Origin: Methanosarcina mazei S-6
GTDB lineage: Archaea; Halobacteriota; Methanosarcinia; Methanosarcinales; Methanosarcinaceae
DNA length: 64,000 bases
Reading direction: 5' to 3'
Assembly (NCBI RefSeq): GCF_000970205.1
Contig: NZ_CP009512.1
Location: 1,364,001 to 1,428,000 of the forward strand
The notes below the pieces were generated by a model. That model was not told the DNA's origin. It did not search any database and saw only the letters and a program-made list of their open reading frames with translations. This document shows, in pieces, positions 1 through 64,000 of the stretch. Each line of letters opens with the position of its first letter. Position 1 is the first letter of the stretch. Both the position numbers and the translations under genes were made by a program.

Positions 1-1
1 C

Positions 2-553
2 AGAGAAAGCCAGAACCGGGTTATATCTATGGCTCTCATCCACGAAGAACTTTATAAAGGGGAAAATACCGATACTCTTAACTTTTCAACTTACATAAAA
101 GAGTTAGCTGAAAATCTTTTCCAGACTTATAGCCTTAGTAGCAAAAACATCCATCTGAATATGGATCTGGAAGAAAATGCGTTATTTAATATGGATGTTG
201 CTGTCCCGCTGGGAATAATTATCAATGAACTCGTTTCCAATTCCCTCAAACATGCATTTCCGGGCAGAGACAGTGGAGAAGTCCGAATCGAACTCCGCAG
301 AGAAAAAAATGGAAAGCACAAAAAGGAATGTAATAAGGTCACCAGTTTTATTCTGGCTGTTTCAGACAATGGTATAGGCATTCCTGAAAATCTCAAAATT
401 GAAGTTGCTGGTAGTCTTGGCATACAGCTGATAACCGCCCTTGTTCATCAGTTAGATGGGGAACTTGAACTTAATAGGAATAACGGAGCTGAATTTATTA
501 TTAAGTTTTCAGTAAGAGAAAAAAGTAATCAGGCGTCACATCCAGCAGTATAA
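2..553 (+). CDS. Sensor histidine kinase, C-terminal part (partial at window edge)
   Basis: The reading frame is open from base 2, so the gene starts upstream of the window. What remains is the end of the HisKA_2 dimerisation helix (SQNRVISMALIHEELYKG) followed by a HATPase_c domain with an N box (IINELVSNSLKHAF) and a G1 box (VSDNGIGIP). The phospho-acceptor motif KEIHHRIKNN lies outside the window. The core closely resembles that of the next gene, which starts 50 bases downstream on the same strand, so the two are probably paralogues from a tandem duplication. A cytoplasmic histidine autokinase role is inferred from the family. No response regulator is visible nearby. Confidence 0.85.
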   Translation, partial: RESQNRVISMALIHEELYKGENTDTLNFSTYIKELAENLFQTYSLSSKNIHLNMDLEENALFNMDVAVPLGIIINELVSNSLKHAFPGRDSGEVRIELRREKNGKHKKECNKVTSFILAVSDNGIGIPENLKIEVAGSLGIQLITALVHQLDGELELNRNNGAEFIIKFSVREKSNQASHPAV

Positions 554-603
554 AAGAATAAGTTAGGCATATTGCTGCCTAAGAGAGGGAGCCAGAGGGG
601 AAT

Positions 604-3600
604 ATGGACACAAAAATGAAGCAATTTCCGACAAATATCTCTAATCCTGTGCTCAGTGTTGGAATGGATGGGACTGTTCTTTACTCAAATGAGGCTGGGG
701 AGCCCTTGTTGCATGAGTGGGGCGTTAGAGTCGGAGAAAAATTGCCTTCAAGTATCGGATATATTGCGCAAAGGGTAATTTCTCGGAATAACCCGGAAAA
801 AATCGAAGTTAAAGTGGGAAAAAGCGTATATCTGATTGTTTTTCACCCCTTATCCATGCAGGAGTGCGTAAACATTTCTGGATTCGATATAAGTGGTCAG
901 AAAGAGTTTGAAGAAAAGCCTCTGGAGAGCAAAGAGAAATATCAGGATCTCTTCAATTTGATTGAACAGGCGGTACAGATTGGCGAGATCGTCTTTGATG
1001 AAAACGGTCGGTCAATTGATAATATAATTCTTGATGTTAATCTCGCGTATGAGAAGCATTCAGGTCTCAGGCGAGAACAGGTTATCGGTCGGGGTTTCAA
1101 AGAGATATTCCCCATCGTTGAGCAGAGATGGCTGGATCGCTACGGAGAGGTTGTTCGCACAGGTATGGGAATGCACTTCGAAGAATACAACGCTTCTCTT
1201 GACAGATGGTTCGAAGTATTTGCAAGCCCGATGGGAAGTAATCGTTTCATTGCGGTCTTTAGCGACATCACCAGGCACAAGCAGACAGAAGAGGATCTTC
1301 TCCGGTCGGAGCAACATTATCGACTTTTACATGAGACTATGCTTCAAGGTGTGGTCTACCAGGATGCAAGCGGTAAGATAATCTCCATGAATCCCGCAGC
1401 TGAGAGAATTCTTGGTAAAACTCCAGCTGAGTTCCTGGGTAGCTCTTCTGTGGGTGAAGAGTATCTTACTATCCGGGAGGACGGCTCTATGTTCCCGGGA
1501 CTCGAGCATCCAGCTATGGTGTCCCTGCGAACAGGGCAGAAAGTGCAGGGCGTGGTGATGGGAGTTTACAATCCCCGGGAGAACTTCTATCGCTGGATCA
1601 ACATTAATGCTGTGCCCATTTTCCGGACTGGAGAAGACAGGCCCTTCCAGGTATACACCCTGTTTGATGATATAACTGAACGCAAGCAGGAAGAACACAG
1701 GATACGCAGATACAATCGTATCCTTAAGGGAATCAACCGGATCTTCAGCAATGTAGTGCAGGCAAAAACAGAAGAAGAAGTGGGAAATGCATGTCTATCT
1801 GTAGCCCTGGAAGTGACCGGCAGCGAGTTTGGTTTCATTAATGAAATGGGTACCGACGGCCTTCTCCATGATGTTGCAAAAAGCGATCTGGGATGGGAAC
1901 GGTGCTTCATGTACGACAAGACCGGACATCGCCGTCCTCCGAGCTTTTTTGCTGTCCATGGCCTGTACGGCAGTGTCATTATCAATGAGAAAGGCTTCTT
2001 TACCAGCGATCCGCCATCACATCCCGACAGTATCGGGATTCCATATGGTCATCCGCCGCTCACATCGTTTCTTGGCGTACCGCTTGTCCAGGACGGGAAA
2101 ACGATTGGCTTGATCGCGGTTGCAAATCGTGAAGGGGGCTACAGCTCTGAGCAGCAGGAGGATCTCGAAGCTATCGCGCCGGCGGTGGTGCAGGCTCTGC
2201 AGAGGAAAAAGGCGGAAGAAGCTCTCAGGTTATCAAATATTTATAATCGTAGCCTTATCGAATCCAGTTTGGATCCTTTAGTAACCATTGGGCGTGATGG
2301 TAAAATTACGGATGTGAATTGTGCTACAGAACAGGTTACCGGATATTCCAGAAATGATTTGATTAAAACTGATTTTTCAGATTACTTTACTGAGCCTGAG
2401 AATGCTCGTGCAGGCTATAAGCAGGTATTTACAGATGGTGAAGTTCGGGATTATCCCCTTGAGATTCAGCATAAGGATGGACACATAACCCCTGTTTTGT
2501 ACAATGCTTCAGTCTATAGAGACGAGAATGGAGAGGTTATTGGTGTTTTTGCGGCTGCCCGTGACATCACCGAGCGCAAAAAAGCAGAAGAAGCTCTAAA
2601 AAAAGCATATGACAATTTAGATAAACTGGTTAAAGAACGTACAGCGGAGCTTGAGAAAGCTTATACCTCCTTGAAAGAAAGTGAAAAAGGTCTTGCTGAA
2701 GCTCAAAAGATGGCTCACATTGGAAATTGGGATTTGGATCTTGTAACTGGTGAAGTATTCTGGTCTGATGAGTTATATCAGATTTTTGGACGTAATCCTC
2801 AAGAATCAGGCGCAACTTACCATGAACTTTTAAATTATATACATCCCGATGATCGAGATTTTGTGGATAGTGCTATCAAGAAAGGTTTAAACGAAAAGCC
2901 ATCTGGCATTGATTACAGGGTTTTACTGGCTAACGGGGAAGAACGCAACGTCCATGCGGAGAGCGAAGTCATTTTTGATGAGAATGATGTTCCTGTTCGA
3001 GCGAAGGGAATAGTCCAGGATATTACTGAGCGTAAAAAATCAGAAGAGAAAATTCGAAACTTAGCGAATATCGTGGAATCATCAAGTGATGCTATTGGCA
3101 CTATATCCCTTGAGGGCGTTATTACAAGCTGGAATAAAGGAGCAGAGCAGGTTTATGGTTATTCAGCGGAAGAAATTCTTGGAAAGACTGAGTCCATCCT
3201 GACTCTACCCCATTTAAGTGAAGAAACAAAAAAATTAACTGACAGGGTTATAAAGGGAGAAAGAATCAATAATTATGAGACTTCACGGTTAAGAAAAGAC
3301 GGCACAATAATAAATGTTTCATTAACTCTTTCTCCGGTTTTTGACGCCTCTGGAAAGCTGACTGCTGTCTCAGTCATTGCCAGAGATATAACCGAAAGAA
3401 AAAGAGTAGAAGAAAAACTTCGGGAAATTGAGGAAAAGTACCGCAACATTGTAGAGACAGCAAACGAAGGTATACTCATAATAGACGATGAAGCCATAAT
3501 CACTTACGCTAATAAGAAAATGGCGGATATGCTCGGATACACTCTGGAAGAAGGTCTTGGCAGACCGGTATGGGACTTTGCCGATGAAGAAAGTAAGACT

Positions 3601-4476
3601 ATCCTCAAACAGAGTCTGGAAAAGAGACGGCAGGGTATCAATGGGAGTTACGAATTGAAATTAATATGTAAGGATGGCTCATCCTTATGGGCACTCATAA
3701 ATGCTAAATCCATTTTTGATAAAGATGGCAAGTTTATGGGTACGGTGAGCATGCTCACTGATATTACCAAACGTAAAAAGGCTGAAGAAGCTCTGGAAAG
3801 GATGGATAAAGCCCGGATAAAAGAGATTCATCACAGAATCAAGAACAATTTGCAGATAATCTCTTCCCTGCTGGATCTCCAGGCTGAAAAGTTCGAGGAC
3901 GAAAATGTTATAGAGTCTTTCAGGGAAGGCCAGAACAGGGTAATCTCAATGTCCCTCATCCATGAGGAACTCTATAAAGGAGAAGGGACCGATACACTGG
4001 ACTTTTCTGCATACTTTAAAAAGTTAGCTGAAAACCTTTTCAAGACATACAACCTTAGCAGTAAAAATATCAGTCTGAGCATGGACCTGGAAGAAGACAC
4101 TTTCTTTGATATGGATACTGCTGTCCCGTTAGGAATAATTGTTAATGAGTTAGTTTCAAATTCCCTCAAGCATGCATTTAACGAAGACGAAGAAGGGAAA
4201 ATCCGAATCAAACTCTGCAGGGAAGAGAAGAATAGTGAGATGGGCATGTCTCTTTTTAGCCTGACAGTCTCGGACGACGGGAAAGGGCTTCCTGATGACA
4301 TGGAATTAAAATGCGTCGAGTCACTTGGCCTTCAGTTAGTAAATATCCTTGTTGACCAGCTTGATGGAGAACTCCAACTTAAGCGGGAGCAGGGTACGGA
4401 ATTTACCATCAAATTTAAAGTAATAGAAAAAGATAATCCGGCTCATGCAGGCTTAAAATCACAAAAAAACGGATAA
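604..4476 (+). CDS. Multi-PAS/GAF sensor histidine kinase (HisKA_2 type)
   Basis: This is a 1290-residue soluble sensor kinase without membrane segments. Rough domain order: a degenerate PAS (about 1-105), PAS (110-230), PAS (234-365), GAF (370-535), PAS (544-665), a short coiled coil, a PAS_3-like domain (695-815), PAS (818-935), PAS (942-1060), the HisKA_2 helix with KEIHHRIKNN near 1075, and HATPase_c (about 1165-1280) with NELVSNSLKHAF and SDDGKGLP. Most PAS units end in the typical DIT(E/K)RK linker. It should sense small molecules or redox state and autophosphorylate on the first His of the HHR motif, but the signal is unknown. A Shine-Dalgarno-like GAGGGAGCCAGAGGGG precedes the ATG. 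The partner regulator is not in the window. Confidence 0.9.
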   Translation: MDTKMKQFPTNISNPVLSVGMDGTVLYSNEAGEPLLHEWGVRVGEKLPSSIGYIAQRVISRNNPEKIEVKVGKSVYLIVFHPLSMQECVNISGFDISGQKEFEEKPLESKEKYQDLFNLIEQAVQIGEIVFDENGRSIDNIILDVNLAYEKHSGLRREQVIGRGFKEIFPIVEQRWLDRYGEVVRTGMGMHFEEYNASLDRWFEVFASPMGSNRFIAVFSDITRHKQTEEDLLRSEQHYRLLHETMLQGVVYQDASGKIISMNPAAERILGKTPAEFLGSSSVGEEYLTIREDGSMFPGLEHPAMVSLRTGQKVQGVVMGVYNPRENFYRWININAVPIFRTGEDRPFQVYTLFDDITERKQEEHRIRRYNRILKGINRIFSNVVQAKTEEEVGNACLSVALEVTGSEFGFINEMGTDGLLHDVAKSDLGWERCFMYDKTGHRRPPSFFAVHGLYGSVIINEKGFFTSDPPSHPDSIGIPYGHPPLTSFLGVPLVQDGKTIGLIAVANREGGYSSEQQEDLEAIAPAVVQALQRKKAEEALRLSNIYNRSLIESSLDPLVTIGRDGKITDVNCATEQVTGYSRNDLIKTDFSDYFTEPENARAGYKQVFTDGEVRDYPLEIQHKDGHITPVLYNASVYRDENGEVIGVFAAARDITERKKAEEALKKAYDNLDKLVKERTAELEKAYTSLKESEKGLAEAQKMAHIGNWDLDLVTGEVFWSDELYQIFGRNPQESGATYHELLNYIHPDDRDFVDSAIKKGLNEKPSGIDYRVLLANGEERNVHAESEVIFDENDVPVRAKGIVQDITERKKSEEKIRNLANIVESSSDAIGTISLEGVITSWNKGAEQVYGYSAEEILGKTESILTLPHLSEETKKLTDRVIKGERINNYETSRLRKDGTIINVSLTLSPVFDASGKLTAVSVIARDITERKRVEEKLREIEEKYRNIVETANEGILIIDDEAIITYANKKMADMLGYTLEEGLGRPVWDFADEESKTILKQSLEKRRQGINGSYELKLICKDGSSLWALINAKSIFDKDGKFMGTVSMLTDITKRKKAEEALERMDKARIKEIHHRIKNNLQIISSLLDLQAEKFEDENVIESFREGQNRVISMSLIHEELYKGEGTDTLDFSAYFKKLAENLFKTYNLSSKNISLSMDLEEDTFFDMDTAVPLGIIVNELVSNSLKHAFNEDEEGKIRIKLCREEKNSEMGMSLFSLTVSDDGKGLPDDMELKCVESLGLQLVNILVDQLDGELQLKREQGTEFTIKFKVIEKDNPAHAGLKSQKNG

Positions 4477-4679
4477 AAAAGTTTGGTGCGAGGGATTATT
4501 CAAACACACTAATCCCTACAAACTGGACTCTGAATCCATTTATATGAATGGAATTCGTGTCTTTGTCCTTGTAGAATATGATATACTTAAGCAATGATCC
4601 CTAAAAAGAAATATAAAGCCCTTTTTTCAGTTCAGTTGTGGAAATCCTATAAAGGTTTGATGAAACCAACTATCTGGAC

Positions 4680-5771
4680 TCATTGAGGATAGACATTTAC
4701 AACGTGTGTTTGTTTTCCATGTTGCATATCTGGATTTTCGGTCCCGCTGTGACAGCATTCCCCTGAGGCTTTCAGGGGGTCTACGCGGATAGTGGTGTCG
4801 GAAAGATAGGAAAAATTCTCCAGAAGCTTTTTTTCCACTGCGCTGGCAATTTCGTGCCCCTCTTCAACGGAAAGTGAAGAGGAAACGGATGCCTTGATCT
4901 CTGCATGGAGCCTGTGCCCTATCCAGCGCACCCTGAGGTCTGTTACTTCACAGACACCTTCAACGCTTTCAGCAATATTTTTTACCCTGTCGATAATTTC
5001 AGGCTCAACGCCGTCAAGCAGGCGAGTAAATACGAGTTTACTGGAATCAAGAACTATTTTGAGAATGGTTATTGTTATCAGCATGCCTATAAGAGGGTCA
5101 AGGACCGGAAATCCTGACCACACACCGATTGCCCCTAACAGGACAGCAAGGCTGGTAAAGCCGTCCACCCTGGCATGATATCCATCTGCGACAAGGGCTG
5201 CACTCCCGATTTCTTTTCCAACTTTCATGCGGAATTCGGCAACAACTTCGTTTCCGATACAGCCTATGATTGCTGCAAGAGCTACAGCTTCCAAATGATC
5301 TACGGGCTGGGGATTTAAAAAGCGGGTTACGGACTCATAGCCTGCAACTGCTGCGCTGAAAAGGATCAGAAAAACAATGATTACACCTGCAAGATCTTCT
5401 ACCCTGCCGTATCCGTAAGAAAAGCTTTTGCTCGGCTTCCTTTTTGCGAGGGAAAAAGCTATTGCAAGGGGGATTGCTGTTGATGCGTCTCCGAAGTTAT
5501 GGATGGTATCGGCGAGCAGGGCAACACTTCCCGAGACATACACGATGAAAATCTGCAGGACGGCTGTGACCATAAGCCCTATGAAAGACCATTTGACAGC
5601 CCAGAGCCCTCTGCTGGTAGCAGTTATTGAAGGATCTACAGCTCCGTGAGTATGACTGTGCATGTGGGAGTGAGTTCTGGAATGAGTACAGGCGTGCTCA
5701 TAACTCTTATGTGACTGTTCGGAACTTTCCTTCTTCCCGTGTGAATGATAATTGGAATGCTTTTCTGACAT
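4680..5771 (-). CDS. Cation diffusion facilitator transporter (zinc type)
   Basis: This 363-residue CDF transporter would export divalent metal from the cytoplasm by proton antiport. The N-terminal 45 residues are His-rich (HSHMHSHTHG and similar), as in ZitB and ZnT proteins. About six membrane segments follow. The two metal-site motifs are HNFGD in TM2 and HARVD in TM5; this HxxxD/HxxxD pattern favours Zn(II) or Cd(II). The cytoplasmic C-terminal domain begins near residue 250 (VFTRLLDGVEPEIIDRV) and the tail carries further His and Cys (ECCHSG). The gene stands alone, convergent with the upstream kinase. The substrate is inferred from the motifs. Confidence 0.9.
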   Translation of the reverse strand: MSEKHSNYHSHGKKESSEQSHKSYEHACTHSRTHSHMHSHTHGAVDPSITATSRGLWAVKWSFIGLMVTAVLQIFIVYVSGSVALLADTIHNFGDASTAIPLAIAFSLAKRKPSKSFSYGYGRVEDLAGVIIVFLILFSAAVAGYESVTRFLNPQPVDHLEAVALAAIIGCIGNEVVAEFRMKVGKEIGSAALVADGYHARVDGFTSLAVLLGAIGVWSGFPVLDPLIGMLITITILKIVLDSSKLVFTRLLDGVEPEIIDRVKNIAESVEGVCEVTDLRVRWIGHRLHAEIKASVSSSLSVEEGHEIASAVEKKLLENFSYLSDTTIRVDPLKASGECCHSGTENPDMQHGKQTHVVNVYPQ

Positions 5772-6041
5772 GATTACTCCAGATCAATAAGATTTTTTAA
5801 AACAATTTTTTTATCGGATACTCTATTGACTATTATATGCTCATCTGAAATTCATAGAAGAAGATTTAATTTTCAGTATCTGTTAAGCGTTTAAAAGAAG
5901 GTTTGTTGAAGCTAAAGCAATCTAATCTGTTTTTTTCTTTTGTTTTCGTTATATCCGCATCCTCTACTTACGATATTTTTTTAATGACCGTGGGTTATAT
6001 CTCTTTATTTTTTAAATAATTAATATACATTTTTTCTTATA

Positions 6042-6150
6042 TGTCCTATATGGGAATACTTAGTCGAATGAAAATTGCTTTATCTGTCCTTAGTTGTATA
6101 ATTAATTGATAAAGCTTTTCTTTCTAATTTGTCCTATATAAAAATACTTA
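6042..6150. repeat. Two copies of a 21-bp motif, 88 bp apart
   Basis: TGTCCTATATGGGAATACTTA (6042-6062) and TGTCCTATATAAAAATACTTA (6130-6150) differ at three positions. The flanks are also weakly alike. Each contains a TATA-like core (CTATAT), so a pair of promoters or operators is possible. Confidence 0.6.
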
Positions 6151-6333
6151 TATTTAAAAGAATGATGCTTTTGAACAAACAATAACAAACTGAGATCCGG
6201 GAATGCTCTAATTTATTTTATATCTTCATATGTGATGAAAATTCTATGTAATAACAATTAGATGCTCTGAACTATGAATTCAGTTTTTAGTGAGTTAAGG
6301 ACTCAAAATAAAAGCCGCGTCCCTATAAAATCG

Positions 6334-6362
6334 GGTCTCTTAAAACCGGGGCTTTTAAGACC
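6334..6362. other. Imperfect hairpin in intergenic DNA
   Basis: GGTCTCTTAAAA and CTTTTAAGACC pair with one bulged base around the loop CCGGGG. It sits in a short GC-richer island of otherwise AT-rich DNA. It could be part of a small RNA or a transcription end. There is no further support. Confidence 0.35.
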
Positions 6363-6375
6363 GAGTCTCTAATAG

Positions 6376-6412
6376 AAATTGAGTTCAGGATAAAAATTGA
6401 GTTCAGGATAAA
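6376..6412. repeat. 18-bp direct tandem repeat, two copies
   Basis: The unit AAATTGAGTTCAGGATAA occurs twice with an 18-bp period. No function is evident. Confidence 0.7.
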
Positions 6413-6572
6413 AACTGAGGCTCGAAAGTTGAATAACAGCAAAAGCCGAAAAAAGATAATGAGAAATGCAATTTTAACGCAGAAATCAGGTAAGATCCCT
6501 CCAGGGCCAGATATCAGTCTGCTCTGATTAGTCTGCTCTGGAAAGGGTTTACCTGGAATATCTCACTCCGGA

Positions 6573-8021
6573 TTAACCTACGAAAATAAAATTCTCAAAT
6601 TGCCATGGGTCCGGGTCGTGCTTCACGGCGGGGCTTTCTTTGAAAAATATTTTGCGGTTTTTGAGTGGTGTCCAGTCCGAAGGTGTCGAAATAAATTTCC
6701 CGAGGTACGGTCTGGCAATATCCAGGACAAAATCATGGGGCAGGTCTTCAGGTGTTTTAACGCCTTCCCGCGGGTTTTCAAGCATCCATAGTATGGCAGC
6801 AACAATGCCTGCAGCTACCTGAAGAGTTGTAGCATTCTGGCCGGGAGCGAGGGACCTTGCCTCTTCAATGCTCAACGCACTCCCGGTCCACCAGGAATTA
6901 TAAGAGTGACCCATCAGGAGTGCTCCCATTATATCTTCGCCAGATACGATTTCATTTGTCATGATCCTGAGCCTGGGTTGAAGCTCATAATTCCTGCCAC
7001 GCAATTCGCAAAGAGAGGAAAGGGTATCATGAGAGGGCATGTAAGCATAATGTACTGTGGGGCGATATACCGCTTTTTCACCTTCCCAGACAGTTAGCAG
7101 TTTTGAAAGGCCATATGATTCTCCGTGACGGATAGCCATACCTACAATTTCTTCGTCAGGTATCCACGACCTGACCCATGCATTAACGCCCATCTGAGGA
7201 AGGAGAATTACATTTTTCGGTCCGTAAGGAGGTATATGTGCGAGGGGAGGCAATTTGCTCTCATGGGTGCCCCAGGCTATTTCAACCGGAGCAGTTCCTT
7301 CTTCTCTTAATCCTTCAATGCTCCATGTTCCTACAAATTCATTAACTTCCTTTGGCCGGCTGGCAATTTGAGTATCCCTTTCGCTGCAGTGGATCACCCT
7401 GATTCCCAGCTTCCGGGCCAGGCGGGCAAAGTCCCTGTTTTTTGCAAGGAGGGCAATTTCCTGTTCGTCTTCGGGTGATACTTTTTTGTCTTCACAGGTG
7501 CGGGCGGCAATATCCAGCAAGCCCTGCTTTACGAAGTGAGTTATCAGGCCCGGATTTGCTCCATGGTCAACAACAGCAGTCGGAGCATCTTTCCAGTCGC
7601 GGGAAAGTTCCTGCAGTCTCATTTGCCGTAAATAAAGAGATTTTTCCAATAAACTTTGAGTCAGAAATTTCTCAGCAGGGTCCCATACTTCAACCGAAGT
7701 ATTAACGTACAGTACCTCATGATCATGGCACCACTTAACGATTTCATTGGCATCGATATTCCACGAAAGATCAATGATCATTCCTTCATTTTCCATATTT
7801 TGTGACAGAACCTGATCCAGATTTTCCGGGGTAATCTTTTCACGGACAAACGTTAATCCCTGATTAGTATACTTTTTCAGGGCTTTTGACTTGTCTTCAA
7901 AATCAATTAAGGTGATGTTTTCAAGCGGGATATCGAGCTTATCCAGTAAAAGGGGCAGGGTGCACTGTGAAACTGAACCATAACCAATAATCAGGACTTT
8001 ATTGGAAAATCTTTTTTTCAT
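6573..8021 (-). CDS. Homospermidine synthase
   Basis: This 482-residue enzyme of the saccharopine dehydrogenase-like fold makes sym-homospermidine from putrescine (and/or spermidine) with NAD+ as transient hydride carrier. The N-terminal Rossmann motif VLIIGYGSVSQCTLPLL, the VDHGANPGLITHFVKQGL stretch and the WTGSALSIEEARSL segment are typical of the family, and the length matches. Homospermidine is a known polyamine of some methanogens. The gene is monocistronic in this window. The start codon has no strong ribosome site, but the glycine-rich motif begins at residue 10 as expected. Confidence 0.88.
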   Translation of the reverse strand: MKKRFSNKVLIIGYGSVSQCTLPLLLDKLDIPLENITLIDFEDKSKALKKYTNQGLTFVREKITPENLDQVLSQNMENEGMIIDLSWNIDANEIVKWCHDHEVLYVNTSVEVWDPAEKFLTQSLLEKSLYLRQMRLQELSRDWKDAPTAVVDHGANPGLITHFVKQGLLDIAARTCEDKKVSPEDEQEIALLAKNRDFARLARKLGIRVIHCSERDTQIASRPKEVNEFVGTWSIEGLREEGTAPVEIAWGTHESKLPPLAHIPPYGPKNVILLPQMGVNAWVRSWIPDEEIVGMAIRHGESYGLSKLLTVWEGEKAVYRPTVHYAYMPSHDTLSSLCELRGRNYELQPRLRIMTNEIVSGEDIMGALLMGHSYNSWWTGSALSIEEARSLAPGQNATTLQVAAGIVAAILWMLENPREGVKTPEDLPHDFVLDIARPYLGKFISTPSDWTPLKNRKIFFKESPAVKHDPDPWQFENFIFVG

Positions 8022-8429
8022 AGGATTCGTAAACGTGAGACATGAATATAACTTTTCTCATATTAACTTCTCTCAATAATGCTACCTGATTTCTCCAAAC
8101 TCTGGTGGAGGTTCATGGGATAAAGATAATCTACTTACATCTCACTAAAAAAATCCGGGTAATCTTTGCCATGGATCGTGACACATTTAGTCAAAACTTT
8201 TTTTATTTCAGTTCAGAAAGAGCTTTACAAACCGTTCAGGGCTGCATCCCGGGATATAGGCAGCTGATTAAGAAGTATTCTTAACAAAACAGGTTTGAGA
8301 CGGCAAAAGCACGAGCCTGGTAGCGGTTAATAGGTAGTGAGATTCATGGAAAAGGAAATATTTTTTATTCAGCCTAATTCTGGACCCTTTTTCTCATATC
8401 TTTTCTCTTCCTTTTCGACCGCCGTTTGA
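8022..8429. other. Intergenic region without visible gene
   Basis: This is the region upstream of the homospermidine synthase gene. I see no coding frame, tRNA or strong hairpin. The promoter of that gene presumably lies in the first 100 bases, but I cannot place it. Confidence 0.4.
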
Positions 8430-8830
8430 TCATTTGTAAGTTCTACTTCTTTTTGTGAATTTTGCTCGTAAATTAATCATAACCGGAAAATATTCTTGCT
8501 TTATCCTTTTCTCCGGAATTCCCACTTCCCTTGAAAGAGAGACGATTGCGTCTACCATCTTCTGAGGGCCACTTGTATAGAAAGTGCGCTCTATAAAATC
8601 TGGTATAAATCTTTTGACCATTTCTGCATTGACTCTCTCTGACACACCCTTCCAGTCTGATCCGGGTTTAGTAATTGTTTCAATTACTTTTATGTTTGGG
8701 TTTTCCGTCTGAATGCAAGGTAATGGAATCCCTGAGGTTTCTCAAACCTTACGCTCTTTATATCAGGTGTTCTCTGAATAGTCTCAACTACTTTTGTTTC
8801 AAAAAATCATTTTTACCCCACTAATCGATG
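8430..8830 (-). pseudogene. Decayed FAD/NAD(P)-binding oxidoreductase (ferredoxin reductase-like)
   Basis: Read on the minus strand, a frame near 8800 gives KVVETIQRTPDIKSVRFEKP, the usual N-terminus of this reductase family. A region with stops follows. An open frame of 71 codons (8645-8430) then gives FYTSGPQKMVDAIVSL and IKQEYFP, which belong to the NAD-binding C-terminus. The central FAD- and NAD-binding parts are missing, so the gene has lost internal sequence and frame. A second remnant of the same family lies near 18.3 kb. Confidence 0.7.
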
Positions 8831-9045
8831 ATTACTCGAAAATTGATCCCGTATAATTTAGGTAAATCGACATATGACACACGTATGCAATAGGATTTAC
8901 GTTGTTGAATTAACCTGAGTACTAAAAACTTATTTTCATTCCAACCGCATAAGTTGTGATTATTCCGGAAACTGAAAAGGCTTTTATGTTCTAAATTTAA
9001 GATATAGAATGAATATTTTTTAATTAATATTATTCGGGGGATAAA

Positions 9046-9372
9046 ATGGATAAGAGAGGGAATTCGAAAGTTGCATACACTTTAGAGAATGTCAAAAAAT
9101 GTATGTGCCCAAAGTGCCCTGTCCAGGCTGACAGCAAATGTGCAATGGATAAACTTGATAGTTTTATGAAAGGGTTGGAAACTGCACGGGAAGGAGATGT
9201 TCCGGAGCCTCAAAACGTTCCAGGAGTATACTGTTCCACAGGCAAAACCACCTGTCAGGATCTTAACCCTAACCAGCAATGCATTTGTTATACCTGTGCA
9301 GTCTGGAAAGAGTACAATCTCGGAGAAGGAACGCCGTCTATGTACTTCTGCCAGAACGGTAAAGCAACCTGA
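9046..9372 (+). CDS. DUF2769 family Cys-rich protein
   Basis: This 108-residue soluble protein has ten cysteines, in the patterns CMCPKCPVQADSKC, YCSTGKTTCQD, CICYTC and YFCQNG. This matches the DUF2769 family, common in Methanosarcina and of unknown function; metal or Fe-S binding is the likely reason for the cysteines. A GGGGG ribosome site sits six bases before the ATG. It is not obviously in an operon. Confidence 0.8.
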   Translation: MDKRGNSKVAYTLENVKKCMCPKCPVQADSKCAMDKLDSFMKGLETAREGDVPEPQNVPGVYCSTGKTTCQDLNPNQQCICYTCAVWKEYNLGEGTPSMYFCQNGKAT

Positions 9373-9952
9373 TTTATAATTAGAAAATAAAAATGCTATA
9401 TCTGGAAGCAGACAGTAAATTGGCAGAAATAAACTTTAGTTCATAAAAGAAGTTATTACGATATTGTTGTCTGAAGCAGTTCAACCTCTTGTAGAATTGT
9501 CAATGTTTTATTTGCATTTTTGAGGAGGGGAAGAAGGCGTATGTGATCAGCTGGTTCCTCAAAGAAGTTCGATGTGCCAGCTGATTCTGCATGGAGACAA
9601 GGAGCAGGTAGTCCCGATCGGCATCTCGACTCTTCTCTCTTTCAAGATCGTCAAGGACATCACGCTGAGACCTGCAGGGATGCGTCGAATAGTATGTGCA
9701 CGACTCTTAAAGATCAGTGAACGAGGATTCGCTCGGTTTTTTCAATACATCAGACAGGGGCAAAACTGCCAGTCTTTGGTGAGTTTTGGAATAAACATTC
9801 TTTAGAGAAACAATGATTAAAAAGCACCATAAAGAATTGCTATCACCCAAAGAGTTGCTAACCTATGATATTGGGTTGCGTTGTAATACAGAAGGTTGGG
9901 AGGTCTTTCAACATGAAGCTAATAAGCAAAGTAATTGAAAGGAGAGTCTGTA
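9373..9952. other. Intergenic region with a possible minus-strand gene remnant
   Basis: On the minus strand between about 9680 and 9465, two overlapping frames look coding. One contains LDDLEREKSRDADRDYLLL. The other, shifted, contains SNFFEEPADHIRLL and ends at a stop near 9465. Together they look like a frameshifted short gene, but I cannot name the family. The rest shows nothing. Confidence 0.3.
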
Positions 9953-10951
9953 ATGCCATTGGATGATGCGCATCATACCTTTTTGAATGACGAAATTGGA
10001 GAGAAACGGGCAGAAGAAGAGCTAGAAGCTTCATCGCCCCAAAGCTCGACACCGGCTGAATTAGTCGATGCAATCAATCTGGTTTTCGGCAAGCAAACCT
10101 ATAATCGAGCAATCCATGCGAAGGGCATCGTGTTAGAGGGAAGATTTCTCCCCAGCCCTTCGGCGGCAGCATTGAGTAAGGCGCCGCATTTTCAGAACGC
10201 AGCAGTCCCCGTGACAGTTCGTTTTTCCGATTTTGCAGGCATACCTACAATATCAGACACGGATGATCTTGCAAATCCGCGAGGTATGGCAGTGAAGTTT
10301 CATCTACCGGACGGATCGGAGACAGATCTTGTGATACATTCGTTCAATGGATTTCCCTCCGCCACTACTGATGAGTTTCGGGAACTCCTGATTGCAATTG
10401 GCTCAAGTGGACCCGGAGCTGCTACTCCGACGCCGGCTGACACTTACCTTGCAACACATCCAGTTGCGAAGTCGTTCCTGGAATCACAACAGCCTCCGCC
10501 AGTCAGCTATGCAACGCTCACTTATTTTGGAGTCAACAGTTACAAGTTCACCAATGCACAGGATCAGGTTGTTTTTGGTCGTTACCGCATCGAGCCTGAG
10601 GAGGGAAACCAGTTTTTGTCTGCAGAGGAGATTGAAAAAGCTTCTCCTGATTACCTTGCAGACGAGATTCGCCAGCGTCTGGCACGCGCACCAGTTAAGT
10701 TCGATTTACGCGTTCAAATATCGGAACCGGGAGATAAAATAGACGATCCTTCAATTGCGTGGCCTGGCACACGCAGGCTCGCCGATATAGGCCTAATCGA
10801 GATCACAAAAGTTATCCCAGATACTGATGCAGTGGAACGTGATCTTCTCTTCCTTCCCGCCCAATTACCCGAGGGAATCGAGCCGGCCGACCCTATGATC
10901 CAGTTTCGTAACGCTGCCTATGTTATCTCATACGGGCGCCGCCATCAATAA
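9953..10951 (+). CDS. Catalase-related peroxidase-like heme protein
   Basis: This 332-residue protein is of the short catalase-like (SrpA-type) family, which lacks the wrapping and C-terminal domains of true catalases. The distal His is in AIHAKGIVLEGRF. The conserved stretch VRFSDFAGIPTISD...NPRGMAVKFHLP follows. A candidate proximal Tyr lies in AYVISYGRR near the C-terminus. It probably removes organic peroxides or hydrogen peroxide using heme. The ATG at 9953 is preferred over the upstream TTG (9935) because AAAGGAGAG lies just before it and overlaps the TTG. The base composition is richer in GC than that of its neighbours, which may point to transfer from bacteria. Confidence 0.85.
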   Translation: MPLDDAHHTFLNDEIGEKRAEEELEASSPQSSTPAELVDAINLVFGKQTYNRAIHAKGIVLEGRFLPSPSAAALSKAPHFQNAAVPVTVRFSDFAGIPTISDTDDLANPRGMAVKFHLPDGSETDLVIHSFNGFPSATTDEFRELLIAIGSSGPGAATPTPADTYLATHPVAKSFLESQQPPPVSYATLTYFGVNSYKFTNAQDQVVFGRYRIEPEEGNQFLSAEEIEKASPDYLADEIRQRLARAPVKFDLRVQISEPGDKIDDPSIAWPGTRRLADIGLIEITKVIPDTDAVERDLLFLPAQLPEGIEPADPMIQFRNAAYVISYGRRHQ

Positions 10952-11174
10952 TATACCAGGAAAATGAAGGTCATTAACGGATAAAACCATGAACATTCCA
11001 TTTAAAGAATTTCAGTGAATTGCGGCTGATGTTGTGTAACTAGTACTGCGATTCCAAATAAATTCCTTATTTCAGAATAGAATTCTTGATCGTTGGGTAG
11101 ATTGAAACATCAAGTTTTATTAAAATGGTTCGGAATCGGAGAGCTAGTTTTGTCTATTCAATTTTTCGCGATCA

Positions 11175-11528
11175 CTATCTCTTTAATCTTGAGTCCAGGT
11201 ACTCCTTTAAAACTGCGGCGTTATTTAAATCCTCATTTTTTGCGGCATAGAGCAGGGTCAGGTCAGTTTCTTTCGCTTTATCCATGAGTTTCTGTACATA
11301 TTCTTCCTTTAGTTCCAGTTCTTCAAGATAGCATTTCCTGAACTCTTCCCATTTTTCAGGATCATGGGAAAACCATTTTCTAAGTTCGTCCCTGGGAGCT
11401 ATCTCCTTTAACCACAGGTCAAGCCTGACTTCGTTTTTTCGAAGTCCCCTGGGCCAAAGCCTGTCTACAAGTACCCTGAATCCATCATGGTCTGATGGTT
11501 GTTCGTAAATCCTTTTTAGTCGAATCAA
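11175..11528 (-). CDS. DUF488 family protein
   Basis: This 117-residue protein contains the family hallmarks VLVDRLWPRGLRK, WFSHDPEKWEEF and LTLLYAAKN. It belongs to the small DUF488 (YeaO-like) group, whose function is unknown. The TTG start at 11528 is supported by a long purine-rich ribosome site (AAAAGGGGGGG) a few bases upstream. No operon partner is visible. Confidence 0.85.
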   Translation of the reverse strand: MIRLKRIYEQPSDHDGFRVLVDRLWPRGLRKNEVRLDLWLKEIAPRDELRKWFSHDPEKWEEFRKCYLEELELKEEYVQKLMDKAKETDLTLLYAAKNEDLNNAAVLKEYLDSRLKR

Positions 11529-12073
11529 CTACTTCCCCCCCTTTTAATTATTTAAACATTTTCTGAGTTCATTTTTTCCTCTACTCACTTTTTACTTTCC
11601 GGATGGGCTCTAAATGGTTTCTACGTGTCCAGATTTAACGACTAAAAGCAATAGCCCGAAGTCTGAGTTGCTGATTCTAATATTGCAGTTTGTAGCATAT
11701 TATTTTTTAATAGTTCTATTTCCTTTTCAATTCCATCATTTCTTGCTTGGCCGAGATCAGTTTGTCTCTCATTTTAGATGCTCGCACCTCAGCTGCTTTA
11801 ATTCCGTCCTGCAACTCTCATAAAGTTCTGATTCTTCAAGATCCGATTCCGCACGTAACTTTTCGACTCTCAATATTTTCCCTTAAATACTACCAACTGT
11901 TTCCAATGTGAGTTTATATACACGAAAACTCATTCTCAGCAAATTGAAGATCTAAATTTGATGGCTTTAAATTTTATTATACTGATCCTTTTTCAGGCAA
12001 TTGCTTGTAAAGGTTCCCATTTTTGGGTGAAAATACCTTGATAGCTTTAAGAGAAATATCAGTTTTTTGATTT
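11529..12073. other. Intergenic region with a frameshifted coiled-coil remnant
   Basis: On the minus strand (about 11885-11716) one frame gives AESDLEESELYES and the adjoining frame gives KAAEVRASKMRDKLISAKQ, then a stop. This looks like a short heptad-rich protein broken by one frameshift. Its family is not recognised. Nothing else is visible. Confidence 0.35.
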
Positions 12074-12630
12074 TCAGAAACTGGATTTGTGCTTTTCAAC
12101 CAGCTTCTCATATACTTTCAAAGTTTTTTCAGCTATGGTTTTCCAGTTGTATTTCTGTTTAAGAAGATAGTTCCCTTTTTCTCCCATCTTGTTACGACCA
12201 AGCCTTTCAAGGATATAATTTAGGCCCCAGGCAATAGAAGAGGGTTCTTTATAAGCAATAATGCCTGTTTTGAAGTTTTCCACAAGTTCAACCACGGCGA
12301 GCATCCTTGTTGCGCCTCCTACAAGGATCACTTGTAACTATCGGTTTACTTGCGTCCCAGGCTTCAAGTACGATAATTCCGAAAGGCTCGTTCCTGCTAG
12401 GAATGCAAACAAGGTCACAGGCATTAAACCAGTCTATCACAGTATTATCCGCGGCATACCCAAGAAAGTTACAGGAATTTCCGATCCCAAGTTTATGAGC
12501 TTGATATTCACAAAGGGCGCGCATTTCCCCTTCTCCTGTGAGTACAAACTGTGCATTCTTTTTTCAGAACCTTTGCCGCAGCTTCTATTAGCAGGTCAGG
12601 ACCTTTCTGATATGCCATCCTTCCAGTAAA
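12074..12630 (-). pseudogene. Decayed glycosyltransferase (GT4-like), C-terminal half
   Basis: Three consecutive minus-strand frames together form the GT-B C-terminal domain of a GT4 glycosyltransferase. GRMAYQKGPDLLIEAAAKV lies near 12620-12560. NFLGYAADNTVIDWFNACDL and CIPSRNEPFGIIVLEAW lie at 12470-12350. GATRMLAVVELVENFKTGI with the C-terminal helix KYNWKTIAEKTLKVYEKL lies at 12331-12074. At least two frameshifts separate them, and the N-terminal acceptor domain is absent. It is therefore non-functional. Confidence 0.8.
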
Positions 12631-13059
12631 TTAACCCTGGTTCCCAGGTGAAGGAAAATTCCTTAACTGTTGCATCAGGCCGAGAAGGTTAGCCTCACCC
12701 CACAACTCGACAATCTTACCATCCTTAATACGGAAGATCTCTATGCCAGTCATGGTTATTGTTTTTTCTGTGGCCGGCAGACCCATAAAATCGCCTTTAT
12801 GTATACCATGGGCTGTGAAGCGAGCAGCCACATTATCTCCTTCGGCAATCATATCTTCTATTGTAACATTGAGGTGTTCGAAGGCTGCTCTGCATGAGGT
12901 GATTACTTCTTTTATTCCATTTATTCCTGAAGATACAGGAAGAGGAACATGAAGAGTGAAATCAGATGATAGCAGTTCATTGGCAATATTTAGATTTCCT
13001 TTAGAGGGCCCTTCCTCAAAGAATCGACGGACTATTGCTTTATTCTCTTCTGTAGACAT
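12631..13059 (-). CDS. SnoaL-like / ester cyclase family protein
   Basis: This 142-residue NTF2-fold protein resembles the SnoaL-like polyketide cyclase family. It has the N-terminal helix NKAIVRRFFEEG, the segment DMIAEGDNVAARFTAHGIHKG and the C-terminal strand pair IEIFRIKDGKIVELWGEANL. Members are small, often with unknown substrates, so a specific reaction cannot be given. A GAGGAG ribosome site precedes the ATG. The cupin gene begins just upstream on the same strand with a 45-base gap, so the two may be cotranscribed. Confidence 0.8.
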   Translation of the reverse strand: MSTEENKAIVRRFFEEGPSKGNLNIANELLSSDFTLHVPLPVSSGINGIKEVITSCRAAFEHLNVTIEDMIAEGDNVAARFTAHGIHKGDFMGLPATEKTITMTGIEIFRIKDGKIVELWGEANLLGLMQQLRNFPSPGNQG

Positions 13060-13104
13060 ATTTCTCCTCTATTGTTTTATTTATCCTGTTTGTGTGATTT
13101 TGCT

Positions 13105-13443
13105 TCACAGCAAGCGTGTGGATTCGGTTTGTCTCGGGACTTTAACAACGAGTACTCTAAAGATTCCATCTCCGGGATTCAAAAGGCGGTGAGGAACTTT
13201 TGCAGGACTTTCAATTAACGTATCCATGCTGACCTCCTGTTGCTCATCCCCAATCTCAACAATGCCTTTCCCCTCAAGAATATAGAAAAAGACATTTGTT
13301 GGAGTGCTATGCTTTTTTAAGGCTTCTCCTGGCTTTAGTTCTATATGTACTGCTTGGGCATGTTCTGTATCATAGAGCATTCTAACGCTTACATTATGAG
13401 GATTCGGCTTTTCAGGTGAAGATTCCATATCAATAACTTTCAT
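13105..13443 (-). CDS. Cupin-domain protein
   Basis: This single-domain cupin has about 112 residues. The motif region PGEALKKHSTPTNVFFYILEG and the second motif SPAKVPHRLLNPGDG provide the metal-binding His set of the fold. The ATG at 13443 is preferred to the one at 13464 because GAGGG stands eight bases before it. Substrate and metal are unknown. The downstream SnoaL-like gene lies on the same strand. Confidence 0.8.
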   Translation of the reverse strand: MKVIDMESSPEKPNPHNVSVRMLYDTEHAQAVHIELKPGEALKKHSTPTNVFFYILEGKGIVEIGDEQQEVSMDTLIESPAKVPHRLLNPGDGIFRVLVVKVPRQTESTRLL

Positions 13444-13502
13444 ATTGTTCCCTCTTTTAACCATAATTTTATGTTATTCAGTATATTTTAATAATTTAGT
13501 TA

Positions 13503-13580
13503 GTGTTGCGTCAATGTTCAGAGATTTAATTTCTGAAAATCACAATTAATCTATGCGATATTTTGCTGTTGACGCAACAC
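13503..13580. mobile_element. MITE with IS630-like ends (78 bp)
   Basis: The ends are inverted repeats: GTGTTGCGTCAA on the left and its complement TTGACGCAACAC on the right. The left flank is TA; the right flank is CA, probably a mutated TA. The terminal sequence closely matches the right end of the IS630-like element at 30312-31513 (GTGTCGCGTCAA). It has no coding capacity, so it is a non-autonomous derivative, mobilised in trans if at all. It lies between the hcp and cupin genes and interrupts neither. Confidence 0.7.
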
Positions 13581-13597
13581 CAGTTTCTTCATAAAGT

Positions 13598-15226
13598 TCA
13601 AGCTTGATTCAGAAGTACTTTCATATCAGCTTCAACGGTTGTGTTTGGCCTGATATTGAAGTTTTCAACCAGCACTTTAAGGACGTTCGGCGAAACAAAG
13701 GCTGGGAGTGTAGGACCCAGGGTGATGTTCTTTACTCCAAGACTCAGGAGGGCAAGCAGAACAAGCACGGCTTTTTGCTCATACCATGCTATGTTGTAGG
13801 AAACAGGGAGATCATTTATGTCCTTGAGGCCGAAAGCCTCTGCAAGTTTCTGAGCTATTACTACAAGAGAGTATGAATCATTACACTGACCTGCATCGAT
13901 TACTCTTGGGATTCCTTCTATATCTCCAAGATCCAGTTTGTTGTAGCGGTATTTTGCACAGCCGGCTGTCAGGATTACGGTGTCTTTTGGTAGGGCTTTT
14001 GCAAAATCTGTGTAGTAAGCTCTTTCCTTATGTCTGCCGTCGCAGCCTGCCATGACCATGAACCTGCTGATCTTTCCGGTTTTTACGGCATCTATTATCT
14101 TATCTGCAACAGAAATGGCTGCATCATGTGCGAAACCTCCGACTATTGTTCCACTTTCCAGTTGCTCGGGTGGCTTGCTCATTTTTGCCTGTTCTATAAG
14201 CGGAGTAAAGTCCTTTGTGCCATCTTCTTTTTCATATATATGGGTAAGCCCTTCAAAACCCACGACTCCTGTAGTGTAGATCCTGTTTCTGTATGATTCC
14301 CTTGGTGGGATTATGCAGTTTGTTGTCAGCAGGATGGGGCCGTTGAACTTTTCGAACTCTTCGTTCTGTCTCCACCAGGCATTTCCGTAATTGCCTACGA
14401 AATTGTCATATTTCTTAAATGCAGGATAAGAGTTTGCAGGCAGCATTTCTCCGTGGGTATAAACATCTATTCCGGTACCCTTTGTCTGCTCAAGGAGCTG
14501 TTCGAGATCCCTCAGGTCATGCCCACTGATAAGTATTCCAGGCCTATCTCTTACACCTATATTAACTACTGTCGGTTCAGGGTTTCCATATGTTTCTGTA
14601 TTTGCTCTGTCAAGCAGGGCGAGGACAGAGACACCTTTCTGTCCGCACTCCAGGACAAGGCCGGTTAGGGCTTCTACTCCTAAGCTGTCGTCTGTTGTTG
14701 CAAACAGTCCTTTTTCTATAAACTCAAAGCTTGCTTCATCTTTATATCCCAGAATATAGGCATGGTGTGCATAAGCGGCCATTCCCTTCATCCCGTAGGT
14801 GAGAAGTTCTCTAAGGGATCGGATATCTTCATCTGCAGTTGAGTGAACAGCAACATCCAAATTTCCTATGTTTTCAGGGGTAACTGTAGCCACTGCAGGC
14901 AGGTCTTTTTCGGCATCTATTATTCCCGAAGGAAGCTTTGCCTTAATGTTGTCTCTGAGCTCAAATCCTTTCTTTATATAGGATTCAATTTCCTCCTTGT
15001 CAAAATTAGTGTTAGTAAGAGTGGCAAAGAAGCCGTCAAGAATAAAACGATCTGTTGCTTCTTCATTCAGACCTGCAGCCCTTGCTTTAAGATTATAAAA
15101 AGAGATGCTTTTGAGGACATAGATCAATCTGTCCTGAAGATCTGCAACTTCCCCTTTCTTGCCGCATACTCCATTTTTCGTACAACCTATTGACTTAAAA
15201 GTTTCTTGACATTGATTACAAAACAT
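13598..15226 (-). CDS. hcp: Hybrid cluster protein (hydroxylamine/NO reductase)
   Basis: This 542-residue Hcp is of the anaerobe type. The N-terminal Fe-S cluster ligands are C3, C6, C15 and C21 (CX2CX8CX5C). The hybrid-cluster ligand regions are visible as [49 protein letters not shown] and [18 protein letters not shown]. Family members reduce hydroxylamine and, physiologically, probably nitric oxide, so a nitrosative-stress role is likely. A GGTGAT ribosome site precedes the ATG. No dedicated reductase gene (hcr-like) is adjacent. Confidence 0.95.
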
Positions 15227-15669
15227 ATTTTATCACCTTTAAAACTGTTATTCAGTTTACTCCCGGTTTTTTCATTCTTTCATATCTGCAGATCCAGTTT
15301 CTGAATCATTGAGGTGTAGTGTACTATATTTGTAGAATGTATCTGTAAAATACATTAGGGAACTATTTTCTATACGATAGTGGCTCATATATAGGAGACA
15401 GTTTCGATGTGGGTACCTTAATAATAAAAATTCAATTTCACAAAAAACCGGATGCACAATCTTTGTCGGAGGTAAGCTGGGAAGGAAGCCTGGACACGGG
15501 ACAAAGCTGGCCAACATTAATTCCACCTCAGTAATGGTCTTGATTCTGTAGACACCGGGCAGGTGCCTGTGGTGTATATTGTTACTTTTGCCATACGCTC
15601 TAATTCTATTGTTATCCAGTTTCATTCAATTTTTTTTCAATTAGTTTCTTTTTTATTCATTCCCAAAAT
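15227..15669. other. Upstream region of hcp, no gene seen
   Basis: This contains the promoter region of hcp on the minus strand. A 117-codon open frame is present but has no coding character and no ribosome site. Weak dyads occur (ACTAT...ATAGT and TGTAT...ATACA around 15345-15385) that could be regulator sites, but they are short. Confidence 0.35.
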
Positions 15670-17853
15670 TTAATACTCGATGAGCACATTGATGTCCCCG
15701 ATCTTCTTTGATACGTTGACCAGCGTCTCGTACTCGGCCTTCCTGAAATTCAGAGCGGTCAATGTGTTTCCAACTTTCATGTTGTTGAACTGCACATTGT
15801 CCAGCCAAGAAGGCAGATGTGGCTTGTTGATAATCAGCCGGTTGTTCAGGGCATCAGGAGCTATGCCCAGGCAGGCTGTGAGCATACATGGTATGGTTCC
15901 AGACGCCCATGCCTGCGGGCTACAGGCTATCGGGTATTTCACGGGGATGTCGTACTCAGAGCGAGTAAGCCCACTGAAGCATTCCGGCAGGCGGTAGCCC
16001 TCGAACGTCCTGGCCGCCTCGTATATGCCTGTGAACAATAAGGACATTTCATTGATGAACCCGTATTTTCTCAAGCCCATGCTAATGATTGCGTTGTCAT
16101 GCGGCCAGACCGTGCCGTTGTGATATCCCAGCGGGTTGTACCGCTGCTCTTTAGATGATAGCGTGCGAATGCCCCATTCGGTGAACATGTCGTCTCTGAA
16201 GATCCTGTCGACCAGGTATTTTACGTATTTTTGATCGATAATTCCTGTCCACAGGCACTGTGCCGGGTTAGACGATATCACGTCACATACGCCTTCCGCA
16301 TCCAGTGCCTGGGCGAAAAATTGACTGTCTTTCATCCAGAATTCACGGTTGAACCTCTCTTTCAGTTCCCTTGCTTCCTTTTCCAGCCTTGCTGCATCAT
16401 TTTCCCGTCCCAGCTGCCTGAATAGAGGTGCAAGTTGCCTCTTCGCCATGTACACGTATCCCTGTACTTCGGCAACGGCGACCGGTTGTTTCGCCAGAGT
16501 GCCATCCGAGCGGCTGATGGAATCGGGAGAGTCCTTCCATCCCTGGTTGTAAATGCCCATTGGGGATCTCACCGCATAGTAGGCAAAACCATTTCCTTCC
16601 AGATTGGCGTAGACATCGATCCATTCCAGGGCCATATCCACATTGCCTTCCAGCTGCTTGACCAGTTCGATGTCCCCGGTCCAGTTTACGTATTCGGCCA
16701 GGAGGATCAGGAACAGAGGAGTAGCATCGACAGTGCCGTAGTAAGGCGAATGCGGGATCAGGTTCAGGTTCGCTAGCTCGCCCTGCCTCAGCTCGTGAAG
16801 CATTTTGCCGGGCTCCTGGTCCCTCCAGTTATCTGATCTGTTGCTCTGGAATTTTGCGTTCACCAGCAGTGTGCTTTTTGCCAGCCCTGCATCGAAAGGC
16901 AATAGCTGGAGAGCTGAGATTATGCTATCTCGCCCGAATAATGTGTCATACCAGGGCACCCCGGCCGAATGGAACACATCACCGTTAAGGCTCATGCGCA
17001 TCATTTTCAGGTCAGACAGTGAGCGCACCATGATGCTGTTGAAAATGTTGTTGCTGGTTGGTATGCTGTCACTGTATTCGAGGGCCTTGACGTAGGACCT
17101 TATAATCTGGTTCATTCGCTCATCGGGATCTTTCACTGGCCGCTCAGGTTCCTGGCCGGGCTCGATCTCCTCTACGGAGATTTCCACATCAACTGTCTGT
17201 GACCCGCGTGGGGATATATCCAGTTCAAATGTGCATTTTTTTCCTTCGACCCTTGTGGGCAATGGATCAAATGCAATGATTGTGTTGCGATGAAGTTTGT
17301 CCTCTCCCTCGTAGGATAAGTAAAGCTTTTTGCCATCGAACCTGGTAGGCAACACTTCTCCGGAGGTCGGTGGGGCGATGCCCCTGACTGTGAACATGTC
17401 TGCGAAATCTGCGTTGAATTCAAAAGTAAGGCTCAGGGTCACAGGGAACGTGTTGAAGTTCCGGATAGTCTGGCTGTGCCGGATGCAGCCCGGTATGACC
17501 GTGGCAATAGTGCCAAGAAGCGTTTCTTTGGGGACGGTGGTGCCCGTGCAATCCTTCATTTCCGGGTTGGTGACCATAAGAGTTGATCTAAACCCTCTCA
17601 CGTCACTGGATAGAACCTGCGTTGGAGGCATATCCATGAGCCGCATGAGAAAACCGCTCAGGTACCTGCAGTCACGGTAATAGAGGCCATATCCGTAATT
17701 TTCTATAATAGGTATCTCGCCATTCTCTTGCGTTACGAACGTCAGCCCATTATCCCTTATGACCATACTGTTGATGATGCTATTGGACAGGGTATGTCTC
17801 TTGTATATGTCCCATGCTTCAGGGATTTTCTCTCGTTCAGAAAGCTCTAGCAT
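15670..17853 (-). CDS. Amylo-alpha-1,6-glucosidase / glycogen debranching-type enzyme
   Basis: This 727-residue protein has an N-terminal beta-sandwich domain (ENYGYGLYYRDCRYLSGF near residue 50) and a C-terminal (alpha/alpha)6 glucosidase domain from about residue 250. Family motifs include WYDTLFGRDSIISALQL, YYGTVDATPLFL and NPLGYHNGTVWPHDNAIIS. Such enzymes hydrolyse alpha-1,6 branches or related glucosides in storage polysaccharide. The downstream-transcribed neighbour is hcp. The GH13 enzyme gene lies 0.57 kb upstream on the same strand, suggesting a shared carbohydrate theme. The base composition is more GC-rich than that of the flanks. Confidence 0.85.
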   Translation of the reverse strand: MLELSEREKIPEAWDIYKRHTLSNSIINSMVIRDNGLTFVTQENGEIPIIENYGYGLYYRDCRYLSGFLMRLMDMPPTQVLSSDVRGFRSTLMVTNPEMKDCTGTTVPKETLLGTIATVIPGCIRHSQTIRNFNTFPVTLSLTFEFNADFADMFTVRGIAPPTSGEVLPTRFDGKKLYLSYEGEDKLHRNTIIAFDPLPTRVEGKKCTFELDISPRGSQTVDVEISVEEIEPGQEPERPVKDPDERMNQIIRSYVKALEYSDSIPTSNNIFNSIMVRSLSDLKMMRMSLNGDVFHSAGVPWYDTLFGRDSIISALQLLPFDAGLAKSTLLVNAKFQSNRSDNWRDQEPGKMLHELRQGELANLNLIPHSPYYGTVDATPLFLILLAEYVNWTGDIELVKQLEGNVDMALEWIDVYANLEGNGFAYYAVRSPMGIYNQGWKDSPDSISRSDGTLAKQPVAVAEVQGYVYMAKRQLAPLFRQLGRENDAARLEKEARELKERFNREFWMKDSQFFAQALDAEGVCDVISSNPAQCLWTGIIDQKYVKYLVDRIFRDDMFTEWGIRTLSSKEQRYNPLGYHNGTVWPHDNAIISMGLRKYGFINEMSLLFTGIYEAARTFEGYRLPECFSGLTRSEYDIPVKYPIACSPQAWASGTIPCMLTACLGIAPDALNNRLIINKPHLPSWLDNVQFNNMKVGNTLTALNFRKAEYETLVNVSKKIGDINVLIEY

Positions 17854-18418
17854 GCAAATTCCTCAAAACATGATATCAATTTTATATAGTGGCTGCAGCC
17901 TTCAGGACAGGCTCTGCCGTAAGGTCGCTTCTTACAAAAACTGCATAGTCGGACTGGTCGCACATCCAGGGAATCTGCTTTTCATCGTTATTGGCGTAAG
18001 CAGAGTTTTTTACATATGAAATCAATCTCAATGAACGCTAGTTTTTATAAGATCTCAATAAGTGCTAGTTTTTCGTAAGGTCCAAGAGTTGCACAGTTTT
18101 TGGAGTAAGTATTCATTTTCACCTGTTTTATGCACTTGCCTGATTAAGAAGCGATGTTAATATCTTCAACTGTTAATTCATTATCAGCAAGTACCACCGG
18201 ACACTTCTTGCTGGTTGTGATAACCTATATGACGATGATTACAGCCTATATGCTTGAATTCTACACATTAGGAAAATACAATTAACCATATCCAGGAAAG
18301 TACTCTTGCTTTGCTGTTTATCCGAAAGTTTCAGTTCCCTTAAAAGAGAGACCATAGCATCTACCAACTCCAGCATCTACCATCTTCTTTATTTTAATTA
18401 AGATTAGAGGTTTTGGGA
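17854..18418. other. Intergenic region with two coding remnants
   Basis: On the minus strand at about 18022-17882 there is an uninterrupted coding-like stretch (SAYANNDEKQIPWMCDQSDY, then FVRSDLTAEPVLKAAATI and a stop) without a usable start codon; its family is not recognised. At about 18285-18390 lies a second, shorter oxidoreductase remnant, listed separately. Two copies of GCTAGTTTTT occur near 18038 and 18066. Confidence 0.4.
18285..18390 (-). pseudogene. Short remnant of a ferredoxin reductase-like gene
   Basis: This stretch aligns base by base with part of the decayed oxidoreductase at about 8478-8560. Shared elements include TCTTGCTTT, TTCCCTTnAAAGAGAGACnAT and GCnTCTACCA. In protein terms it covers the MVDAxVSLxRE region. 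It is too short and too mutated to be functional. Confidence 0.55.
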
Positions 18419-20425
18419 TTAGTTCAACCACAGGGTTTGGTACGGCTCAAGAGAAACGATTAATTTTTCACATTTTAAACAAACGTTTATTTTTTCACGG
18501 TTAATAAGATTGACCATACATGTCGTTTTATTGATCTTTTCAGCTAAATCATTTAATAATGTAAGAGAAGTCTCCAATTCTTCTCCAGATAAATTATTTA
18601 CAATGATTACATACTGATCATCACTATCTATCAGATAGGAAAAAATCTCTTTTTTGTCTGATTCTAACCTGGATAATTTTCCTCTTCCTAAAACAGGTAT
18701 CCCTTTTCGCACTTCTATTAAGTTCCTGACTGTTTTGTAGATTATATTATCTTTCTTTGAACTATAGAAGTCGCTCTTTAAAATAGGACCACGGTTAATA
18801 TCACGGCTATCAAAACAGCTTAAGTTTATATTTATTTTATTTAGAATTTCCTTACGCTTTTTTTCGGCTTTTTTTCCATATTCCGTGTTGTTTTTGGCTC
18901 CAATTTCATCTCCATAGTAAATCACAGGTATCCCGGGGAGAGAAAGAAGTATAGCAAAAGCAAGTTTGATTTTCGCGGGATTTTCGTCTAAGAAATTAGC
19001 CATTCTGCCGCTAATTCCAAGACCCTTAAATTCTTCACCTTTTGAAATTAATGAACCATAAATAATTTCTCGAGTACTAATATCAGCCATTTCAACGGTC
19101 AATTCATCATGTACTCTTAAAAATTGAGCCCATGCGGTGGATTCCGGGATAGCAGGAGTTTCCTCATGTACATTCCAAAAAAATTCATTATTTTCTGTAA
19201 TCAGACTTGCCCAAATCGCAGGCATATGAGGGAAATTGTAAGCAACCTGAACCCCATCTGTTCGAGTTAAATTTTCGCCTCCATAAATATTAAAGGTGCG
19301 TTCTTTACCAAAATATTTAAGAACCTCTTCCGGGGGCTCACAAGCTTCAGCGTGGAAAATCGATCTGGGGCCGATTGCCTGATTAAATGAACTTAGAATT
19401 TTGATAATACAGTGGGTCTTTGGTTGATTTTCAGCATTTGTACCCTTTTCTTTTATAAGAAAAGGGATAGCGTCTAATCTAAATATATCTATACCTTTAT
19501 TGCTCCAAAAACCTATCATTTTCTCCAAGACATAGTAAAGAACTTCAGGATTTTCCCAGTTTATATCAAGCTGGAAAGGATAAAAAGTATGATAGAAATA
19601 ATAATCCTCTCCACCAATGCTGATTTTTCTATAGTGAGTTTCTTCACAGGCATCAGTAAAAATCATCCTCCTTTCTGATGGAGGGGTCCAGTCTTCTTCA
19701 ATATATTTAATTATCGTACCGTCCTGCGAACGTTCATACTCCGGTGGTTCTTTTCGAAATATGAAATAACCCAGTTTACTGACATCACCGTTTAAAGCGT
19801 CCTGGAACCATTCATGCTGGTCCGAAAAATGATTCAATACTAAATCTGCCTGGATTTTAAACCCATATTTTTTCGCTTCTCCTATAAACTGATCAAATTC
19901 ATCCATCCCACCAAGGTCTTCTCTAATTTTTTGAGGGTCTCGAACATCAAAGCCCGCGTCGCCCATCGGAGAATCCATAAACGGCAAAATATAAAGTGTT
20001 GTTACTCCCAGATCTTTAAGATAAGGGAGCATTTCTATTAAATCTTTAAATGTATTGGCAGCATTTTCATTTTTTACGCCAAATTGATCTGCATAAAACG
20101 TGTACATTATTTCATCTTTATACCAGCTGCTATCTCTTGTGATATCTTCCATTTTTAAAGAAGCTGTACGTTCCGATCTAATTCTTTCAATAATTTCCAG
20201 GATATTTGCAAACATCTCATCTACTTTGTCTTCTCCATAGACCTTTTCCAATGCTGGTTTAATATCAATTTCAAGTTGTTTTAAAAAGGTTATGAGTTCT
20301 GGTTCGGCTCTTTCAATAATTTCCAGAGAGTTTGCAAACATCTCAACTATGCTGTCTTCTCCATAGACTTTTTCCAATGCCGGTTCAAAATCTATCTCAT
20401 TTTGTTTTGGAATTTCGTGTGCCAT
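18419..20425 (-). CDS. GH13 alpha-amylase-family enzyme with duplicated N-terminal module
   Basis: This 668-residue glycoside hydrolase family 13 protein may be related to trehalose synthases. The catalytic barrel starts near residue 100 (WYKDEIMYTFYADQFGV). Conserved regions are DLVLNHFSDQHEW, GIDIFRLDAIPFL (nucleophile Asp), IFHAEACEPPEE (acid/base Glu) and FLRVHDELT (transition-state His-Asp). The ending is a beta-sandwich (YVIIVNNLSGEE). Residues 11-90 are two copies of a roughly 42-residue helical module (PALEKVYGED...MFANxLEIIER). No signal peptide is visible, so it is cytoplasmic. The exact activity (trehalose synthase, amylase or phosphorylase-like) cannot be decided by eye. The ribosome site AGAGAGGAT fits the ATG. 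Confidence 0.85.
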   Translation of the reverse strand: MAHEIPKQNEIDFEPALEKVYGEDSIVEMFANSLEIIERAEPELITFLKQLEIDIKPALEKVYGEDKVDEMFANILEIIERIRSERTASLKMEDITRDSSWYKDEIMYTFYADQFGVKNENAANTFKDLIEMLPYLKDLGVTTLYILPFMDSPMGDAGFDVRDPQKIREDLGGMDEFDQFIGEAKKYGFKIQADLVLNHFSDQHEWFQDALNGDVSKLGYFIFRKEPPEYERSQDGTIIKYIEEDWTPPSERRMIFTDACEETHYRKISIGGEDYYFYHTFYPFQLDINWENPEVLYYVLEKMIGFWSNKGIDIFRLDAIPFLIKEKGTNAENQPKTHCIIKILSSFNQAIGPRSIFHAEACEPPEEVLKYFGKERTFNIYGGENLTRTDGVQVAYNFPHMPAIWASLITENNEFFWNVHEETPAIPESTAWAQFLRVHDELTVEMADISTREIIYGSLISKGEEFKGLGISGRMANFLDENPAKIKLAFAILLSLPGIPVIYYGDEIGAKNNTEYGKKAEKKRKEILNKININLSCFDSRDINRGPILKSDFYSSKKDNIIYKTVRNLIEVRKGIPVLGRGKLSRLESDKKEIFSYLIDSDDQYVIIVNNLSGEELETSLTLLNDLAEKINKTTCMVNLINREKINVCLKCEKLIVSLEPYQTLWLN

Positions 20426-20820
20426 CAGACATCCTCTCTCGAGATCGGTGCAAAATCAAACAAACCCACGATAATCGCCTATATTTTGTATTAGATTCCA
20501 GTTCTCTTATTCGATCCTCTCAGGTATTATAAGACAACAAAAATACAAAAATAACTATGTTTCTTTATTACGTACTTCTTAATGTATTTATTTATTTTTT
20601 TATTATTGTCTGATGCTGGATGCTAATGTTTTTTTATCTGATTTGCGGCTGGTTGTGCGAATGTTGGGGTAATTTTCCAGAGGAGATTATATTTGGAATG
20701 TAAACGATACCAGAAAACATTATTTACTATTTATATGATGATAAAAACGAAAAAAAGAATAAAACGGTTTTCTTTTACGATAATATTCCGACTGAAACAG
20801 AAACGACTATAGACATTTAG
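20426..20820. other. AT-rich intergenic region, nothing seen
   Basis: This lies upstream of the GH13 gene. I see no coding frame, and only AT-rich sequence that may hold that gene's promoter. Confidence 0.4.
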
Positions 20821-21248
20821 CGGACAGGCCCATACGCATGGCCAAAATTTGAGACAGAATCCAATCTTCCCGTGATTCCTGAAAATCGTGGCGTCCACTT
20901 GTTGACCTCTGTATAAGAAACTGGTTACATAATCTATGTGGCAGGAATTACACGCCGGTCTATACCCACACGTTTCCACAAGCATACCAGGAAATACCTG
21001 AGCGGGGATTAAACAGTCTTGGACATATCTGCCGTGAAATACAGGGTCAGAAAAGAGATATGGCATGGATGGGGCTGGACGCCAGAGAAACTCAATGAGT
21101 ACGAGCGCAGGAAAAAAGCGAGCTGGCGGCGGCTGCTAGAAAACAACTGGCGGCATTTCGCATTTTCGTAGAAGACGTAGGGGAGCCTCGGGTCCTTGAG
21201 CGAATCTAAGCGACAATCATGAATACCCTCTACGAAAAATTGAATTAA
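20821..21248 (+). pseudogene. Decayed GIY-YIG-like protein gene
   Basis: One frame from 20821 reads WPKFETESNLPVIPENRGVH, a stop at 20914, then TGYIIYVAGITRRSIPTRF, HKHTRKYLSGD, a stop at 21010, and EIWHGWGWTPEKLNEYERRK. A frameshift near 21117 then leads to ARKQLAAFRIFVEDVGEPRV, one more stop, and the end at 21248. The order of strands (GV-LLT, then GYIIYVAGITRR) suggests a GIY-YIG-type fold. The first two stops fall where Tyr codons would be expected (TAA). No start codon can be assigned. Confidence 0.6.
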
Positions 21249-21384
21249 ACATGAACAAGCAGCCGGCAATAAAGATGAAAGATAAAGATATAGATAAAGT
21301 TCCAATGGAACATAGAGTCTTCAATTTTCTAGAGATGACCGGAAAAAAAGGTCGATGCTAAAAAAAGGATAAATGGAAAATCAG

Positions 21385-22032
21385 TTAATAGAGTTTGTAA
21401 AGCTTGAAAAAAGTCTTTGTCCTTGATGGATCACTAAAAAAATATTTTACTTTTTCAGTGCAATATAAAAATGTATACCACGTATTACCATTTCTACTAT
21501 ACGCACTTTTTTTATCTTCACAGTGTTTTATATCCCCAATATCGTAAATCTGGACTTTTCCCAGACTGTCTATCCCCACCTGAAGCCACCCTGCAACCTC
21601 ATAGCCCGCTTCGCTAAGCTCGACCAGATTTTCTCGAAACTCGAAAAGTTGTTCATCTGATAGCTTTATTAAATCTGATAAAGAAGTTTTTAATTTGGGT
21701 CGAACTAATCCTAAATAGTCCTCTCCGCTTGCTGTTTTTACTCCAAGCTTTACAACTCGAGTAGGGATAATAATTTTCAGTTTTTTAAGTTTGTTGTAAG
21801 TTTCGATTTCTTTAAGAAGCAGCACCCTAAATAACTTAGTTCTTGTATCAATATCTTGCATTTTTTCAGTATCAGTATAAGGTATGAACCGTTTTGGTAC
21901 TTTGATCACAAGATTAGGATTATTATCGAGTTCATAAACTATACCAGCACCGCCAAAGCCCAACTCCTTAGAGCCGAATTTAATATCAGGATTACTGTCA
22001 AACCACGCCCTGTCCTCGGGTGAAAAGTCCAT
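21385..22032 (-). CDS. Protein kinase-fold protein, catalytic residues incomplete
   Basis: This 215-residue protein begins with a kinase-like N-lobe: a glycine-rich loop LGFGGAGIVYEL (about 24-35) and a Lys in NLVIKVPKRF (about 42-50). The C-lobe part is short. The stretch SLGKVQIYDIGDIKHC could correspond to the metal-binding DFG region, but no HRD-type catalytic loop is evident. It could be a small kinase, a pseudokinase or a phage-related kinase. It stands alone. A purine-rich AAGGATAAGGA precedes the ATG. Confidence 0.55.
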   Translation of the reverse strand: MDFSPEDRAWFDSNPDIKFGSKELGFGGAGIVYELDNNPNLVIKVPKRFIPYTDTEKMQDIDTRTKLFRVLLLKEIETYNKLKKLKIIIPTRVVKLGVKTASGEDYLGLVRPKLKTSLSDLIKLSDEQLFEFRENLVELSEAGYEVAGWLQVGIDSLGKVQIYDIGDIKHCEDKKSAYSRNGNTWYTFLYCTEKVKYFFSDPSRTKTFFKLYKLY

Positions 22033-22470
22033 TCCTTATCCTTCCATATTAGCTTCTAACATTGGGGGATACGTCGGTCTCGGGAGCTCTTCCAGAATCC
22101 GTTATCTTATCTTCTCGTTTTCATCATGCTTAAGGAATGAAGAAAATATAATTTCAAACCATTATATGCTGATTTGTCTGTGATATGACTTGAAAATTGG
22201 GATTATAAAGCTATTTCCAGAGTGGAAATTTGAAGTTGTTTTCTACCACTCCTTAAAATTATAGATATAAACGAACTGTAAAAAAGAACTGTAAAAATAT
22301 TAAGGTTCAATTAGAATCTGGTGTAAGTGCTGCAATTCAAACGCAATAACCTCCATACGGATAATCTCCGAACCTTCCTTTGATCTTTTGCGGGCGACCC
22401 TCTTATAGTTAAGATCAACATAGGAATTCAACATAGGAATTTAGACACTGAATAAAGTCCATATACCAGG
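22033..22470. other. Intergenic region, no gene seen
   Basis: This lies upstream of the kinase-fold gene. It carries a short tandem duplication, CAACATAGGAATT, near 22416-22441. I see no coding frame or RNA gene. Confidence 0.4.
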
Positions 22471-22677
22471 AAACATTAGAAATAGAAAGAAAAAGAAGAG
22501 AGAAAGTCCGATAAAGGTAGATGGAATGAGTTCAAAAAGAAGAGTATGATCGAAAATTTCTTTAGCTGGATAGAGGCATGTAAAAAGGTGTTTACAAGGT
22601 ATGAAATAAAAGAAATATCCTACCTGGGAGTTATAATATTAGCAGCAATAATGAGATTAAATCAAGTTTTGGGATGA
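22471..22677 (+). pseudogene. 3' remnant of an IS5/IS4-type transposase
   Basis: The frame ending at 22677 reads SDKGRWNEFKKKSMIENFF, then SWIEACKKVFTRYEIK and the hydrophobic C-terminus YLGVIILAAIMRLNQVLG. This is the typical end of DDE transposases of the IS5/IS4 groups found in Methanosarcina (Glu of the DDE triad in IENFFSWIE). The rest of the element is missing. It abuts the 3' end of the interrupted sensor kinase gene. Confidence 0.65.
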
Positions 22678-22709
22678 TCTCAATATGGATGATCTCAATA
22701 TAAATGATA

Positions 22710-22849
22710 TTATTCAATTGATTGTTTGATTCCTTGCGCAGATGACTGATTATCTCTATCTGTCACCGTAAAACGCACAGAGAATTCTGTCCCATTGTCT
22801 CTTTTCAATTCAAGCTCGCCATCAAGCTGGTCTACAAGGGAAGTTACTA
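22710..22849 (-). pseudogene. 3' end of the MITE-interrupted sensor kinase
   Basis: Beyond the MITE the kinase frame resumes: LVTSLVDQLDGELELKRDNG, then TEFSVRFTVTDRD, and a stop at 22710. This is the last 45 residues of the HATPase_c domain. Joined to the upstream part by deleting the MITE and one TA, the full protein would be about 974 residues counted from the first ATG (25740). Confidence 0.85.
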
Positions 22850-22953
22850 GTGTCATGACAATTTAATTATTGAGCATAATTTATAGTATTTCTATGTCAA
22901 TACATAACGATTCTTAACTTATAAAATGACCAAAAACTAAATGTTCATGACAC
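22850..22953. mobile_element. 104-bp MITE inserted in a sensor kinase gene
   Basis: The ends are inverted repeats: GTGTCATGA on the left and TCATGACAC on the right, with imperfect extension inward. TA flanks both sides (22848-22849 and 22954-22955), giving a TA target duplication as in IS630/Tc1-type elements. It has no coding capacity. It places an in-frame TGA after residue 931 of the kinase. Confidence 0.85.
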
Positions 22954-25725
22954 TAGCTGCATGCCAAGAGTGTCAATACTTTCCATATCGAATTTTTCAG
23001 GAATGCCCACGCCATTATCTGAAACGGTCAGAACGAAATTGGTAATCTTACAGTCTTCGTTTATGCTTTTTGTACATTCTCCGTTTTCTTCTTTATACAG
23101 TTCTATCCGGATTTCTCCTTCCTTTCTATCGGGAAATGCATGTTTAAGAGAGTTCGAAACAAGTTCATTGACAATCATTCCTAAAGGAACTGCAGTGTCC
23201 ATATCAAAGAATGCATTTTCCTCCAGATTCATCTTCAAGTTAATATCGAGATTTCCGACTACATAAGTCTGTAGAAGGTTCTCAGCAAGTTCCTCAATAT
23301 AGGATGAGAAGTTCAAAGTTTCGAACCCTTCACCTTTGTACAGTTCCTCGTGTATCAGAGCCATGGATATAACTCTGTCCTGGCTTTCTCTGAAAGCTTT
23401 AAGGACTTCGGAATCCTGAATACACCCTCTGTTATTGAATCTCTCAGCCGTAAGATCCAGGAGGGAAGAAATAACTTGCAGGTTATTTTTTATCCTGTGA
23501 TGAATTTCCTTCTGGCGGGCAATGTCCATTTTTGCCAGAGCTTCCTCTGCCTGCTTGCGCTCTGTGATGTCGCTGGAGGCACCGAACCATTCAATTATTT
23601 CGCCATTCTTATCGAGAAGCGGAACTGCACGTGAGGAAGTCCATCCAATGCTGCCGTCTGCTTGCCTGACCCGATGCTCCAGTTCGAAAATGCTTTTCGT
23701 CCGAATGGCTTCATTGATGACGGCTGTCACGTATGGCTGGTCTTCCGGGAGGATATATTCCTGAAGCCAGGTGGGGTTCAGGTTTTCCGTGTCGGAAAGA
23801 AAACCCCGGCCACAAAGCCGGTTCATACATCTCCAATCCGGGCTCATGCGGTATATCACTTCCGAACTGGCTGTCACAAGAGCGCGGAAGCGCTCCTCAC
23901 TCTTCCGTAAAACCTCATCTGCCCGCTTGCGCTCAGTAATATCTCTGGCAATAGTTGAAACCGCCATAAGTTCTCCAGAAGAACTGAAAACTGGAGAAAG
24001 AGTTACTGAAACATTTATTAATGTGCCGTCTTTTCTTAATCGTAAAGTTTCGTAGTATCTTATTTTCTCGTTATTTTTAACTCTCTCAATCAGCTTTTTT
24101 ATTTCCCCTTTTAAATTCTCTGGCTCAAGTGTTGAGACATTTTTCCCCAGAATCTCTTCAGCCGAATAACCATATACCTGCTCTGCTCCTTTATTCCAGC
24201 TGGTAACAATGCCTTTAAGAGATTGTGAAAAAATAGAATCATCTGATGACTCCACAACGTTTGCCAGGTGCTGAATTTTTTCTTCTCCTTTTATATGTTC
24301 GGTAATATCCTGGATTATCCCTCTAATCCGAACAGGGGTATTCTTCTCACTAAAAACAACTTTGCTTTGAGAATGGACTACTCGTTCTTCTCCATTAGCT
24401 GATACAATCCTATAATTAATATCAAAGGAACCTTCGTTTAGAGCTTTTTTAACGGCTTTATCTACATAGTCTCGATCTTCTGGATGTACATAATCTAAGA
24501 ATGTATCATAAGTCATTTCAAATTCTTGAGGTTTAAGTCCAAAAATACGATACAATTCATCAGACCAGTACAATTTATCAGTTGCAAGATTCCTATCCCA
24601 ATTTCCAAGGTGAGATATTCTCTGAGCTTCAGCAAGGCCTTTTTCGCTTCTTTTTAATGCCTCCTCGGCCTGCTTTTGCTTGTCGATGTCCTGGATAACA
24701 GTAATAATGCCTTTGATCTCCCCAGACTTGTTGCGGAAAGGTACAGAGCTTACGCGAGTCCAGATTTCTAGCCCACCGTCGAAAGTATAGAGAAAATCTA
24801 ACCCTGGAGTTACGTTCTCGCCTTTAAGTGCTCTTGCTCCGGGCCATTCGGATTGCGGAATCAGGTGACCATCAGCTCCCCATGTTCGCCAACGCCAGCT
24901 ATTTTCAGAGTCACGCGATGGAATTGAGCCACTCACGAGGTCGCTGAGTAAACTATTGCTGATCAACCGGCGTCCTTGGGGGTCAAAGAGTCCGGTACCT
25001 ACTGGTAGCTGCTCGAGAAAAGCGAAAAGTAATGCTTCACTCTCACGTAGCGCCTCTTCAGCTTTCTTGCGCTCGATAAGCTGTATTTCAGTTTCCACCC
25101 TTGACTTTTGTATTTCCTCGCGAGTCAGAAATTCCCGCCTGCGCCAGAAATGAAGCAGCCAGCTAGATATAACGGCAATGGCATTCACCATTAACATGCT
25201 GAGGAGCACCACAAAGGAAGCTTGTGGCGATACCCTCAGACCGGGTACAATAATTAATGTCTGCCCGATAGTGTACACCAGAGCCATAATAACCTGGTTT
25301 GTAAACCGGTTTGGGATAGCGAGAACTATGATGAAGACCGCGAGGACTGTGACAATTGTATGAGCGACAAAGTTTTCAGGTCGGGTCGAATTAATCGCGA
25401 TGTTGGCAAGCGCGAAAAAAAGAACCCAAAAGAATACAGCCCGGTCATAGGAGTGATAGTTTGAAAGTTCTTTAAGGCTTTTGAGGAACAGGACTGTGTA
25501 CGCAGTAAAAACAAGTCTAAGCGCTAAAAGCGCATAGAATTTACCTGAAAACCCAAGAAAACCATAGTCATTGACCAGAAGAGCTACAAAGGGCAGGAGG
25601 ACCAGAAAAATAAAAATCCGGGCCTGAGATATGTCCTCACCAAAGTTAGCCTGTCGGAAGCGATCCTCCTGCTCCGCACTCAACCCAAATGCCAGCCATT
25701 TCTGGATGCCTCTGACTGAGTTCAT
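22945..25725 (-). pseudogene. Membrane-bound multi-PAS sensor kinase, truncated by MITE
   Basis: The ORF begins at 25740, but the ATG at 25725 is preferred because GGGGT precedes it; this gives 926 residues. There are six membrane helices (about 38-205), PAS (235-355), a PAS_3-like domain (365-485), PAS (490-610), a PAS_3-like domain (615-740), HisKA_2 with KEIHHRIKNN near 750, and HATPase_c from about 830. The frame ends in the MITE just after DTLGMQLV, so the last part of the ATP-binding domain (45 residues) is replaced by one Ser and a stop. The N and G1 boxes remain, but the final strands of the fold are lost, so activity is doubtful. Confidence 0.85.
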
Positions 25726-26086
25726 TTTTTCATACCCCATATTTCAATATAATTAATAAAATGGCTCCAGGCCTGCGCCAGAGTTTATTTACTTCTTTAT
25801 TCAACTAGATTATATATAGTAAACGAGCTTTTGTCAGTCTAGAACATATACGCTCATTTAATAACGCTGATAGCGCCGTATCTATAATTACCACAACAGA
25901 TTAACTTTTAATTATCAGAGCTGGCCCCAAAAACCATTTTTTATCAATCGAAACCCATAAGAAATTTTTGATAGTTAAAAACTCAATCGGTTATCTGGAC
26001 ATCTTAATTCTTGTAAATAAAGATATCGATGCTGAATTCATCGTTTAACCATCTGAATCCCAATCAACTCTTCTGTTCAATGAAAC
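25726..26086. other. Intergenic region between two sensor kinase genes
   Basis: This is the promoter region of the interrupted kinase. A TATA-like element (CTATATATAATC on the minus strand, near 25812) lies about 90 bases before its start. No gene is visible. Confidence 0.35.
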
Positions 26087-27700
26087 TTATCTCTGTACAA
26101 TGAAACTTATCTTGAACTCAGTACCTTTATCTCTTTTTAACTCGATTTCACCGTCTATCTGTTCAACCAGAATATTTACAAGCTGGAGTCCGAGAGAATT
26201 CGAACTCTCGAGACCTATCTCTTCCGGGATTCCTTTCCCGTTATCCGATAGCTCGAGTATGTAATTGAAGCCACTTTTTCCCATACAGTCCTTATCTGAG
26301 ACAGGAATGTCACTCTTAGAGGCAGAATTTTTAGTTCTGAGGAGGTTTATTTGGATTTCACCTTTTCCAGCAGGAAAGGCATGCTTAAAAGAGTTTGAAA
26401 CTAGCTCGTTTACAATAATCCCAAGAGGTATTGCTGTATCCATATCAAGGTCAACCTGCTCAAGGTTCAACTTGAAACTGATGTCCTTATTCCCAATATT
26501 ATATGAACCAAAGAGGTCTGCAGTTAGCTTTCTCAGATAACTTCCAAATTCAAGGGTGTCTATTTTATCTCCTTTATATAACTCTTCGTGAATAAGAGCC
26601 ATAGAGATTACGCGGTTCTGGCTTTCCATAAAAGCTTCGATAACTTCCGAAACTTTACAAACTTCACGGTGAGAAAACTTTTCTTTCTGAAGGTCAAGCA
26701 AGGATGAAATAACCTGCAGATTGTTCTTAATCCTGTGGTGAATTTCTTTTATGCGAGCCTCTTCAATCTTTACCAAAGCTTCTTCTGCTTTTTTACGCTC
26801 GGTGATGTCAACGTCCATCTTGAGTATCATAGGAGAACCGTCAACATCCGTGAACGGAAAATCATAGACATCAATCACGCTTCCATCCGGGATGGTGACT
26901 TCCCAATGGTGGGGTTGACCGGTTTCAAGCACCTTATATGATTCGCAGAATTCACAAGGCTCGGCAAGTCCATGACGATATTCATGACAGCGTCTGCCGC
27001 CTGACTCGCCAAACTTTTCACGGAAACTGCGGTTGGCAAAGGCGACGTGATAGTCAGGTACTAACAGGCATATCATTGCCGGCAGCGTCTCCAGCACGTC
27101 AAAGAGCCGCTGCCTCTCTGCCTGAACTGCCGCATGTGCCTGTTTGGTCTCGGTGATATCTATACCTACCTCCAGGATGAGTGTGGAACCATCTGAATCC
27201 TTGAACGGGTAGTCGTAGATGTCATAATTGCGGCCGTCTGGCCCTGTCCATTCCCAACGATGAGGTAAACCCGTTTTGAGCACCTTGTAGGTTTCACAGT
27301 TTTCGCAGGGTTCAACGCGCTGGAAGAGATATTCATAGCAACGCCGGCCCTCAGACTTGCCGAAGTGCTCTTCAAAGAAATGGTTTGCAAACGGCACCTG
27401 GTAATCCGGGGAGAGCAGTACCACGTAGGCCGGCAATATATCCAGCAATCTGTTCAATTGCTCCCGTCCGGCTTTAACGGCCTCATCAACCTTACAACGC
27501 GCTTCGTTCTCTTTGAGTGCCTCCTCTGGTTTCTTGCGCTCATTAATGTCGCTTTTAAGTTCTTCAGCTTCTGTTAGACATCTTTTCAGGCTCTGTACTT
27601 CGTCTTGTAAAGCGCTATTCTCATCTAATAAGGCGTGATTCTCATCTAACAGTGCCTGATACGATACAGGCTCCTGTTCTTTTGCCCCTTTAGAAAGCAT
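26087..27700 (-). CDS. Sensor histidine kinase with two Cys-motif PAS domains
   Basis: This 537-residue soluble kinase has a coiled coil (about 15-80), PAS (80-195), PAS (200-320), HisKA_2 with KEIHHRIKNN near 330 and HATPase_c (about 420-537) with NELVSNSFKHAF and SDNGKGIP. Both PAS domains carry the same three-Cys motif: GRRCYEY...EPCENC and GRRCHEY...EPCEFC. The cysteines could bind a metal or Fe-S cluster, or act as a thiol redox switch; this is inference. Its kinase core resembles those of the three other HisKA_2 kinases in the window. It lies upstream of the interrupted kinase on the same strand, separated by 0.36 kb. Confidence 0.9.
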   Translation of the reverse strand: MLSKGAKEQEPVSYQALLDENHALLDENSALQDEVQSLKRCLTEAEELKSDINERKKPEEALKENEARCKVDEAVKAGREQLNRLLDILPAYVVLLSPDYQVPFANHFFEEHFGKSEGRRCYEYLFQRVEPCENCETYKVLKTGLPHRWEWTGPDGRNYDIYDYPFKDSDGSTLILEVGIDITETKQAHAAVQAERQRLFDVLETLPAMICLLVPDYHVAFANRSFREKFGESGGRRCHEYRHGLAEPCEFCESYKVLETGQPHHWEVTIPDGSVIDVYDFPFTDVDGSPMILKMDVDITERKKAEEALVKIEEARIKEIHHRIKNNLQVISSLLDLQKEKFSHREVCKVSEVIEAFMESQNRVISMALIHEELYKGDKIDTLEFGSYLRKLTADLFGSYNIGNKDISFKLNLEQVDLDMDTAIPLGIIVNELVSNSFKHAFPAGKGEIQINLLRTKNSASKSDIPVSDKDCMGKSGFNYILELSDNGKGIPEEIGLESSNSLGLQLVNILVEQIDGEIELKRDKGTEFKISFIVQR

Positions 27701-28151
27701 GCTTATAATATCCTTCCAAATGTCAATTATTTTTTATTGATTTGGATTTTCAAAAAAAATTCATAGCTCACATTGCTGAAGGAGGTAGTTTTAGTGCTGC
27801 CGGGTCAGGGAACCTTTCTTAAATTAGTGCCACATAAAAAGAACGTATTCAATGATTGCTTTTTCGATATTCTGAAATTTATGTTAAATTGATCATCTGT
27901 TAATAAAAAGATTTGGATAAAATGGTAACTATTAGTTAGGGCTTCTATTTGAGGATCAAAATAAAGTACAATAGAAGTCGTGGGCAGGGTTGCACTTTAG
28001 ATAGCTGAAGGTTTAATTATATTGATTTCCAAGCCCAACCGCGTAAGTCCTTTTTAATTCAATTTTGCAAAGTATCCCACTCCGGCTACACCTGTCCTGG
28101 GCTAGAGCACTCTGCCACCGAGTTCATTATGTGATCTGGAGTTGGCAATAA
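27701..28151. other. Intergenic region, no gene seen
   Basis: This lies between the regulator gene and the Cys-PAS kinase, both on the minus strand. A slightly GC-richer patch near 28080-28130 does not fold into a tRNA. No coding frame is visible. Confidence 0.35.
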
Positions 28152-28640
28152 CTAAACTTGATTCTTTTTCAGACGATCTATTTGATAGTATACATAGCGG
28201 ATCAATTCTTCAAACTTATTAATTTCAGATAGATAATTTTCATACGTATGGAGTTTAGTGTTTTGTTCCTGAGTAGTTGCATTTTCTCTATATTCCTCTA
28301 TAAGGGGAGTTATTTTCTTCTTTGCAATGTCCAGTTCGGTTTCAAATCCATTCCTGATCTGGATAGCAAAAGCGTCTAACAGGTTTTTTTCCATATATAG
28401 ATATGTCCTGCGAGACCCTGGCTTATATATCCTTTTTATGCTCCAGAATTGTTCAATATTTTTAATCTTAAGGCTGATGGAAGCAAGACTATATCCTGTT
28501 CTCTGTGCCAATTCCTCCATACTTATTTCATCTGATTCAAAGTTAAGTATCGACAGGATTTGTGCAGTGATGTCATCAACCCCATAACCCTTAAAAATCT
28601 CATGACCGATGTCAATTATCTTTTCTTCAATATCCTTCAT
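28152..28640 (-). CDS. GbsR/MarR-like winged-helix transcriptional regulator
   Basis: This is a protein of about 162 residues with an N-terminal winged helix (ISMEELAQRTGYSLASISLKIKNIEQF) and a basic wing (YKPGSRRTYLYM). A long C-terminal helical part for dimerisation follows. The layout fits the GbsR branch of MarR-like regulators. The ATG at 28640 is preferred over the in-frame GTG three codons earlier. It lies 72 bases downstream of the SMR exporter gene on the same strand, so it probably controls that exporter or itself. The ligand is unknown. Confidence 0.75.
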   Translation of the reverse strand: MKDIEEKIIDIGHEIFKGYGVDDITAQILSILNFESDEISMEELAQRTGYSLASISLKIKNIEQFWSIKRIYKPGSRRTYLYMEKNLLDAFAIQIRNGFETELDIAKKKITPLIEEYRENATTQEQNTKLHTYENYLSEINKFEELIRYVYYQIDRLKKNQV

Positions 28641-28712
28641 TTTTCTCACTCATCTCTCACACATAAATCAGATTATTTCCTATCAATATCAGGAGTTAGA
28701 TGATCAGAATAA

Positions 28713-29030
28713 TCAGGCTGATACCAGTTTTAATCCGCCAATACCAATGACAATTAATCCAATAAAGAAAATCCGTGTTATATTCATTGACTCATTAAAA
28801 AGGAATATTCCCAATACTGTTGTCCCAATAATACCAATACCTGTCCAAACTGCATAAGCTGTTCCAACAGGCAATGTTCTCAGAGCTTTTTCCAATAGAT
28901 ACATGCTTAAAATTAAAGTAATAACCGTAAATACCACTGGATAGAATCTGGTTAATCCATTGCTGTATTTTAGTCCGATTGCCCATCCGGTTTCAAATAA
29001 CCCTGCAATTATTAAAAGTATCCATTCCAT
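28713..29030 (-). CDS. sugE: SMR-family exporter, SugE/Gdx type
   Basis: This 105-residue four-helix membrane protein belongs to the small multidrug resistance family. MEWILLIIAGLFETGWAIGL carries the essential Glu of TM1, and KYSNGLTRFYPVV and LPVGTAYAVWTGIG match the SugE branch, whose best-known members export guanidinium. The ATG at 29030 is supported by AAAGGA; the GTG at 29045 overlaps that ribosome site. The downstream regulator gene suggests an inducible exporter module. No guanidine riboswitch is recognisable upstream. Confidence 0.85.
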   Translation of the reverse strand: MEWILLIIAGLFETGWAIGLKYSNGLTRFYPVVFTVITLILSMYLLEKALRTLPVGTAYAVWTGIGIIGTTVLGIFLFNESMNITRIFFIGLIVIGIGGLKLVSA

Positions 29031-29457
29031 GCTTATTCCTTTCACAGTTTTTAATAAATATTAAAAGCTATTGATGTTAAATTTGTATTTATATATTTCG
29101 AAAGAAGAATTCGCGGTTAGTAGACAGTAGGGTATCTGAATCCGAATTACTTAATCCGAATTACTTGAACATGAACGCATGGACTTTATCTGTGATGCTG
29201 AAGTCATGGATGCGAACCATAATTTCTTAAGGGCTGCATGGAACGCAGAGAACCCTGATAAGCCACAAATAAAAATTAATTATCTCTTTGATGTGAAACT
29301 ACAATAAAGACTGTAGTGGATTTAAAGGTACTTAGCACGGACCCAGAAAGTCTTGAAACCTAACTCTTCTGTAGCATTCTGTCTTTTTCATATATCATCA
29401 TGGTAATTTCCAAGATATCATCTTCTCTACTCTCTAAAGGAGGTACTTTAATTATTC
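29031..29457. other. Intergenic region between sugE and the jetC 3' end
   Basis: There is a short plus-strand coding-like stretch near 29180-29307 (MDANHNFLRAAWNAENPDKP) that ends in a stop. It has no recognised family and no ribosome site, so it may be a remnant. Nothing else is visible. Confidence 0.3.
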
Positions 29458-30309
29458 TCAGTACATTGATATTGACAGTTGTCCTCCGCGCTTTTGGCGC
29501 TCTATACGATCCAAAATCTCGCTTCTAGCCCTTACTTGGATGCCTATACGAGTTCGATCGTTTGTAGATAATTCCTCTGTAAGAAGATGATTTATTGGAA
29601 AAAATTCCATTACATTTGTACCAATTTTGTGTCCAGGACAGATTAACTGAACATTGTTTCTCTCAAGAATTGCCCATATTTTTTCCCAGAGATAATATGA
29701 ACTGGTTGTCCCAAATGGATTGTCTATCACTAGGACTTTTGACGTATTTTTATCTCTTCTGTCAACCACAATATCTCTGATATATGACATGAGCACTACC
29801 AAAAATATGATATACATGGCATTTTCCTGACCTCCGGACGCCTGTATCCTTTCCCATCTCTGGAATTTAAGCGAGTTTCTGTCAATTTTACGTATGTCCA
29901 GCTTAAGCAATTTCATGTCCAGAACTTTATTTATTAAATACGCAGGGGTAAGATTATTTATTAACTCTTTTTTGCCAATATTACCGACTTCAATTTCCTG
30001 GATGAGTTCTTGGATGTAGTACCTCATTTCAGATTCAGCACGTTCTTCAGAGTATTCACAATCGTTGAAGTTTATTCGAACCATCTCTTCCAGGGTCCCA
30101 TCCACATCTATTTTTGACAACTTGACAAATTTGTGCAAGTAATCCCTATACAACATTGCAATACCTAATGCCTGAGCAACTATATTCTCTTCGACACTTT
30201 TAAGAGAGTCCGCCTGTTTCTGATGCATTTCCATTCTTGAAGTTATGGTACAGGAATAGTCTTGCAGAGCATTTGCATTGCTTTCTGCCTCTCTTAGGGT
30301 ATTTGCAAC
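29458..30309 (-). pseudogene. jetC: Wadjet jetC, C-terminal part behind the IS insertion
   Basis: The frame after the IS reads VANTLREAESNANALQDY and on into a 258-codon stretch. It holds the SMC-type ABC signature ASGGQENAMYIIFLVVLM and the Walker B strand KVLVIDNPFGTTSS. These complement the Walker A motif of the N-terminal part. Without them no ATPase site can form. The fragment has an internal ATG (30234) but no ribosome site, so it is probably not expressed as a useful protein. Confidence 0.85.
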
Positions 30310-30311
30310 TA

Positions 30312-31513
30312 GTGTCGTGTCACCGATGGAAAGTCTTAAGCGTTATATTGAATGATCTTCATAAGTATCATTCATGATTAAATATACTGTGACACTTACC
30401 GAAGATGAACGTAGATCTCTTTGTGAACTTGCTTCAAAGGGAAAACATAACTCTCAACAAATTCTCAATGCTCTGATTTTGCTTAATTGCGATAAAAGTG
30501 AATTGAATGTTAGCCATTCAACCAATGAAGAAATCTCACGTGTCCTGAATATTAGTATGAAAAAAATTGACCGTGTTAAGAAGAGATTTGTTGAAGAAGG
30601 TCTTGAAGTTGCCCTTAACGGGAAAGAAAGCGAGCGCATTTATAATAAAAAAGTTGATGGTGATCTTGAAGCCCATTTAGTCGCCCTTAGTTGCAGTCAA
30701 CCCCCTGAAGGTTTTGCAAGATGGTCGTTAAGATTATTAGCCGATAAGGCTGTAGAACTTGGTTATTTCGAGGAAATTTCTCACGAAACAGTACGCCGTA
30801 CTTTAAAAAAACGAAATCAAACCCTGGCAAAGGAAACAATGGGTAATTCCTCCAGAACAAAACAGTAGCTTTGTTGCGAATATGGAAATGGTTCTGGACG
30901 TTTATAAACGTCCATTTGATCCACGAAATCCTGTTGTGTGTATGGACGAATCCCCAAAACAATTGATTGCAGAAACCCGGATCCCTATCCCCTGCTCAAC
31001 AGGGAAGCCAGAAAAGTACGATTATGAATACAAGCGAAATGGAATGTGCAATATATTCCTTGCCTGTGAACCGTTGACAGGGAAAAGAATGGTAAAGATC
31101 ACTGAAAGAAAAACAAAGAGAGATTGGGCTTATTTTCTCGAAGAAATAGAAGTTCAACATGAAAATGCAGATAAAATTACGTTAGTAATGGACAATCTAA
31201 ACACGCACATACCTGGATCTCTCTACGAAACATTTCCACCACCAAAAGCAAAGGCGCTATGGGACAGATTTGAGTTCGTCTACACGCCAAAACATGGAAG
31301 CTGGTTGAACATGGCAGAGATTGAACTGAATGTACTTACAGGTCAATGTTTAAAAAGGAGAATGGATAACATCGAGTTTGTCAGAAAAGAAGTTTTGGCA
31401 TGGCAAAATTACAGAAACAACAAAAATTCAAAGGTTAAATGGCAATTTACAACAGATGATGCAAGGATAAAATTGTCACGTCTTTATCCGACTATTGAGG
31501 ATTGACGCGACAC
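30312..31513 (+). mobile_element. IS630-like insertion sequence
   Basis: This 1202-bp element is flanked by TA on both sides (30310-30311 and 31514-31515). The terminal inverted repeats GTGTCGTGTCA and GTGTCGCGTCA differ at one position. It carries a transposase with the IS630 hallmark MDESP. It sits inside jetC, and deleting it with one TA restores the jetC frame exactly, so the insertion is young. Confidence 0.9.
30374..31505 (+). CDS. IS630-family transposase, two frames
   Basis: Frame one (30374-30868) holds the helix-turn-helix part (EEISRVLNISMKKIDRVKKR). Frame two (open from about 30800 to 31505) holds the DDE domain: VCMDESPKQL, TLVMDNLNTH and WLNMAEIELNVL. The frames meet at a run of seven A near 30804-30810. 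Continuing from TLKK into NEIKPWQRKQWVIPPEQN gives the normal family sequence, which needs one base fewer (a +1 shift). This is either recoding or slippage at the A run, or a recent frameshift mutation. Transposition needs the joined protein. Confidence 0.85.
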
Positions 31514-34500
31514 TAGGAGTTTCTGTCTCACAACATCTTTAAAATAAGAAGCAACTGGCAAATCAACGATTTTATTCAGGAACTGTTCTTTAGCAACGTT
31601 GAATTTGCTTTTTCTGTTTTCAACGTTTTCCTTAGTATTTTTCAAAAGATTCTCTATTTCCTTGTGACTGATAAGTTCTACAGCTATCTCAACAGCCTGT
31701 GTTTCAATTTTATAAACATCACTCAAGATCTTATAATGATCCAGGCTATTTTTAAGAGATTCTAGTTCCTTTTCCGTTTTCTTGCATAGATTTTCTAGCC
31801 CTACTATCTTTTCAACTAGACGATAGCTCTCTTTTTGATTTTTGGTTAGTTCTTCATCTACCAGAGTTGAATCAATGAGAAAGGAGTCCGCTAAGTAAAC
31901 CTTTCCAGATTTGGCATTAAATCTATGACACTTCTCTTCAAACTCTCTCGTGAGAAGAAGTAGGTTATCACTCGCTTTGTGAAGTCTGGAATTCATATCC
32001 TCCAAATTAGCCTGTACATTTTCTATTTCTTTCTTTAGAAACTCCAGATGATCGTCGGGATACGGCTGACTTCTACTATTGGCTTTGATGCTTTCAATTG
32101 ACACTTCTAAGTTTTTGATATCTTTTAAAAACACTTCTATTAGAGATTTGTTCTTTTCTATCCTATGATCAATTTGTTCAATGTTCCCGCTAACCTGGTT
32201 GAGTACACTATTAACTGAGATCCACTTTGAGCGGAGTGTGTCTGTATCCTTTTCCGGCAATTTATCTACATTCACATTTCGATACTGAACAAATGACTTT
32301 ACCTCTTTATCGAGCATGCTCTTTTGTAAGTAAAGAGACCGCACAGAACTGTCTTTTTCCTTAGAGTCAATGTCCAGCTTGTATTTTAGGTTCTTTTTCT
32401 CCCTATGCTGAGTTTCTACATTATTCAGGGTCAATTTGCTCTGTTCCAGAGCTCTTGTTTTTTCTACAATTTCATCCATTATCTTATTTAGATCGATGAG
32501 CAGATCACGTTTCTCTTTTAGCTTTTCCTGCTTTTCTTGAGTAGTCAATAGACTTGATTTAGCCTGCTCAAGAGCTACACTATCGTCTTCATTTTTTTTT
32601 CGGATACTGACCAAATTGTTTCCTTCCTCTTTTTTCAGAGATTCGTACTCTGACAACCTCTCATGCAGTTCAGATTCATAAGTTACAGGATAAGTATAGA
32701 GATAAAAGGAAAGAGCTTCTCTGTCGTTCTTAGCAACTTTAAGTGAATTATCACAGCGAACGATTTGTTGCTCGACATCTTTGATCTTTTCCTCTATGCG
32801 ATTAATCGTGTTTTCTCTATTGAGAACATTAACGTAATACTCAGCATCTCTTGAAGGTATAAACACATTTTCGAGAGAGACTTTTTTATTTTCCTGGATA
32901 CTTGAAATGCCTGTAAGAATTACTGAGGAATCCATTATTTTGGGTGATAAATGATTTCGCGGATTTTTAACAAGGGCGTCGAAATCATCATTAGCAAGAA
33001 TTATTGCTTTAGGAAGCCACGGGACATTATTCAATAGCTTTCTTTGACCATCAGTATCTAGATCCTTGAGGTACTCAGCTCCGCTCCGAGCAAATTTAAA
33101 GCGGTCTCTTAATAAGGTGAGCGCATCTTCAAAATCTTCGCTTAAGGCAAAACCGTATTCCTGTACCATCTTCAATTCTTGTTTAAGTTCCTTGTGGGTT
33201 TTTCTGGCTGTTGACAACAGTTCCTGAGTGTCATTAATCTCTTTATCTACTGTAAGGAGACAGGGTTCGATGTCAGTCCCTTCACGGGCTTCAACAATAT
33301 CTAGCACTGCTCTTCTATCCGATTCAAACTTGAGGATGTTGGCTCTTACCTTCTCGATGTTTTCTTCAGTGTTTTTAATTTGACTTTGAATATATTTAAT
33401 TTCAATTTCACTAGTTAAAAGACTAGATTTCAACGTTTCTATTTCATCTGCTAACTGTTTGAGTTTGCCCTCAAGTTCCTCTATAAGTTCTCCTGTTGCT
33501 TCGACTTCGTCTTCTATAATCAGGCCACAAGTGATCCTTGAATATTGAGCATATTGGTTATTAAGTACAGATTCGCGTTTTTTCAGGTTTTTAAGTTCGT
33601 CATCATATCGGGATATTTCTTTACCCAAAAAATTCAATTCGTTATGAAGCTGTCCGATGATATGTTGACAGTCACTTATTTTCTCCTGAATTTCATTTTT
33701 AGCTTTCATTTCAGCTTCATACTGTTCAGAAACCATATCCAAGTCTTCCGAAATACGTAAGAACAAACTTTTTCCAATAGTGTCTCGCTCACCAAACAAT
33801 TCATTATTCTGCTTTCTTATATTTTCCAGAGTGTTTTGGGATTCACGGATCTCACTGTTGAGGTTTTGAATCTCAAGATACTTGTTTGTGGCAGTTGCAA
33901 AATTCGATTTATGTTTTAGGTCTTGAAGTGATTTTTCAACCCCTTCTTTTTCGACCCTCAGCTCTTCTAAAACAGTTTTGCTTTTATTCACTTTTATATT
34001 AAGCCGCATTAATTCGAATCTTTCGATATCATGTTCGACTTTCTCGTGCAATCTCTTTGTTTCGTTAAGGTCAAATTCAGCTTTTTCAAGATTAGAAAGC
34101 GTCTCAGTTACTTTCAAATCATGAGCCTTATACTGAGAAGAGGCAATAAGTTTAGCCTCATCAAATTTCTGATGGGATTCGATTACTTTATTGTTTTCAT
34201 CAATTATCTTATTGACTTCTGAATTAAGTGTTGTATACTCCTTGACGTGCTCGACTTCCTCTTTAAGCCTCTTTAAATCTTCCTGGGACTGATAAAGTGC
34301 ACTCGCAAGTGACTCGCTACTTTTTTCCTCAGAATTGTCTCCACTGAACCGACGTTTATCTCTTAAACATTCATCTGTAGTGTTTATTAAGAGTTTTTCA
34401 ACAAGAGTTCGGGAGGTGCCATAATTACCTCCAAAGTAGGTCTTCAGGTAGTTTTCATCTTTATTGATGCTCTGAACCAATCGCCACTCTGCCTCGAGTA

Positions 34501-35059
34501 AATTATATTCCTTGATTCGTTCCTTGTACTCTCTAATAGTTTCAGTTATCCATATATTGAAATCTCCACTTTTTTCTTTTAACATGGAAAGTGTTTTGGA
34601 AAAATCCATAACCACAAACTCGTTATTTTCCCATCTACATAAGGGGATTCTAAAGATATCCAAGTCATTTGACTTATCGTAGAGATGGATGTAGCTGAAA
34701 TGGTTCACACCCCCACTCTCGAGAAGATCATCAGGGTCATCTTTCTTTTTCGCACAAAATCCTGTAAGCAAGTACTTGTGTTCATATAACCCTTCATCAA
34801 GTTCCCATTCAGCCAGAACATGCGTTGTCCTATTTGGATCCCCTCCTTCAAACATAGCCTTAAAAGGTTTTTTTGAATCAAGATGTGATTTCGGTATGAT
34901 GCACTGCAATAATAGCATTACAAGGACGGATTTGCCACCACCGTTAACAAGTTCATACGTTGCGCTAAGACCGTCAAAAGGCATGAGAAAATCCTGGTAT
35001 ATGCCCTTGCCTTCATTGAACTGGGCATTAATAATTCGGAGGTTTTTAAGTTTCGGCAT
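31484..35059 (-). pseudogene. jetC: Wadjet SMC-like ATPase jetC, N-terminal part, disrupted
   Basis: This 1191-codon frame starts with an SMC/MksB-like ATPase head containing Walker A NGGGKSVL (about 39-46). Long coiled coils around a central hinge-like region follow (about 600-760). Codons up to 1182 are native; the last nine come from the IS. The protein should pair with JetA and JetB as a loop-extruding complex that presents circular plasmid DNA to JetD. Its start overlaps the jetB stop by 14 bases. The ABC signature and Walker B lie beyond the insertion, so the product cannot hydrolyse ATP. The reconstructed length is about 1465 residues. Confidence 0.92.
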
Positions 35060-35801
35060 TCTTTTCTTCCTCCAAACAAGTCAAATCATCAATGAACTCT
35101 ATTATGTCTGTTTGAACGTCTGACCTGTTATACGCTTCAGACACGATTGCTTTGAATCTTTCCGTAGGATAAACTGCATTATTGTGCTCATCTACCAGTC
35201 TGTGTTTTTTCATAAAAATAACAGTTTCATTTATGATCGCAGTCTTTGAACTGGTACCTTTTTGTTTGATCTCAATATCTGAATCATCTCTGAATTCTAC
35301 GTTTGGCAAACTATCCCATAAGTCTTTAATTTCCCTGAAATTAAATTTATACTCTTCACTGATTTTATCCAGATCTTCAAAATCAGATAATGCCCGAATT
35401 TTTGCTTCTATAATTCCTATAAGGTAATTTTTAGGAAGGTTTATGCGAAGTGTGTCATGAAAGGATTCTTTGTAAAATTCGCTTACTATTACATTCATTA
35501 TGAAAAAGACTGTGTACATTTCGGGGTTTTTGAATCCTCTCCCGAGTTCATTTTTAACATCTTCATTAGTATAACCAAAAACACGGTTTCCAACTCCGGC
35601 ACTCAAAAATATTGAATCTCCGCGTCCGCAAACGTATAGTCCGAGTTTTTCAGCACAAAAATCAAGCGCTTCCCTTATTTCGCTTTCTTGTTCATAACGC
35701 ATGAAGTGTTTTGGATACACAAATCTTTCAATTGAGCCAGTTGACAACATCTGATAAAGCATATCAAAAGCGATTCCTAGATTCTCTTTTTCAAATTTCA
35801 C
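35046..35801 (-). CDS. jetB: Wadjet JetB (MksE-like kite subunit)
   Basis: This is a 251-residue, mostly helical winged-helix protein in the position of the KITE subunit of MksBEF-like complexes, between jetA (4 bases upstream) and jetC (14-base overlap). The C-terminal part (VYPTERFKAIVSEAY) precedes an acidic tail. In Wadjet it links the kleisin JetA to the ATPase heads. The identification rests mainly on operon position, size and fold character. It is complete and probably translated, but its partner jetC is broken. Confidence 0.8.
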   Translation of the reverse strand: MKFEKENLGIAFDMLYQMLSTGSIERFVYPKHFMRYEQESEIREALDFCAEKLGLYVCGRGDSIFLSAGVGNRVFGYTNEDVKNELGRGFKNPEMYTVFFIMNVIVSEFYKESFHDTLRINLPKNYLIGIIEAKIRALSDFEDLDKISEEYKFNFREIKDLWDSLPNVEFRDDSDIEIKQKGTSSKTAIINETVIFMKKHRLVDEHNNAVYPTERFKAIVSEAYNRSDVQTDIIEFIDDLTCLEEEKNAET

Positions 35802-35805
35802 ATAA

Positions 35806-37380
35806 TCACTTCATAATAAATTTCATGTTTGATATATAAGCACTGAACCCTTTTTTAATATTTATTATCTCGTCCGGAAAGGATGTAACGATAAAAGTGG
35901 AACTTGAAAGACCGAGTGCTTCATGTGCGGATAGTAACGCCTCTAGGATCAGTTCACGATTGGAGTGGCACGATAATTTTAGTTTATTAAATTCAAACCG
36001 AGTGACGTTTAGTTCCTTGTTTTTCAGTTTTTGAGAATTATCAGAGGCTTGCGCGTTTACATCATCAATATCAACATTAAGCGAAAACAGGAAGGGAATC
36101 AGATCCATATTTTGCAGTGCTTCAGGTCCAAGTGTATCTTCAACTGTCTTAAGATATACTTCAAGGGTTAAATCCCCGCCATGATCCTCTACACACCCGA
36201 GTAACGCATGAGCATAAACTCTAAAATTGTTTCTTTGCCGTTCATCAACTGTTCCATCAATAAGCTTTTTTTCACTCCATTCATCATTCTGCCTTGTTTC
36301 GGAAACTTCAGATTTTTTACGGCTTACAATCTGCGATTCAAATATTTTGTATAAACTAAAAGACCTAGTGGTTTTAGGTAGGAACATAGGGTGCATTCCA
36401 ATAACATGAACATCATTTGGATAATTTTGCCTAATATTGTTTTCGAGGATTTCCTTAAAATGCCATTTTCTATCGAATAACGAGTTTACCCTGATCCGAC
36501 AAATTTTCTCATACTCTCCCGGCAGGTCTGTATACTCCTTCAGTAATCCGGAGTGAAGCTGATAACCACGGTCGAGCTCAGTAGAAATTTGCTTAAGGAT
36601 CAAGAAATCCTTTTCATTCGCACTTTTGTTGGAAATATTGATGATTTCTTCGTGATTTTTTGTTAATTCTAAAAGAGTGGTTCTGACTTCTTCAAATAAA
36701 ATTTTTTCTTGTTGAAGTTGGCTAAAAACTCCCTCTGAGAAAATGGAATAATCCTCAACTACATCGGCTCCTCCATACAGCATTTTCTCTAACAAATTCT
36801 GTTTTTTTTCTTTTTTGCGAAGAACCTCAAGATTGAGTTCTCTTACCGTATTCAATGCAGTTACGAAAGAACCATTTTCAATCTGCTTTTTAAAAAGGAT
36901 TAAGCTCACAGAAATTTTTGATTCCTCTGGCAGTTCCTTGATGCTTATCATGAAATCAAGTCCTGCATCACTGATTTGGTAAGCCTTGTTACTTACATCA
37001 TATTCTATCAGATGCACATAATGACCATCTTTCTTTCTACGGATAGGGTCCATATATTCAAAATGATACGATTCTCCGTCTCTGTCCGTTTCTAGAATAG
37101 TCAATAATGTACGTGTTACCTGTTTGCTGTTAGTCTCATAATCCATATACATTTCATTGAGTATATTCTTTATATGTACCTCAATTTCATCTACCTTCAG
37201 GGAACGTCCACGTAGTTTTCCCTCCTCGATTAATAAGGTCAAAACACTAAGTGCGATATAGGGTAAATCATATTCCAGATTATTCCGATAAGAATACGCA
37301 TAGATCCGGAAAAATGGATAATAACATTTTAAATGCCTCATCCGTTCGTTAATGTCCTGGAAATGTTTAGCGTATTCCAA
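35806..37380 (-). CDS. jetA: Wadjet JetA (MksF-like kleisin subunit)
   Basis: This 524-residue protein has an N-terminal winged-helix part (PFFRIYAYSYRNNLEYDLPY), a central helical region and a C-terminal segment ending in FSAYISNMKF. It corresponds to the kleisin that bridges the JetC heads. The start overlaps the jetD stop by 14 bases, and jetB follows after 4 bases, which shows tight translational coupling. A second Met at residue 14 is a possible alternative start. It is intact. Confidence 0.82.
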   Translation of the reverse strand: MEYAKHFQDINERMRHLKCYYPFFRIYAYSYRNNLEYDLPYIALSVLTLLIEEGKLRGRSLKVDEIEVHIKNILNEMYMDYETNSKQVTRTLLTILETDRDGESYHFEYMDPIRRKKDGHYVHLIEYDVSNKAYQISDAGLDFMISIKELPEESKISVSLILFKKQIENGSFVTALNTVRELNLEVLRKKEKKQNLLEKMLYGGADVVEDYSIFSEGVFSQLQQEKILFEEVRTTLLELTKNHEEIINISNKSANEKDFLILKQISTELDRGYQLHSGLLKEYTDLPGEYEKICRIRVNSLFDRKWHFKEILENNIRQNYPNDVHVIGMHPMFLPKTTRSFSLYKIFESQIVSRKKSEVSETRQNDEWSEKKLIDGTVDERQRNNFRVYAHALLGCVEDHGGDLTLEVYLKTVEDTLGPEALQNMDLIPFLFSLNVDIDDVNAQASDNSQKLKNKELNVTRFEFNKLKLSCHSNRELILEALLSAHEALGLSSSTFIVTSFPDEIINIKKGFSAYISNMKFIMK

Positions 37381-38446
37381 TCATACGCAGCCTCCTCATA
37401 TCTGTTTTATTGACAACTTCTTGAGGAATGTATTTTTGAGCAGATATAATCTCTTCAATTACTTTTCTAGTCTCGTGGCTGAAGAAATCGATGAATGGAG
37501 ACAGCGACTCTTCGTTTATTTTACGGCATTTCCGCAGAGGTTTGGCGTTTTCCTGCCCAGATTTATTCAACATATATTCATATAATGAAACTGCTGGACG
37601 AATATTATACTCTGAAAAGGTACTCCTTAACCGATTAAAAATAAGTATTCCTTCCTGATCCATATCCCCAAAATAATAATAATGATCAGTTGTCTTACCG
37701 CCCACCATCTGTATAAACTCAAACTTACTTACAACGGCGTTTCCTTCCCCGTATATAAGTAAATGAATATCTGTAAGTTCTCTGCTTAAAGTTGCATCCA
37801 TGAACGTCCAGAAGGTATCCTTATTCTCCACAATAAGAATTTTCCGGGCTAATATATCACTTAAACTTTCATACTCTTTGGCTTTAATATAGAAAAATGG
37901 TTCTGGTTTTTTCTCAGCCTTTATGTCCTTGATTGTCAGGTTCAGTCGGTTTAAAATAATTTCTCCGTCAATAGATGCATTTTTTGGGGAAGTAATTGCT
38001 TTTTCATCCCCGAATATCAAATATGATCTTTCATTAGCAGTAAGGACTTCACAATCATTATCCATCATTAAATCATTAATCCTGCGTATAAACTCCCTAT
38101 GCGCACGATATTCCTCAATGTGCTTTAAATAGTAGCTCATATTGAGTTTGCATGAAAGTCCTCTCAGTTCTTCTGCTGGTATCTCTTCATCACACTGTCT
38201 GAAGTAATGTCTATTAATCTCATACTTGCTAGGTAATCCCTCATACTGTTGCAGCTTTTTTGCGCTTTTCAAAGGGACCAGCACATTCTCATCGATCAGT
38301 TTTTTAATTACATCAATAAACGGCCTGTTTAGCCATGGATCTGAAATTAAGTTTATACCGCCGTTTTTCAGTTCTCCAACTATGTATTTTATCTCAACTC
38401 TTTTTTTTGCATATTGCTCAAGTATTTCTAAAACTTGTTCCTCCAT
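37367..38446 (-). CDS. jetD: Wadjet JetD nuclease (Toprim, topoisomerase VI-like)
   Basis: This 359-residue protein has an N-terminal winged-helix region and a C-terminal Toprim domain. The acidic motif is HYYYFGDMDQEGILIFNRL (about residue 262), and an upstream Glu lies in KILIVENKDTFW. JetD cleaves plasmid DNA presented by the JetABC motor. It is the first gene of a jetD-jetA-jetB-jetC operon. The ribosome site AGAAGGAAATG precedes the ATG. It is divergent from the UvrD-like gene, with about 200 bases between them for both promoters. Confidence 0.88.
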   Translation of the reverse strand: MEEQVLEILEQYAKKRVEIKYIVGELKNGGINLISDPWLNRPFIDVIKKLIDENVLVPLKSAKKLQQYEGLPSKYEINRHYFRQCDEEIPAEELRGLSCKLNMSYYLKHIEEYRAHREFIRRINDLMMDNDCEVLTANERSYLIFGDEKAITSPKNASIDGEIILNRLNLTIKDIKAEKKPEPFFYIKAKEYESLSDILARKILIVENKDTFWTFMDATLSRELTDIHLLIYGEGNAVVSKFEFIQMVGGKTTDHYYYFGDMDQEGILIFNRLRSTFSEYNIRPAVSLYEYMLNKSGQENAKPLRKCRKINEESLSPFIDFFSHETRKVIEEIISAQKYIPQEVVNKTDMRRLRMIGIR

Positions 38447-38654
38447 GCTTTACATTTCCTTCTTTCATTTCTGATTAAGGTTCAGGTTATAACTAATAAA
38501 TATTTAATATCTCACTTACTATATTTTTTTATTGCGTGTTTTGATAAAGATGACATGTATCGCTGGTTTCCAGAAGATTAATAACTTTAATATTTTTATA
38601 CATGCCTGTCTTTCTGAAATACAAAAATAAACAAAATAGTTTCGGGGCATCCGC

Positions 38655-41600
38655 ATGTTAGAAGAACTCCTCACAAACCTCACTTCCAGGCAAAGAGATG
38701 CAGTTGAGCATGTTTCAGGTCCTTTCTTAATCCTTGCAGGGGCAGGTACAGGTAAGACTACAACAATCACTGGCAAAATTGCCTGTATGATCAAAGTACA
38801 GGGAGTTAAACCGGAAAAGATTCTCGCTCTTACTTTTTCAAGAGAAGCTGCCAGAAATATGGAAAAGAAAATCTATGGACTTTTAGGGCAAGGGACCAAT
38901 GTAAAGGTAAGTACTTTTCATGCCTTCTGTGCCGAATTGATAAGAGATAATTCTGAAAAGTGTGGGATTTCGGAGCAATTTACCATTTTTGAGGAAATTG
39001 ATGTAGCTATCCTGATTTATAAGGATCTGGGTACAACTTCGAGAAATGCAACTTTATACTCCAGCACAATCGCAAAAGCAAAGGATTTGAACATTTCTAT
39101 TAGTAAGTTCAAAGATTATCTTGAAACAAGAAAGGAATCGTTACTTAACTTTGCTGAAGAAAGCAGATTTGAGCAGTTTTATAACGAGTGCAAGGTCAAC
39201 CTGAACACATTTCATTTAAAGGATAGTAGTCAGCAAAAAGCCCTGAAAGATGAAAAGAAAAAATGGCAGAAATTTATCGGACTTTATGATGAATATCGTA
39301 AATATGCTGATTTCATCAACGCCTGGGAAACGTATGAAAAGAGAAAGAAAACCCTGAATTGCCTTGATTACGGGGATCTTAATAAAATTGCCCTTGATTT
39401 CCTTAACACCTATGGCACAGCAGAGTTGAATGACACCTATACCCATATTATTGTTGACGAGTTTCAGGATACTAATTACGTGCAGTTCGAACTTATCAAA
39501 CACCTGACTGCAAGGGAGAAAAATATCACAGTGGTTGCAGATGCAAACCAGAGCATCTATGCTTTCCGGGGAGCATACGCGAATAATATAGAAGAGTTTA
39601 AAGAGCAGTTCGGGATTTTAGAAAAAGATGTTGTATCCCTTGATACGAGTTTCAGGTCAACAAATAAGATCCTCAAGGTAGCCCACAGACTGATCTCACA
39701 TAATTACCCAGAAGACCGAAAAGGCGAATGTCTCCTTCTCAAGAACTGTAATGATAACGAGGGCAAAAATGTAGTCGTCCAGGAAACAAAAGATGATGGC
39801 GAAGAAGCAAGAAAAATAGTAGAACAGATTGAACTCTATATTGAAAATGATGTTCCCCTTAAAGAAATTGTAGTCCTTTATCGAACCCATAACCAAGGAA
39901 GACATATCAGACAGGCGCTCCAGAGGCGCGAAATTCCTGTGATTGTGAAGGATGATGCAGACTATTTGAAACAACCCGAAATCAAGACCGTACTTTCCTA
40001 TCTCTACATATTAAACAATCTCATGGATCCTACTCCAAGAGGCACAGAGGCCTGGTGGCGACTCTTTCATTACAATAACAGCCTTAAAAATAGCGATTCA
40101 GTTCGTATAGGAGAGTACACCCAGCGAAACAAAGTTCGTTTTCAGGAAGCCATTTACCACCATCTTGACGAGATAGAGTTAAGCGAAAACGGATGCAAGA
40201 CTGTCGAAAAAGTAAAAGAAACAATCAGGGTTCTTAGCGAGAAAAAACTGCTGGATGTCTCCGACCTTCTTCTTGAAATTTACGATCTAAGTGGAATTGT
40301 AAGACACCTTAATAGGCTGGATACGCTGAAAACCAGGGAAGCTTTTCTTAACCTCCGAAACCTGCATGAAATGGCAAAGAAATTTGAACAATTTCATAAT
40401 AGAGAGCTTTTTGGCTTCATCGATTACCTTGAGATCCTTGACGAGATGGGGGGCAACCCTGAATCTGCAAAAATCAGGGAAGACGATGCTGTAAGCCTGA
40501 TGAGCATCCATGCAGCAAAAGGACTCGAATTCAGGGTTGTTTTTGTGACCAGCATGGCAAAGGATAAATTCCCTCTATTAAGGGGTGGGCAAGATTTTCT
40601 AATTCCACTGGAAATGATGGAACAGTACTGTGATCTTTTCTCAGCGAAGTTAAGTGAAGCAGAGCTCGAGAAGGCTATTAAGGAACGAAAAAAAGAAATA
40701 AGATTTGAAGACGAACGCCGACTTTGTTACGTCGCGTTTACGCGAGCAAAAGAAGACCTTATACTTACTCTTTCTCTTGAGTATGGCGGTAAGGAGCGGG
40801 AGCCATCCGAGTTTTTGATGGAAATTGGATATGATCGCTGGAGAGACCTAGAAAGTCCTCTGGACAGGGAAGCAAACGCTAACACAGAAATGGAGACTAC
40901 TTTTGATGCTCTTGACCTGTCTTACCGGAGAGACTTTGAGATCAAAACTGCAGGTTTTGTGAGAGACGATGAGCTTGAAAGGGAGAAAAACAGGTGTATA
41001 CAACAGCTTATTGAAGCCCTTGATAAGGACCTTGAGGAAGCTGTACACTACCTGATGGTATACAGAGCCCTCAGGGACGGCGGATGCGGGAATTACCTTG
41101 AAGAATTACAGCATAAATGGAGTACGATAGATCCTGCTATGAGAGCAGGAGAGATCCTCACAAAAATAAAGGTCAGAAATAATGGTTTAAGGTTCAGTCC
41201 GGAAGCATTCAGTTTCAGCTTTTCCGCTTTGAAGGCATATGAAAACTGTCCGAAACAGTATGAATTGCAGGAAATCCTGCGCATGCCAAGCCGGAAGAAT
41301 GAAGATTCCACAGGAGCTATGACAAGGGGGAGTTTCGTACATAAGGTACTTGAAACCGCAGTTAAAGAAAAGGTTGCAGAAAAGCAGGCACTATATGAGA
41401 TAGCTAAAACTCTTCATAAAAAGCCAGAATGGATATATGCAGATCTCGAATCTACCCTTCCTCTTTTTGAAGTATTCTGGCTCCGAAACAAAGACCGGAT
41501 CTCAAATAACCTCATGGTAGAACAGTGGTTTTCAGTCCCTATAGACGGCTTCGTTTTCAAGGGTATTATTGATAGAATCGATTTGCTTGACCCCTCCAAA

Positions 41601-41960
41601 AAAGAGGTCGAGATAATTGATTACAAAACTGGGAAATATGATGTGAGTCCCGAAGACCGTTCAAGGCAGCTTCTACTCTACGCAAAAGGTTTTGAACACA
41701 TGTACCCCGGATACACGGCGAAAAAGCTCACACTTGACATGCTGGCTCTAGAAAAACCCAGGAGTTTTGAGCTGCAGGAGGACGGAGAGTACAGGGGTAC
41801 TGAAGGCAGAGTAAGTCCACTTGATAGAGGAACAATCGACTCTATGGTGGAGACTGCACAAAGGATTGCTCATGATTATGAGCATGGTTTTGAAGGGACA
41901 GAGGATCCGGAAATCTGCAAGGAGTGCGGGTTTAGATTGTACTGTGACGGTGTTAATTAA
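38655..41960 (+). CDS. UvrD-like helicase fused to a Fe-S PD-(D/E)XK nuclease
   Basis: This 1101-residue superfamily 1A helicase has motif I GAGTGKTTTITGK (about 28), motif II IIVDEFQDTNY (about 267), SIHAAKGLEFRVVFV and VAFTRAKEDLILTLS. A C-terminal RecB-like nuclease follows, with FKGIIDRID and EIIDYKTGKYD (about 968-995). Four cysteines (YENCPKQY plus CKECGFRLYC at the end) match the AddB/Cas4-type Fe-S cluster arrangement. It unwinds and degrades DNA ends. The stop overlaps the mcrB start by one base (TAATG), so it belongs to an operon with mcrB and mcrC and probably processes DNA cut by McrBC. GGGGCAT precedes the ATG. Confidence 0.88.
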   Translation: MLEELLTNLTSRQRDAVEHVSGPFLILAGAGTGKTTTITGKIACMIKVQGVKPEKILALTFSREAARNMEKKIYGLLGQGTNVKVSTFHAFCAELIRDNSEKCGISEQFTIFEEIDVAILIYKDLGTTSRNATLYSSTIAKAKDLNISISKFKDYLETRKESLLNFAEESRFEQFYNECKVNLNTFHLKDSSQQKALKDEKKKWQKFIGLYDEYRKYADFINAWETYEKRKKTLNCLDYGDLNKIALDFLNTYGTAELNDTYTHIIVDEFQDTNYVQFELIKHLTAREKNITVVADANQSIYAFRGAYANNIEEFKEQFGILEKDVVSLDTSFRSTNKILKVAHRLISHNYPEDRKGECLLLKNCNDNEGKNVVVQETKDDGEEARKIVEQIELYIENDVPLKEIVVLYRTHNQGRHIRQALQRREIPVIVKDDADYLKQPEIKTVLSYLYILNNLMDPTPRGTEAWWRLFHYNNSLKNSDSVRIGEYTQRNKVRFQEAIYHHLDEIELSENGCKTVEKVKETIRVLSEKKLLDVSDLLLEIYDLSGIVRHLNRLDTLKTREAFLNLRNLHEMAKKFEQFHNRELFGFIDYLEILDEMGGNPESAKIREDDAVSLMSIHAAKGLEFRVVFVTSMAKDKFPLLRGGQDFLIPLEMMEQYCDLFSAKLSEAELEKAIKERKKEIRFEDERRLCYVAFTRAKEDLILTLSLEYGGKEREPSEFLMEIGYDRWRDLESPLDREANANTEMETTFDALDLSYRRDFEIKTAGFVRDDELEREKNRCIQQLIEALDKDLEEAVHYLMVYRALRDGGCGNYLEELQHKWSTIDPAMRAGEILTKIKVRNNGLRFSPEAFSFSFSALKAYENCPKQYELQEILRMPSRKNEDSTGAMTRGSFVHKVLETAVKEKVAEKQALYEIAKTLHKKPEWIYADLESTLPLFEVFWLRNKDRISNNLMVEQWFSVPIDGFVFKGIIDRIDLLDPSKKEVEIIDYKTGKYDVSPEDRSRQLLLYAKGFEHMYPGYTAKKLTLDMLALEKPRSFELQEDGEYRGTEGRVSPLDRGTIDSMVETAQRIAHDYEHGFEGTEDPEICKECGFRLYCDGVN

Positions 41961-44392
41961 TGAAATTGACTAAGAAAAATATATTGGAAGCTATCTCGAT
42001 TGCCAGATTAATTGTTGATGAAAATTTGGTAGGGAGCCAATTATACGAAAGAGATGATGAAGAGATAAGGATAAAAAACAGATATAACTCGACTATTAAA
42101 CCTAAAATTGAAGAATTTAAATCAAATAACGATGGAAATACGCCAAATAAACTTTTAAAATTGTATTTAGAAGTGTTTATAAGTAAAAAAGGATACAGCG
42201 ACAAATTTGACGTAAAAGGATTTCATTATAAAGGTCAAGTTGTTAATTCATATGTTTGGGCTGCTATCACAAAAAAAGATAGCTCAATTGATGACATGAA
42301 GGCCTCTAAATGTCCTCAGCTTTATATACGGATCGCTGATTCTTACATTCTCTTTGGCTTACGCTATGGAAAACATGTCCAAAACAGTGACAAATGTGTT
42401 CAATTTGTTAAATCTGATAAAGGATTGAAGAAGCAACTTCTTGAATTAGTAAATTCCAATAAAGAGATTCATGTCTTTGATGAGAATGAAACTTATGAAG
42501 TTGAATTAAGAAAATATGAAGATATAGATAATAACTGGACAGAGAATATAAGGCTAGTTAGTGTAGTAAAAGAAAGCGAAATTCCGGACAATATTGAGAA
42601 TAGGATATATAATACATTGGATAATCTTTTTGAAGTATTCTTAAAGATATCTGAAATTGAGTCTGTATATGTAAAAGGACGTGGTTCTGTTATAATTGAG
42701 GAAGATTCTGCTTCAATGAAGAATGAATGTCTTCGAATGAAAAAACTACTATCCAACAAAAAACAGGTTATTCTATATGGTCCACCTGGAACAGGTAAAA
42801 CCTACGTTGCATCCAACTTCATAAAATCAAATACTTCTGACCAGATATACAACGAAAAACAGACTATTCCTTATGACTCTTCTAAAAAAGATGATACTTT
42901 TGTTACGTCTAATTTAATAAAATCAGATACATCTGACCAGACAACCAAAGAAAAAATCTCTATTGATCGAAAATTTTTCTTTTATGGGTCTAAGCTTACT
43001 TATCCGAAAATTCAAGAGCTTTGGAACAAATCAGAATCTACACTAGATATTAATAGTAACATGCATAGAAAAGAGACAATTGATATAATAAAGGCTGGAG
43101 ATATGCTTTTTATTTATGCTGCCAGTCCTAGAAAGAAAGTTATTGGTATTGCTGAATTTATTCAAAAGGAACTCCAATGGGATGGTAAACTAATTTTTAG
43201 AATCAAAAATCTAAAACAAATGAGAAATGGTCCTACATTGGAGGATCTTAGAAATGACAGTATATTATCAAAATCTGAACCTATTATAAATGAATTAAAA
43301 GGCAACTTGAATCCAATTAATAAAGATGCAGCTTTAAGACTGCTGAAATTATCGAAGGTTTCACTTGATAATTCAAATGTCGAGAATATAATTGAACCAG
43401 AAGTTGTGCAAAATCATGAATTCTCAAAGGTTGAGAAAATAGCCGAACCAGAAATTTCAAAGAATCATGAATTAATCACTTATTACGAATTTATTACATT
43501 CCATCCCAGCTTTTCATATGAAGATTTCATTGAAGGGCTACGCCCTCTTAACAATGATGATGGTCAGATATCTTATAAGGTAGACGAAGGTTTGTTTAAA
43601 AGATATTCTAGATTTGCTTTCAATGCTCTCATGGCTAAAGCAGAAATCGAAAAAGAATGGGGGCAGATGGAAAATATTCCACAACTGACCGTAGAAGAAA
43701 AAGAAAAAGCCAAAAAAGCCGCTGGAGAAGTTTCATTCTACCTTGTAATTGATGAAATCAATAGAGGAGATATTTCGCGTATTTTTGGAGAATTGATTAC
43801 ACTTCTTGAGTCAGATAAGCGCCTTACAGCTGACAATGAACTAATTATCACTCTCCCATACTCCAAAACAAAATTTGCAGTTTCACCTAATCTCTATCTT
43901 ATAGGCACCATGAATACAGCTGACAAATCAATTGCTCTAATTGACATTGCACTCAGGCGCCGTTTTGGATTTATTGAAATGATGCCTGATTATAGTGTAC
44001 TCGAAGAGAAGCTAGTAAATGAGGATAAAGATATCAAGGAAGTATTCGATCTTTCAATTCAAGCGCTTAAAAAAGTCAATGAAAATATCCTCAAAACCTA
44101 CGATAGGGATCATCAAATAGGACACAGTTATTTATTAAAACTCAAAGACTCTAAATCACGCAATGATGCAATTGAGGATTTCCGTTTCATCTGGTATTAT
44201 GAAATCCTTCCGCTTATGCAGGAATATTTCTATGACGCACCTGCAAAACTCAAACAGGTTTTGGGGAATGAATTTATAGTAGTTGAGAATCGCTCATTTT
44301 CCTTTATTGATAACCTTGAGGGGGAAGAGTTCATAAAAACCATCCAGAGAGTGGTAAATTCAGAAAAGAGGCAGAACGAAATAGGTGACTAA
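41960..44392 (+). CDS. mcrB: McrB-type GTPase with an EVE-like domain inside the AAA+ module
   Basis: This 810-residue protein opens with an N-terminal MrcB-like domain (about 60-190; LYLEVFISKKGYSDKF, YILFGLRYGKH). Walker A YGPPGTGKT follows at 273-281. Then comes an insertion of about 200 residues whose core (about 336-466: IKAGDMLFIYAASPRKKVIG, RLLKLSK) looks like an EVE/PUA-like reader of modified bases. The AAA+ fold resumes at about 505 (FITFHPSFSYEDFIEGLRP), with Walker B FYLVIDEINRGD, the McrB signature MNTADKSIALIDIALRRRF and the C-terminal lid. Short internal repeats flank the insert. With McrC it should translocate and cut DNA with modified bases. Confidence 0.88.
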   Translation: MKLTKKNILEAISIARLIVDENLVGSQLYERDDEEIRIKNRYNSTIKPKIEEFKSNNDGNTPNKLLKLYLEVFISKKGYSDKFDVKGFHYKGQVVNSYVWAAITKKDSSIDDMKASKCPQLYIRIADSYILFGLRYGKHVQNSDKCVQFVKSDKGLKKQLLELVNSNKEIHVFDENETYEVELRKYEDIDNNWTENIRLVSVVKESEIPDNIENRIYNTLDNLFEVFLKISEIESVYVKGRGSVIIEEDSASMKNECLRMKKLLSNKKQVILYGPPGTGKTYVASNFIKSNTSDQIYNEKQTIPYDSSKKDDTFVTSNLIKSDTSDQTTKEKISIDRKFFFYGSKLTYPKIQELWNKSESTLDINSNMHRKETIDIIKAGDMLFIYAASPRKKVIGIAEFIQKELQWDGKLIFRIKNLKQMRNGPTLEDLRNDSILSKSEPIINELKGNLNPINKDAALRLLKLSKVSLDNSNVENIIEPEVVQNHEFSKVEKIAEPEISKNHELITYYEFITFHPSFSYEDFIEGLRPLNNDDGQISYKVDEGLFKRYSRFAFNALMAKAEIEKEWGQMENIPQLTVEEKEKAKKAAGEVSFYLVIDEINRGDISRIFGELITLLESDKRLTADNELIITLPYSKTKFAVSPNLYLIGTMNTADKSIALIDIALRRRFGFIEMMPDYSVLEEKLVNEDKDIKEVFDLSIQALKKVNENILKTYDRDHQIGHSYLLKLKDSKSRNDAIEDFRFIWYYEILPLMQEYFYDAPAKLKQVLGNEFIVVENRSFSFIDNLEGEEFIKTIQRVVNSEKRQNEIGD
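42803..42957 (+). repeat. Imperfect repeat in mcrB before the EVE-like insert
   Basis: VASNFIKSNTSDQIYNEK and VTSNLIKSDTSDQTTKEK are two copies with a short spacer. The similarity is also clear at DNA level. The repeat sits right after Walker A, at the boundary of the inserted module. Confidence 0.75.
43379..43477 (+). repeat. Imperfect repeat in mcrB after the EVE-like insert
   Basis: VENIIEPEVVQNHEFSK and VEKIAEPEISKNHELI are adjacent copies of about 50 bases. They form the linker that returns from the EVE-like insert to the AAA+ fold. Confidence 0.75.
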
Positions 44393-45743
44393 GTTGACCA
44401 TTTCGATTGCAACTCTTTTTGAATACGTTACTTATAATGTAGTCCTGTCAACAGAAAAAGATTATTATTCTGAAAATTCAAGGACCCTTCATTTAACTGA
44501 AGAAACTCTTAATGAACTTGAAAAGATTAACAAAACCAATAAATTTCTGGATATCGGAAGAAAAACCCTCAAACCACGGAATTGTATTGGAGTCGTAAAA
44601 GCTGGTAGTATCACAATCGAAATATTGCCTAAACTGTTTAAAGATGACAGATATGAACAGCATAGGGCCGTTATTGCAAGAAACCTGCTCAAAATGCTTT
44701 CATATTCTGAAAAATTGTCATTAAAGGAGATAGATTCGGCAGACCTTGATACAGAAGAACTTGATTTCTTTGAAATTTTTATCTACTTTTTTGCGAAGAA
44801 TTTAAATGAATTAATCAAATCGACTCAGAGAAGAGAGTATATCAAAAATTCTGAAGAGCTCCGTTTTATCAGGGAAAGAATAGACACAAGACGCTATACA
44901 AATCCCGCACGCTTGCATATTATCCCATGTAATTACCATGAGTTATCTATTGATACTACCCTCAATCGTACACTAAAATACACATGTTATTTGATGTCTA
45001 GAATGGTAAAAAATTTCAATTCATTCAGGCTGCTCAGATCAATATCAGGAATTCTTGATTCAGTTACACTTTATCCTGTATCACTTGCAGAGATTGACAG
45101 GATTTCTTTTACTAGGTTAAACAGAAAGTTCGAGCCGTTTATCAGAATATGCCGGATATTTCTCTCCCATTCCACGCTTACTCTTCAAGCTTCAGATGTG
45201 GAGACATTTTCTCTTCTAATACCTATGGAAACTCTTTTTGAAGAATTCATAGCTAAAGTGATAAAAGAGGACCCAGATTATTTCTTTGGCCCGCAAACTT
45301 CGGTCTCAACACAGCAATATATCGGTAAATTAGCTAGCTCTGAGGATGGCTCTGGCGTGTTCAACCTACAGCCGGATATTGTTATTAAAAGAGGGCCAGA
45401 TGTTGCAATCATTGATACTAAATATAAGCTTCTGGATGACGAAAAACGCAAATATGGAGTGTCACAGGCTGATATGTACCAAATGTATGCGTATGTGACA
45501 AAAAAAGATGCTATTAGTTCGATGCTCCTTTACCCAGATACTGAATTAAAAGAGCAAAGGACTTTTTATTATAACCTGGAAAATGAAGGAAAAAGAAGTG
45601 TGCCGCTCTATATTACATCGATAAAGCTATCATACGACTTGACAAATGAGAAAGAGTGGTCTGAGTTCAGAAAAGATCTAAGAAATGTTCTCACAAAATT
45701 TTTTCCTAATCTTAATCTCTTAGGATTTACAAAATTGAACTGA
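44385..45743 (+). CDS. mcrC: McrC nuclease subunit
   Basis: This 452-residue McrC has an N-terminal domain (IEILPKLFKDDRYEQHRAVI) that binds and stimulates the McrB ring. Its C-terminal PD-(D/E)XK nuclease has LQPDIVIKRGPDVAIIDTKYKLL (residues split here as QPDIVI and IIDTKYK). The GTG start overlaps the mcrB stop by eight bases. A preferred alternative start is not evident. It is intact and should form the cutting subunit of the modification-dependent restriction system. Confidence 0.9.
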   Translation: MTKLTISIATLFEYVTYNVVLSTEKDYYSENSRTLHLTEETLNELEKINKTNKFLDIGRKTLKPRNCIGVVKAGSITIEILPKLFKDDRYEQHRAVIARNLLKMLSYSEKLSLKEIDSADLDTEELDFFEIFIYFFAKNLNELIKSTQRREYIKNSEELRFIRERIDTRRYTNPARLHIIPCNYHELSIDTTLNRTLKYTCYLMSRMVKNFNSFRLLRSISGILDSVTLYPVSLAEIDRISFTRLNRKFEPFIRICRIFLSHSTLTLQASDVETFSLLIPMETLFEEFIAKVIKEDPDYFFGPQTSVSTQQYIGKLASSEDGSGVFNLQPDIVIKRGPDVAIIDTKYKLLDDEKRKYGVSQADMYQMYAYVTKKDAISSMLLYPDTELKEQRTFYYNLENEGKRSVPLYITSIKLSYDLTNEKEWSEFRKDLRNVLTKFFPNLNLLGFTKLN

Positions 45744-45936
45744 GAAACAATAGTTTTAAACCTTTAACTATGCAAAATAATGATTTAAACCATAAAGTCT
45801 ATTGAGCTTGTTTTTTCATTTCAAGTGTGTAAGTTCAAAATCCTACTGCCATTTAGAAAAATGAGTAAGTCTCCACATTTGCAAAAAATATAGAGTTAAT
45901 TTGTGCCTGCGATCTTCTGAAGTTTACTTCAATAAA

Positions 45937-47985
45937 TTAAATCAGCGCCATCGACTTGTACACTGCATCTATAGGATCCTCATAAAACGAAATCTGGAAC
46001 TTACTGAAAAGATCCGGTGGCACTGTTGCAATCTTTCCTGCAGAAGAAATTGGAATCATTACCCTCTTTGCCCCTGCATCAAGGCAGACCTGCAAAAGAC
46101 CAGCAAGATTTTCAAGTATACCTACAGAGCCGCCGATTGTCATACTCCCTAGAATTGCAGTCTGTTCCTGAAGTGACCTTTCCAATGCGCCGGAGCAGAG
46201 GCTGATGAAGGCTGGAAGGGCAAGTTCTTCTGACATGCCAACTCCGTAAAGGTCCTGGACGTGCAAAAAGTAATCCTTTTCTTTTACAGATATGCTCTGA
46301 CTTATGGATTTTGCATTGGCTTTGAAGTAATTGAATGCCGTTTTTATGGATTCCTTTGTCTGAGTATTTGAGCCTGTACCTGATTTTTCATATTTTCCCG
46401 AGCCTGCAACTACCTGAACTTCAAACTTGTAAATCCCAATTTTACCAGATTCGGTAGCTCCAACAGCATAGGCTTCACCAGGTTTTGTGATACCTGCAGG
46501 GATAATCTTGTTTCCACCGCTTTCTGGGACGGACACGAAGGATTCTTTCAGGTTTTCATTGTCAATATAGGAGAAATTGACATCGAAGAACTCGATCCCT
46601 CCTATTTTTTTAAGCTGCTCTTTCACGCGCCTTCTTCCAACGAGGGTATACTCAAGGATCTCCTGCGCCTGTTCCCTGGTGATATTCTCATCCGGGTAAA
46701 TGAGTTTCATAAGACCTGAGAAGGTCTTTTTAACGGCGATCACATCACGCTGGTTCAGGTTGTTCCCTAGCTTAAAGAATCTGTTTATGTTGTCGGCGTA
46801 GGACCTCTTCCTCATTTCCCTGAAGAATTCTGCAATATAGTCAACTATGAATCCATACCTGTCCGTAAAGTGTTCAGGCCTGAACTTCGGGATTTCCCAG
46901 CCAGGGATATAATAGTACATCCTGTCGAAAAAGGCGGTATCACTGTTCATGGTTTCCGGGAAGGGAGAGAACAGGTGTGAAGTCTTTAATAAGGACTCAA
47001 TACTCTGGTTGACATTTCCAACAAAAACAATGGAAGCGTTTGCGTTCTTTTGCTCTTTTCCCCTCGCAAAGGAGCCTGAGGCCATATAGTCTTTAAGGAT
47101 CTGTATTCCGTCCTTGTCTTTGAAACGGATTCCTGCAACCTCGTCAAACGCCACAACGTCCCAGAACCCAACAAGCCCTATCTGTCGGGTGCCCATGTTG
47201 TAGAAAAGGTTTGCAACTGTGGTCTGCCCTCCGGACATCAGGATGGTGTTTGGGGATATTTCCTTGTAAACATGAGATTTTCCAGTACTTTTCGGGCCGA
47301 GTTCGCAGAGGTTATAATTATTTTCGACAAGAGGAACAAGCCTTTCGAGCATATGCCACTTTGTGGAAGTTTCAAGCTGGGTAGGCTCCATCCCAATGCT
47401 TCTCATCAGAACGTCAATCCACTCATCTTTGGTGAAGTTCTTTCTTTCAACCAGGACCTCCTGGATGTTTACATTCGGGATCTGGATGGGTTTTAAACTG
47501 GAGATTATGAATGGCGAAGAAGCTGATTCTGTTGAGTATTCCATCTTGATCATGCACCAGATACCGCCACCGAGAAGCTTGTCGTATTTTATGACATAGT
47601 CAGAGTCGATCTCAATGCTTTTGAGCCCGAGATTGGAGAAAGTAGCTTCGTAGATGTCTCTCCTTTCGTTGAGCATAACCGTGATCTTGTCAATAACCGT
47701 ATAGTAGCCCGTCTCACGGATCTTCGACTTGATCTTTTCGGCTTCATCTGGGCGGACATAGTTCTGGGACAGGATACTTTTTACTATCTGGATGCCTTCC
47801 TGGATTACTTCTTCGTCCTCGTCAGCACAATAGGAGCCAAGCAGGTATTCCAGCACGTAAACAGGGACGTTGTGCCCAACTTTCAGCAGTTTTGTAAGGT
47901 CTTTTCGTACAACTCTGCCAGGGAAATACTGAATTAATTTTCTGTCGGTTTCAAGGATTGCTGTCTCAAGAGATTCTTCGGTCAT
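45937..47985 (-). CDS. brxL: BREX system BrxL, AAA+ with Lon-like C-terminus
   Basis: This 682-residue protein ends the BREX locus. The AAA+ core has Walker A LGPKSTGKSHVYKE (about 228) and Walker B VVAFDEVAG (about 278), with a downstream sensor IVFVGNVNQS. The C-terminal Lon-like domain (about 500-682) contains LYGVGMSEELALPAFISL where Lon has its catalytic Ser, but the catalytic Lys position (Lon GGLKEK) reads GILENLAGLL, so classical protease activity is doubtful. BrxL is a DNA-binding hexameric restriction effector in type 1 BREX. GGACAGGAT precedes the ATG. It lies 71 bases downstream of pglZ and is probably cotranscribed with it. Confidence 0.92.
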   Translation of the reverse strand: MTEESLETAILETDRKLIQYFPGRVVRKDLTKLLKVGHNVPVYVLEYLLGSYCADEDEEVIQEGIQIVKSILSQNYVRPDEAEKIKSKIRETGYYTVIDKITVMLNERRDIYEATFSNLGLKSIEIDSDYVIKYDKLLGGGIWCMIKMEYSTESASSPFIISSLKPIQIPNVNIQEVLVERKNFTKDEWIDVLMRSIGMEPTQLETSTKWHMLERLVPLVENNYNLCELGPKSTGKSHVYKEISPNTILMSGGQTTVANLFYNMGTRQIGLVGFWDVVAFDEVAGIRFKDKDGIQILKDYMASGSFARGKEQKNANASIVFVGNVNQSIESLLKTSHLFSPFPETMNSDTAFFDRMYYYIPGWEIPKFRPEHFTDRYGFIVDYIAEFFREMRKRSYADNINRFFKLGNNLNQRDVIAVKKTFSGLMKLIYPDENITREQAQEILEYTLVGRRRVKEQLKKIGGIEFFDVNFSYIDNENLKESFVSVPESGGNKIIPAGITKPGEAYAVGATESGKIGIYKFEVQVVAGSGKYEKSGTGSNTQTKESIKTAFNYFKANAKSISQSISVKEKDYFLHVQDLYGVGMSEELALPAFISLCSGALERSLQEQTAILGSMTIGGSVGILENLAGLLQVCLDAGAKRVMIPISSAGKIATVPPDLFSKFQISFYEDPIDAVYKSMALI

Positions 47986-48056
47986 TTTTATCCTGTCCCT
48001 ATTAAATATCCCTACTCTTTTTTATCCCGAATTTTTGTGCATAATTTATTTTCAAC

Positions 48057-50759
48057 TTAGAAGTCATCAAAGTCGCCAATCAGAAGGTCAAGTTCGAATG
48101 GAATCCGTGCAATATCTTTAATTTCAGCTGGGTCTTCGTCAATAAGCCTAAGGTAATATGTTTTGTTTTCAAGATTGTTTCCGAGGGTGAGCAGGATATT
48201 ATACTGCCTTTCTTCGGGTTCATCGGATTCGTTATTGACAATAATGATTTTTTCATCGCTGACCATTTTTTCCTGCCCACCATCAATATCCCATAGAGAA
48301 ACTTTAATGGTGCGGGATTTCATTTTGTCAGTAACTTTTTCTGTCTGGAAAATCTTTACTTTAAATTTGTTGCTTGTAATCTTTTTCCGGTCATTTATCA
48401 CCGAGACATTGACTTTACCATGCTTGATACCTTTCTTCTCAATGGCTTTTTCATTCCGCCGATGATTATATGTTAAAACTGGAATTGCAATTTCCTGAGG
48501 AGAGGCTCCTCCGTGCACGAAATTGAGCCCCCCTCCCTGAAGTTTGAACCTGAGATCTGCTTTAGGGACATAGGCAAAAAGGGGAGTGTGATCCTGCCCG
48601 AGCATATGGCGCATGTCAAAGCTGTGTATGTTATCCAGTGAATTATCCTGTGTAAGTTCCTGGTCACTCAGGATAAATCTCTTTGTTGTGTCAATTATGC
48701 GAGATTTGTCAAATAATGAAGTATCTACTTTATCTACACTTTCCATATCGTCTCTTCTGTAAAGGAAACCGTGATCTGCTGTGACAATGATATTTGTTGT
48801 GTTCAGTCGATCACTCAAATACTTGACAAGTTTCTTAATTTCAACAATTGTTTCTTCTACAGCAATGAAAACGCTATTCTCTGAGGACTGTTTATCCCCA
48901 GTTGAATCTATTTTATTGTGGTATATGTAAAGGACTCTTTTTCCCTTGATGAGTTCTCTTGCTTCTTCCCGGCTGTACCTCATGAAGTCTTCATAATTAA
49001 ATGCAAGTGAATCTTCATATTTACTCTGCAGGATTTTGTTCCTTTTTTCAAGTCCTTCAGAACTTATGCCATCCACAAAGATTTCTCTTCCCTTATATTC
49101 CAGAGCATTATGTGGGAGTAAACTTGCCATTCCAAGCTTTGTGTATGAGGGTAAAACTCCTGCCATGTAGCTGAGTTCGGGAAGTCCCCAGGTATCTTTG
49201 TTGAGGATTTCAAAAAGCTCTGCTGCTGCTTCGTAGCGAAGTGCATCGGAGATTATGACTGCAACTTTACTCCGATCATCCTTTTGCAGGATCTTATTTG
49301 CTACGTGCTGTTTGTAAAAACTCTTCTGGCTTTCTGCAAGCTCGATCTTCCACTGCCCTTTAAGATCAGATTCAATTAGGCTACTCCATTTCAATAACAA
49401 TTTTCCGAGTAGCTTGTTGGTGTAAAGGTCTTCAACCTGAGGTCTGAGGTTTTTCTTCAGGATATCTTTTTCCTGCTCTTTGTCATAATAATAGTAAAAT
49501 TTCCTATAGAGGTAATCAATCTGGTAGTAAGTCTCAGCATACGCTTTGAATAACTCGTATAAGCTAGGAGTGTTTTCAAGTGCGTTAGATGCTTTTGGAT
49601 TATCATAATAGTTCAGGGAAAACTGGAAGAGCTTAACCGCATATCCAAGCGCGTTGTAGATATTCTCATACTCTGAAAACCAGTGCTTTGTCCTGCGGGT
49701 ATCAATCCAGGAAAGATAGTTTTTAAAGTCATCTTCTGTTGAATTTACAGGACTGTTCAGGGATTTGAGTATATGAACAATTAAAGCTTTATCAAATGTC
49801 TCAACAGCTTCGGCTTCAAGATATGTCTGCACATCTCGCTTATCAAGCGCTGCCTGCAGGTTCTTTTCCAGATCATGGTTATTTTCTTCAAGGATTTCCC
49901 TTGTATATTTTTCAAATGTATTAGAATCCCGTGAGCTGTCCATCCAGTGCTTGAGGAAGATCTGACACTCGTTTTCTTTTCGGTTCACATACTGGTCGTA
50001 ACCTGAAAGGGAAATTCCTGAATACCTCTTCATGTGTGTAATCAGGAAACTAAGGAAAAGCTTCTTCAGGGTAGGATTCTTTGCCGAAAACCCAAAGTCC
50101 TCTTCTGAAAGTTCCCAGAAGTTTTCCTTCAGTCCGAATTTTGAGATATTCTCCAAGATAGGATTTTCAGCTTCATCCAGTGATTTGAGCATGATGTCCC
50201 TAACAATCTGTTTGAACTCAGGAGCCTGCGTTTTTGAAAAAACAGCCAACATGCCCAGAATGAACTCTTTTTCACGCCAGTCTTTCTGGTAGAACTTTTT
50301 TAAAGGCTGAACTCTTTCTTTCTGGTTGCCAAAGAATTTCTCGTATTTAGTGAAGAAGTCGTCAAGATCATGCCCGTCAATCTCAAACTCGCTCTTAATG
50401 TCTGAAATCCGGCTGTTTTCGAATCTGGAAGAATAGAGCTGGATATCAAAAAGCCAGTTAGATTCGTGTGATCTTTCTTTGTCTGGACAGTAGATTAAAT
50501 ATTTTGATTCCGTATCTTCAATTTCGAGGAGTTTTTTGGTTTCAAAGTAATTGTTGTCAAGGATATGGAATTTGATGTTATTTTCTTTCAGGATCTGTAT
50601 TATTTCTTCAAGCTCTTCTCCGGGAGCATTCTTCTCCTGATCCCAGGCAGTTTTATCCCTGTCGTACCAGAAAACTATTTTTCTTTTCTCATAGTCTTTG
50701 AATTCAGAAGGAGAAAATTTTTTGAGTATGCTACCACTGGTTTTTTCTACGTTGACCAT
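48057..50759 (-). CDS. pglZ: BREX-1 PglZ, alkaline phosphatase-fold protein
   Basis: This 900-residue PglZ is of type A. Metal-site motifs of the alkaline phosphatase fold are KVAVIISDALRYEAAAEL (about 498), IIVTADHGFLYRR (about 655) and the family hallmark NFVHGGASPQEIAIPVL (about 745). The N-terminal half is helical and specific to PglZ. It is required for BREX exclusion and for methylation with PglX, though its substrate is not settled. It is upstream of brxL on the same strand. An unrelated ATPase gene, a hicB-hicA pair and other inserts separate it from pglX. Confidence 0.93.
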   Translation of the reverse strand: MVNVEKTSGSILKKFSPSEFKDYEKRKIVFWYDRDKTAWDQEKNAPGEELEEIIQILKENNIKFHILDNNYFETKKLLEIEDTESKYLIYCPDKERSHESNWLFDIQLYSSRFENSRISDIKSEFEIDGHDLDDFFTKYEKFFGNQKERVQPLKKFYQKDWREKEFILGMLAVFSKTQAPEFKQIVRDIMLKSLDEAENPILENISKFGLKENFWELSEEDFGFSAKNPTLKKLFLSFLITHMKRYSGISLSGYDQYVNRKENECQIFLKHWMDSSRDSNTFEKYTREILEENNHDLEKNLQAALDKRDVQTYLEAEAVETFDKALIVHILKSLNSPVNSTEDDFKNYLSWIDTRRTKHWFSEYENIYNALGYAVKLFQFSLNYYDNPKASNALENTPSLYELFKAYAETYYQIDYLYRKFYYYYDKEQEKDILKKNLRPQVEDLYTNKLLGKLLLKWSSLIESDLKGQWKIELAESQKSFYKQHVANKILQKDDRSKVAVIISDALRYEAAAELFEILNKDTWGLPELSYMAGVLPSYTKLGMASLLPHNALEYKGREIFVDGISSEGLEKRNKILQSKYEDSLAFNYEDFMRYSREEARELIKGKRVLYIYHNKIDSTGDKQSSENSVFIAVEETIVEIKKLVKYLSDRLNTTNIIVTADHGFLYRRDDMESVDKVDTSLFDKSRIIDTTKRFILSDQELTQDNSLDNIHSFDMRHMLGQDHTPLFAYVPKADLRFKLQGGGLNFVHGGASPQEIAIPVLTYNHRRNEKAIEKKGIKHGKVNVSVINDRKKITSNKFKVKIFQTEKVTDKMKSRTIKVSLWDIDGGQEKMVSDEKIIIVNNESDEPEERQYNILLTLGNNLENKTYYLRLIDEDPAEIKDIARIPFELDLLIGDFDDF

Positions 50760-50977
50760 GAAAATTCATATCCTGCTATTAAGTATGGTAAGGCTTAATT
50801 GAGAGCTAGAGATTTAGATACTTTATCCCTGAAATACTCTTTTATTTTTAAAAGATTTTGCTAACTTTTGGGTTGGTCATTCATACCGCATGTAAAAATT
50901 ATCCGTCTTGTCATTTCCTATACATCACCCAAATTGGATCCAGGACTTGATAATAAGGACAATTGTCTTTTTTGATA

Positions 50978-52363
50978 TCATGGAATGAGCTCTTCCAGCT
51001 CCCATACAAGAAATCCATCATCTTCCAGGTTCTTTCTACCTTTGACCTTTCGAGCCACTATCCCGACTTTCAATTTTTGACCGGATATTCCTTTTACTAA
51101 TTTTGTTTTATCGAGTGTTAATTCCAGAATCTCTCTAGCTTCGTTTTCAGCCAGTTCTTTATTCTTGACTTCAATTGCCAGGGCTTTTCTCCCCTGGTGA
51201 TCTACTCCAAGAATGTCAATCTCATCTCCCTTCCGGTTCCACCAGCTCCCAAGCTCTGGATAATCGCTGATCATTTTTTCAACCAGCAGTTCATGAACTA
51301 TGTCCTCGAATATCTTGCCTGTGTAACTCTGCCATTCCTTCCGGACCTTTTCCAGCATAGGAGAATAATTGCCTGCCATATACCGGCTGTACATAGGATA
51401 TATGAAGCGACCATAAAACCTGAAAAAATTATCCTTCAGGAAATACCGTCCTCTCTTGCTTTTTTCAGGACTGTCCGTGATAGGTATCCGGTGTTCCACT
51501 ACTCCCAGCAGATCTGTGAGATCGTAAAAATAAGGTGACAATGAGCTCGAAGAAACATGTGTCATGTCTGAGATCTCGCTCATCGAGCATCTTCCCTGTG
51601 ATATCGCTGAGATTATTTCATAATATGTGGAGTGCTCCTTCCCAAATTCCTCTATCAGAATTTCCCTCACTTCATTTTTAAGCGGTGCAAACTCGCTGAA
51701 TATCAGCTTTTCAAGGGCATCATCAAATCCTGTGCACTGATACTTTTCAAACAGGCGATAGTAATACACCGTCCCTCCGAAAAGGAAGTATAGATTCAGT
51801 TTTTCTTCCGGATTTTTTATACCCATGCCATCGAGCATCTCAAATGTCTCAAGGACCGTAAAGGGCTTTATGGTCAGAATATTATCGGCACGTTTGAAGA
51901 GCGGAGCCTGTTCCTCAATGAAGATTTTTCTTATCATGCCAATAGAAGACCCGGAAACGATAAGAAAGATTCTGCAATTGTCCGGCTTCATGTCCCAGTA
52001 TCGCTGCAGCTGAGTAATGAAAGATGGGTAGACTTTCTGGAACCTCTGGAATTCATCAATCGCTATTACCAGGTCCCTGTCATAAGAGGTAATGAATTTG
52101 AGGAAATTCTCAGGTTCATCGACTTTTATGTAATCCGGCAGGTCCAGTTTCTCCTTTAAAAGCCGGTCGAACTCGTCCATCAGAATGTTAATGCTTTTGT
52201 TACTGTCAACGAAAAGATACAGCGCTTTCCTGTTCCGTGTGAACTGCTTGATCAGCTCGGTTTTTCCTACCCTTCTTTTGCCGGTTATGACAAAAAAAGA
52301 TGGTTTCCCCTGATCGAGCAGTTCCATAAGTTTAAGCTCTTTCTGCCGGTTGTAGAATTGCAT
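50978..52363 (-). CDS. Archaeal AAA+ ATPase with DUF234/nuclease-like C-terminus
   Basis: This 461-residue protein is of the archaeal ATPase family. Walker A is VITGKRRVGKTEL, Walker B-like is LVIAIDEFQRF, and sensor 1 is IFLIVSGSS. A winged helix (CSMSEISDMTHVSSSSLSPY) and a C-terminal domain with WWNRKGDEIDILGVD and ALAIEVKNK follow, a PD-(D/E)XK-like pattern. The family often sits in mobile or defence regions; its function is unknown. The ATG at 52363 is preferred: the upstream ATG (52399) would add a dozen residues encoded by a palindromic AT-rich stretch that looks like a promoter or operator. Confidence 0.85.
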   Translation of the reverse strand: MQFYNRQKELKLMELLDQGKPSFFVITGKRRVGKTELIKQFTRNRKALYLFVDSNKSINILMDEFDRLLKEKLDLPDYIKVDEPENFLKFITSYDRDLVIAIDEFQRFQKVYPSFITQLQRYWDMKPDNCRIFLIVSGSSIGMIRKIFIEEQAPLFKRADNILTIKPFTVLETFEMLDGMGIKNPEEKLNLYFLFGGTVYYYRLFEKYQCTGFDDALEKLIFSEFAPLKNEVREILIEEFGKEHSTYYEIISAISQGRCSMSEISDMTHVSSSSLSPYFYDLTDLLGVVEHRIPITDSPEKSKRGRYFLKDNFFRFYGRFIYPMYSRYMAGNYSPMLEKVRKEWQSYTGKIFEDIVHELLVEKMISDYPELGSWWNRKGDEIDILGVDHQGRKALAIEVKNKELAENEAREILELTLDKTKLVKGISGQKLKVGIVARKVKGRKNLEDDGFLVWELEELIP

Positions 52364-52400
52364 AATGATTATTTTTGTAATAATTATATTTATAATCATT
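52364..52400 (-). promoter_or_regulatory. Palindrome with TATA-like core before the AAA+ ATPase gene
   Basis: Arms AATGATTAT and ATAATCATT form a perfect 9-bp inverted repeat around an AT-only centre containing TATA-like sequence. It ends one base before the preferred start codon. It may be a promoter overlapped by an operator, possibly autoregulatory. Confidence 0.45.
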
Positions 52401-52641
52401 CTCCTGGGAATTCTGGACTCGCTAAAGCATGGAGAAATTTATGCAGCACGCTTACAAACTGACCGTATTTGCAAATTTTCTTGCCCGTTCCTGAAATACA
52501 CGATTAAATTACATTACTAATTAATTATGTTTCATATCAGATACTGATCCACGCGGTGAAAAGTACCCCCTCGACCAGAAACCTTAAACTGGGACATCTT
52601 CCAAAGAGAGATTTTTTATAGCACATAGGAAATCTTTAATC

Positions 52642-52887
52642 ATGGAAGAAACGTACAGGTTTTCAGCTGTCGTCCATAATGAAGGTAAATGGTATGTTTC
52701 CTGGTGTCCGGAGCTTGACATCGCAAGCCAGGGTGAAACAATTGAAGAAGCCATCGAGAACCTGAAGGAAGCAATTGAACTCTACCTCGAAGACGAGGAC
52801 GTCAAAATCCCTGCAGCCAGACAGGTTTTTACCACAACGGTAGAGGTCTCTTCCCATGCCAAAACTTCCCACGCCCTCAGCTCTTGA
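52642..52887 (+). CDS. hicB: HicB-like antitoxin
   Basis: This 81-residue protein has the HicB partial RNase H-like fold: YRFSAVVHNEGKWYVSWCPE, LDIASQGETIEEAIENL and KEAIELYLED. It neutralises the HicA toxin and often represses its own operon; no DNA-binding C-terminal domain is evident here. AGGAAAT precedes the ATG. The gene overlaps hicA by 32 bases, with the antitoxin first. The pair is the only plus-strand unit between pglZ and pglX. Confidence 0.9.
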   Translation: MEETYRFSAVVHNEGKWYVSWCPELDIASQGETIEEAIENLKEAIELYLEDEDVKIPAARQVFTTTVEVSSHAKTSHALSS

Positions 52888-53083
52888 GGTCATCAAGGCT
52901 CTCAACAGCCAGGGTTTTCAGGTCATATCTCAGAAGGGCAACCATATCAAAATGAAAAAGAAGGCTCCGGATAAAATTCTCGTTGTTATTGTCCCGGATC
53001 ATCCCGAAATTCCGTCAGGGACTTTGAAATCTATAATCAGGCAAGCCGGAATGACCGATGACGAGTTCGTCAAGCTTCTGTAA
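52856..53083 (+). CDS. hicA: HicA-like mRNA interferase toxin
   Basis: This 75-residue dsRNA-binding-fold toxin has the catalytic His at position 30 (QKGNHIKMKKK) and the C-terminal IPSGTLKSIIRQAGMTDDEF. HicA cleaves mRNA and blocks growth unless bound by HicB. Its start lies inside hicB, which ensures coupled synthesis. Within a defence island it may act as an abortive or stabilising module. Confidence 0.92.
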   Translation: MPKLPTPSALEVIKALNSQGFQVISQKGNHIKMKKKAPDKILVVIVPDHPEIPSGTLKSIIRQAGMTDDEFVKLL

Positions 53084-53094
53084 TCAAATAAAGG

Positions 53095-53259
53095 TCAAAA
53101 TTTTTTAGTTAAGAATTCGATTACCTCTTCCTCGGATTTCCTATATCGAGATTCAGGAGGTTTGGATTTTTCATTCTTTTCAAATAGAGAATGAAGCTTA
53201 TTAATAGCAACCGGGTCTGATATATGTAAACAGTTTTGTTCCAGATATCTCGACGCCAT
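53095..53259 (-). CDS. Small 54-residue protein of unknown function
   Basis: A short frame begins MASRYLEQNCLHISDPVA and ends EEEVIEFLTKKF. A strong ribosome site (AAGGGGGAAAATT before the ATG) and charged, helix-like composition argue that it is real. It follows the GNAT-like gene by 78 bases on the same strand and is convergent with hicA. It has no recognised family. It could be a partner or antitoxin of the GNAT-like protein, but that is only suggested by position. Confidence 0.6.
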   Translation of the reverse strand: MASRYLEQNCLHISDPVAINKLHSLFEKNEKSKPPESRYRKSEEEVIEFLTKKF

Positions 53260-53337
53260 AATTTTCCCCCTTGTAATTTAATCTTCTCTTTTTTACAACT
53301 ATATGTGTTCTTAATTGATATATGTTCTTTCACTTAT

Positions 53338-54282
53338 TCATTCCCTATTTAAATATTTTATCATTTGGATTCTCTCTACTCCATCCTCCTGCATTTCGGA
53401 CTGCAGTTCTATAAACTTATTGTTCTTATAGAATTTCACTACAGAGTCGGCTTCTTTATTTGCTTCAAGCCAGACAATAGTCCCTCCTAACAACCCGATG
53501 CAGTCATAAACAATGTTTACGGCTTCATCAAGCAGGTATTTCCCTTTAAAATTATATTTGAACATGTCATTTTTCCCTAACTGGGCAATAAAATAGGACG
53601 GAATGCCTTCCTGTTCTCTCAGCAGGTTCATGTCCCTTTTTTGCTTCCTGTTTAATTTGTTCTGGTCCACAGTTAGTATTTTCAAAGCCAGGGCAAAAAA
53701 CCCAAGAATACAAAAGTTTTCGTCATCACTGTTTTCTCGATCAAGTATAAGGTATGATCTGCATATTGATTTGTCGTCAAATCTTTCCATTTTATGCCGC
53801 ACAAAATCTTGAATGTCCGGGTCTTTTGAGCAGTAGAAACTGCTTAATGTCCTGTCAACTTTCCCTTTATCAGCCTGTGTAAGCTGCCTGTACGAAACAA
53901 CAATTGGGTCGAGTTTAAGTTCAAAAGTGTTTAAATAAGTCCGTATCTCAATCAGTTGCTCAAGATCTTCAAGTTTGCTTTCTTCAAGTACCTGTGTATT
54001 TAAAAACCTCACTCCCTCAGGATTTATGGAAATTAACCCATCTGACCCATCACGGATAAGTCGTATCATTTTCAGGTACTTGGAAACCCAATAGATTTCG
54101 TTTTTGAATTCATTGATTTTGTAATCCGGATCATCCTGTTGAAAAAAACACCCTGCTTTAAAATCATCAACCAGTTTTGCTTCAAGCTCAGAGTACCTGC
54201 ATCCCTTATACCTATAGATATTCTTGACCATCTGGCTTATGACAGTCTCAAAACATGGAAGTTTCACATGTTGCCCACTCAA
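53338..54282 (-). CDS. GNAT-like acetyltransferase with N-terminal helical/wHTH region
   Basis: This 314-residue protein has a C-terminal half (about 150-310) resembling GNAT acetyltransferases of the stand-alone toxin/regulator type: CRSYLILDREN, FCILGFFALALKIL, IPSYFIAQLGKND, LLDEAVNIVYDCIGLLGG and VVKFYKNNKFIEL. The N-terminal 130 residues look like a winged helix or helical adaptor (GCRYSELEAKLVDDF). The start is uncertain: TTG at 54282 or GTG at 54267, the latter preceded by GAGTGGG. A 54-residue gene follows. The substrate (tRNA, protein or small molecule) cannot be read from the sequence. Confidence 0.65.
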   Translation of the reverse strand: MSGQHVKLPCFETVISQMVKNIYRYKGCRYSELEAKLVDDFKAGCFFQQDDPDYKINEFKNEIYWVSKYLKMIRLIRDGSDGLISINPEGVRFLNTQVLEESKLEDLEQLIEIRTYLNTFELKLDPIVVSYRQLTQADKGKVDRTLSSFYCSKDPDIQDFVRHKMERFDDKSICRSYLILDRENSDDENFCILGFFALALKILTVDQNKLNRKQKRDMNLLREQEGIPSYFIAQLGKNDMFKYNFKGKYLLDEAVNIVYDCIGLLGGTIVWLEANKEADSVVKFYKNNKFIELQSEMQEDGVERIQMIKYLNRE

Positions 54283-54439
54283 GATTATCAGATTCCTGAG
54301 AAATGTAGAAAATAATAATCAATACACGCTCCAATCTGTATTAAATTTTGCCAACAATCCTGATTAATTATCTGCGATTTGTTTTAGAACATTCACAAGA
54401 TGCCAATGAGTTCTACAACCTTGCTGGTTCCCTGGCAAG

Positions 54440-54650
54440 GTCATGGCGTGTTTATGGTTTTTTTGGTGTGATTATAACGTTTTTGAAACTCACCAGGTGT
54501 CCCTGATGTCTGGTTACCAGGAGCAGGGATTCCAGATCCTTTTCTACGAGCTTTCGCTTGCGTTCAAAACAAACTACTGCGGCTTCAAAATCAAGATCCT
54601 CAACCTTTCTGTCAGGAAAGAAGTGTTTTAGTGCGGCTTTAGTGCGGCTT
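54440..54650 (-). pseudogene. Fragment of an AlbA_2/HATPase-type gene (middle part)
   Basis: The minus-strand frame reads FFPDRKVEDLDFEAAVVCFE, then KLVEKDLESLLLVTRHQGHL. This matches the linker between the AlbA_2 and HATPase_c_4 domains of this protein family. After that the frame diverges and stops. It belongs to the same decayed gene cluster as the pieces at 54816-56406. Confidence 0.6.
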
Positions 54651-54741
54651 ATGCGGCTTTAATGCGGAATTAATGCGGAATTAATGCAGAACTATTTTGG
54701 CCTTTAAGATGTTTGAAGCACCAGACTTGGAATGCCTGTAA

Positions 54742-54766
54742 ATTCATCACACGCCGTGTGATGAAT
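54742..54766. promoter_or_regulatory. 25-bp perfect palindrome, copy 1
   Basis: ATTCATCACACG and CGTGTGATGAAT are 12-bp arms around a single C. A second version lies at 55350-55376. Each is about 50 bases downstream of a C-terminal AlbA_2/HATPase fragment. It may be an operator, a terminator-like hairpin or a repeat carried by the duplicated unit. Confidence 0.6.
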
Positions 54767-54815
54767 CTGCAGATTTCCATCGAATACAGGCATGGACATG
54801 ACTGACATGATTCTC

Positions 54816-55253
54816 TTATTCTATGCCTTCATGTGCCTCTTTATCTAAAAATGCCTTACCTTTATCTGTCAGGCGGTATTTCTGCTTGCTGCTTTGGGGT
54901 TTGTCGGGGATTGTCATTTCAATGAAGCCTGCATCGAGCAGAGGACTTAGTATGCGCTTTCTGAATTTGCTGCGGTCTGTCCTCTCTGTGAGCTCCATCA
55001 GATTGACAATAGAGCATTCATTTTTACATTTTTTGAGTACTTCAACTTGGTGCCGGCGAAGTTCCAACATAGTGCCTGTTCTGGCACCAAGTTCACTGAC
55101 TTGGTGCTCCGGGATATCCAGTATCCCTTTTATTTCTTTAGATTCAGGCAGTACTGCAATAGATTCCGCCAGATAGACAATGAACCTCACCCGCATACCC
55201 ACTTCAACGATCTCAGGCTCAGGAAGCCCGAGAGCCTCTGCTTCCTTGAACAT
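54816..55253 (-). pseudogene. C-terminal fragment of an AlbA_2/HATPase_c_4 regulator-like gene (copy 2)
   Basis: The 145 codons begin at MFKEAEALGLPEPEIVEVG, which is normally the end of the HATPase_c_4 domain. They continue through a winged helix (SIVNLMELTERTDRSKFRKR) to RLTDKGKAFLDKEA. The first part is nearly identical to the gene at 55425-56087, so this is a tandem duplicate lacking its N-terminal domains. Whether the piece is expressed is unknown; no ribosome site is seen. Confidence 0.7.
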
Positions 55254-55349
55254 GCGCCTGACACCGCTGCTCCACTGCTCGATTATTCTGGTGTTAAAGA
55301 AGATTTCTGCTACCCTTTAGTTCCTCAGTTTCGAGGCATGTGGCTTTCA

Positions 55350-55376
55350 AATTCATCACATGGCTTGTGATGAATT
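55350..55376. promoter_or_regulatory. Palindrome, copy 2 (11-bp arms, 5-base loop)
   Basis: AATTCATCACA and TGTGATGAATT flank TGGCT. It is the counterpart of the palindrome at 54742-54766. The flanking GATTTCCATC-like sequence is shared too, so a larger unit was duplicated. Confidence 0.6.
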
Positions 55377-55424
55377 CGCCGGTTTCCATCCGATGCATAT
55401 TTTTTCCAGTATTTTTATCTGGTT

Positions 55425-56248
55425 TCATTCTTCGCCTCCCTCAGCCTCTTTATCTAAAAATGCCTTCCCTTTAGCTGTCAGGCGGTATTTCTGCTTGCTG
55501 CTACGGGGTTTGTCGGGGATTGTCATTTCAATGAAACCAAGCTCAAGAAGCCTTTTGATTTGTTTTTTAAGCTCTCCTGAAATGGTCTTATGGCCTAATC
55601 CAGACGCAAGTTCGGCTTTTCCGGCATCATTTTTCATAAGAAGGACCAGCACTTTAGCCGCAAGCAGTGACTCTAGCCGTAACTCGGGCTGTAACTCGGG
55701 CCGTAACTCGGGCCGTAACTCGGGCTGTAACTTTCCTTCACCTGTAACTAAGCCTGTGGTTTCAACCGCAATGGATTCCGCCAGATAAACAATGAACCTT
55801 ACCCGCATACCCACTTCAACGATCTCCGGTTCAGGAAGACCGAGAACCTCTGCTTCTTTGAACATACGGCTAACACCGCTGCCCCATTGCTCAATAAGGT
55901 CAAGTTCCCGGAAAACGCGAGCTATAACGCGGTTCCGTAATTTGGAAACCCCCTGAAGCATATCTTCCACCGTTAAACCCGGAAGCAGGATGCCAGGGTT
56001 TTCTATTTCAATGCGGTCATCAAAAAAAGAAATCCGGATGGGTGCACCTTTCTGGGAGTAGTCAGCGTGGACAACAGCATTGACCACAGCTTCCCGCAGG
56101 ATAGTTAAAGGAATACTCCAGACGTCCCTGCGGTGTTGGCAAAAGCTACCAGTGTTTTTAGTATATTTCTAGGAGAGGACAGGTCACGCTTGAACTCCAG
56201 CGTTTTGCCTTCGGGCCTGGAGAGCAGTTCAGCAATTGAGTGAGTCAT
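55425..56248 (-). pseudogene. AlbA_2/HATPase_c_4 gene with internal deletion
   Basis: A good start (ATG 56248 after GGAGGAG) begins an AlbA_2 domain: LSRPEGKTLEFKRDLSSP, then TLVAFANTAG. There the sequence jumps, out of frame, to RRDVWSIPLTILREAVVNAV, which normally lies some 150-200 residues later in HATPase_c_4. A 220-codon frame (56087-55425) then runs through RNRVIARVFRELDLIEQWGS and a winged helix to the end. It contains a PELR repeat. In intact form such proteins bind DNA and ATP and often accompany BREX loci as accessory or regulatory genes. Confidence 0.8.
55679..55731. repeat. 12-bp tandem repeat, about 4.4 copies
   Basis: The unit GTAACTCGGGCY is repeated and, on the minus strand, encodes a PEL(R/Q) four-residue repeat in the linker of the AlbA_2-type gene. 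It is in frame, so copy-number change would keep the reading frame. Confidence 0.85.
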
Positions 56249-56406
56249 TTCTCCTCCTTCTGGCAAGCACCACTAACCCCTATAAGGATCATGCCGCCTT
56301 TTGCGTTAGCAAAAGCCACAGCTGACTCTATGGTTCTGTCATCGAATTTTTCTTTGAATTCAAGGGTTTCGGATTCGCCGGATTTGATAAGGGAATGGAA
56401 GTTCAT
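56245..56406 (-). pseudogene. N-terminal fragment of a further AlbA_2-domain gene, coupled to pglX
   Basis: This 53-codon frame contains HSLIKSGESETLEFKEKFDD and AFANAKGGMILIGV, the start of an AlbA_2 domain. It then runs into SGACQKEEK and a stop. Its ATG overlaps the pglX TGA (ATGA), and its own TGA overlaps the next ATG at 56248. It is a deletion remnant of a gene once translated as part of the pglX operon. Confidence 0.75.
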
Positions 56407-59400
56407 ATCTTCCCAACCAACCCCTCAAACTTCTTATAATTCTCCACAACCCCATCATCCAGATCAATCTCGATCATCTGATCTGCTTTATTTTTTAGCA
56501 GTTCATCATACTTCACGAGCTCATTAATCTTTTTATTAAGTTTAGCAAGTTCTGACTCGGCTTTTCCACTATTCTTAGAATTTTCAGTAATTTCCTTTTC
56601 CAGAAGCGATCTCTGAGCATCAAGCTTTGACTCAAAGTCCAGCAAATAATCTATCCTCATCTTCGCCAGGGTAGTTTTATCGTACCTGTGCATGTAAACG
56701 AGCGCATTGAACGCTTTTCCCTTTTCAGAAGAAGTAAAGAGCCAGTAAATTGGCCTTTTCTTATACATCTTCACATGATCGCTGTAGAAGTCTCTCAAGA
56801 AATAATTCCGGATAACCTTTTCAGGAGCTTCATTTTTCTTTGAAAGCGCCCCTGCAATGAAGTCCAGGTTTTCAGAAAGCGTATCCGCCCCAAATGTAAG
56901 CTTCAAAAATTCCTTGAATCTGCCTACTATGTCATCCATGTAATATTCATCATCAAGAATCGGGATGATATTATCTTCATCCGGCAGGAAAGTAGCTCCG
57001 GGTACTTTTTCTTTAAAATCAGCCAGCTTTTCTCCCTGACTTGCAAGGATCAGCCCTTCCTTTTCCGGCGAATATCTTCCAAACATGCACCCGACAGCGT
57101 AGGATATAAATTCTTTAACTGTATCGGTCAACAGCAGTGCTTCAAGTTCTTCTTCTGTTTTGTCGTTACCGTAGCGGTAATATGGATTGCAGGTTAGCGT
57201 AATTTCAGAAAGAGGTAAATCAGGAGTCATTTCATCCTGCAAACCATAGGCTTCTATGAAAATACGGTTATTCTCTTCCTCCAGCCTCTGTGTTTCAAGA
57301 GTTATTTCTTGCCAGTGGGCGCGGAGTTTTGTGTATGTTTCAGCGAGGGTTGGATGGTGGTATTCTGGTTGGAGAATTGGAAGGGTAGTGAAATCCCAGG
57401 ATGTTTCGTAGGAGTCCCAGTCGAATTTACTAAGAGAAATAAGTGAATCATTAATAGGAATATCCTTAATACATAAAGGAAGTGTTCTTAAATATCCGGA
57501 ATGGTAGTCTAAAGTTGGTGATATACATTTCAAAAGGTTTCCACATACATTTGAATTTAAAAAAGATATTATTTTTATCAAATGTTCATATTTATTTGTA
57601 AATAATGCTTGCCCTTTGTCAGAGAAAATAAATCCCGTTGGAAATAACCTGAGGGATAAGGGGGATGATGATAAGGCAGACCATGTAGCTCCTGCCTTAA
57701 AGTAAAACTGTTCACTAGGACAATGATTTCCCATTTGTTTTAATATTTCGTAATTTACTCTAGAAAATCTTATTACATACTCATTATTCCCATACCACTT
57801 TCGATATCCTCCTCCTTTGTTGTAAGGAGCATAGTCAAATTCATTAAACCAAAAACTTTCTCTATCTTCACACTCAAATCCTATTTTTGAAAAATTTATT
57901 TCATTCCAGAAACGTAAAAAACGATCATTATCCCCTGTAGCAATTCCTTGTCTTAGTTCAGCAAAATCTTCGATGCACTTGTTACCAGTAAATACATTTA
58001 TAACATTTTCGCTCACCCAATACGCAATTGGACTCCCTGGTATTTTCTGGAAGGCGGCGGCGGAGGCGCAGAAAGGTTCAGATTTTTTTGCTTTCAATTC
58101 GGCTTCCTTATCTGCCTCGCAGTTTCCATCAACCAGTCGCAGATAAGATCCTTTGTAATCAGGGTGTTGAGCATTTTCGAGAACAAATGCCGTTGTTGAA
58201 ACAACTTCACCACCAATGCTGTCAAAAGCCCGTGCTCCAAAATGAGCCATGGATAGGATAGTGTCGTTACTCAGGATGTTTTCGCGAAGTTTTTCAAAAG
58301 ACGAAAGGAACATCCAGCTCTGCATGGTGATCATGGCAACCATGCCTTTTTTCACTGCAAGGTCAAGATTGCGTTCGATGAACATGGCAAAAGTGTCGGA
58401 TTTGCTGTCTGGGTAGTTATCCTGAGCAAAAGTTTTCAGCCTATTGTTCATCCCCTTGCCACCCATATATGGCGGATTAGCAACAACCACATGGTATTTC
58501 GGACTGAGATAATCCGCCTGCTTCAAAGCTTTCAGGACTTTTTGATGAGTTGAAAGGAGAGAGAGGTTGCCTGAAAGATTTTTTGATTCCAATAAATGCA
58601 AAAGGTCTGATATATCTTTTGCAACCGGACGTATCAGAGAACCAAAATTATCGGCTTCTGCGAACTGAAGTAAAGTAGCTCTATGAGCATTGGTGAAAAG
58701 CTCACGTCCAACTGTCTCAATGTAATCATTGAGTTCTCCTTGCTCAAAAGCGACATTTTCCAGCATACAGATATTGGGATGAACCTGTTTATTGAAAAAG
58801 CGGCGATCTTTTCCCCTTGCCTTCATTGCCAATGCAAACCCGGCAAGTTCTCCTGCACGCTTATCAATCTCAATCCCGAAAAGATTGTGGGTCAGGATCA
58901 TTTCCGGAATTTCGGAGGGAGTGTATCCTTCTTCTTCGTAAATCGCATACAGCAGGTCAAAAGCATAAACGAGCATATGCCCCGAACCACATGCAGGGTC
59001 ACAGATCTTGATTTCTTCAGGAGAATTGATTTTCAGAAAATCGGTTTCCTGCTTTTCCGGCTTTATGTAATACTCCATCCTGTCAACAAGGCTGGATTCC
59101 GGACGGTTGAGCATCCACAGGCGTCCCAGGGAGTTTTCCACAAGATAGCGGACAATCCAGTGGGGGGTGAAAAGCTGGGTGACTGCTGGGATATTTTCTT
59201 TGCTGATCTTGATGTTTTTCTTCAGGTCGGCAAAGACTTTGTCCTTCTTCGGGGCAATATAGTCCTGGTAGATCCAGCCTATGATTTCAACTTCTTTCCA
59301 GTCTTCGTCCGGAATAATTGAATTAAGGCCATGCAGGACAGAGCCTGTATGGAGAAGCTTGTCAGGGAAAAGGAGTTCGGTATAGTCTTCGATTTTCTCG

Positions 59401-59900
59401 AAGAGAAAAGGCATTATTTTGTTCAGATAATTGCAGAGCTTTAGAATCAGGTATTTGTAGAGTTCTTCATCTTTGTTTTCGGCTTTGAGGTCAAGAACTA
59501 AATCTCGGTTAAGATTCAGAAAGTCAAGTTTCAGGGCGTTTGTAAGAATGTCGGGTTCGGGTTTATTCGGGTCGGTTGAGGTGAAAACTTTTATCTGGTC
59601 CGGAAGGCAGCCGTTCATCTCCATGAACTTGAGAGCTACAAGGCGGTTGAACCAGGCATAAGTTACTTCTTCCATTACCTGTTCGTAGCCTTTTTCCTTG
59701 ATCTGCTTTACAAGCTGAGAGCGCTGGTTTTTGATTTTTGAATTGAAGACTTTGCCGTTAATGATAACTGAATCGGCATGTTCTTCCACGGCATGGATTT
59801 CTTCAGGTAAAATTCCGTAATAGGCTGCCTGGCTTCTTACTTCTGCGTTTAACTTGTCCCGAACCTTGTTTGAGAATTCGATTATTGCTGATTTGTCCAT
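56403..59900 (-). CDS. pglX: BREX-1 PglX adenine-specific DNA methyltransferase
   Basis: This protein is about 1165 residues, with the usual PglX start [17 protein letters not shown] at 59900; an ATG at 59921 would add seven residues. Motif [19 protein letters not shown] is near residue 300, and the catalytic motif [15 protein letters not shown] is near 475. Target recognition and helical C-terminal domains follow to 1165, ending in a coiled coil. It methylates the N6 of adenine in the host BREX site and also takes part in exclusion. It is intact. The genes that follow in the operon direction are decayed AlbA_2 pieces. Confidence 0.94.
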
Positions 59901-60137
59901 ATTTCCAGAACCCGATTTCATTTTTCAACTGGTTGAGAAATTTATATGACTTATAATATTTGATGGGTTTATAAGTTTTTTGAGTTTTGACCTGTTCGGG
60001 ATCTTTATTTTGATTGATGTGCCTGAAATTCAAATTGAAGGTACGGTTTTTTTGGCGGGGTCGGGCTTTATGCTTATTTTTTTGGAAGTCGCCGGGCTGG
60101 ACGATATCTTTTATTACCTGAATAGTAATCTACGTGT

Positions 60138-62495
60138 ATGTCCAGGCAGTTTGCGGATAAAATACAACGGATTCTTGAAACCTCTCTGGTCCAGATCAAC
60201 ACGGGGAAAACCAAAAAGGCATTTGAAAACCTTGCAAAAGCCGAAAAGCTTTTAGATAAGGCAAAAAGACCGGACTACCAGTGCTCTATCCTTATGTTGA
60301 AAGGGAGAGCTTTTCTTGCCGAACAAAGGAATGAAGAAGCTCTGGAGGAGTTCCAGAAGCTAATGGAATTTTCCGTGCCGCTCTTTCTGGATGCTCCGGA
60401 AAACCCTGTCCATCAGTACTATGTCTATAATTCATTTGGTTTTACCATAAAAGCTCTCTCCGAGATAGATAGTGTTTCTAAAATGGAGGAGTACTTTTAC
60501 AGGGACAAAAAATATTTCGACAAAATTTTTGCCGCTTATGACGAGCTCATTGCCCGGGTCCCGGACAACTCTGAGTATATACAGAACTACCTGAAAGTCC
60601 TGGAAAATATCATGACCTATCACCTGGATGCGCAAAAGCTTGAAGAAGAGCCCGTGATTTTCGAAAGAATCGTGCAGAATTACGGGAGATTATTTGAACT
60701 GGTTCCCGGAAAACTGGAATTGTTTAAGAAACTGCAGCTGCTGACCGAACAATTTAAAAATTATTGTCTATTATCCAGGAACTTCGAAGCCGCAAACACG
60801 GTATTTGGGCAGATAGAAGAAATCTATTCCGGAATCCTCAAAAAAGAACCGGGACACATTCTCGTCTCCGCTCATCTTCTTTTCTTATACGAGACCTCTG
60901 CAGACCTGTACACAAAACTTGGGAAAATCGAAAAAGCCGAAGAAAGCTACCTCCAGGCCCTTGATTTCCTCTCCAAAAAACAGCGGGCAAGTCCGGGAAA
61001 TACTACTTACGTCCGGCAGCAGGGCAAGGTTTACCGGATGCTCGGAAGGGCCTTTTATGAAGCCGGGGACTCTGGAAAAGCAGCTCAATACGCCGGAAAA
61101 GCTCTTGAAATTCTCAGAGAATTGGCCGGGAAAAATCCGGAGGACCTGCATTATCAGTATGAAATTTCCGACGACTTTACCGGGCTTGGGAAACTGTTTG
61201 AAGACATAGGGGACATAGAACGTGCAAAAGAATGCCATATGCAGGAAATCAATATCTACAGGAATATTCACGAAAGAGACCCCGAAGATGAGGTGAGCGA
61301 AGCAAATATAGCCGCAACCCTCGACCGGATCGGACACCTTTACGCAGGAAAAGGGGAAACGGAAACTGCAAAACAGTACTATGAACAGGGCCTTGAAGCC
61401 TATGAAAAACTGTCTGAATCCTATCCCGAAGATATCGACCATGAAGTAGGAATTGCAAATACCCTGGGTTACATAGGGAAACAGTATTCGGACCCTGAGC
61501 CAGAAACCGCTCTGAAATACTACAAAAAAGCTCTCGGCATCCTTGAAGATGTGGTACAAACGTTCCCGGACGTTCCAGTTTACAAAGAAGATCTCATCCA
61601 GACCCTCGGGGACCTTGAATCCCTGGCTTCAGGGCAAAAACAATATGAAAATGCAATCCTGTACCGTGAGCGCATTACAGAACTGAGCCGCCAGCTTGCC
61701 AGCGAAAACCCCGAAAACTTAGATTACAAAAAAGAACTCGCCCTTTCCTTCAAACACATGGGGCTGCTTTATGAAAAAGCAGAAAAACCGGAACCTGCAA
61801 AACAGCAGTATTCAAAATCAGCCGACGTCTTCAGGCAGGTCCTGCAGAATGAAAACGAAAAAGATCTCATGAAAGGCCTTCTTGCTCTTGACCTCCAGAA
61901 GCAAGCAACTATACTCATCCATGAAAAGAATTATGGTCTTGCAAAAGAATACCTGGTCCTTCTCCGCGATTACTATGAAGCCCTGTACGAAAAAGACCCC
62001 GAAAAACCGGAAAACTGGAAAGCCGTCTGTGAAATTAGGACCCTTTGCGGGATATTACATAAATCCATGGGAAATTACGACGCAGCTATCCAGATCTACA
62101 AATCAGTCTTCTCTGTCCTGAATAAGCATCCAGTATCTGATCCCGATAACCCTGATTACCAGTCAATTATCGGTGTATTATATACCCAGCTGGGAATTGC
62201 GTATCATCTGGCAGACGAGTATGATAAATCAAAAGAAGCCTTTGAAAAAAGTATACCCATAAACGTAAAACTGCTTGATGAAGAAACTGAAAATTTCTTA
62301 CACATGGGAGATATGGCAGTAGCATTTACAGAATATTCAAAGTTACTCACAAGCATGGGCATGAAAAAAGAAGCCGAAGAATACGCTGCAAAAGCAGACG
62401 AGATAAAGGAAAAGATAATGAAAAAATTTAGGTTTGATGAATCTACAATGTTTGATGAATCTACAATAGAAGATGGAGACAAAAAAGATCTCTGA
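60138..62495 (+). CDS. TPR-repeat protein inside the BREX locus
   Basis: This 785-residue soluble protein is built of tetratricopeptide repeats over most of its length. Examples are LGKIEKAEESYLQAL, AGDSGKAAQYAGKAL, KGETETAKQYYEQGLEAYEK and LADEYDKSKEAFEKSI. No catalytic or DNA-binding domain is visible. TPR solenoids act as protein-protein adaptors and are plentiful in Methanosarcina. It lies on the strand opposite to brxC and pglX, divergent from pglX and convergent with brxC. It may be a BREX-associated adaptor or an unrelated insertion. Confidence 0.85.
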   Translation: MSRQFADKIQRILETSLVQINTGKTKKAFENLAKAEKLLDKAKRPDYQCSILMLKGRAFLAEQRNEEALEEFQKLMEFSVPLFLDAPENPVHQYYVYNSFGFTIKALSEIDSVSKMEEYFYRDKKYFDKIFAAYDELIARVPDNSEYIQNYLKVLENIMTYHLDAQKLEEEPVIFERIVQNYGRLFELVPGKLELFKKLQLLTEQFKNYCLLSRNFEAANTVFGQIEEIYSGILKKEPGHILVSAHLLFLYETSADLYTKLGKIEKAEESYLQALDFLSKKQRASPGNTTYVRQQGKVYRMLGRAFYEAGDSGKAAQYAGKALEILRELAGKNPEDLHYQYEISDDFTGLGKLFEDIGDIERAKECHMQEINIYRNIHERDPEDEVSEANIAATLDRIGHLYAGKGETETAKQYYEQGLEAYEKLSESYPEDIDHEVGIANTLGYIGKQYSDPEPETALKYYKKALGILEDVVQTFPDVPVYKEDLIQTLGDLESLASGQKQYENAILYRERITELSRQLASENPENLDYKKELALSFKHMGLLYEKAEKPEPAKQQYSKSADVFRQVLQNENEKDLMKGLLALDLQKQATILIHEKNYGLAKEYLVLLRDYYEALYEKDPEKPENWKAVCEIRTLCGILHKSMGNYDAAIQIYKSVFSVLNKHPVSDPDNPDYQSIIGVLYTQLGIAYHLADEYDKSKEAFEKSIPINVKLLDEETENFLHMGDMAVAFTEYSKLLTSMGMKKEAEEYAAKADEIKEKIMKKFRFDESTMFDESTIEDGDKKDL

Positions 62496-62564
62496 GATTC
62501 AGATGAACGCAGGTTTCAATAAAAGAGGTTCAATAAAAAAGGTTCAAAAAAATCAGTTTCAATA

Positions 62565-62593
62565 AAATTAAAAAGAGGGTGTAATTCACACCC
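62565..62593 (-). terminator. Terminator hairpin after brxC
   Basis: On the minus strand GGGTGT-GAATT-ACACCC forms a hairpin whose loop holds the brxC stop codon. CTCTTTTTAATTTT follows. This is the layout of a U-tract-dependent transcription end. It would separate brxC from pglX-side transcription and from the convergent TPR gene. Confidence 0.55.
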
Positions 62594-64000
62594 TTATGTT
62601 CTTCTCCTTGAGGATTCCCATCAATTTTTCTCTGAGCTGTGTAATATATTCCTCAACATCTTCTTCGGTTTCCAGCATTTTTCCACATCTGAAAAATGCT
62701 ATATTGCTGATAACTTCAGTATTTCTCTGAGGGGCCGCCGGAGGAACAATTTTTGTTTCTGCTCCTGTGTCGTGGTCCACAGATTTTGTTGCCGGAGTTC
62801 CCGGATTATCTAAAGCCTCAGGTCTTGTCTTATATTCATTCTTCTTCTGCTCTTCCCGGATAGTCTGCCTTTCCCGGTCCATCTGCCTGTAAGCTTCTAC
62901 CCTCTGAGAATTTATAATCTGAACCTGGCTCTGGACAAGAGCACAGTCCTCAGCATCTTCTATCGTCCTTTCTATCACATTGAAGAGCCTTAGCACTGTT
63001 TCCTTGAAATCGTCAGAAAAGATTTCGTCTGAAAGCTCCCTCTCAAGCTCTTTTGTAACAGCATCAAGGTTATCTCTGATCTCTTTTTTCCGGGCAGAAA
63101 GGGCATCCTGTATTGCAACTTCTATCCTCTTCTTCAGTACTGGGAGCTGGCGGATCTGAGAGTAGGGTTCTTCCATGTTCAAAATTCTGTTAACTTCTTC
63201 AATATCTGCTCTTGTTTCTTTACTGAGGAACTGGATATTTCTGGAGTAATCCCTGTACTTATGGGCAAGCCTCCTGAAGATCTCAACCTGGGAGCCGTTA
63301 AAGAAGTTCTTCACAGGCTCTGCATCGGCGTGCAGCTCTTCAAATTCGGTTTTTCGTAAGGCTGCAGCTCTGAAAAAGGATGAAGGGTCTGAGTTTTCTG
63401 TCAGTTCTTTCAGGAATTTCCTGTAGGCTTCTATCCGGACTCTACCAGGGAAGCTCCCTTCTTCTTCATATCTTCCTTCGATTACCTGCAGAGCTGAAAG
63501 CTCTTCCCTGAATATTTTCTCTGCAGTTTCGTAGAGTTCGCCCTCTTTTTCAGGCAGGCTCAGTTTTTCAAAAAGGTCATTAAGGATCTTCTTTACGGCT
63601 TTGAGGTCCTCTTCTTCGGTCTTCTCCCTGATTTCTATGACCACTTTGTCAGCTTCGTCCCTTCTTGTCAGGTGTTTTGCCGTAGCACTCGCATCGTTAA
63701 ACAGGTACTCGGACTGGTAGCGAAGTTTGATCTCTTCTCTAAGGTAAAGAATTGCCACAAGCCCTGAAATCGTCATTTCTTTCCAGCCGTAGGGCTTCTT
63801 CATGAAGCGTTCCTTTAAATCGCTTAACAGGACCCTTCCGCTTCTCCCGTACTTCAGCTGGATGTAGTCAAGCATCTCCTTTAATGCAAGCCTGTTTATT
63901 TCACTGCCTTCAACTCCGAACCTCTCAAGGTCGTCCGAGCGCAGGACTCTGAGCACTTCGCTATCGTTTTCATAGTCCTTTATAACATATCCGGCTTTGT
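62586..64000 (-). CDS. brxC: BREX system P-loop protein BrxC, C-terminal part (partial)
   Basis: The frame is open to the right window edge, so only the last 470 or so residues are present. This is the helical, coiled-coil-rich end of BrxC. Features are LALKEMLDYIQLKYGR, KPYGWKEMTISGLVAILYL, AALRKTEFEELHADAEPVKN and the final YITQLREKLMGILKEKNIRV. The ATPase domain with Walker motifs lies outside the window. BrxC is an essential DNA-dependent P-loop component of BREX. The gene order brxC-pglX-pglZ-brxL fits type 1. Confidence 0.88.
   Translation of the reverse strand, partial: KAGYVIKDYENDSEVLRVLRSDDLERFGVEGSEINRLALKEMLDYIQLKYGRSGRVLLSDLKERFMKKPYGWKEMTISGLVAILYLREEIKLRYQSEYLFNDASATAKHLTRRDEADKVVIEIREKTEEEDLKAVKKILNDLFEKLSLPEKEGELYETAEKIFREELSALQVIEGRYEEEGSFPGRVRIEAYRKFLKELTENSDPSSFFRAAALRKTEFEELHADAEPVKNFFNGSQVEIFRRLAHKYRDYSRNIQFLSKETRADIEEVNRILNMEEPYSQIRQLPVLKKRIEVAIQDALSARKKEIRDNLDAVTKELERELSDEIFSDDFKETVLRLFNVIERTIEDAEDCALVQSQVQIINSQRVEAYRQMDRERQTIREEQKKNEYKTRPEALDNPGTPATKSVDHDTGAETKIVPPAAPQRNTEVISNIAFFRCGKMLETEEDVEEYITQLREKLMGILKEKNIRV

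Follow-up and report, generated by a model that had tools for sequence, protein, structure and literature searches.

McrBC, known from E. coli K-12 and Thermococcus gammatolerans (6ut3-6ut8), is a type IV, modification-dependent restriction system in which mcrB precedes mcrC. Among EVE defence architectures, the EVE-bearing form of McrB is already the most common (PMC7641849), and E. coli chromosomes broken by McrBC are degraded further by RecBCD (PMC2614495). Fusions of a UvrD helicase with a Cas4-type (pfam12705) nuclease have been presented by Hudaiberdiev et al. in 2017 as ancillary genes whose contexts are non-conserved (PMC5704561); the conserved contexts published for them are type III RM and Dcm/Vsr, and the term McrBC is not found in the main text of that paper. 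Furthermore, islands with a type I BREX system beside a modification-dependent enzyme have been described for BrxU, which belongs to the GmrSD family (PMC8565348).

The window, a stretch of 64,000 nucleotides from Methanosarcina mazei S-6, whose 4.14-Mb genome is assembled as one contig, carries a UvrD-Cas4 gene followed by mcrB and mcrC, with Wadjet III and BREX-1 as the systems flanking this trio. Its features are as follows.

38593..38600, plus strand: TATA-box-like element TTTTTATA, 55 bp upstream of the uvrD start
38655..41960, plus strand: uvrD-cas4, UvrD SF1 helicase and Cas4-like Fe-S PD-(D/E)XK nuclease in one protein (1101 aa)
38682..40775, plus strand: UvrD helicase domains, residues 10-707 (PF00580 at 10-319, PF13361 at 328-707)
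41211..41948, plus strand: Cas4-like nuclease domain, residues 853-1098 (GxxVH, GxIDR, DYKTG, QxxLY, cysteines C..CxxCxxxxxC)
41960..44392, plus strand: mcrB, type IV restriction AAA+ GTPase carrying an inserted EVE domain (810 aa)
42779..42802, plus strand: McrB Walker A, GPPGTGKT, residues 274-281
42965..43354, plus strand: EVE domain, residues 336-465, an insertion separating Walker A from the AAA+ strand that follows it
43913..43924, plus strand: McrB NxxD GTPase signature NTAD, residues 652-655
44385..45743, plus strand: mcrC, PF10117 protein with PD-(D/E)XK nuclease, GTG start (452 aa)
45372..45422, plus strand: McrC catalytic PD...DxK, residues 330-346

The overlaps of 1 base (uvrD-cas4/mcrB) and 8 bases (mcrB/mcrC) and the domain calls, UvrD with an Fe-S nuclease, McrB(EVE) and McrC, that an earlier note on this DNA had made were borne out by the ORF coordinates, all three ORFs being intact, and by Pfam, conserved cysteines, fold matches and catalytic motifs; the flanking systems likewise support the defence context that it had proposed. 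In UvrD-Cas4, the SF1 domains (UvrD_N, E=4.4e-62; UvrD_C, 7.1e-45) and a C-terminal PF12705 (PDDEXK_1, 3.1e-27) lie within one protein. The four cysteines around the nuclease motifs fit a predicted Fe-S type nuclease: in nuclease-domain alignment positions, C21 (YxxCP), C247 and C253 are invariant in 13/13 relatives and C244 is found in 11/13. GPPGTGKT, DEINRG and NTAD of McrB do not vary across the 17 aligned sequences, and D331...D344xK346 of McrC is kept in 16/16. With Walker A, Walker B, NxxD, PF10117 (8e-75 in McrC), PD-(D/E)XK and EVE, the predicted mcrBC of the window fits type IV restriction.

The EVE domain, a putative reader of modified bases, is supported by fold and weak by sequence. 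Indeed, the Pfam match (E=0.0089) falls short of the cut-off, that of AAA_5 being 2.5e-13, while the AlphaFold model (mean pLDDT 63.6; 53-85 per ten-residue block in the EVE region and mostly below 60 in the N-terminal 250 residues) matches McrB structures as well as 2ar1 (E 3.8e-4, TMt 0.63) and 1zce (E 6.8e-4, TMt 0.59), which we take to be EVE proteins. The window proteins resemble the McrBC of T. gammatolerans (McrB GTPase, E 2e-67; McrC, E 1.6e-22) in gene order and in all signature motifs, but differ from it and from that of E. coli K-12 by the EVE domain within the AAA+ fold. This insertion is not unique to the window, at least seven other archaeal McrBs having it (L177, L179, L181, L184, L186, L187 and L188).

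UvrD-Cas4 resembles the published fusions in its domains, its four-cysteine nuclease, its defence-island setting and its non-conserved context. It has Wadjet III and BREX-1 at its flanks and not the published type III RM or Dcm/Vsr neighbours, which is no defining failure since stand-alone and non-conserved contexts are also allowed in that description (PMC5704561). The type I BREX system beside a modification-dependent enzyme recalls the BrxU islands, with McrBC in place of a GmrSD-family enzyme (PMC8565348). As in AddAB, AdnAB and RecBCD, an SF1 motor is combined with a RecB-type nuclease (AddA 3u44, E 1.4e-25; 6ppu, presumably AdnB-type, E 6.6e-23), but here as a single polypeptide with no second subunit. 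AddAB membership was rejected: the NCBIfam cut-offs are far from reached (addA_Gpos, 183.6 against 707.65 bits) and no AddB-type gene is adjacent. Gabija was also rejected: the helicase is similar to GajB (PADLOC, E 2.1e-79), from which it differs by the added nuclease domain, and no GajA match was found among the 9 proteins scanned.

We consider it probable that the locus consists of two separable defence modules, brought into one transcription unit by a recent exchange of cassettes at the uvrD 3' end. This reading is built on gene anatomy, intact catalytic motifs, junctions and distribution. UvrD relatives of 82-88% protein identity retain two parts, the uvrD block (38593 to ~41965 of the window) and, starting at 45931, the brxL end; between these parts lies the following region.

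41966..45930, no strand: variable slot from uvrD to the brxL 3' end, with mcrBC here and c8/c9, SbcCD-like or DdmD-like genes in relatives

In the closest relatives, conservation of the uvrD block runs to the stop codon and different genes come after it: c8/c9 and SbcCD-like genes in L091, a DdmD-like helicase gene and four more genes in L083, c8 relics and SbcCD-like genes in L084 and L085. At its other end, the first base homologous to three of the four closest relatives is that of the TATA-box-like element, and TTTTTAT before uvrD is identical in 6/6 relatives despite the different downstream gene. We infer that this element is the promoter, and uvrD-cas4, mcrB and mcrC are probably co-transcribed. 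The uvrD/mcrB overlap, which is probably the cassette joint, was found in the source genome only; contig L007, from another assembly, is a 100% match to window 32565-40482 but ends within uvrD, short of the joint. GC content is 41.5% in uvrD, 32.5% in mcrB and 35.0% in mcrC. No match to a c8/c9 relic was found in the window slot, and a relic of the uvrD 3' end was rejected there, the only two matches, of 17 bases, being taken as chance. Against this reading, that mcrBC was gained in the window rather than lost in its sisters is an argument of parsimony, not a proof: the bases shared at the joint number only six (ATGAAA). Elsewhere, comparison of L089 with L094 reveals the empty site of an mcrBC cassette, and in L214 one McrC has been lost, with about its first ten codons left, while a second mcrBC adjoins a duplicated uvrD 3' end.

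The earlier note had proposed one machine, in which McrBC cuts at modified DNA and the helicase-nuclease degrades the ends; in the strict form of this idea, UvrD-Cas4 would be an obligatory subunit. This would agree with the overlapping same-strand genes, with a second same-strand trio in L124 (UvrD-McrC-McrB, 30 bp between UvrD and McrC) and with the action of RecBCD on McrBC breaks in E. coli (PMC2614495). However, the survey of co-occurrence that it had called for shows the UvrD gene mostly apart from mcrBC, the outcome that the note had named as refuting its idea: McrC is near UvrD-Cas4 in 5/39 loci, the window counted, and absent from the other 34 (downstream sequence reaches at least 3 kb in 32 of the 39 and less in 7), and UvrD-Cas4 of the window kind is near McrC in only three (L116, L124, L214) of 76 McrC loci, a set that excludes the window, L089 and the picked L285. 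The closest relatives of each module occur without the other; no UvrD-Cas4 adjoins the nearest McrC relatives (51-55%; L181, L180, L175, L177, L179), and in L180 an AddA-like gene precedes mcrB at a distance of 2.4 kb. Furthermore, gene order differs between trios, and G035 kept UvrD and lost McrC. On the UvrD tree, built without the duplicates L013 and L021, the truncated L016 and the distant L022, the five McrC-labelled loci are scattered (4 changes against a shuffled mean of 4.7, 112 of 500 shuffles being as low). The separation of UvrD from mcrBC in relatives thus suggests that known parts have recently come together as neighbours, and a single new machine appears very improbable. From the cut-then-degrade idea, the E. 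coli precedent stands while a dedicated three-gene system is unsupported; the parts are already known, and the combination of UvrD-Cas4 with McrBC is a minor novelty.

A looser pairing, in which McrBC and a RecBCD-class helicase-nuclease were repeatedly selected as neighbours with no dedicated complex because the latter degrades what the former cuts, fares better, UvrD-Cas4 and McrBC having become neighbours independently in other lineages. All five McrC neighbours of UvrD-Cas4 are on its downstream side (the window, L124, L089, L214, L116). In addition, bacterial mcrBC loci L284 and L285 adjoin addBA, and in L194 and L196 a UvrD with a RecB-type nuclease is convergent to mcrC. A UvrD-type helicase ORF occurs in 13/79 McrC loci against 0/20 control regions, but these are too few and are not other defence loci; the figure drops to 10/76 once the index locus and two picked ones are set aside, one of the ten being a 340-aa piece and one having no nuclease match. 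These McrC counts leave out seven weak or long rows (G186, G272, G209, G236, G281, G207 and the second of G302) and the L094 match, which was produced by the Zn-TPR portion of a fused seed; bacterial McrC is represented by 20 loci inspected of 54 places, mostly the strongest, plus G604, picked as near an A1 match. However, BREX genes are near McrC at a similar rate (7/79), so ordinary defence-island clustering may suffice, and L284, judging from gene content, resembles a housekeeping addBA-sbcDC cluster with mcrBC in front. A recurrent pairing of cutter and end-degrader is plausible but unproven, and as an account of the locus it is possible but rather unlikely. Some observations count against cassette exchange: the downstream McrBC neighbours exceed what scattered single cases suggest, and L124 and L214 have a common ancestral UvrD-McrC arrangement, so that in one genus the pair is older than a species split.

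The slot contents of relatives also raise the question of whether the c8/c9 pair (c8, 311 aa with a PD-(D/E)XK-like motif; c9, 210 aa) was the original partner of UvrD-Cas4, merely displaced by McrBC in the window. The pair follows UvrD immediately in L091, whereas in L083 three genes separate it from UvrD, its members being the fourth and fifth; in L090 it comes after a NERD/UvrD-type gene, and L084 and L085 have relics. Yet it is absent at most UvrD-Cas4 loci, c8 is present in 9/111 genomes and lies elsewhere in 4 of the 9, neither protein has a Pfam match, and the nuclease call for c8 was made by eye and from weak PADLOC matches, all of which makes this partnership quite doubtful.

UvrD-Cas4 might instead be a DNA-repair gene that came into a defence island by chance. 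The family does lie beside ribosomal protein genes in six loci (L009, L011, L013, L018, L019, L113), where no defence gene was seen; its place at BREX in Methanosarcina and its patchiness (18/111 genomes) speak against this, and we regard it as unlikely. A viral origin was rejected for both modules: in viral_contigs no full-length relatives of UvrD-Cas4 were found, only matches to parts of the nuclease end in 12 loci, and McrC relatives there reach at most 31%. On plasmids, the best full-length UvrD relative reaches 27.8% (Methanomethylovorans hollandica) and McrC relatives at best 33%.

Under cassette exchange, the first module would be a stand-alone UvrD-Cas4 helicase-nuclease under its own conserved promoter, and the uvrD 3' end, facing brxL of the BREX-1 operon, would be the exchange point for defence cassettes. 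The second would be an EVE-type McrBC, whose kind occurs across other archaeal families, that displaced the earlier slot content in the source lineage, so that the mcrB start codon now sits on the uvrD stop. EVE-McrB would bind modified incoming DNA and translocate using GTP, and McrC would make the double-strand break, cutting that should require no UvrD-Cas4 partner. UvrD-Cas4, made from the same putative transcript, may use any free end as its entry point, degrading or resecting the DNA in the manner of E. coli RecBCD; we infer that the enzymes are active and that McrBC-made ends are used in this way.

To our knowledge, archaea do not usually rely on RecBCD to process DNA ends. A more speculative reading, which we think rather unlikely, is that UvrD-Cas4 takes the place of RecBCD in archaeal defence islands as an exchangeable motor that degrades ends, a promoter-bearing anchor to which the DNA-cutting or DNA-binding cassettes swapped in behind it feed broken DNA. 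The uvrD 3' end would then be a docking site in function as well as in recombination, and the cassettes named in this reading are McrBC of several types, c8/c9, the DdmD-like system and SbcCD-like genes. A convincing overlapping defence operon can be a recent joint of interchangeable cassettes, which calls for caution in discovery by guilt by association. If the pairing of McrBC with a helicase-nuclease is selected, it would offer a simple and testable division of labour between cutter and end-degrader in archaea.

Both overlaps and all three open reading frames that the earlier note had claimed were confirmed exactly on the window sequence, and the genes lie between two other defence systems on the single 4.14 Mb contig of this genome, the closest named relatives of the uvrD gene being from Methanosarcina:

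left of uvrD, strand opposite to uvrD: jetD, jetA, jetB, jetC of Wadjet III
38655-41960, plus strand: gene 1, uvrD-cas4
41960-44392, plus strand: gene 2, mcrB
44385-45743, plus strand: gene 3, mcrC
right of the trio, convergent with it: brxL, pglZ of BREX-1
farther right than pglZ: pglX, brxC of BREX-1

The Wadjet III copy (29458-38446) is probably inactive since an HTH/DDE_3 transposase pair (30374-31505) splits jetC, whose model positions 1-1159 and 1219-1439 fall in 31484-35059 and 29458-30234, respectively. The BREX-1 operon (45937-63998) is interrupted at two places: pglZ and pglX are separated by genes for a DUF234 ATPase, an Mrr_N-like protein and Fic-like/RecG-C-like proteins, and pglX and brxC by a 785-aa TPR gene of opposite orientation. 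L007, a contig assigned to a Syntrophomonadaceae MAG and identical to window 32565-40482 across 7918 bases, is probably a misbinned Methanosarcina contig.

By domain profile searches, residues 10-707 of the gene 1 product form a UvrD/Rep-type SF1 helicase and residues 853-1098 a C-terminal PF12705 nuclease. An alignment of 13 relatives displays the nuclease motifs; three cysteines are invariant and another is shared by 11 of the 13. The domain match and these cysteines fit the proposed helicase with Fe-S nuclease. The McrB(EVE) and McrC assignments likewise hold, with signature motifs intact in alignments: all 17 McrB relatives share Walker A, DEINRG and NTAD unchanged, and McrC retains PD...DxK. 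The solved proteins closest to the gene 2 product are T. gammatolerans McrB. The EVE domain is assigned by predicted fold: the Pfam match is under threshold (E 0.0089), and structure search with the predicted model matches the EVE proteins 2ar1 and 1zce. The domain follows Walker A and precedes the next AAA+ strand, where seven McrBs of other archaeal families also align with an insert. PMC7641849 describes EVE-McrB as common.

UvrD-Cas4 is found mostly apart from mcrBC, which argues against the earlier reading of the trio as one machine. McrC is nearby in 5 of the 39 UvrD-Cas4 loci examined (window, L089, L116, L124 and L214, the last two included because of their McrC), 32 of which have at least 3 kb of downstream sequence; it is downstream of UvrD in all five and on the same strand in three. 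Among 111 family genomes, the window's UvrD-Cas4 (E<=1e-60) is found in 18 and its McrC in 11, and both together only in the window genome and in G075, where the matches are 287 kb apart. Among 392 genomes of the phylum, UvrD-Cas4 is found in 21 and the McrC profile PF10117 in 58; two independent searches retrieved both in six (the window genome G000, G075, G082, G072, G418 and G127), within about 6 kb of each other only in G000 and G127. Two further pairs (G031 and G035), whose UvrD is too divergent for the cut-off, were found via McrC. On a tree of 30 UvrD-Cas4 proteins, 4 changes account for the five McrC-neighbour loci, against a mean of 4.7 after shuffling (112 of 500 shuffles gave 4 or fewer), and the sister of the window protein, at L083, is without McrBC. 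In six Methanosarcinales loci (L009, named ANME-2 cluster, L011, L013, L018, L019 and L113), UvrD-Cas4 adjoins ribosomal protein genes, S13/S4/S11-like by eye, and not defence genes.

Alignment of the window with DNA of its nearest relatives (81-88% identity) runs from 38591-38593, at a TATA-like element common to all six relatives, to 41950-41965, and resumes in L084, L085 and L091 from 45931-45959, where brxL is reached. The slot in between holds mcrBC in the window; in L091, c8 and c9 (plus strand) and SbcC/SbcD-like genes (minus strand); and in L084 and L085, SbcCD-like genes and c8 relics. In L086, uvrD is followed by genes for a BrxC/D-type ATPase and for a helicase that is YprA-like by eye. 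In L083 and its continuation L121, uvrD is directly followed by a 1151-aa DdmD-like protein (PADLOC E 5.8e-51) and a 705-aa protein without Pfam match (L083:11427-16971), perhaps an archaeal DdmDE-like pair for defence against plasmids, then by a 138-aa ORF, c8, c9, SbcCD-like genes, a YprA-like helicase and brxL. Neither the 311-aa c8 protein, which looks PD-(D/E)XK-like by eye, nor the 210-aa c9 protein (L091:11315-12885) has a Pfam match; the gene pair recurs both at BREX/UvrD loci and outside them, and 9 of 111 family genomes have c8. In G075, uvrD-cas4 (L091:8001-11308) is broken into two frames that encode residues 1-602 and 599-1101, and is likely a disrupted copy in an otherwise retained cassette.

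Six loci align through the uvrD stop, and ATGAAA, the first two mcrB codons in the window, is identical in four, window included. The uvrD-mcrB joint was found in none of the other loci examined (L001 and L053 belong to the window itself). Therefore, the 1-base overlap, previously taken as a sign of joint translation, marks a junction at the former uvrD stop and is not a conserved operon feature. Since c8/c9 or their relics occur in all four near relatives, replacement of the slot content in the window is the simplest history, with which the lower GC of mcrB (32.5%) and mcrC (35.0%) versus uvrD (41.5%) agrees.

Other lineages have joints of their own. In another genus, L124 carries UvrD, McrC and McrB on one strand (UvrD-McrC gap 30 bp); an Mrr-like gene follows, and brxL is convergent. 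Behind the L214 UvrD, 96.6% identical, about the first ten codons of the L124-type McrC remain, followed by a different McrBC on the opposite strand and a 186-bp copy (92%) of the uvrD 3' end (7352-7537 and 11251-11436, beyond the inserted cassette). This relic indicates that their ancestor had UvrD-McrC and that one descendant dropped McrC and retained UvrD. In L089, a ~3.7 kb McrBC cassette, for which L094 is the empty site, is flanked by a Zn-TPR gene and by an exonuclease gene that stands behind UvrD; its McrC (L089:12370-14541), without its own stop, reads into the Zn-ribbon/TPR protein, unfused in L094. In L116, two DNA methylase genes separate UvrD from an McrBC that lies 5 kb downstream on the opposite strand.

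Seen from the McrC side, a UvrD-type helicase ORF is present at 13 of 79 loci versus none of 20 control regions, placed at set fractions along large contigs in ten of these genomes, or at 10 of 76 without the window, L089 and L285, one being a 340-aa piece and one lacking a nuclease match. Most of those are AddA-type or UvrD-RecB-type, the latter inferred to be haloarchaeal, and not UvrD-Cas4; BREX genes occur at 7 of 79. The UvrD excess near McrC, measured against a small control of 20 random places, is only suggestive. In a bacterial phylum (378 genomes), McrC was located at 54 places in 52 genomes and the nuclease profile matched in 79 genomes; the two lie within 10 kb of each other twice, both times as addB/addA-type pairs. 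One bacterial locus (L284:590-15248) reads mcrB-mcrC-addB-addA-sbcD-like-sbcC-like, all on one strand.

A 2017 study describes UvrD-Cas4 fusions as ancillary to several defence pathways, their neighbours being non-conserved (PMC5704561). No report of UvrD-Cas4 with McrBC was found in the open literature searched, nor by word search in the text of PMC5704561 and PMC11090510. The combination is a small novelty, its parts and kind of place being already known.

By analogy with established McrBC systems, a hexamer of EVE-McrB would bind modified DNA, and McrC would cut it once translocation has taken place. The UvrD-Cas4 protein has the domains required to enter DNA at a free end, unwind it and degrade it. 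For E. coli, PMC2614495 interprets electrophoresis patterns as McrBC breakage followed by RecBCD degradation. By the same analogy, UvrD-Cas4 may degrade McrBC-cut ends in this archaeon.

Follow-up and report, generated by a model that had tools for sequence, protein, structure and literature searches.

A predicted EVE domain inserted into the AAA+ core of a McrB GTPase from Methanosarcina mazei S-6

In a stretch of 64,000 nt from the Methanosarcina mazei S-6 genome (in the following called the window) we identified by sequence homology a McrB GTPase with an intact downstream McrC, and its AAA+ core is interrupted by an insert of 213 residues. The middle of the insert (residues 339–464) is a predicted EVE domain, as judged from profile comparisons and a modelled structure. 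With a probability of about 0.7 we regard the locus as a modification-dependent Type IV McrBC system that would restrict foreign DNA by means of an EVE reader tethered to the McrB ring. The S-6 McrB varies a known theme and is no new kind of system; new here are the exact architecture, with EVE in the loop between helix alpha-1 and strand beta-2, and an in-frame duplication of the protein's own Walker A segment. In the McrB motor the alpha1-beta2 loop appears as a port for extra modules, which are EVE domains in a single archaeal clade and elsewhere non-EVE inserts of about 128–153 residues. It offers a concrete site at which to ask whether base reading couples mechanically to GTP hydrolysis, and its recognition aids the correct annotation of McrB proteins with a split AAA+ domain. 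Positions of all features are given in Table 1.

The catalytic motifs of McrB had been described as complete in a sequence-only reading of this DNA, and GPPGTGKT, LVIDEINRG, GTMNTAD and ALRRRF are indeed all found. Walker A occupies residues 274–281, beta-2 (FITFHPSFSYEDF) begins at residue 511 and LVIDEINRG at 595, while GTMNTAD is a signature of the NxxD type. Walker A, Walker B, the NxxD signature and the arginines are invariant across the relatives, to which the AAA+ part is 57–60% identical. Membership in the CoCoNuT group was considered and rejected, since it requires an NxD signature and the McrB described here carries NTAD (NxxD). The best match of the AAA+ part in both sequence and structure is the McrB of T. 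gammatolerans (TgMcrB; 6ut3, 6ut5; 2e-67, Foldseek 2.6e-23). In the phmmer alignment residues 251–295 correspond to 7–51 of the TgMcrB chain and residues 509–553 to 57–101, so that 213 residues (296–508) stand where TgMcrB has 5. The insertion site is the loop between helix alpha-1, which follows Walker A, and strand beta-2. An exit from the fold directly after Walker A had been proposed; the chain leaves the fold only after alpha-1, about 14 residues past Walker A.

Table 1. Features of the mcrBC locus and its neighbourhood (positions in the window; residues refer to McrB)
Feature	Position	Strand	Basis or remark
Wadjet type III: JetA3, JetB3, JetC3, JetD3	31484-38446	-	adjoins McrBC genes
UvrD-like helicase with PD-(D/E)xK nuclease	38655..41960	+	directly upstream of mcrB
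McrB GTPase with predicted EVE in AAA+ core	41960..44392	+	ORF, 810 aa; AAA_5; TgMcrB 2e-67, EcMcrB 5e-34
N-terminal module, residues 1-245	41960..42694	+	low-confidence predicted fold
AAA+ part 1, residues 251-295: helix, beta-1, Walker A GPPGTGKT (42779-42802), helix alpha-1	42710..42844	+	TgMcrB alignment; pLDDT ~90
Duplication copy 1, 96 nt, carries working Walker A	42750..42845	+	sequence self-comparison in 64-kb window
Duplication copy 2, 96 nt, apparently decayed P-loop, predicted disordered linker	42846..42941	+	72% identical; AF2
Predicted inserted EVE domain, residues 339-464	42974..43351	+	Pfam PF01878; hhalign 7e-12 to N-terminal EVE domains; AF2; Foldseek
Second linker with 51-nt tandem duplication (43373-43422 / 43424-43473, 76%)	43373..43473	+	mostly pLDDT < 50
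AAA+ part 2, residues 506-803: beta-2 FITFHPSFSYEDF, Walker B LVIDEINRG (from 43742), NTAD (43913-43924), ALRRRF, lid	43475..44368	+	alignment to TgMcrB; predicted model
McrC with PD-(D/E)xK-type nuclease	44385..45743	+	PF10117 8e-75 over full model; D...DTK motif
BREX brxL, pglZ, pglX	45937-59921	-	downstream of McrBC; archaeal ATPase_2/DUF234 gene between pglZ and pglX

The identity of the insert was assessed by sequence profiles and by structure prediction. The Pfam EVE model (PF01878) matched the S-6 insert alone with E=0.0011 and 19.4 bits, the curated cut-off being 23, and matched 5 of the 8 related inserts with a best E-value of 3.9e-06. When a profile of the eight inserts was compared with the PDB, EVE structures came first, though weakly (1zce, E=0.04). 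The same profile aligned by hhalign to the EVE domains at the N-terminus of other McrBs with E=7e-12 over 123 of 143 columns; this comparison set was drawn from McrBs on viral contigs, and Pfam EVE matched in 12 of its 12 members. Judged by these comparisons, the match between insert and EVE is far beyond chance. The S-6 domain is 22–30% identical to the inserts of Archaeoglobales type and lacks some of the aromatic residues conserved in them; the eight-row EVE alignment is too diverse to give patterns.

AlphaFold2 was run on the whole McrB with 39 aligned sequences. The AAA+ blocks reached pLDDT values of mostly 80–96 and the EVE domain of mostly 80–91, while the linkers on its two sides (residues 296–335 and 469–500) stayed almost wholly below 50. 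In a Foldseek search with the whole-protein model the AAA+ part retrieved 6ut5, and the EVE structures 2ar1, 1zce, 2gbs and 2eve were among the matches. Modelled alone, the insert had the EVE structures 2gbs, 2ar1, 2eve and 1zce as best matches (TM 0.68–0.74 by target length), with ASCH and YTH structures following. The proposal of an EVE/PUA-like domain within the AAA+ core of McrB is thereby borne out at the level of prediction: the insert adopts a predicted EVE (PUA-like) fold, and both the model and the TgMcrB alignment place it between the two AAA+ parts.

Both linkers contain tandem duplications. The 96-nt duplication is in frame, with copies 72% identical at the nucleotide level and 16 of 32 amino acids identical; in the second copy the P-loop is changed from GPPGTGKT to DSSKKDDT. 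Sequence and model indicate that this second copy is a decayed remnant of a duplication inside the AAA+ core that now serves as linker to EVE. The 96-nt and the 51-nt repeats are each the sole adjacent pair of their length and identity in the window, and the duplication of the Walker A segment is absent from the other EVE-insert McrBs.

The mcrB gene sits in a defence island, with Wadjet type III, the UvrD-like nuclease and BREX as neighbours. The stop codon of the UvrD-like gene overlaps the start of mcrB, and the two are likely part of the same operon; mcrC in turn overlaps mcrB by 8 nt. A UvrD-like helicase-nuclease gene was not seen beside the other EVE-insert mcrBC loci. The N-terminal module of McrB has no relative in Pfam or the PDB, and among 393 genomes a relative was found in one only (G188, 29% identity), where it likewise belongs to a McrB-like ORF. 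It may possibly represent a second specificity domain. For some relatives (A10) the idea that their N-terminal module is another EVE domain was considered but found no support, with an hhalign probability of 17% and no PDB match. PglX of BREX systems methylates host adenine; if it does so in S-6, this methylation would not be expected to be a target of the EVE domain.

We searched an EVE profile in 393 genomes of the phylum, a search for the same architecture in other archaea having been suggested beforehand. EVE following Walker A inside the AAA+ core was found in the S-6 McrB, in 7 further archaeal McrBs (gaps of 166–180 residues) and in one frameshifted copy; several of the 7 come from Archaeoglobaceae. 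A scan of genome contigs with a four-row EVE profile returned only two loci, both from Archaeoglobales. In all 7 further McrBs and in the frameshifted copy McrC adjoins McrB. In that copy (L156, genome G167) mcrC is intact, and the EVE-insert mcrB next to it is split into two frames of 315 and 422 aa. The search also revealed McrBs with EVE before Walker A, for example in G082 of the same genus as S-6; the EVE insert itself was not found in other genomes of the family. A scan of viral contigs with a single protein gave no match, and among about 60 McrBs measured on viral contigs none had EVE at the alpha1-beta2 site, every EVE match being N-terminal.

A tree was built on the AAA+ part with inserts removed. 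The 8 EVE-insert McrBs and relatives without the insert intermingle in a single clade of 16 members (100/96); the sample was collected by similarity to the S-6 McrB, and frequencies in it are not population estimates. We read the tree as a single gain of the insert followed by about three losses. For the inserted EVE, dN/dS was 0.10 and 0.125 in two pairs of relatives, and the AAA+ part gave 0.18 and 0.12, indicating purifying selection on the inserted domain in these relatives.

McrB often uses EVE as its specificity module, and among defence-system proteins with an EVE domain the EVE-McrB arrangement is the most frequent (Bell et al. 2020, PMC7641849). In such fusions, as probably in S-6, EVE is the specificity module of a McrB GTPase that works with McrC; in the McrBs with N-terminal EVE examined here (L059–L061 and those of viral contigs), however, the alpha1-beta2 gap measures 21 residues, whereas in S-6 the domain lies inside the AAA+ core. 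TgMcrB, with its short alpha1-beta2 loop, carries a YTH-type reader at the N-terminus (PMC7680126), while the putative S-6 reader is inserted in that loop. PcdA of Staphylococcus (PMC10602043) resembles the S-6 McrB in combining EVE with a McrB-type AAA+ domain but has two N-terminal EVE domains, a degenerate NTPase and a role in cell division, whereas the S-6 McrB has kept its motifs intact and is encoded next to mcrC. The main text of Bell et al. 2024 (PMC11090510) notes that McrB GTPase domains often contain insertions "likely encoding specificity domains", of which the S-6 McrB is a clear case; supplement aside, that text makes no mention of an EVE insertion or of the alpha1-beta2 site. 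An EVE domain in the AAA+ core had been considered unusual; it is not unique, as 7 other archaeal McrBs share it and insertions in the GTPase domain had been reported in a general way. We found no literature text that names EVE at the alpha1-beta2 site or a P-loop duplication.

By homology, McrB would form a GTP-driven hexamer activated by McrC. We infer that six EVE domains would hang from this ring on their tethers and bind a modified base in foreign DNA, which the N-terminal module might contact as well; GTP hydrolysis would power movement along the DNA, and cleavage would fall to the McrC nuclease. Niu et al. (PMC7680126) argued against threading of DNA through the McrC-blocked pore, and readers outside the ring fit this argument, which is no proof of them. 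The inserted domain might instead be an accessory that contacts protein (the neighbouring McrB, McrC or the helicase) or RNA, DNA specificity being set by the N-terminal module. EVE-insert relatives with a complete upstream part do keep separate N-terminal regions of other types, and close relatives without the insert still keep AAA+ and McrC, which makes the insert dispensable for the motor. Against an accessory role, the insert most resembles the EVE domains that provide McrBs with specificity from their N-terminus, and EVE domains are considered to bind modified bases (PMC7641849), so that we hold such a role to be unlikely. Quite improbable in our estimate is a function of EVE as a switch at the end of alpha-1, in which binding of a modified base would pull alpha-1, alter the way that subunit binds or hydrolyses GTP and gate the motor, the decayed P-loop segment acting as flexible regulatory linker. 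Base reading had been envisaged right next to nucleotide sensing, which finds no support: the junction sits at the end of alpha-1 distal to the P-loop, and EVE is held by two linkers predicted to be disordered. Reading might be coupled to GTP hydrolysis, but with disordered tethers of this length tight coupling is unsupported for the S-6 McrB.

The tandem duplications of both linkers could reflect relaxed constraint in the S-6 copy, and together with the divergent EVE and the lack of the insert in other genomes of the family they would suit a decaying system whose reading function is gone. This we regard as very unlikely, as no catalytic motif is missing from the intact ORF, McrC has its full length and the AAA+ part retains the identity to relatives given above. 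That the insertion arose as an assembly artefact or from two fused genes has its sole point in favour in the absence of the insert from close relatives. A single stop-free frame, a one-contig genome and above all the recurrence of this insertion at an identical site elsewhere, which already refutes it, reduce its probability practically to nil.

The alpha1-beta2 site also holds modules other than EVE. Among the approximately 60 McrBs measured on viral contigs, 5 have non-EVE inserts of 128–151 residues at this position. A match on a Vibrio plasmid (H10), taken up as candidate carrier, has no insert; the match on an Acaryochloris plasmid, a candidate for EVE, does have an insert at the site, but one similar to the non-EVE module found in L003 and L005. 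Pfam returned no family for the non-EVE inserts of L003, L005 and L072. Altogether such inserts, of 128–153 residues, were observed at the site in L003, L005, L072, L077, L078, L079, L081 and L133, with archaea, a cyanobacterial plasmid and viral contigs as carriers.
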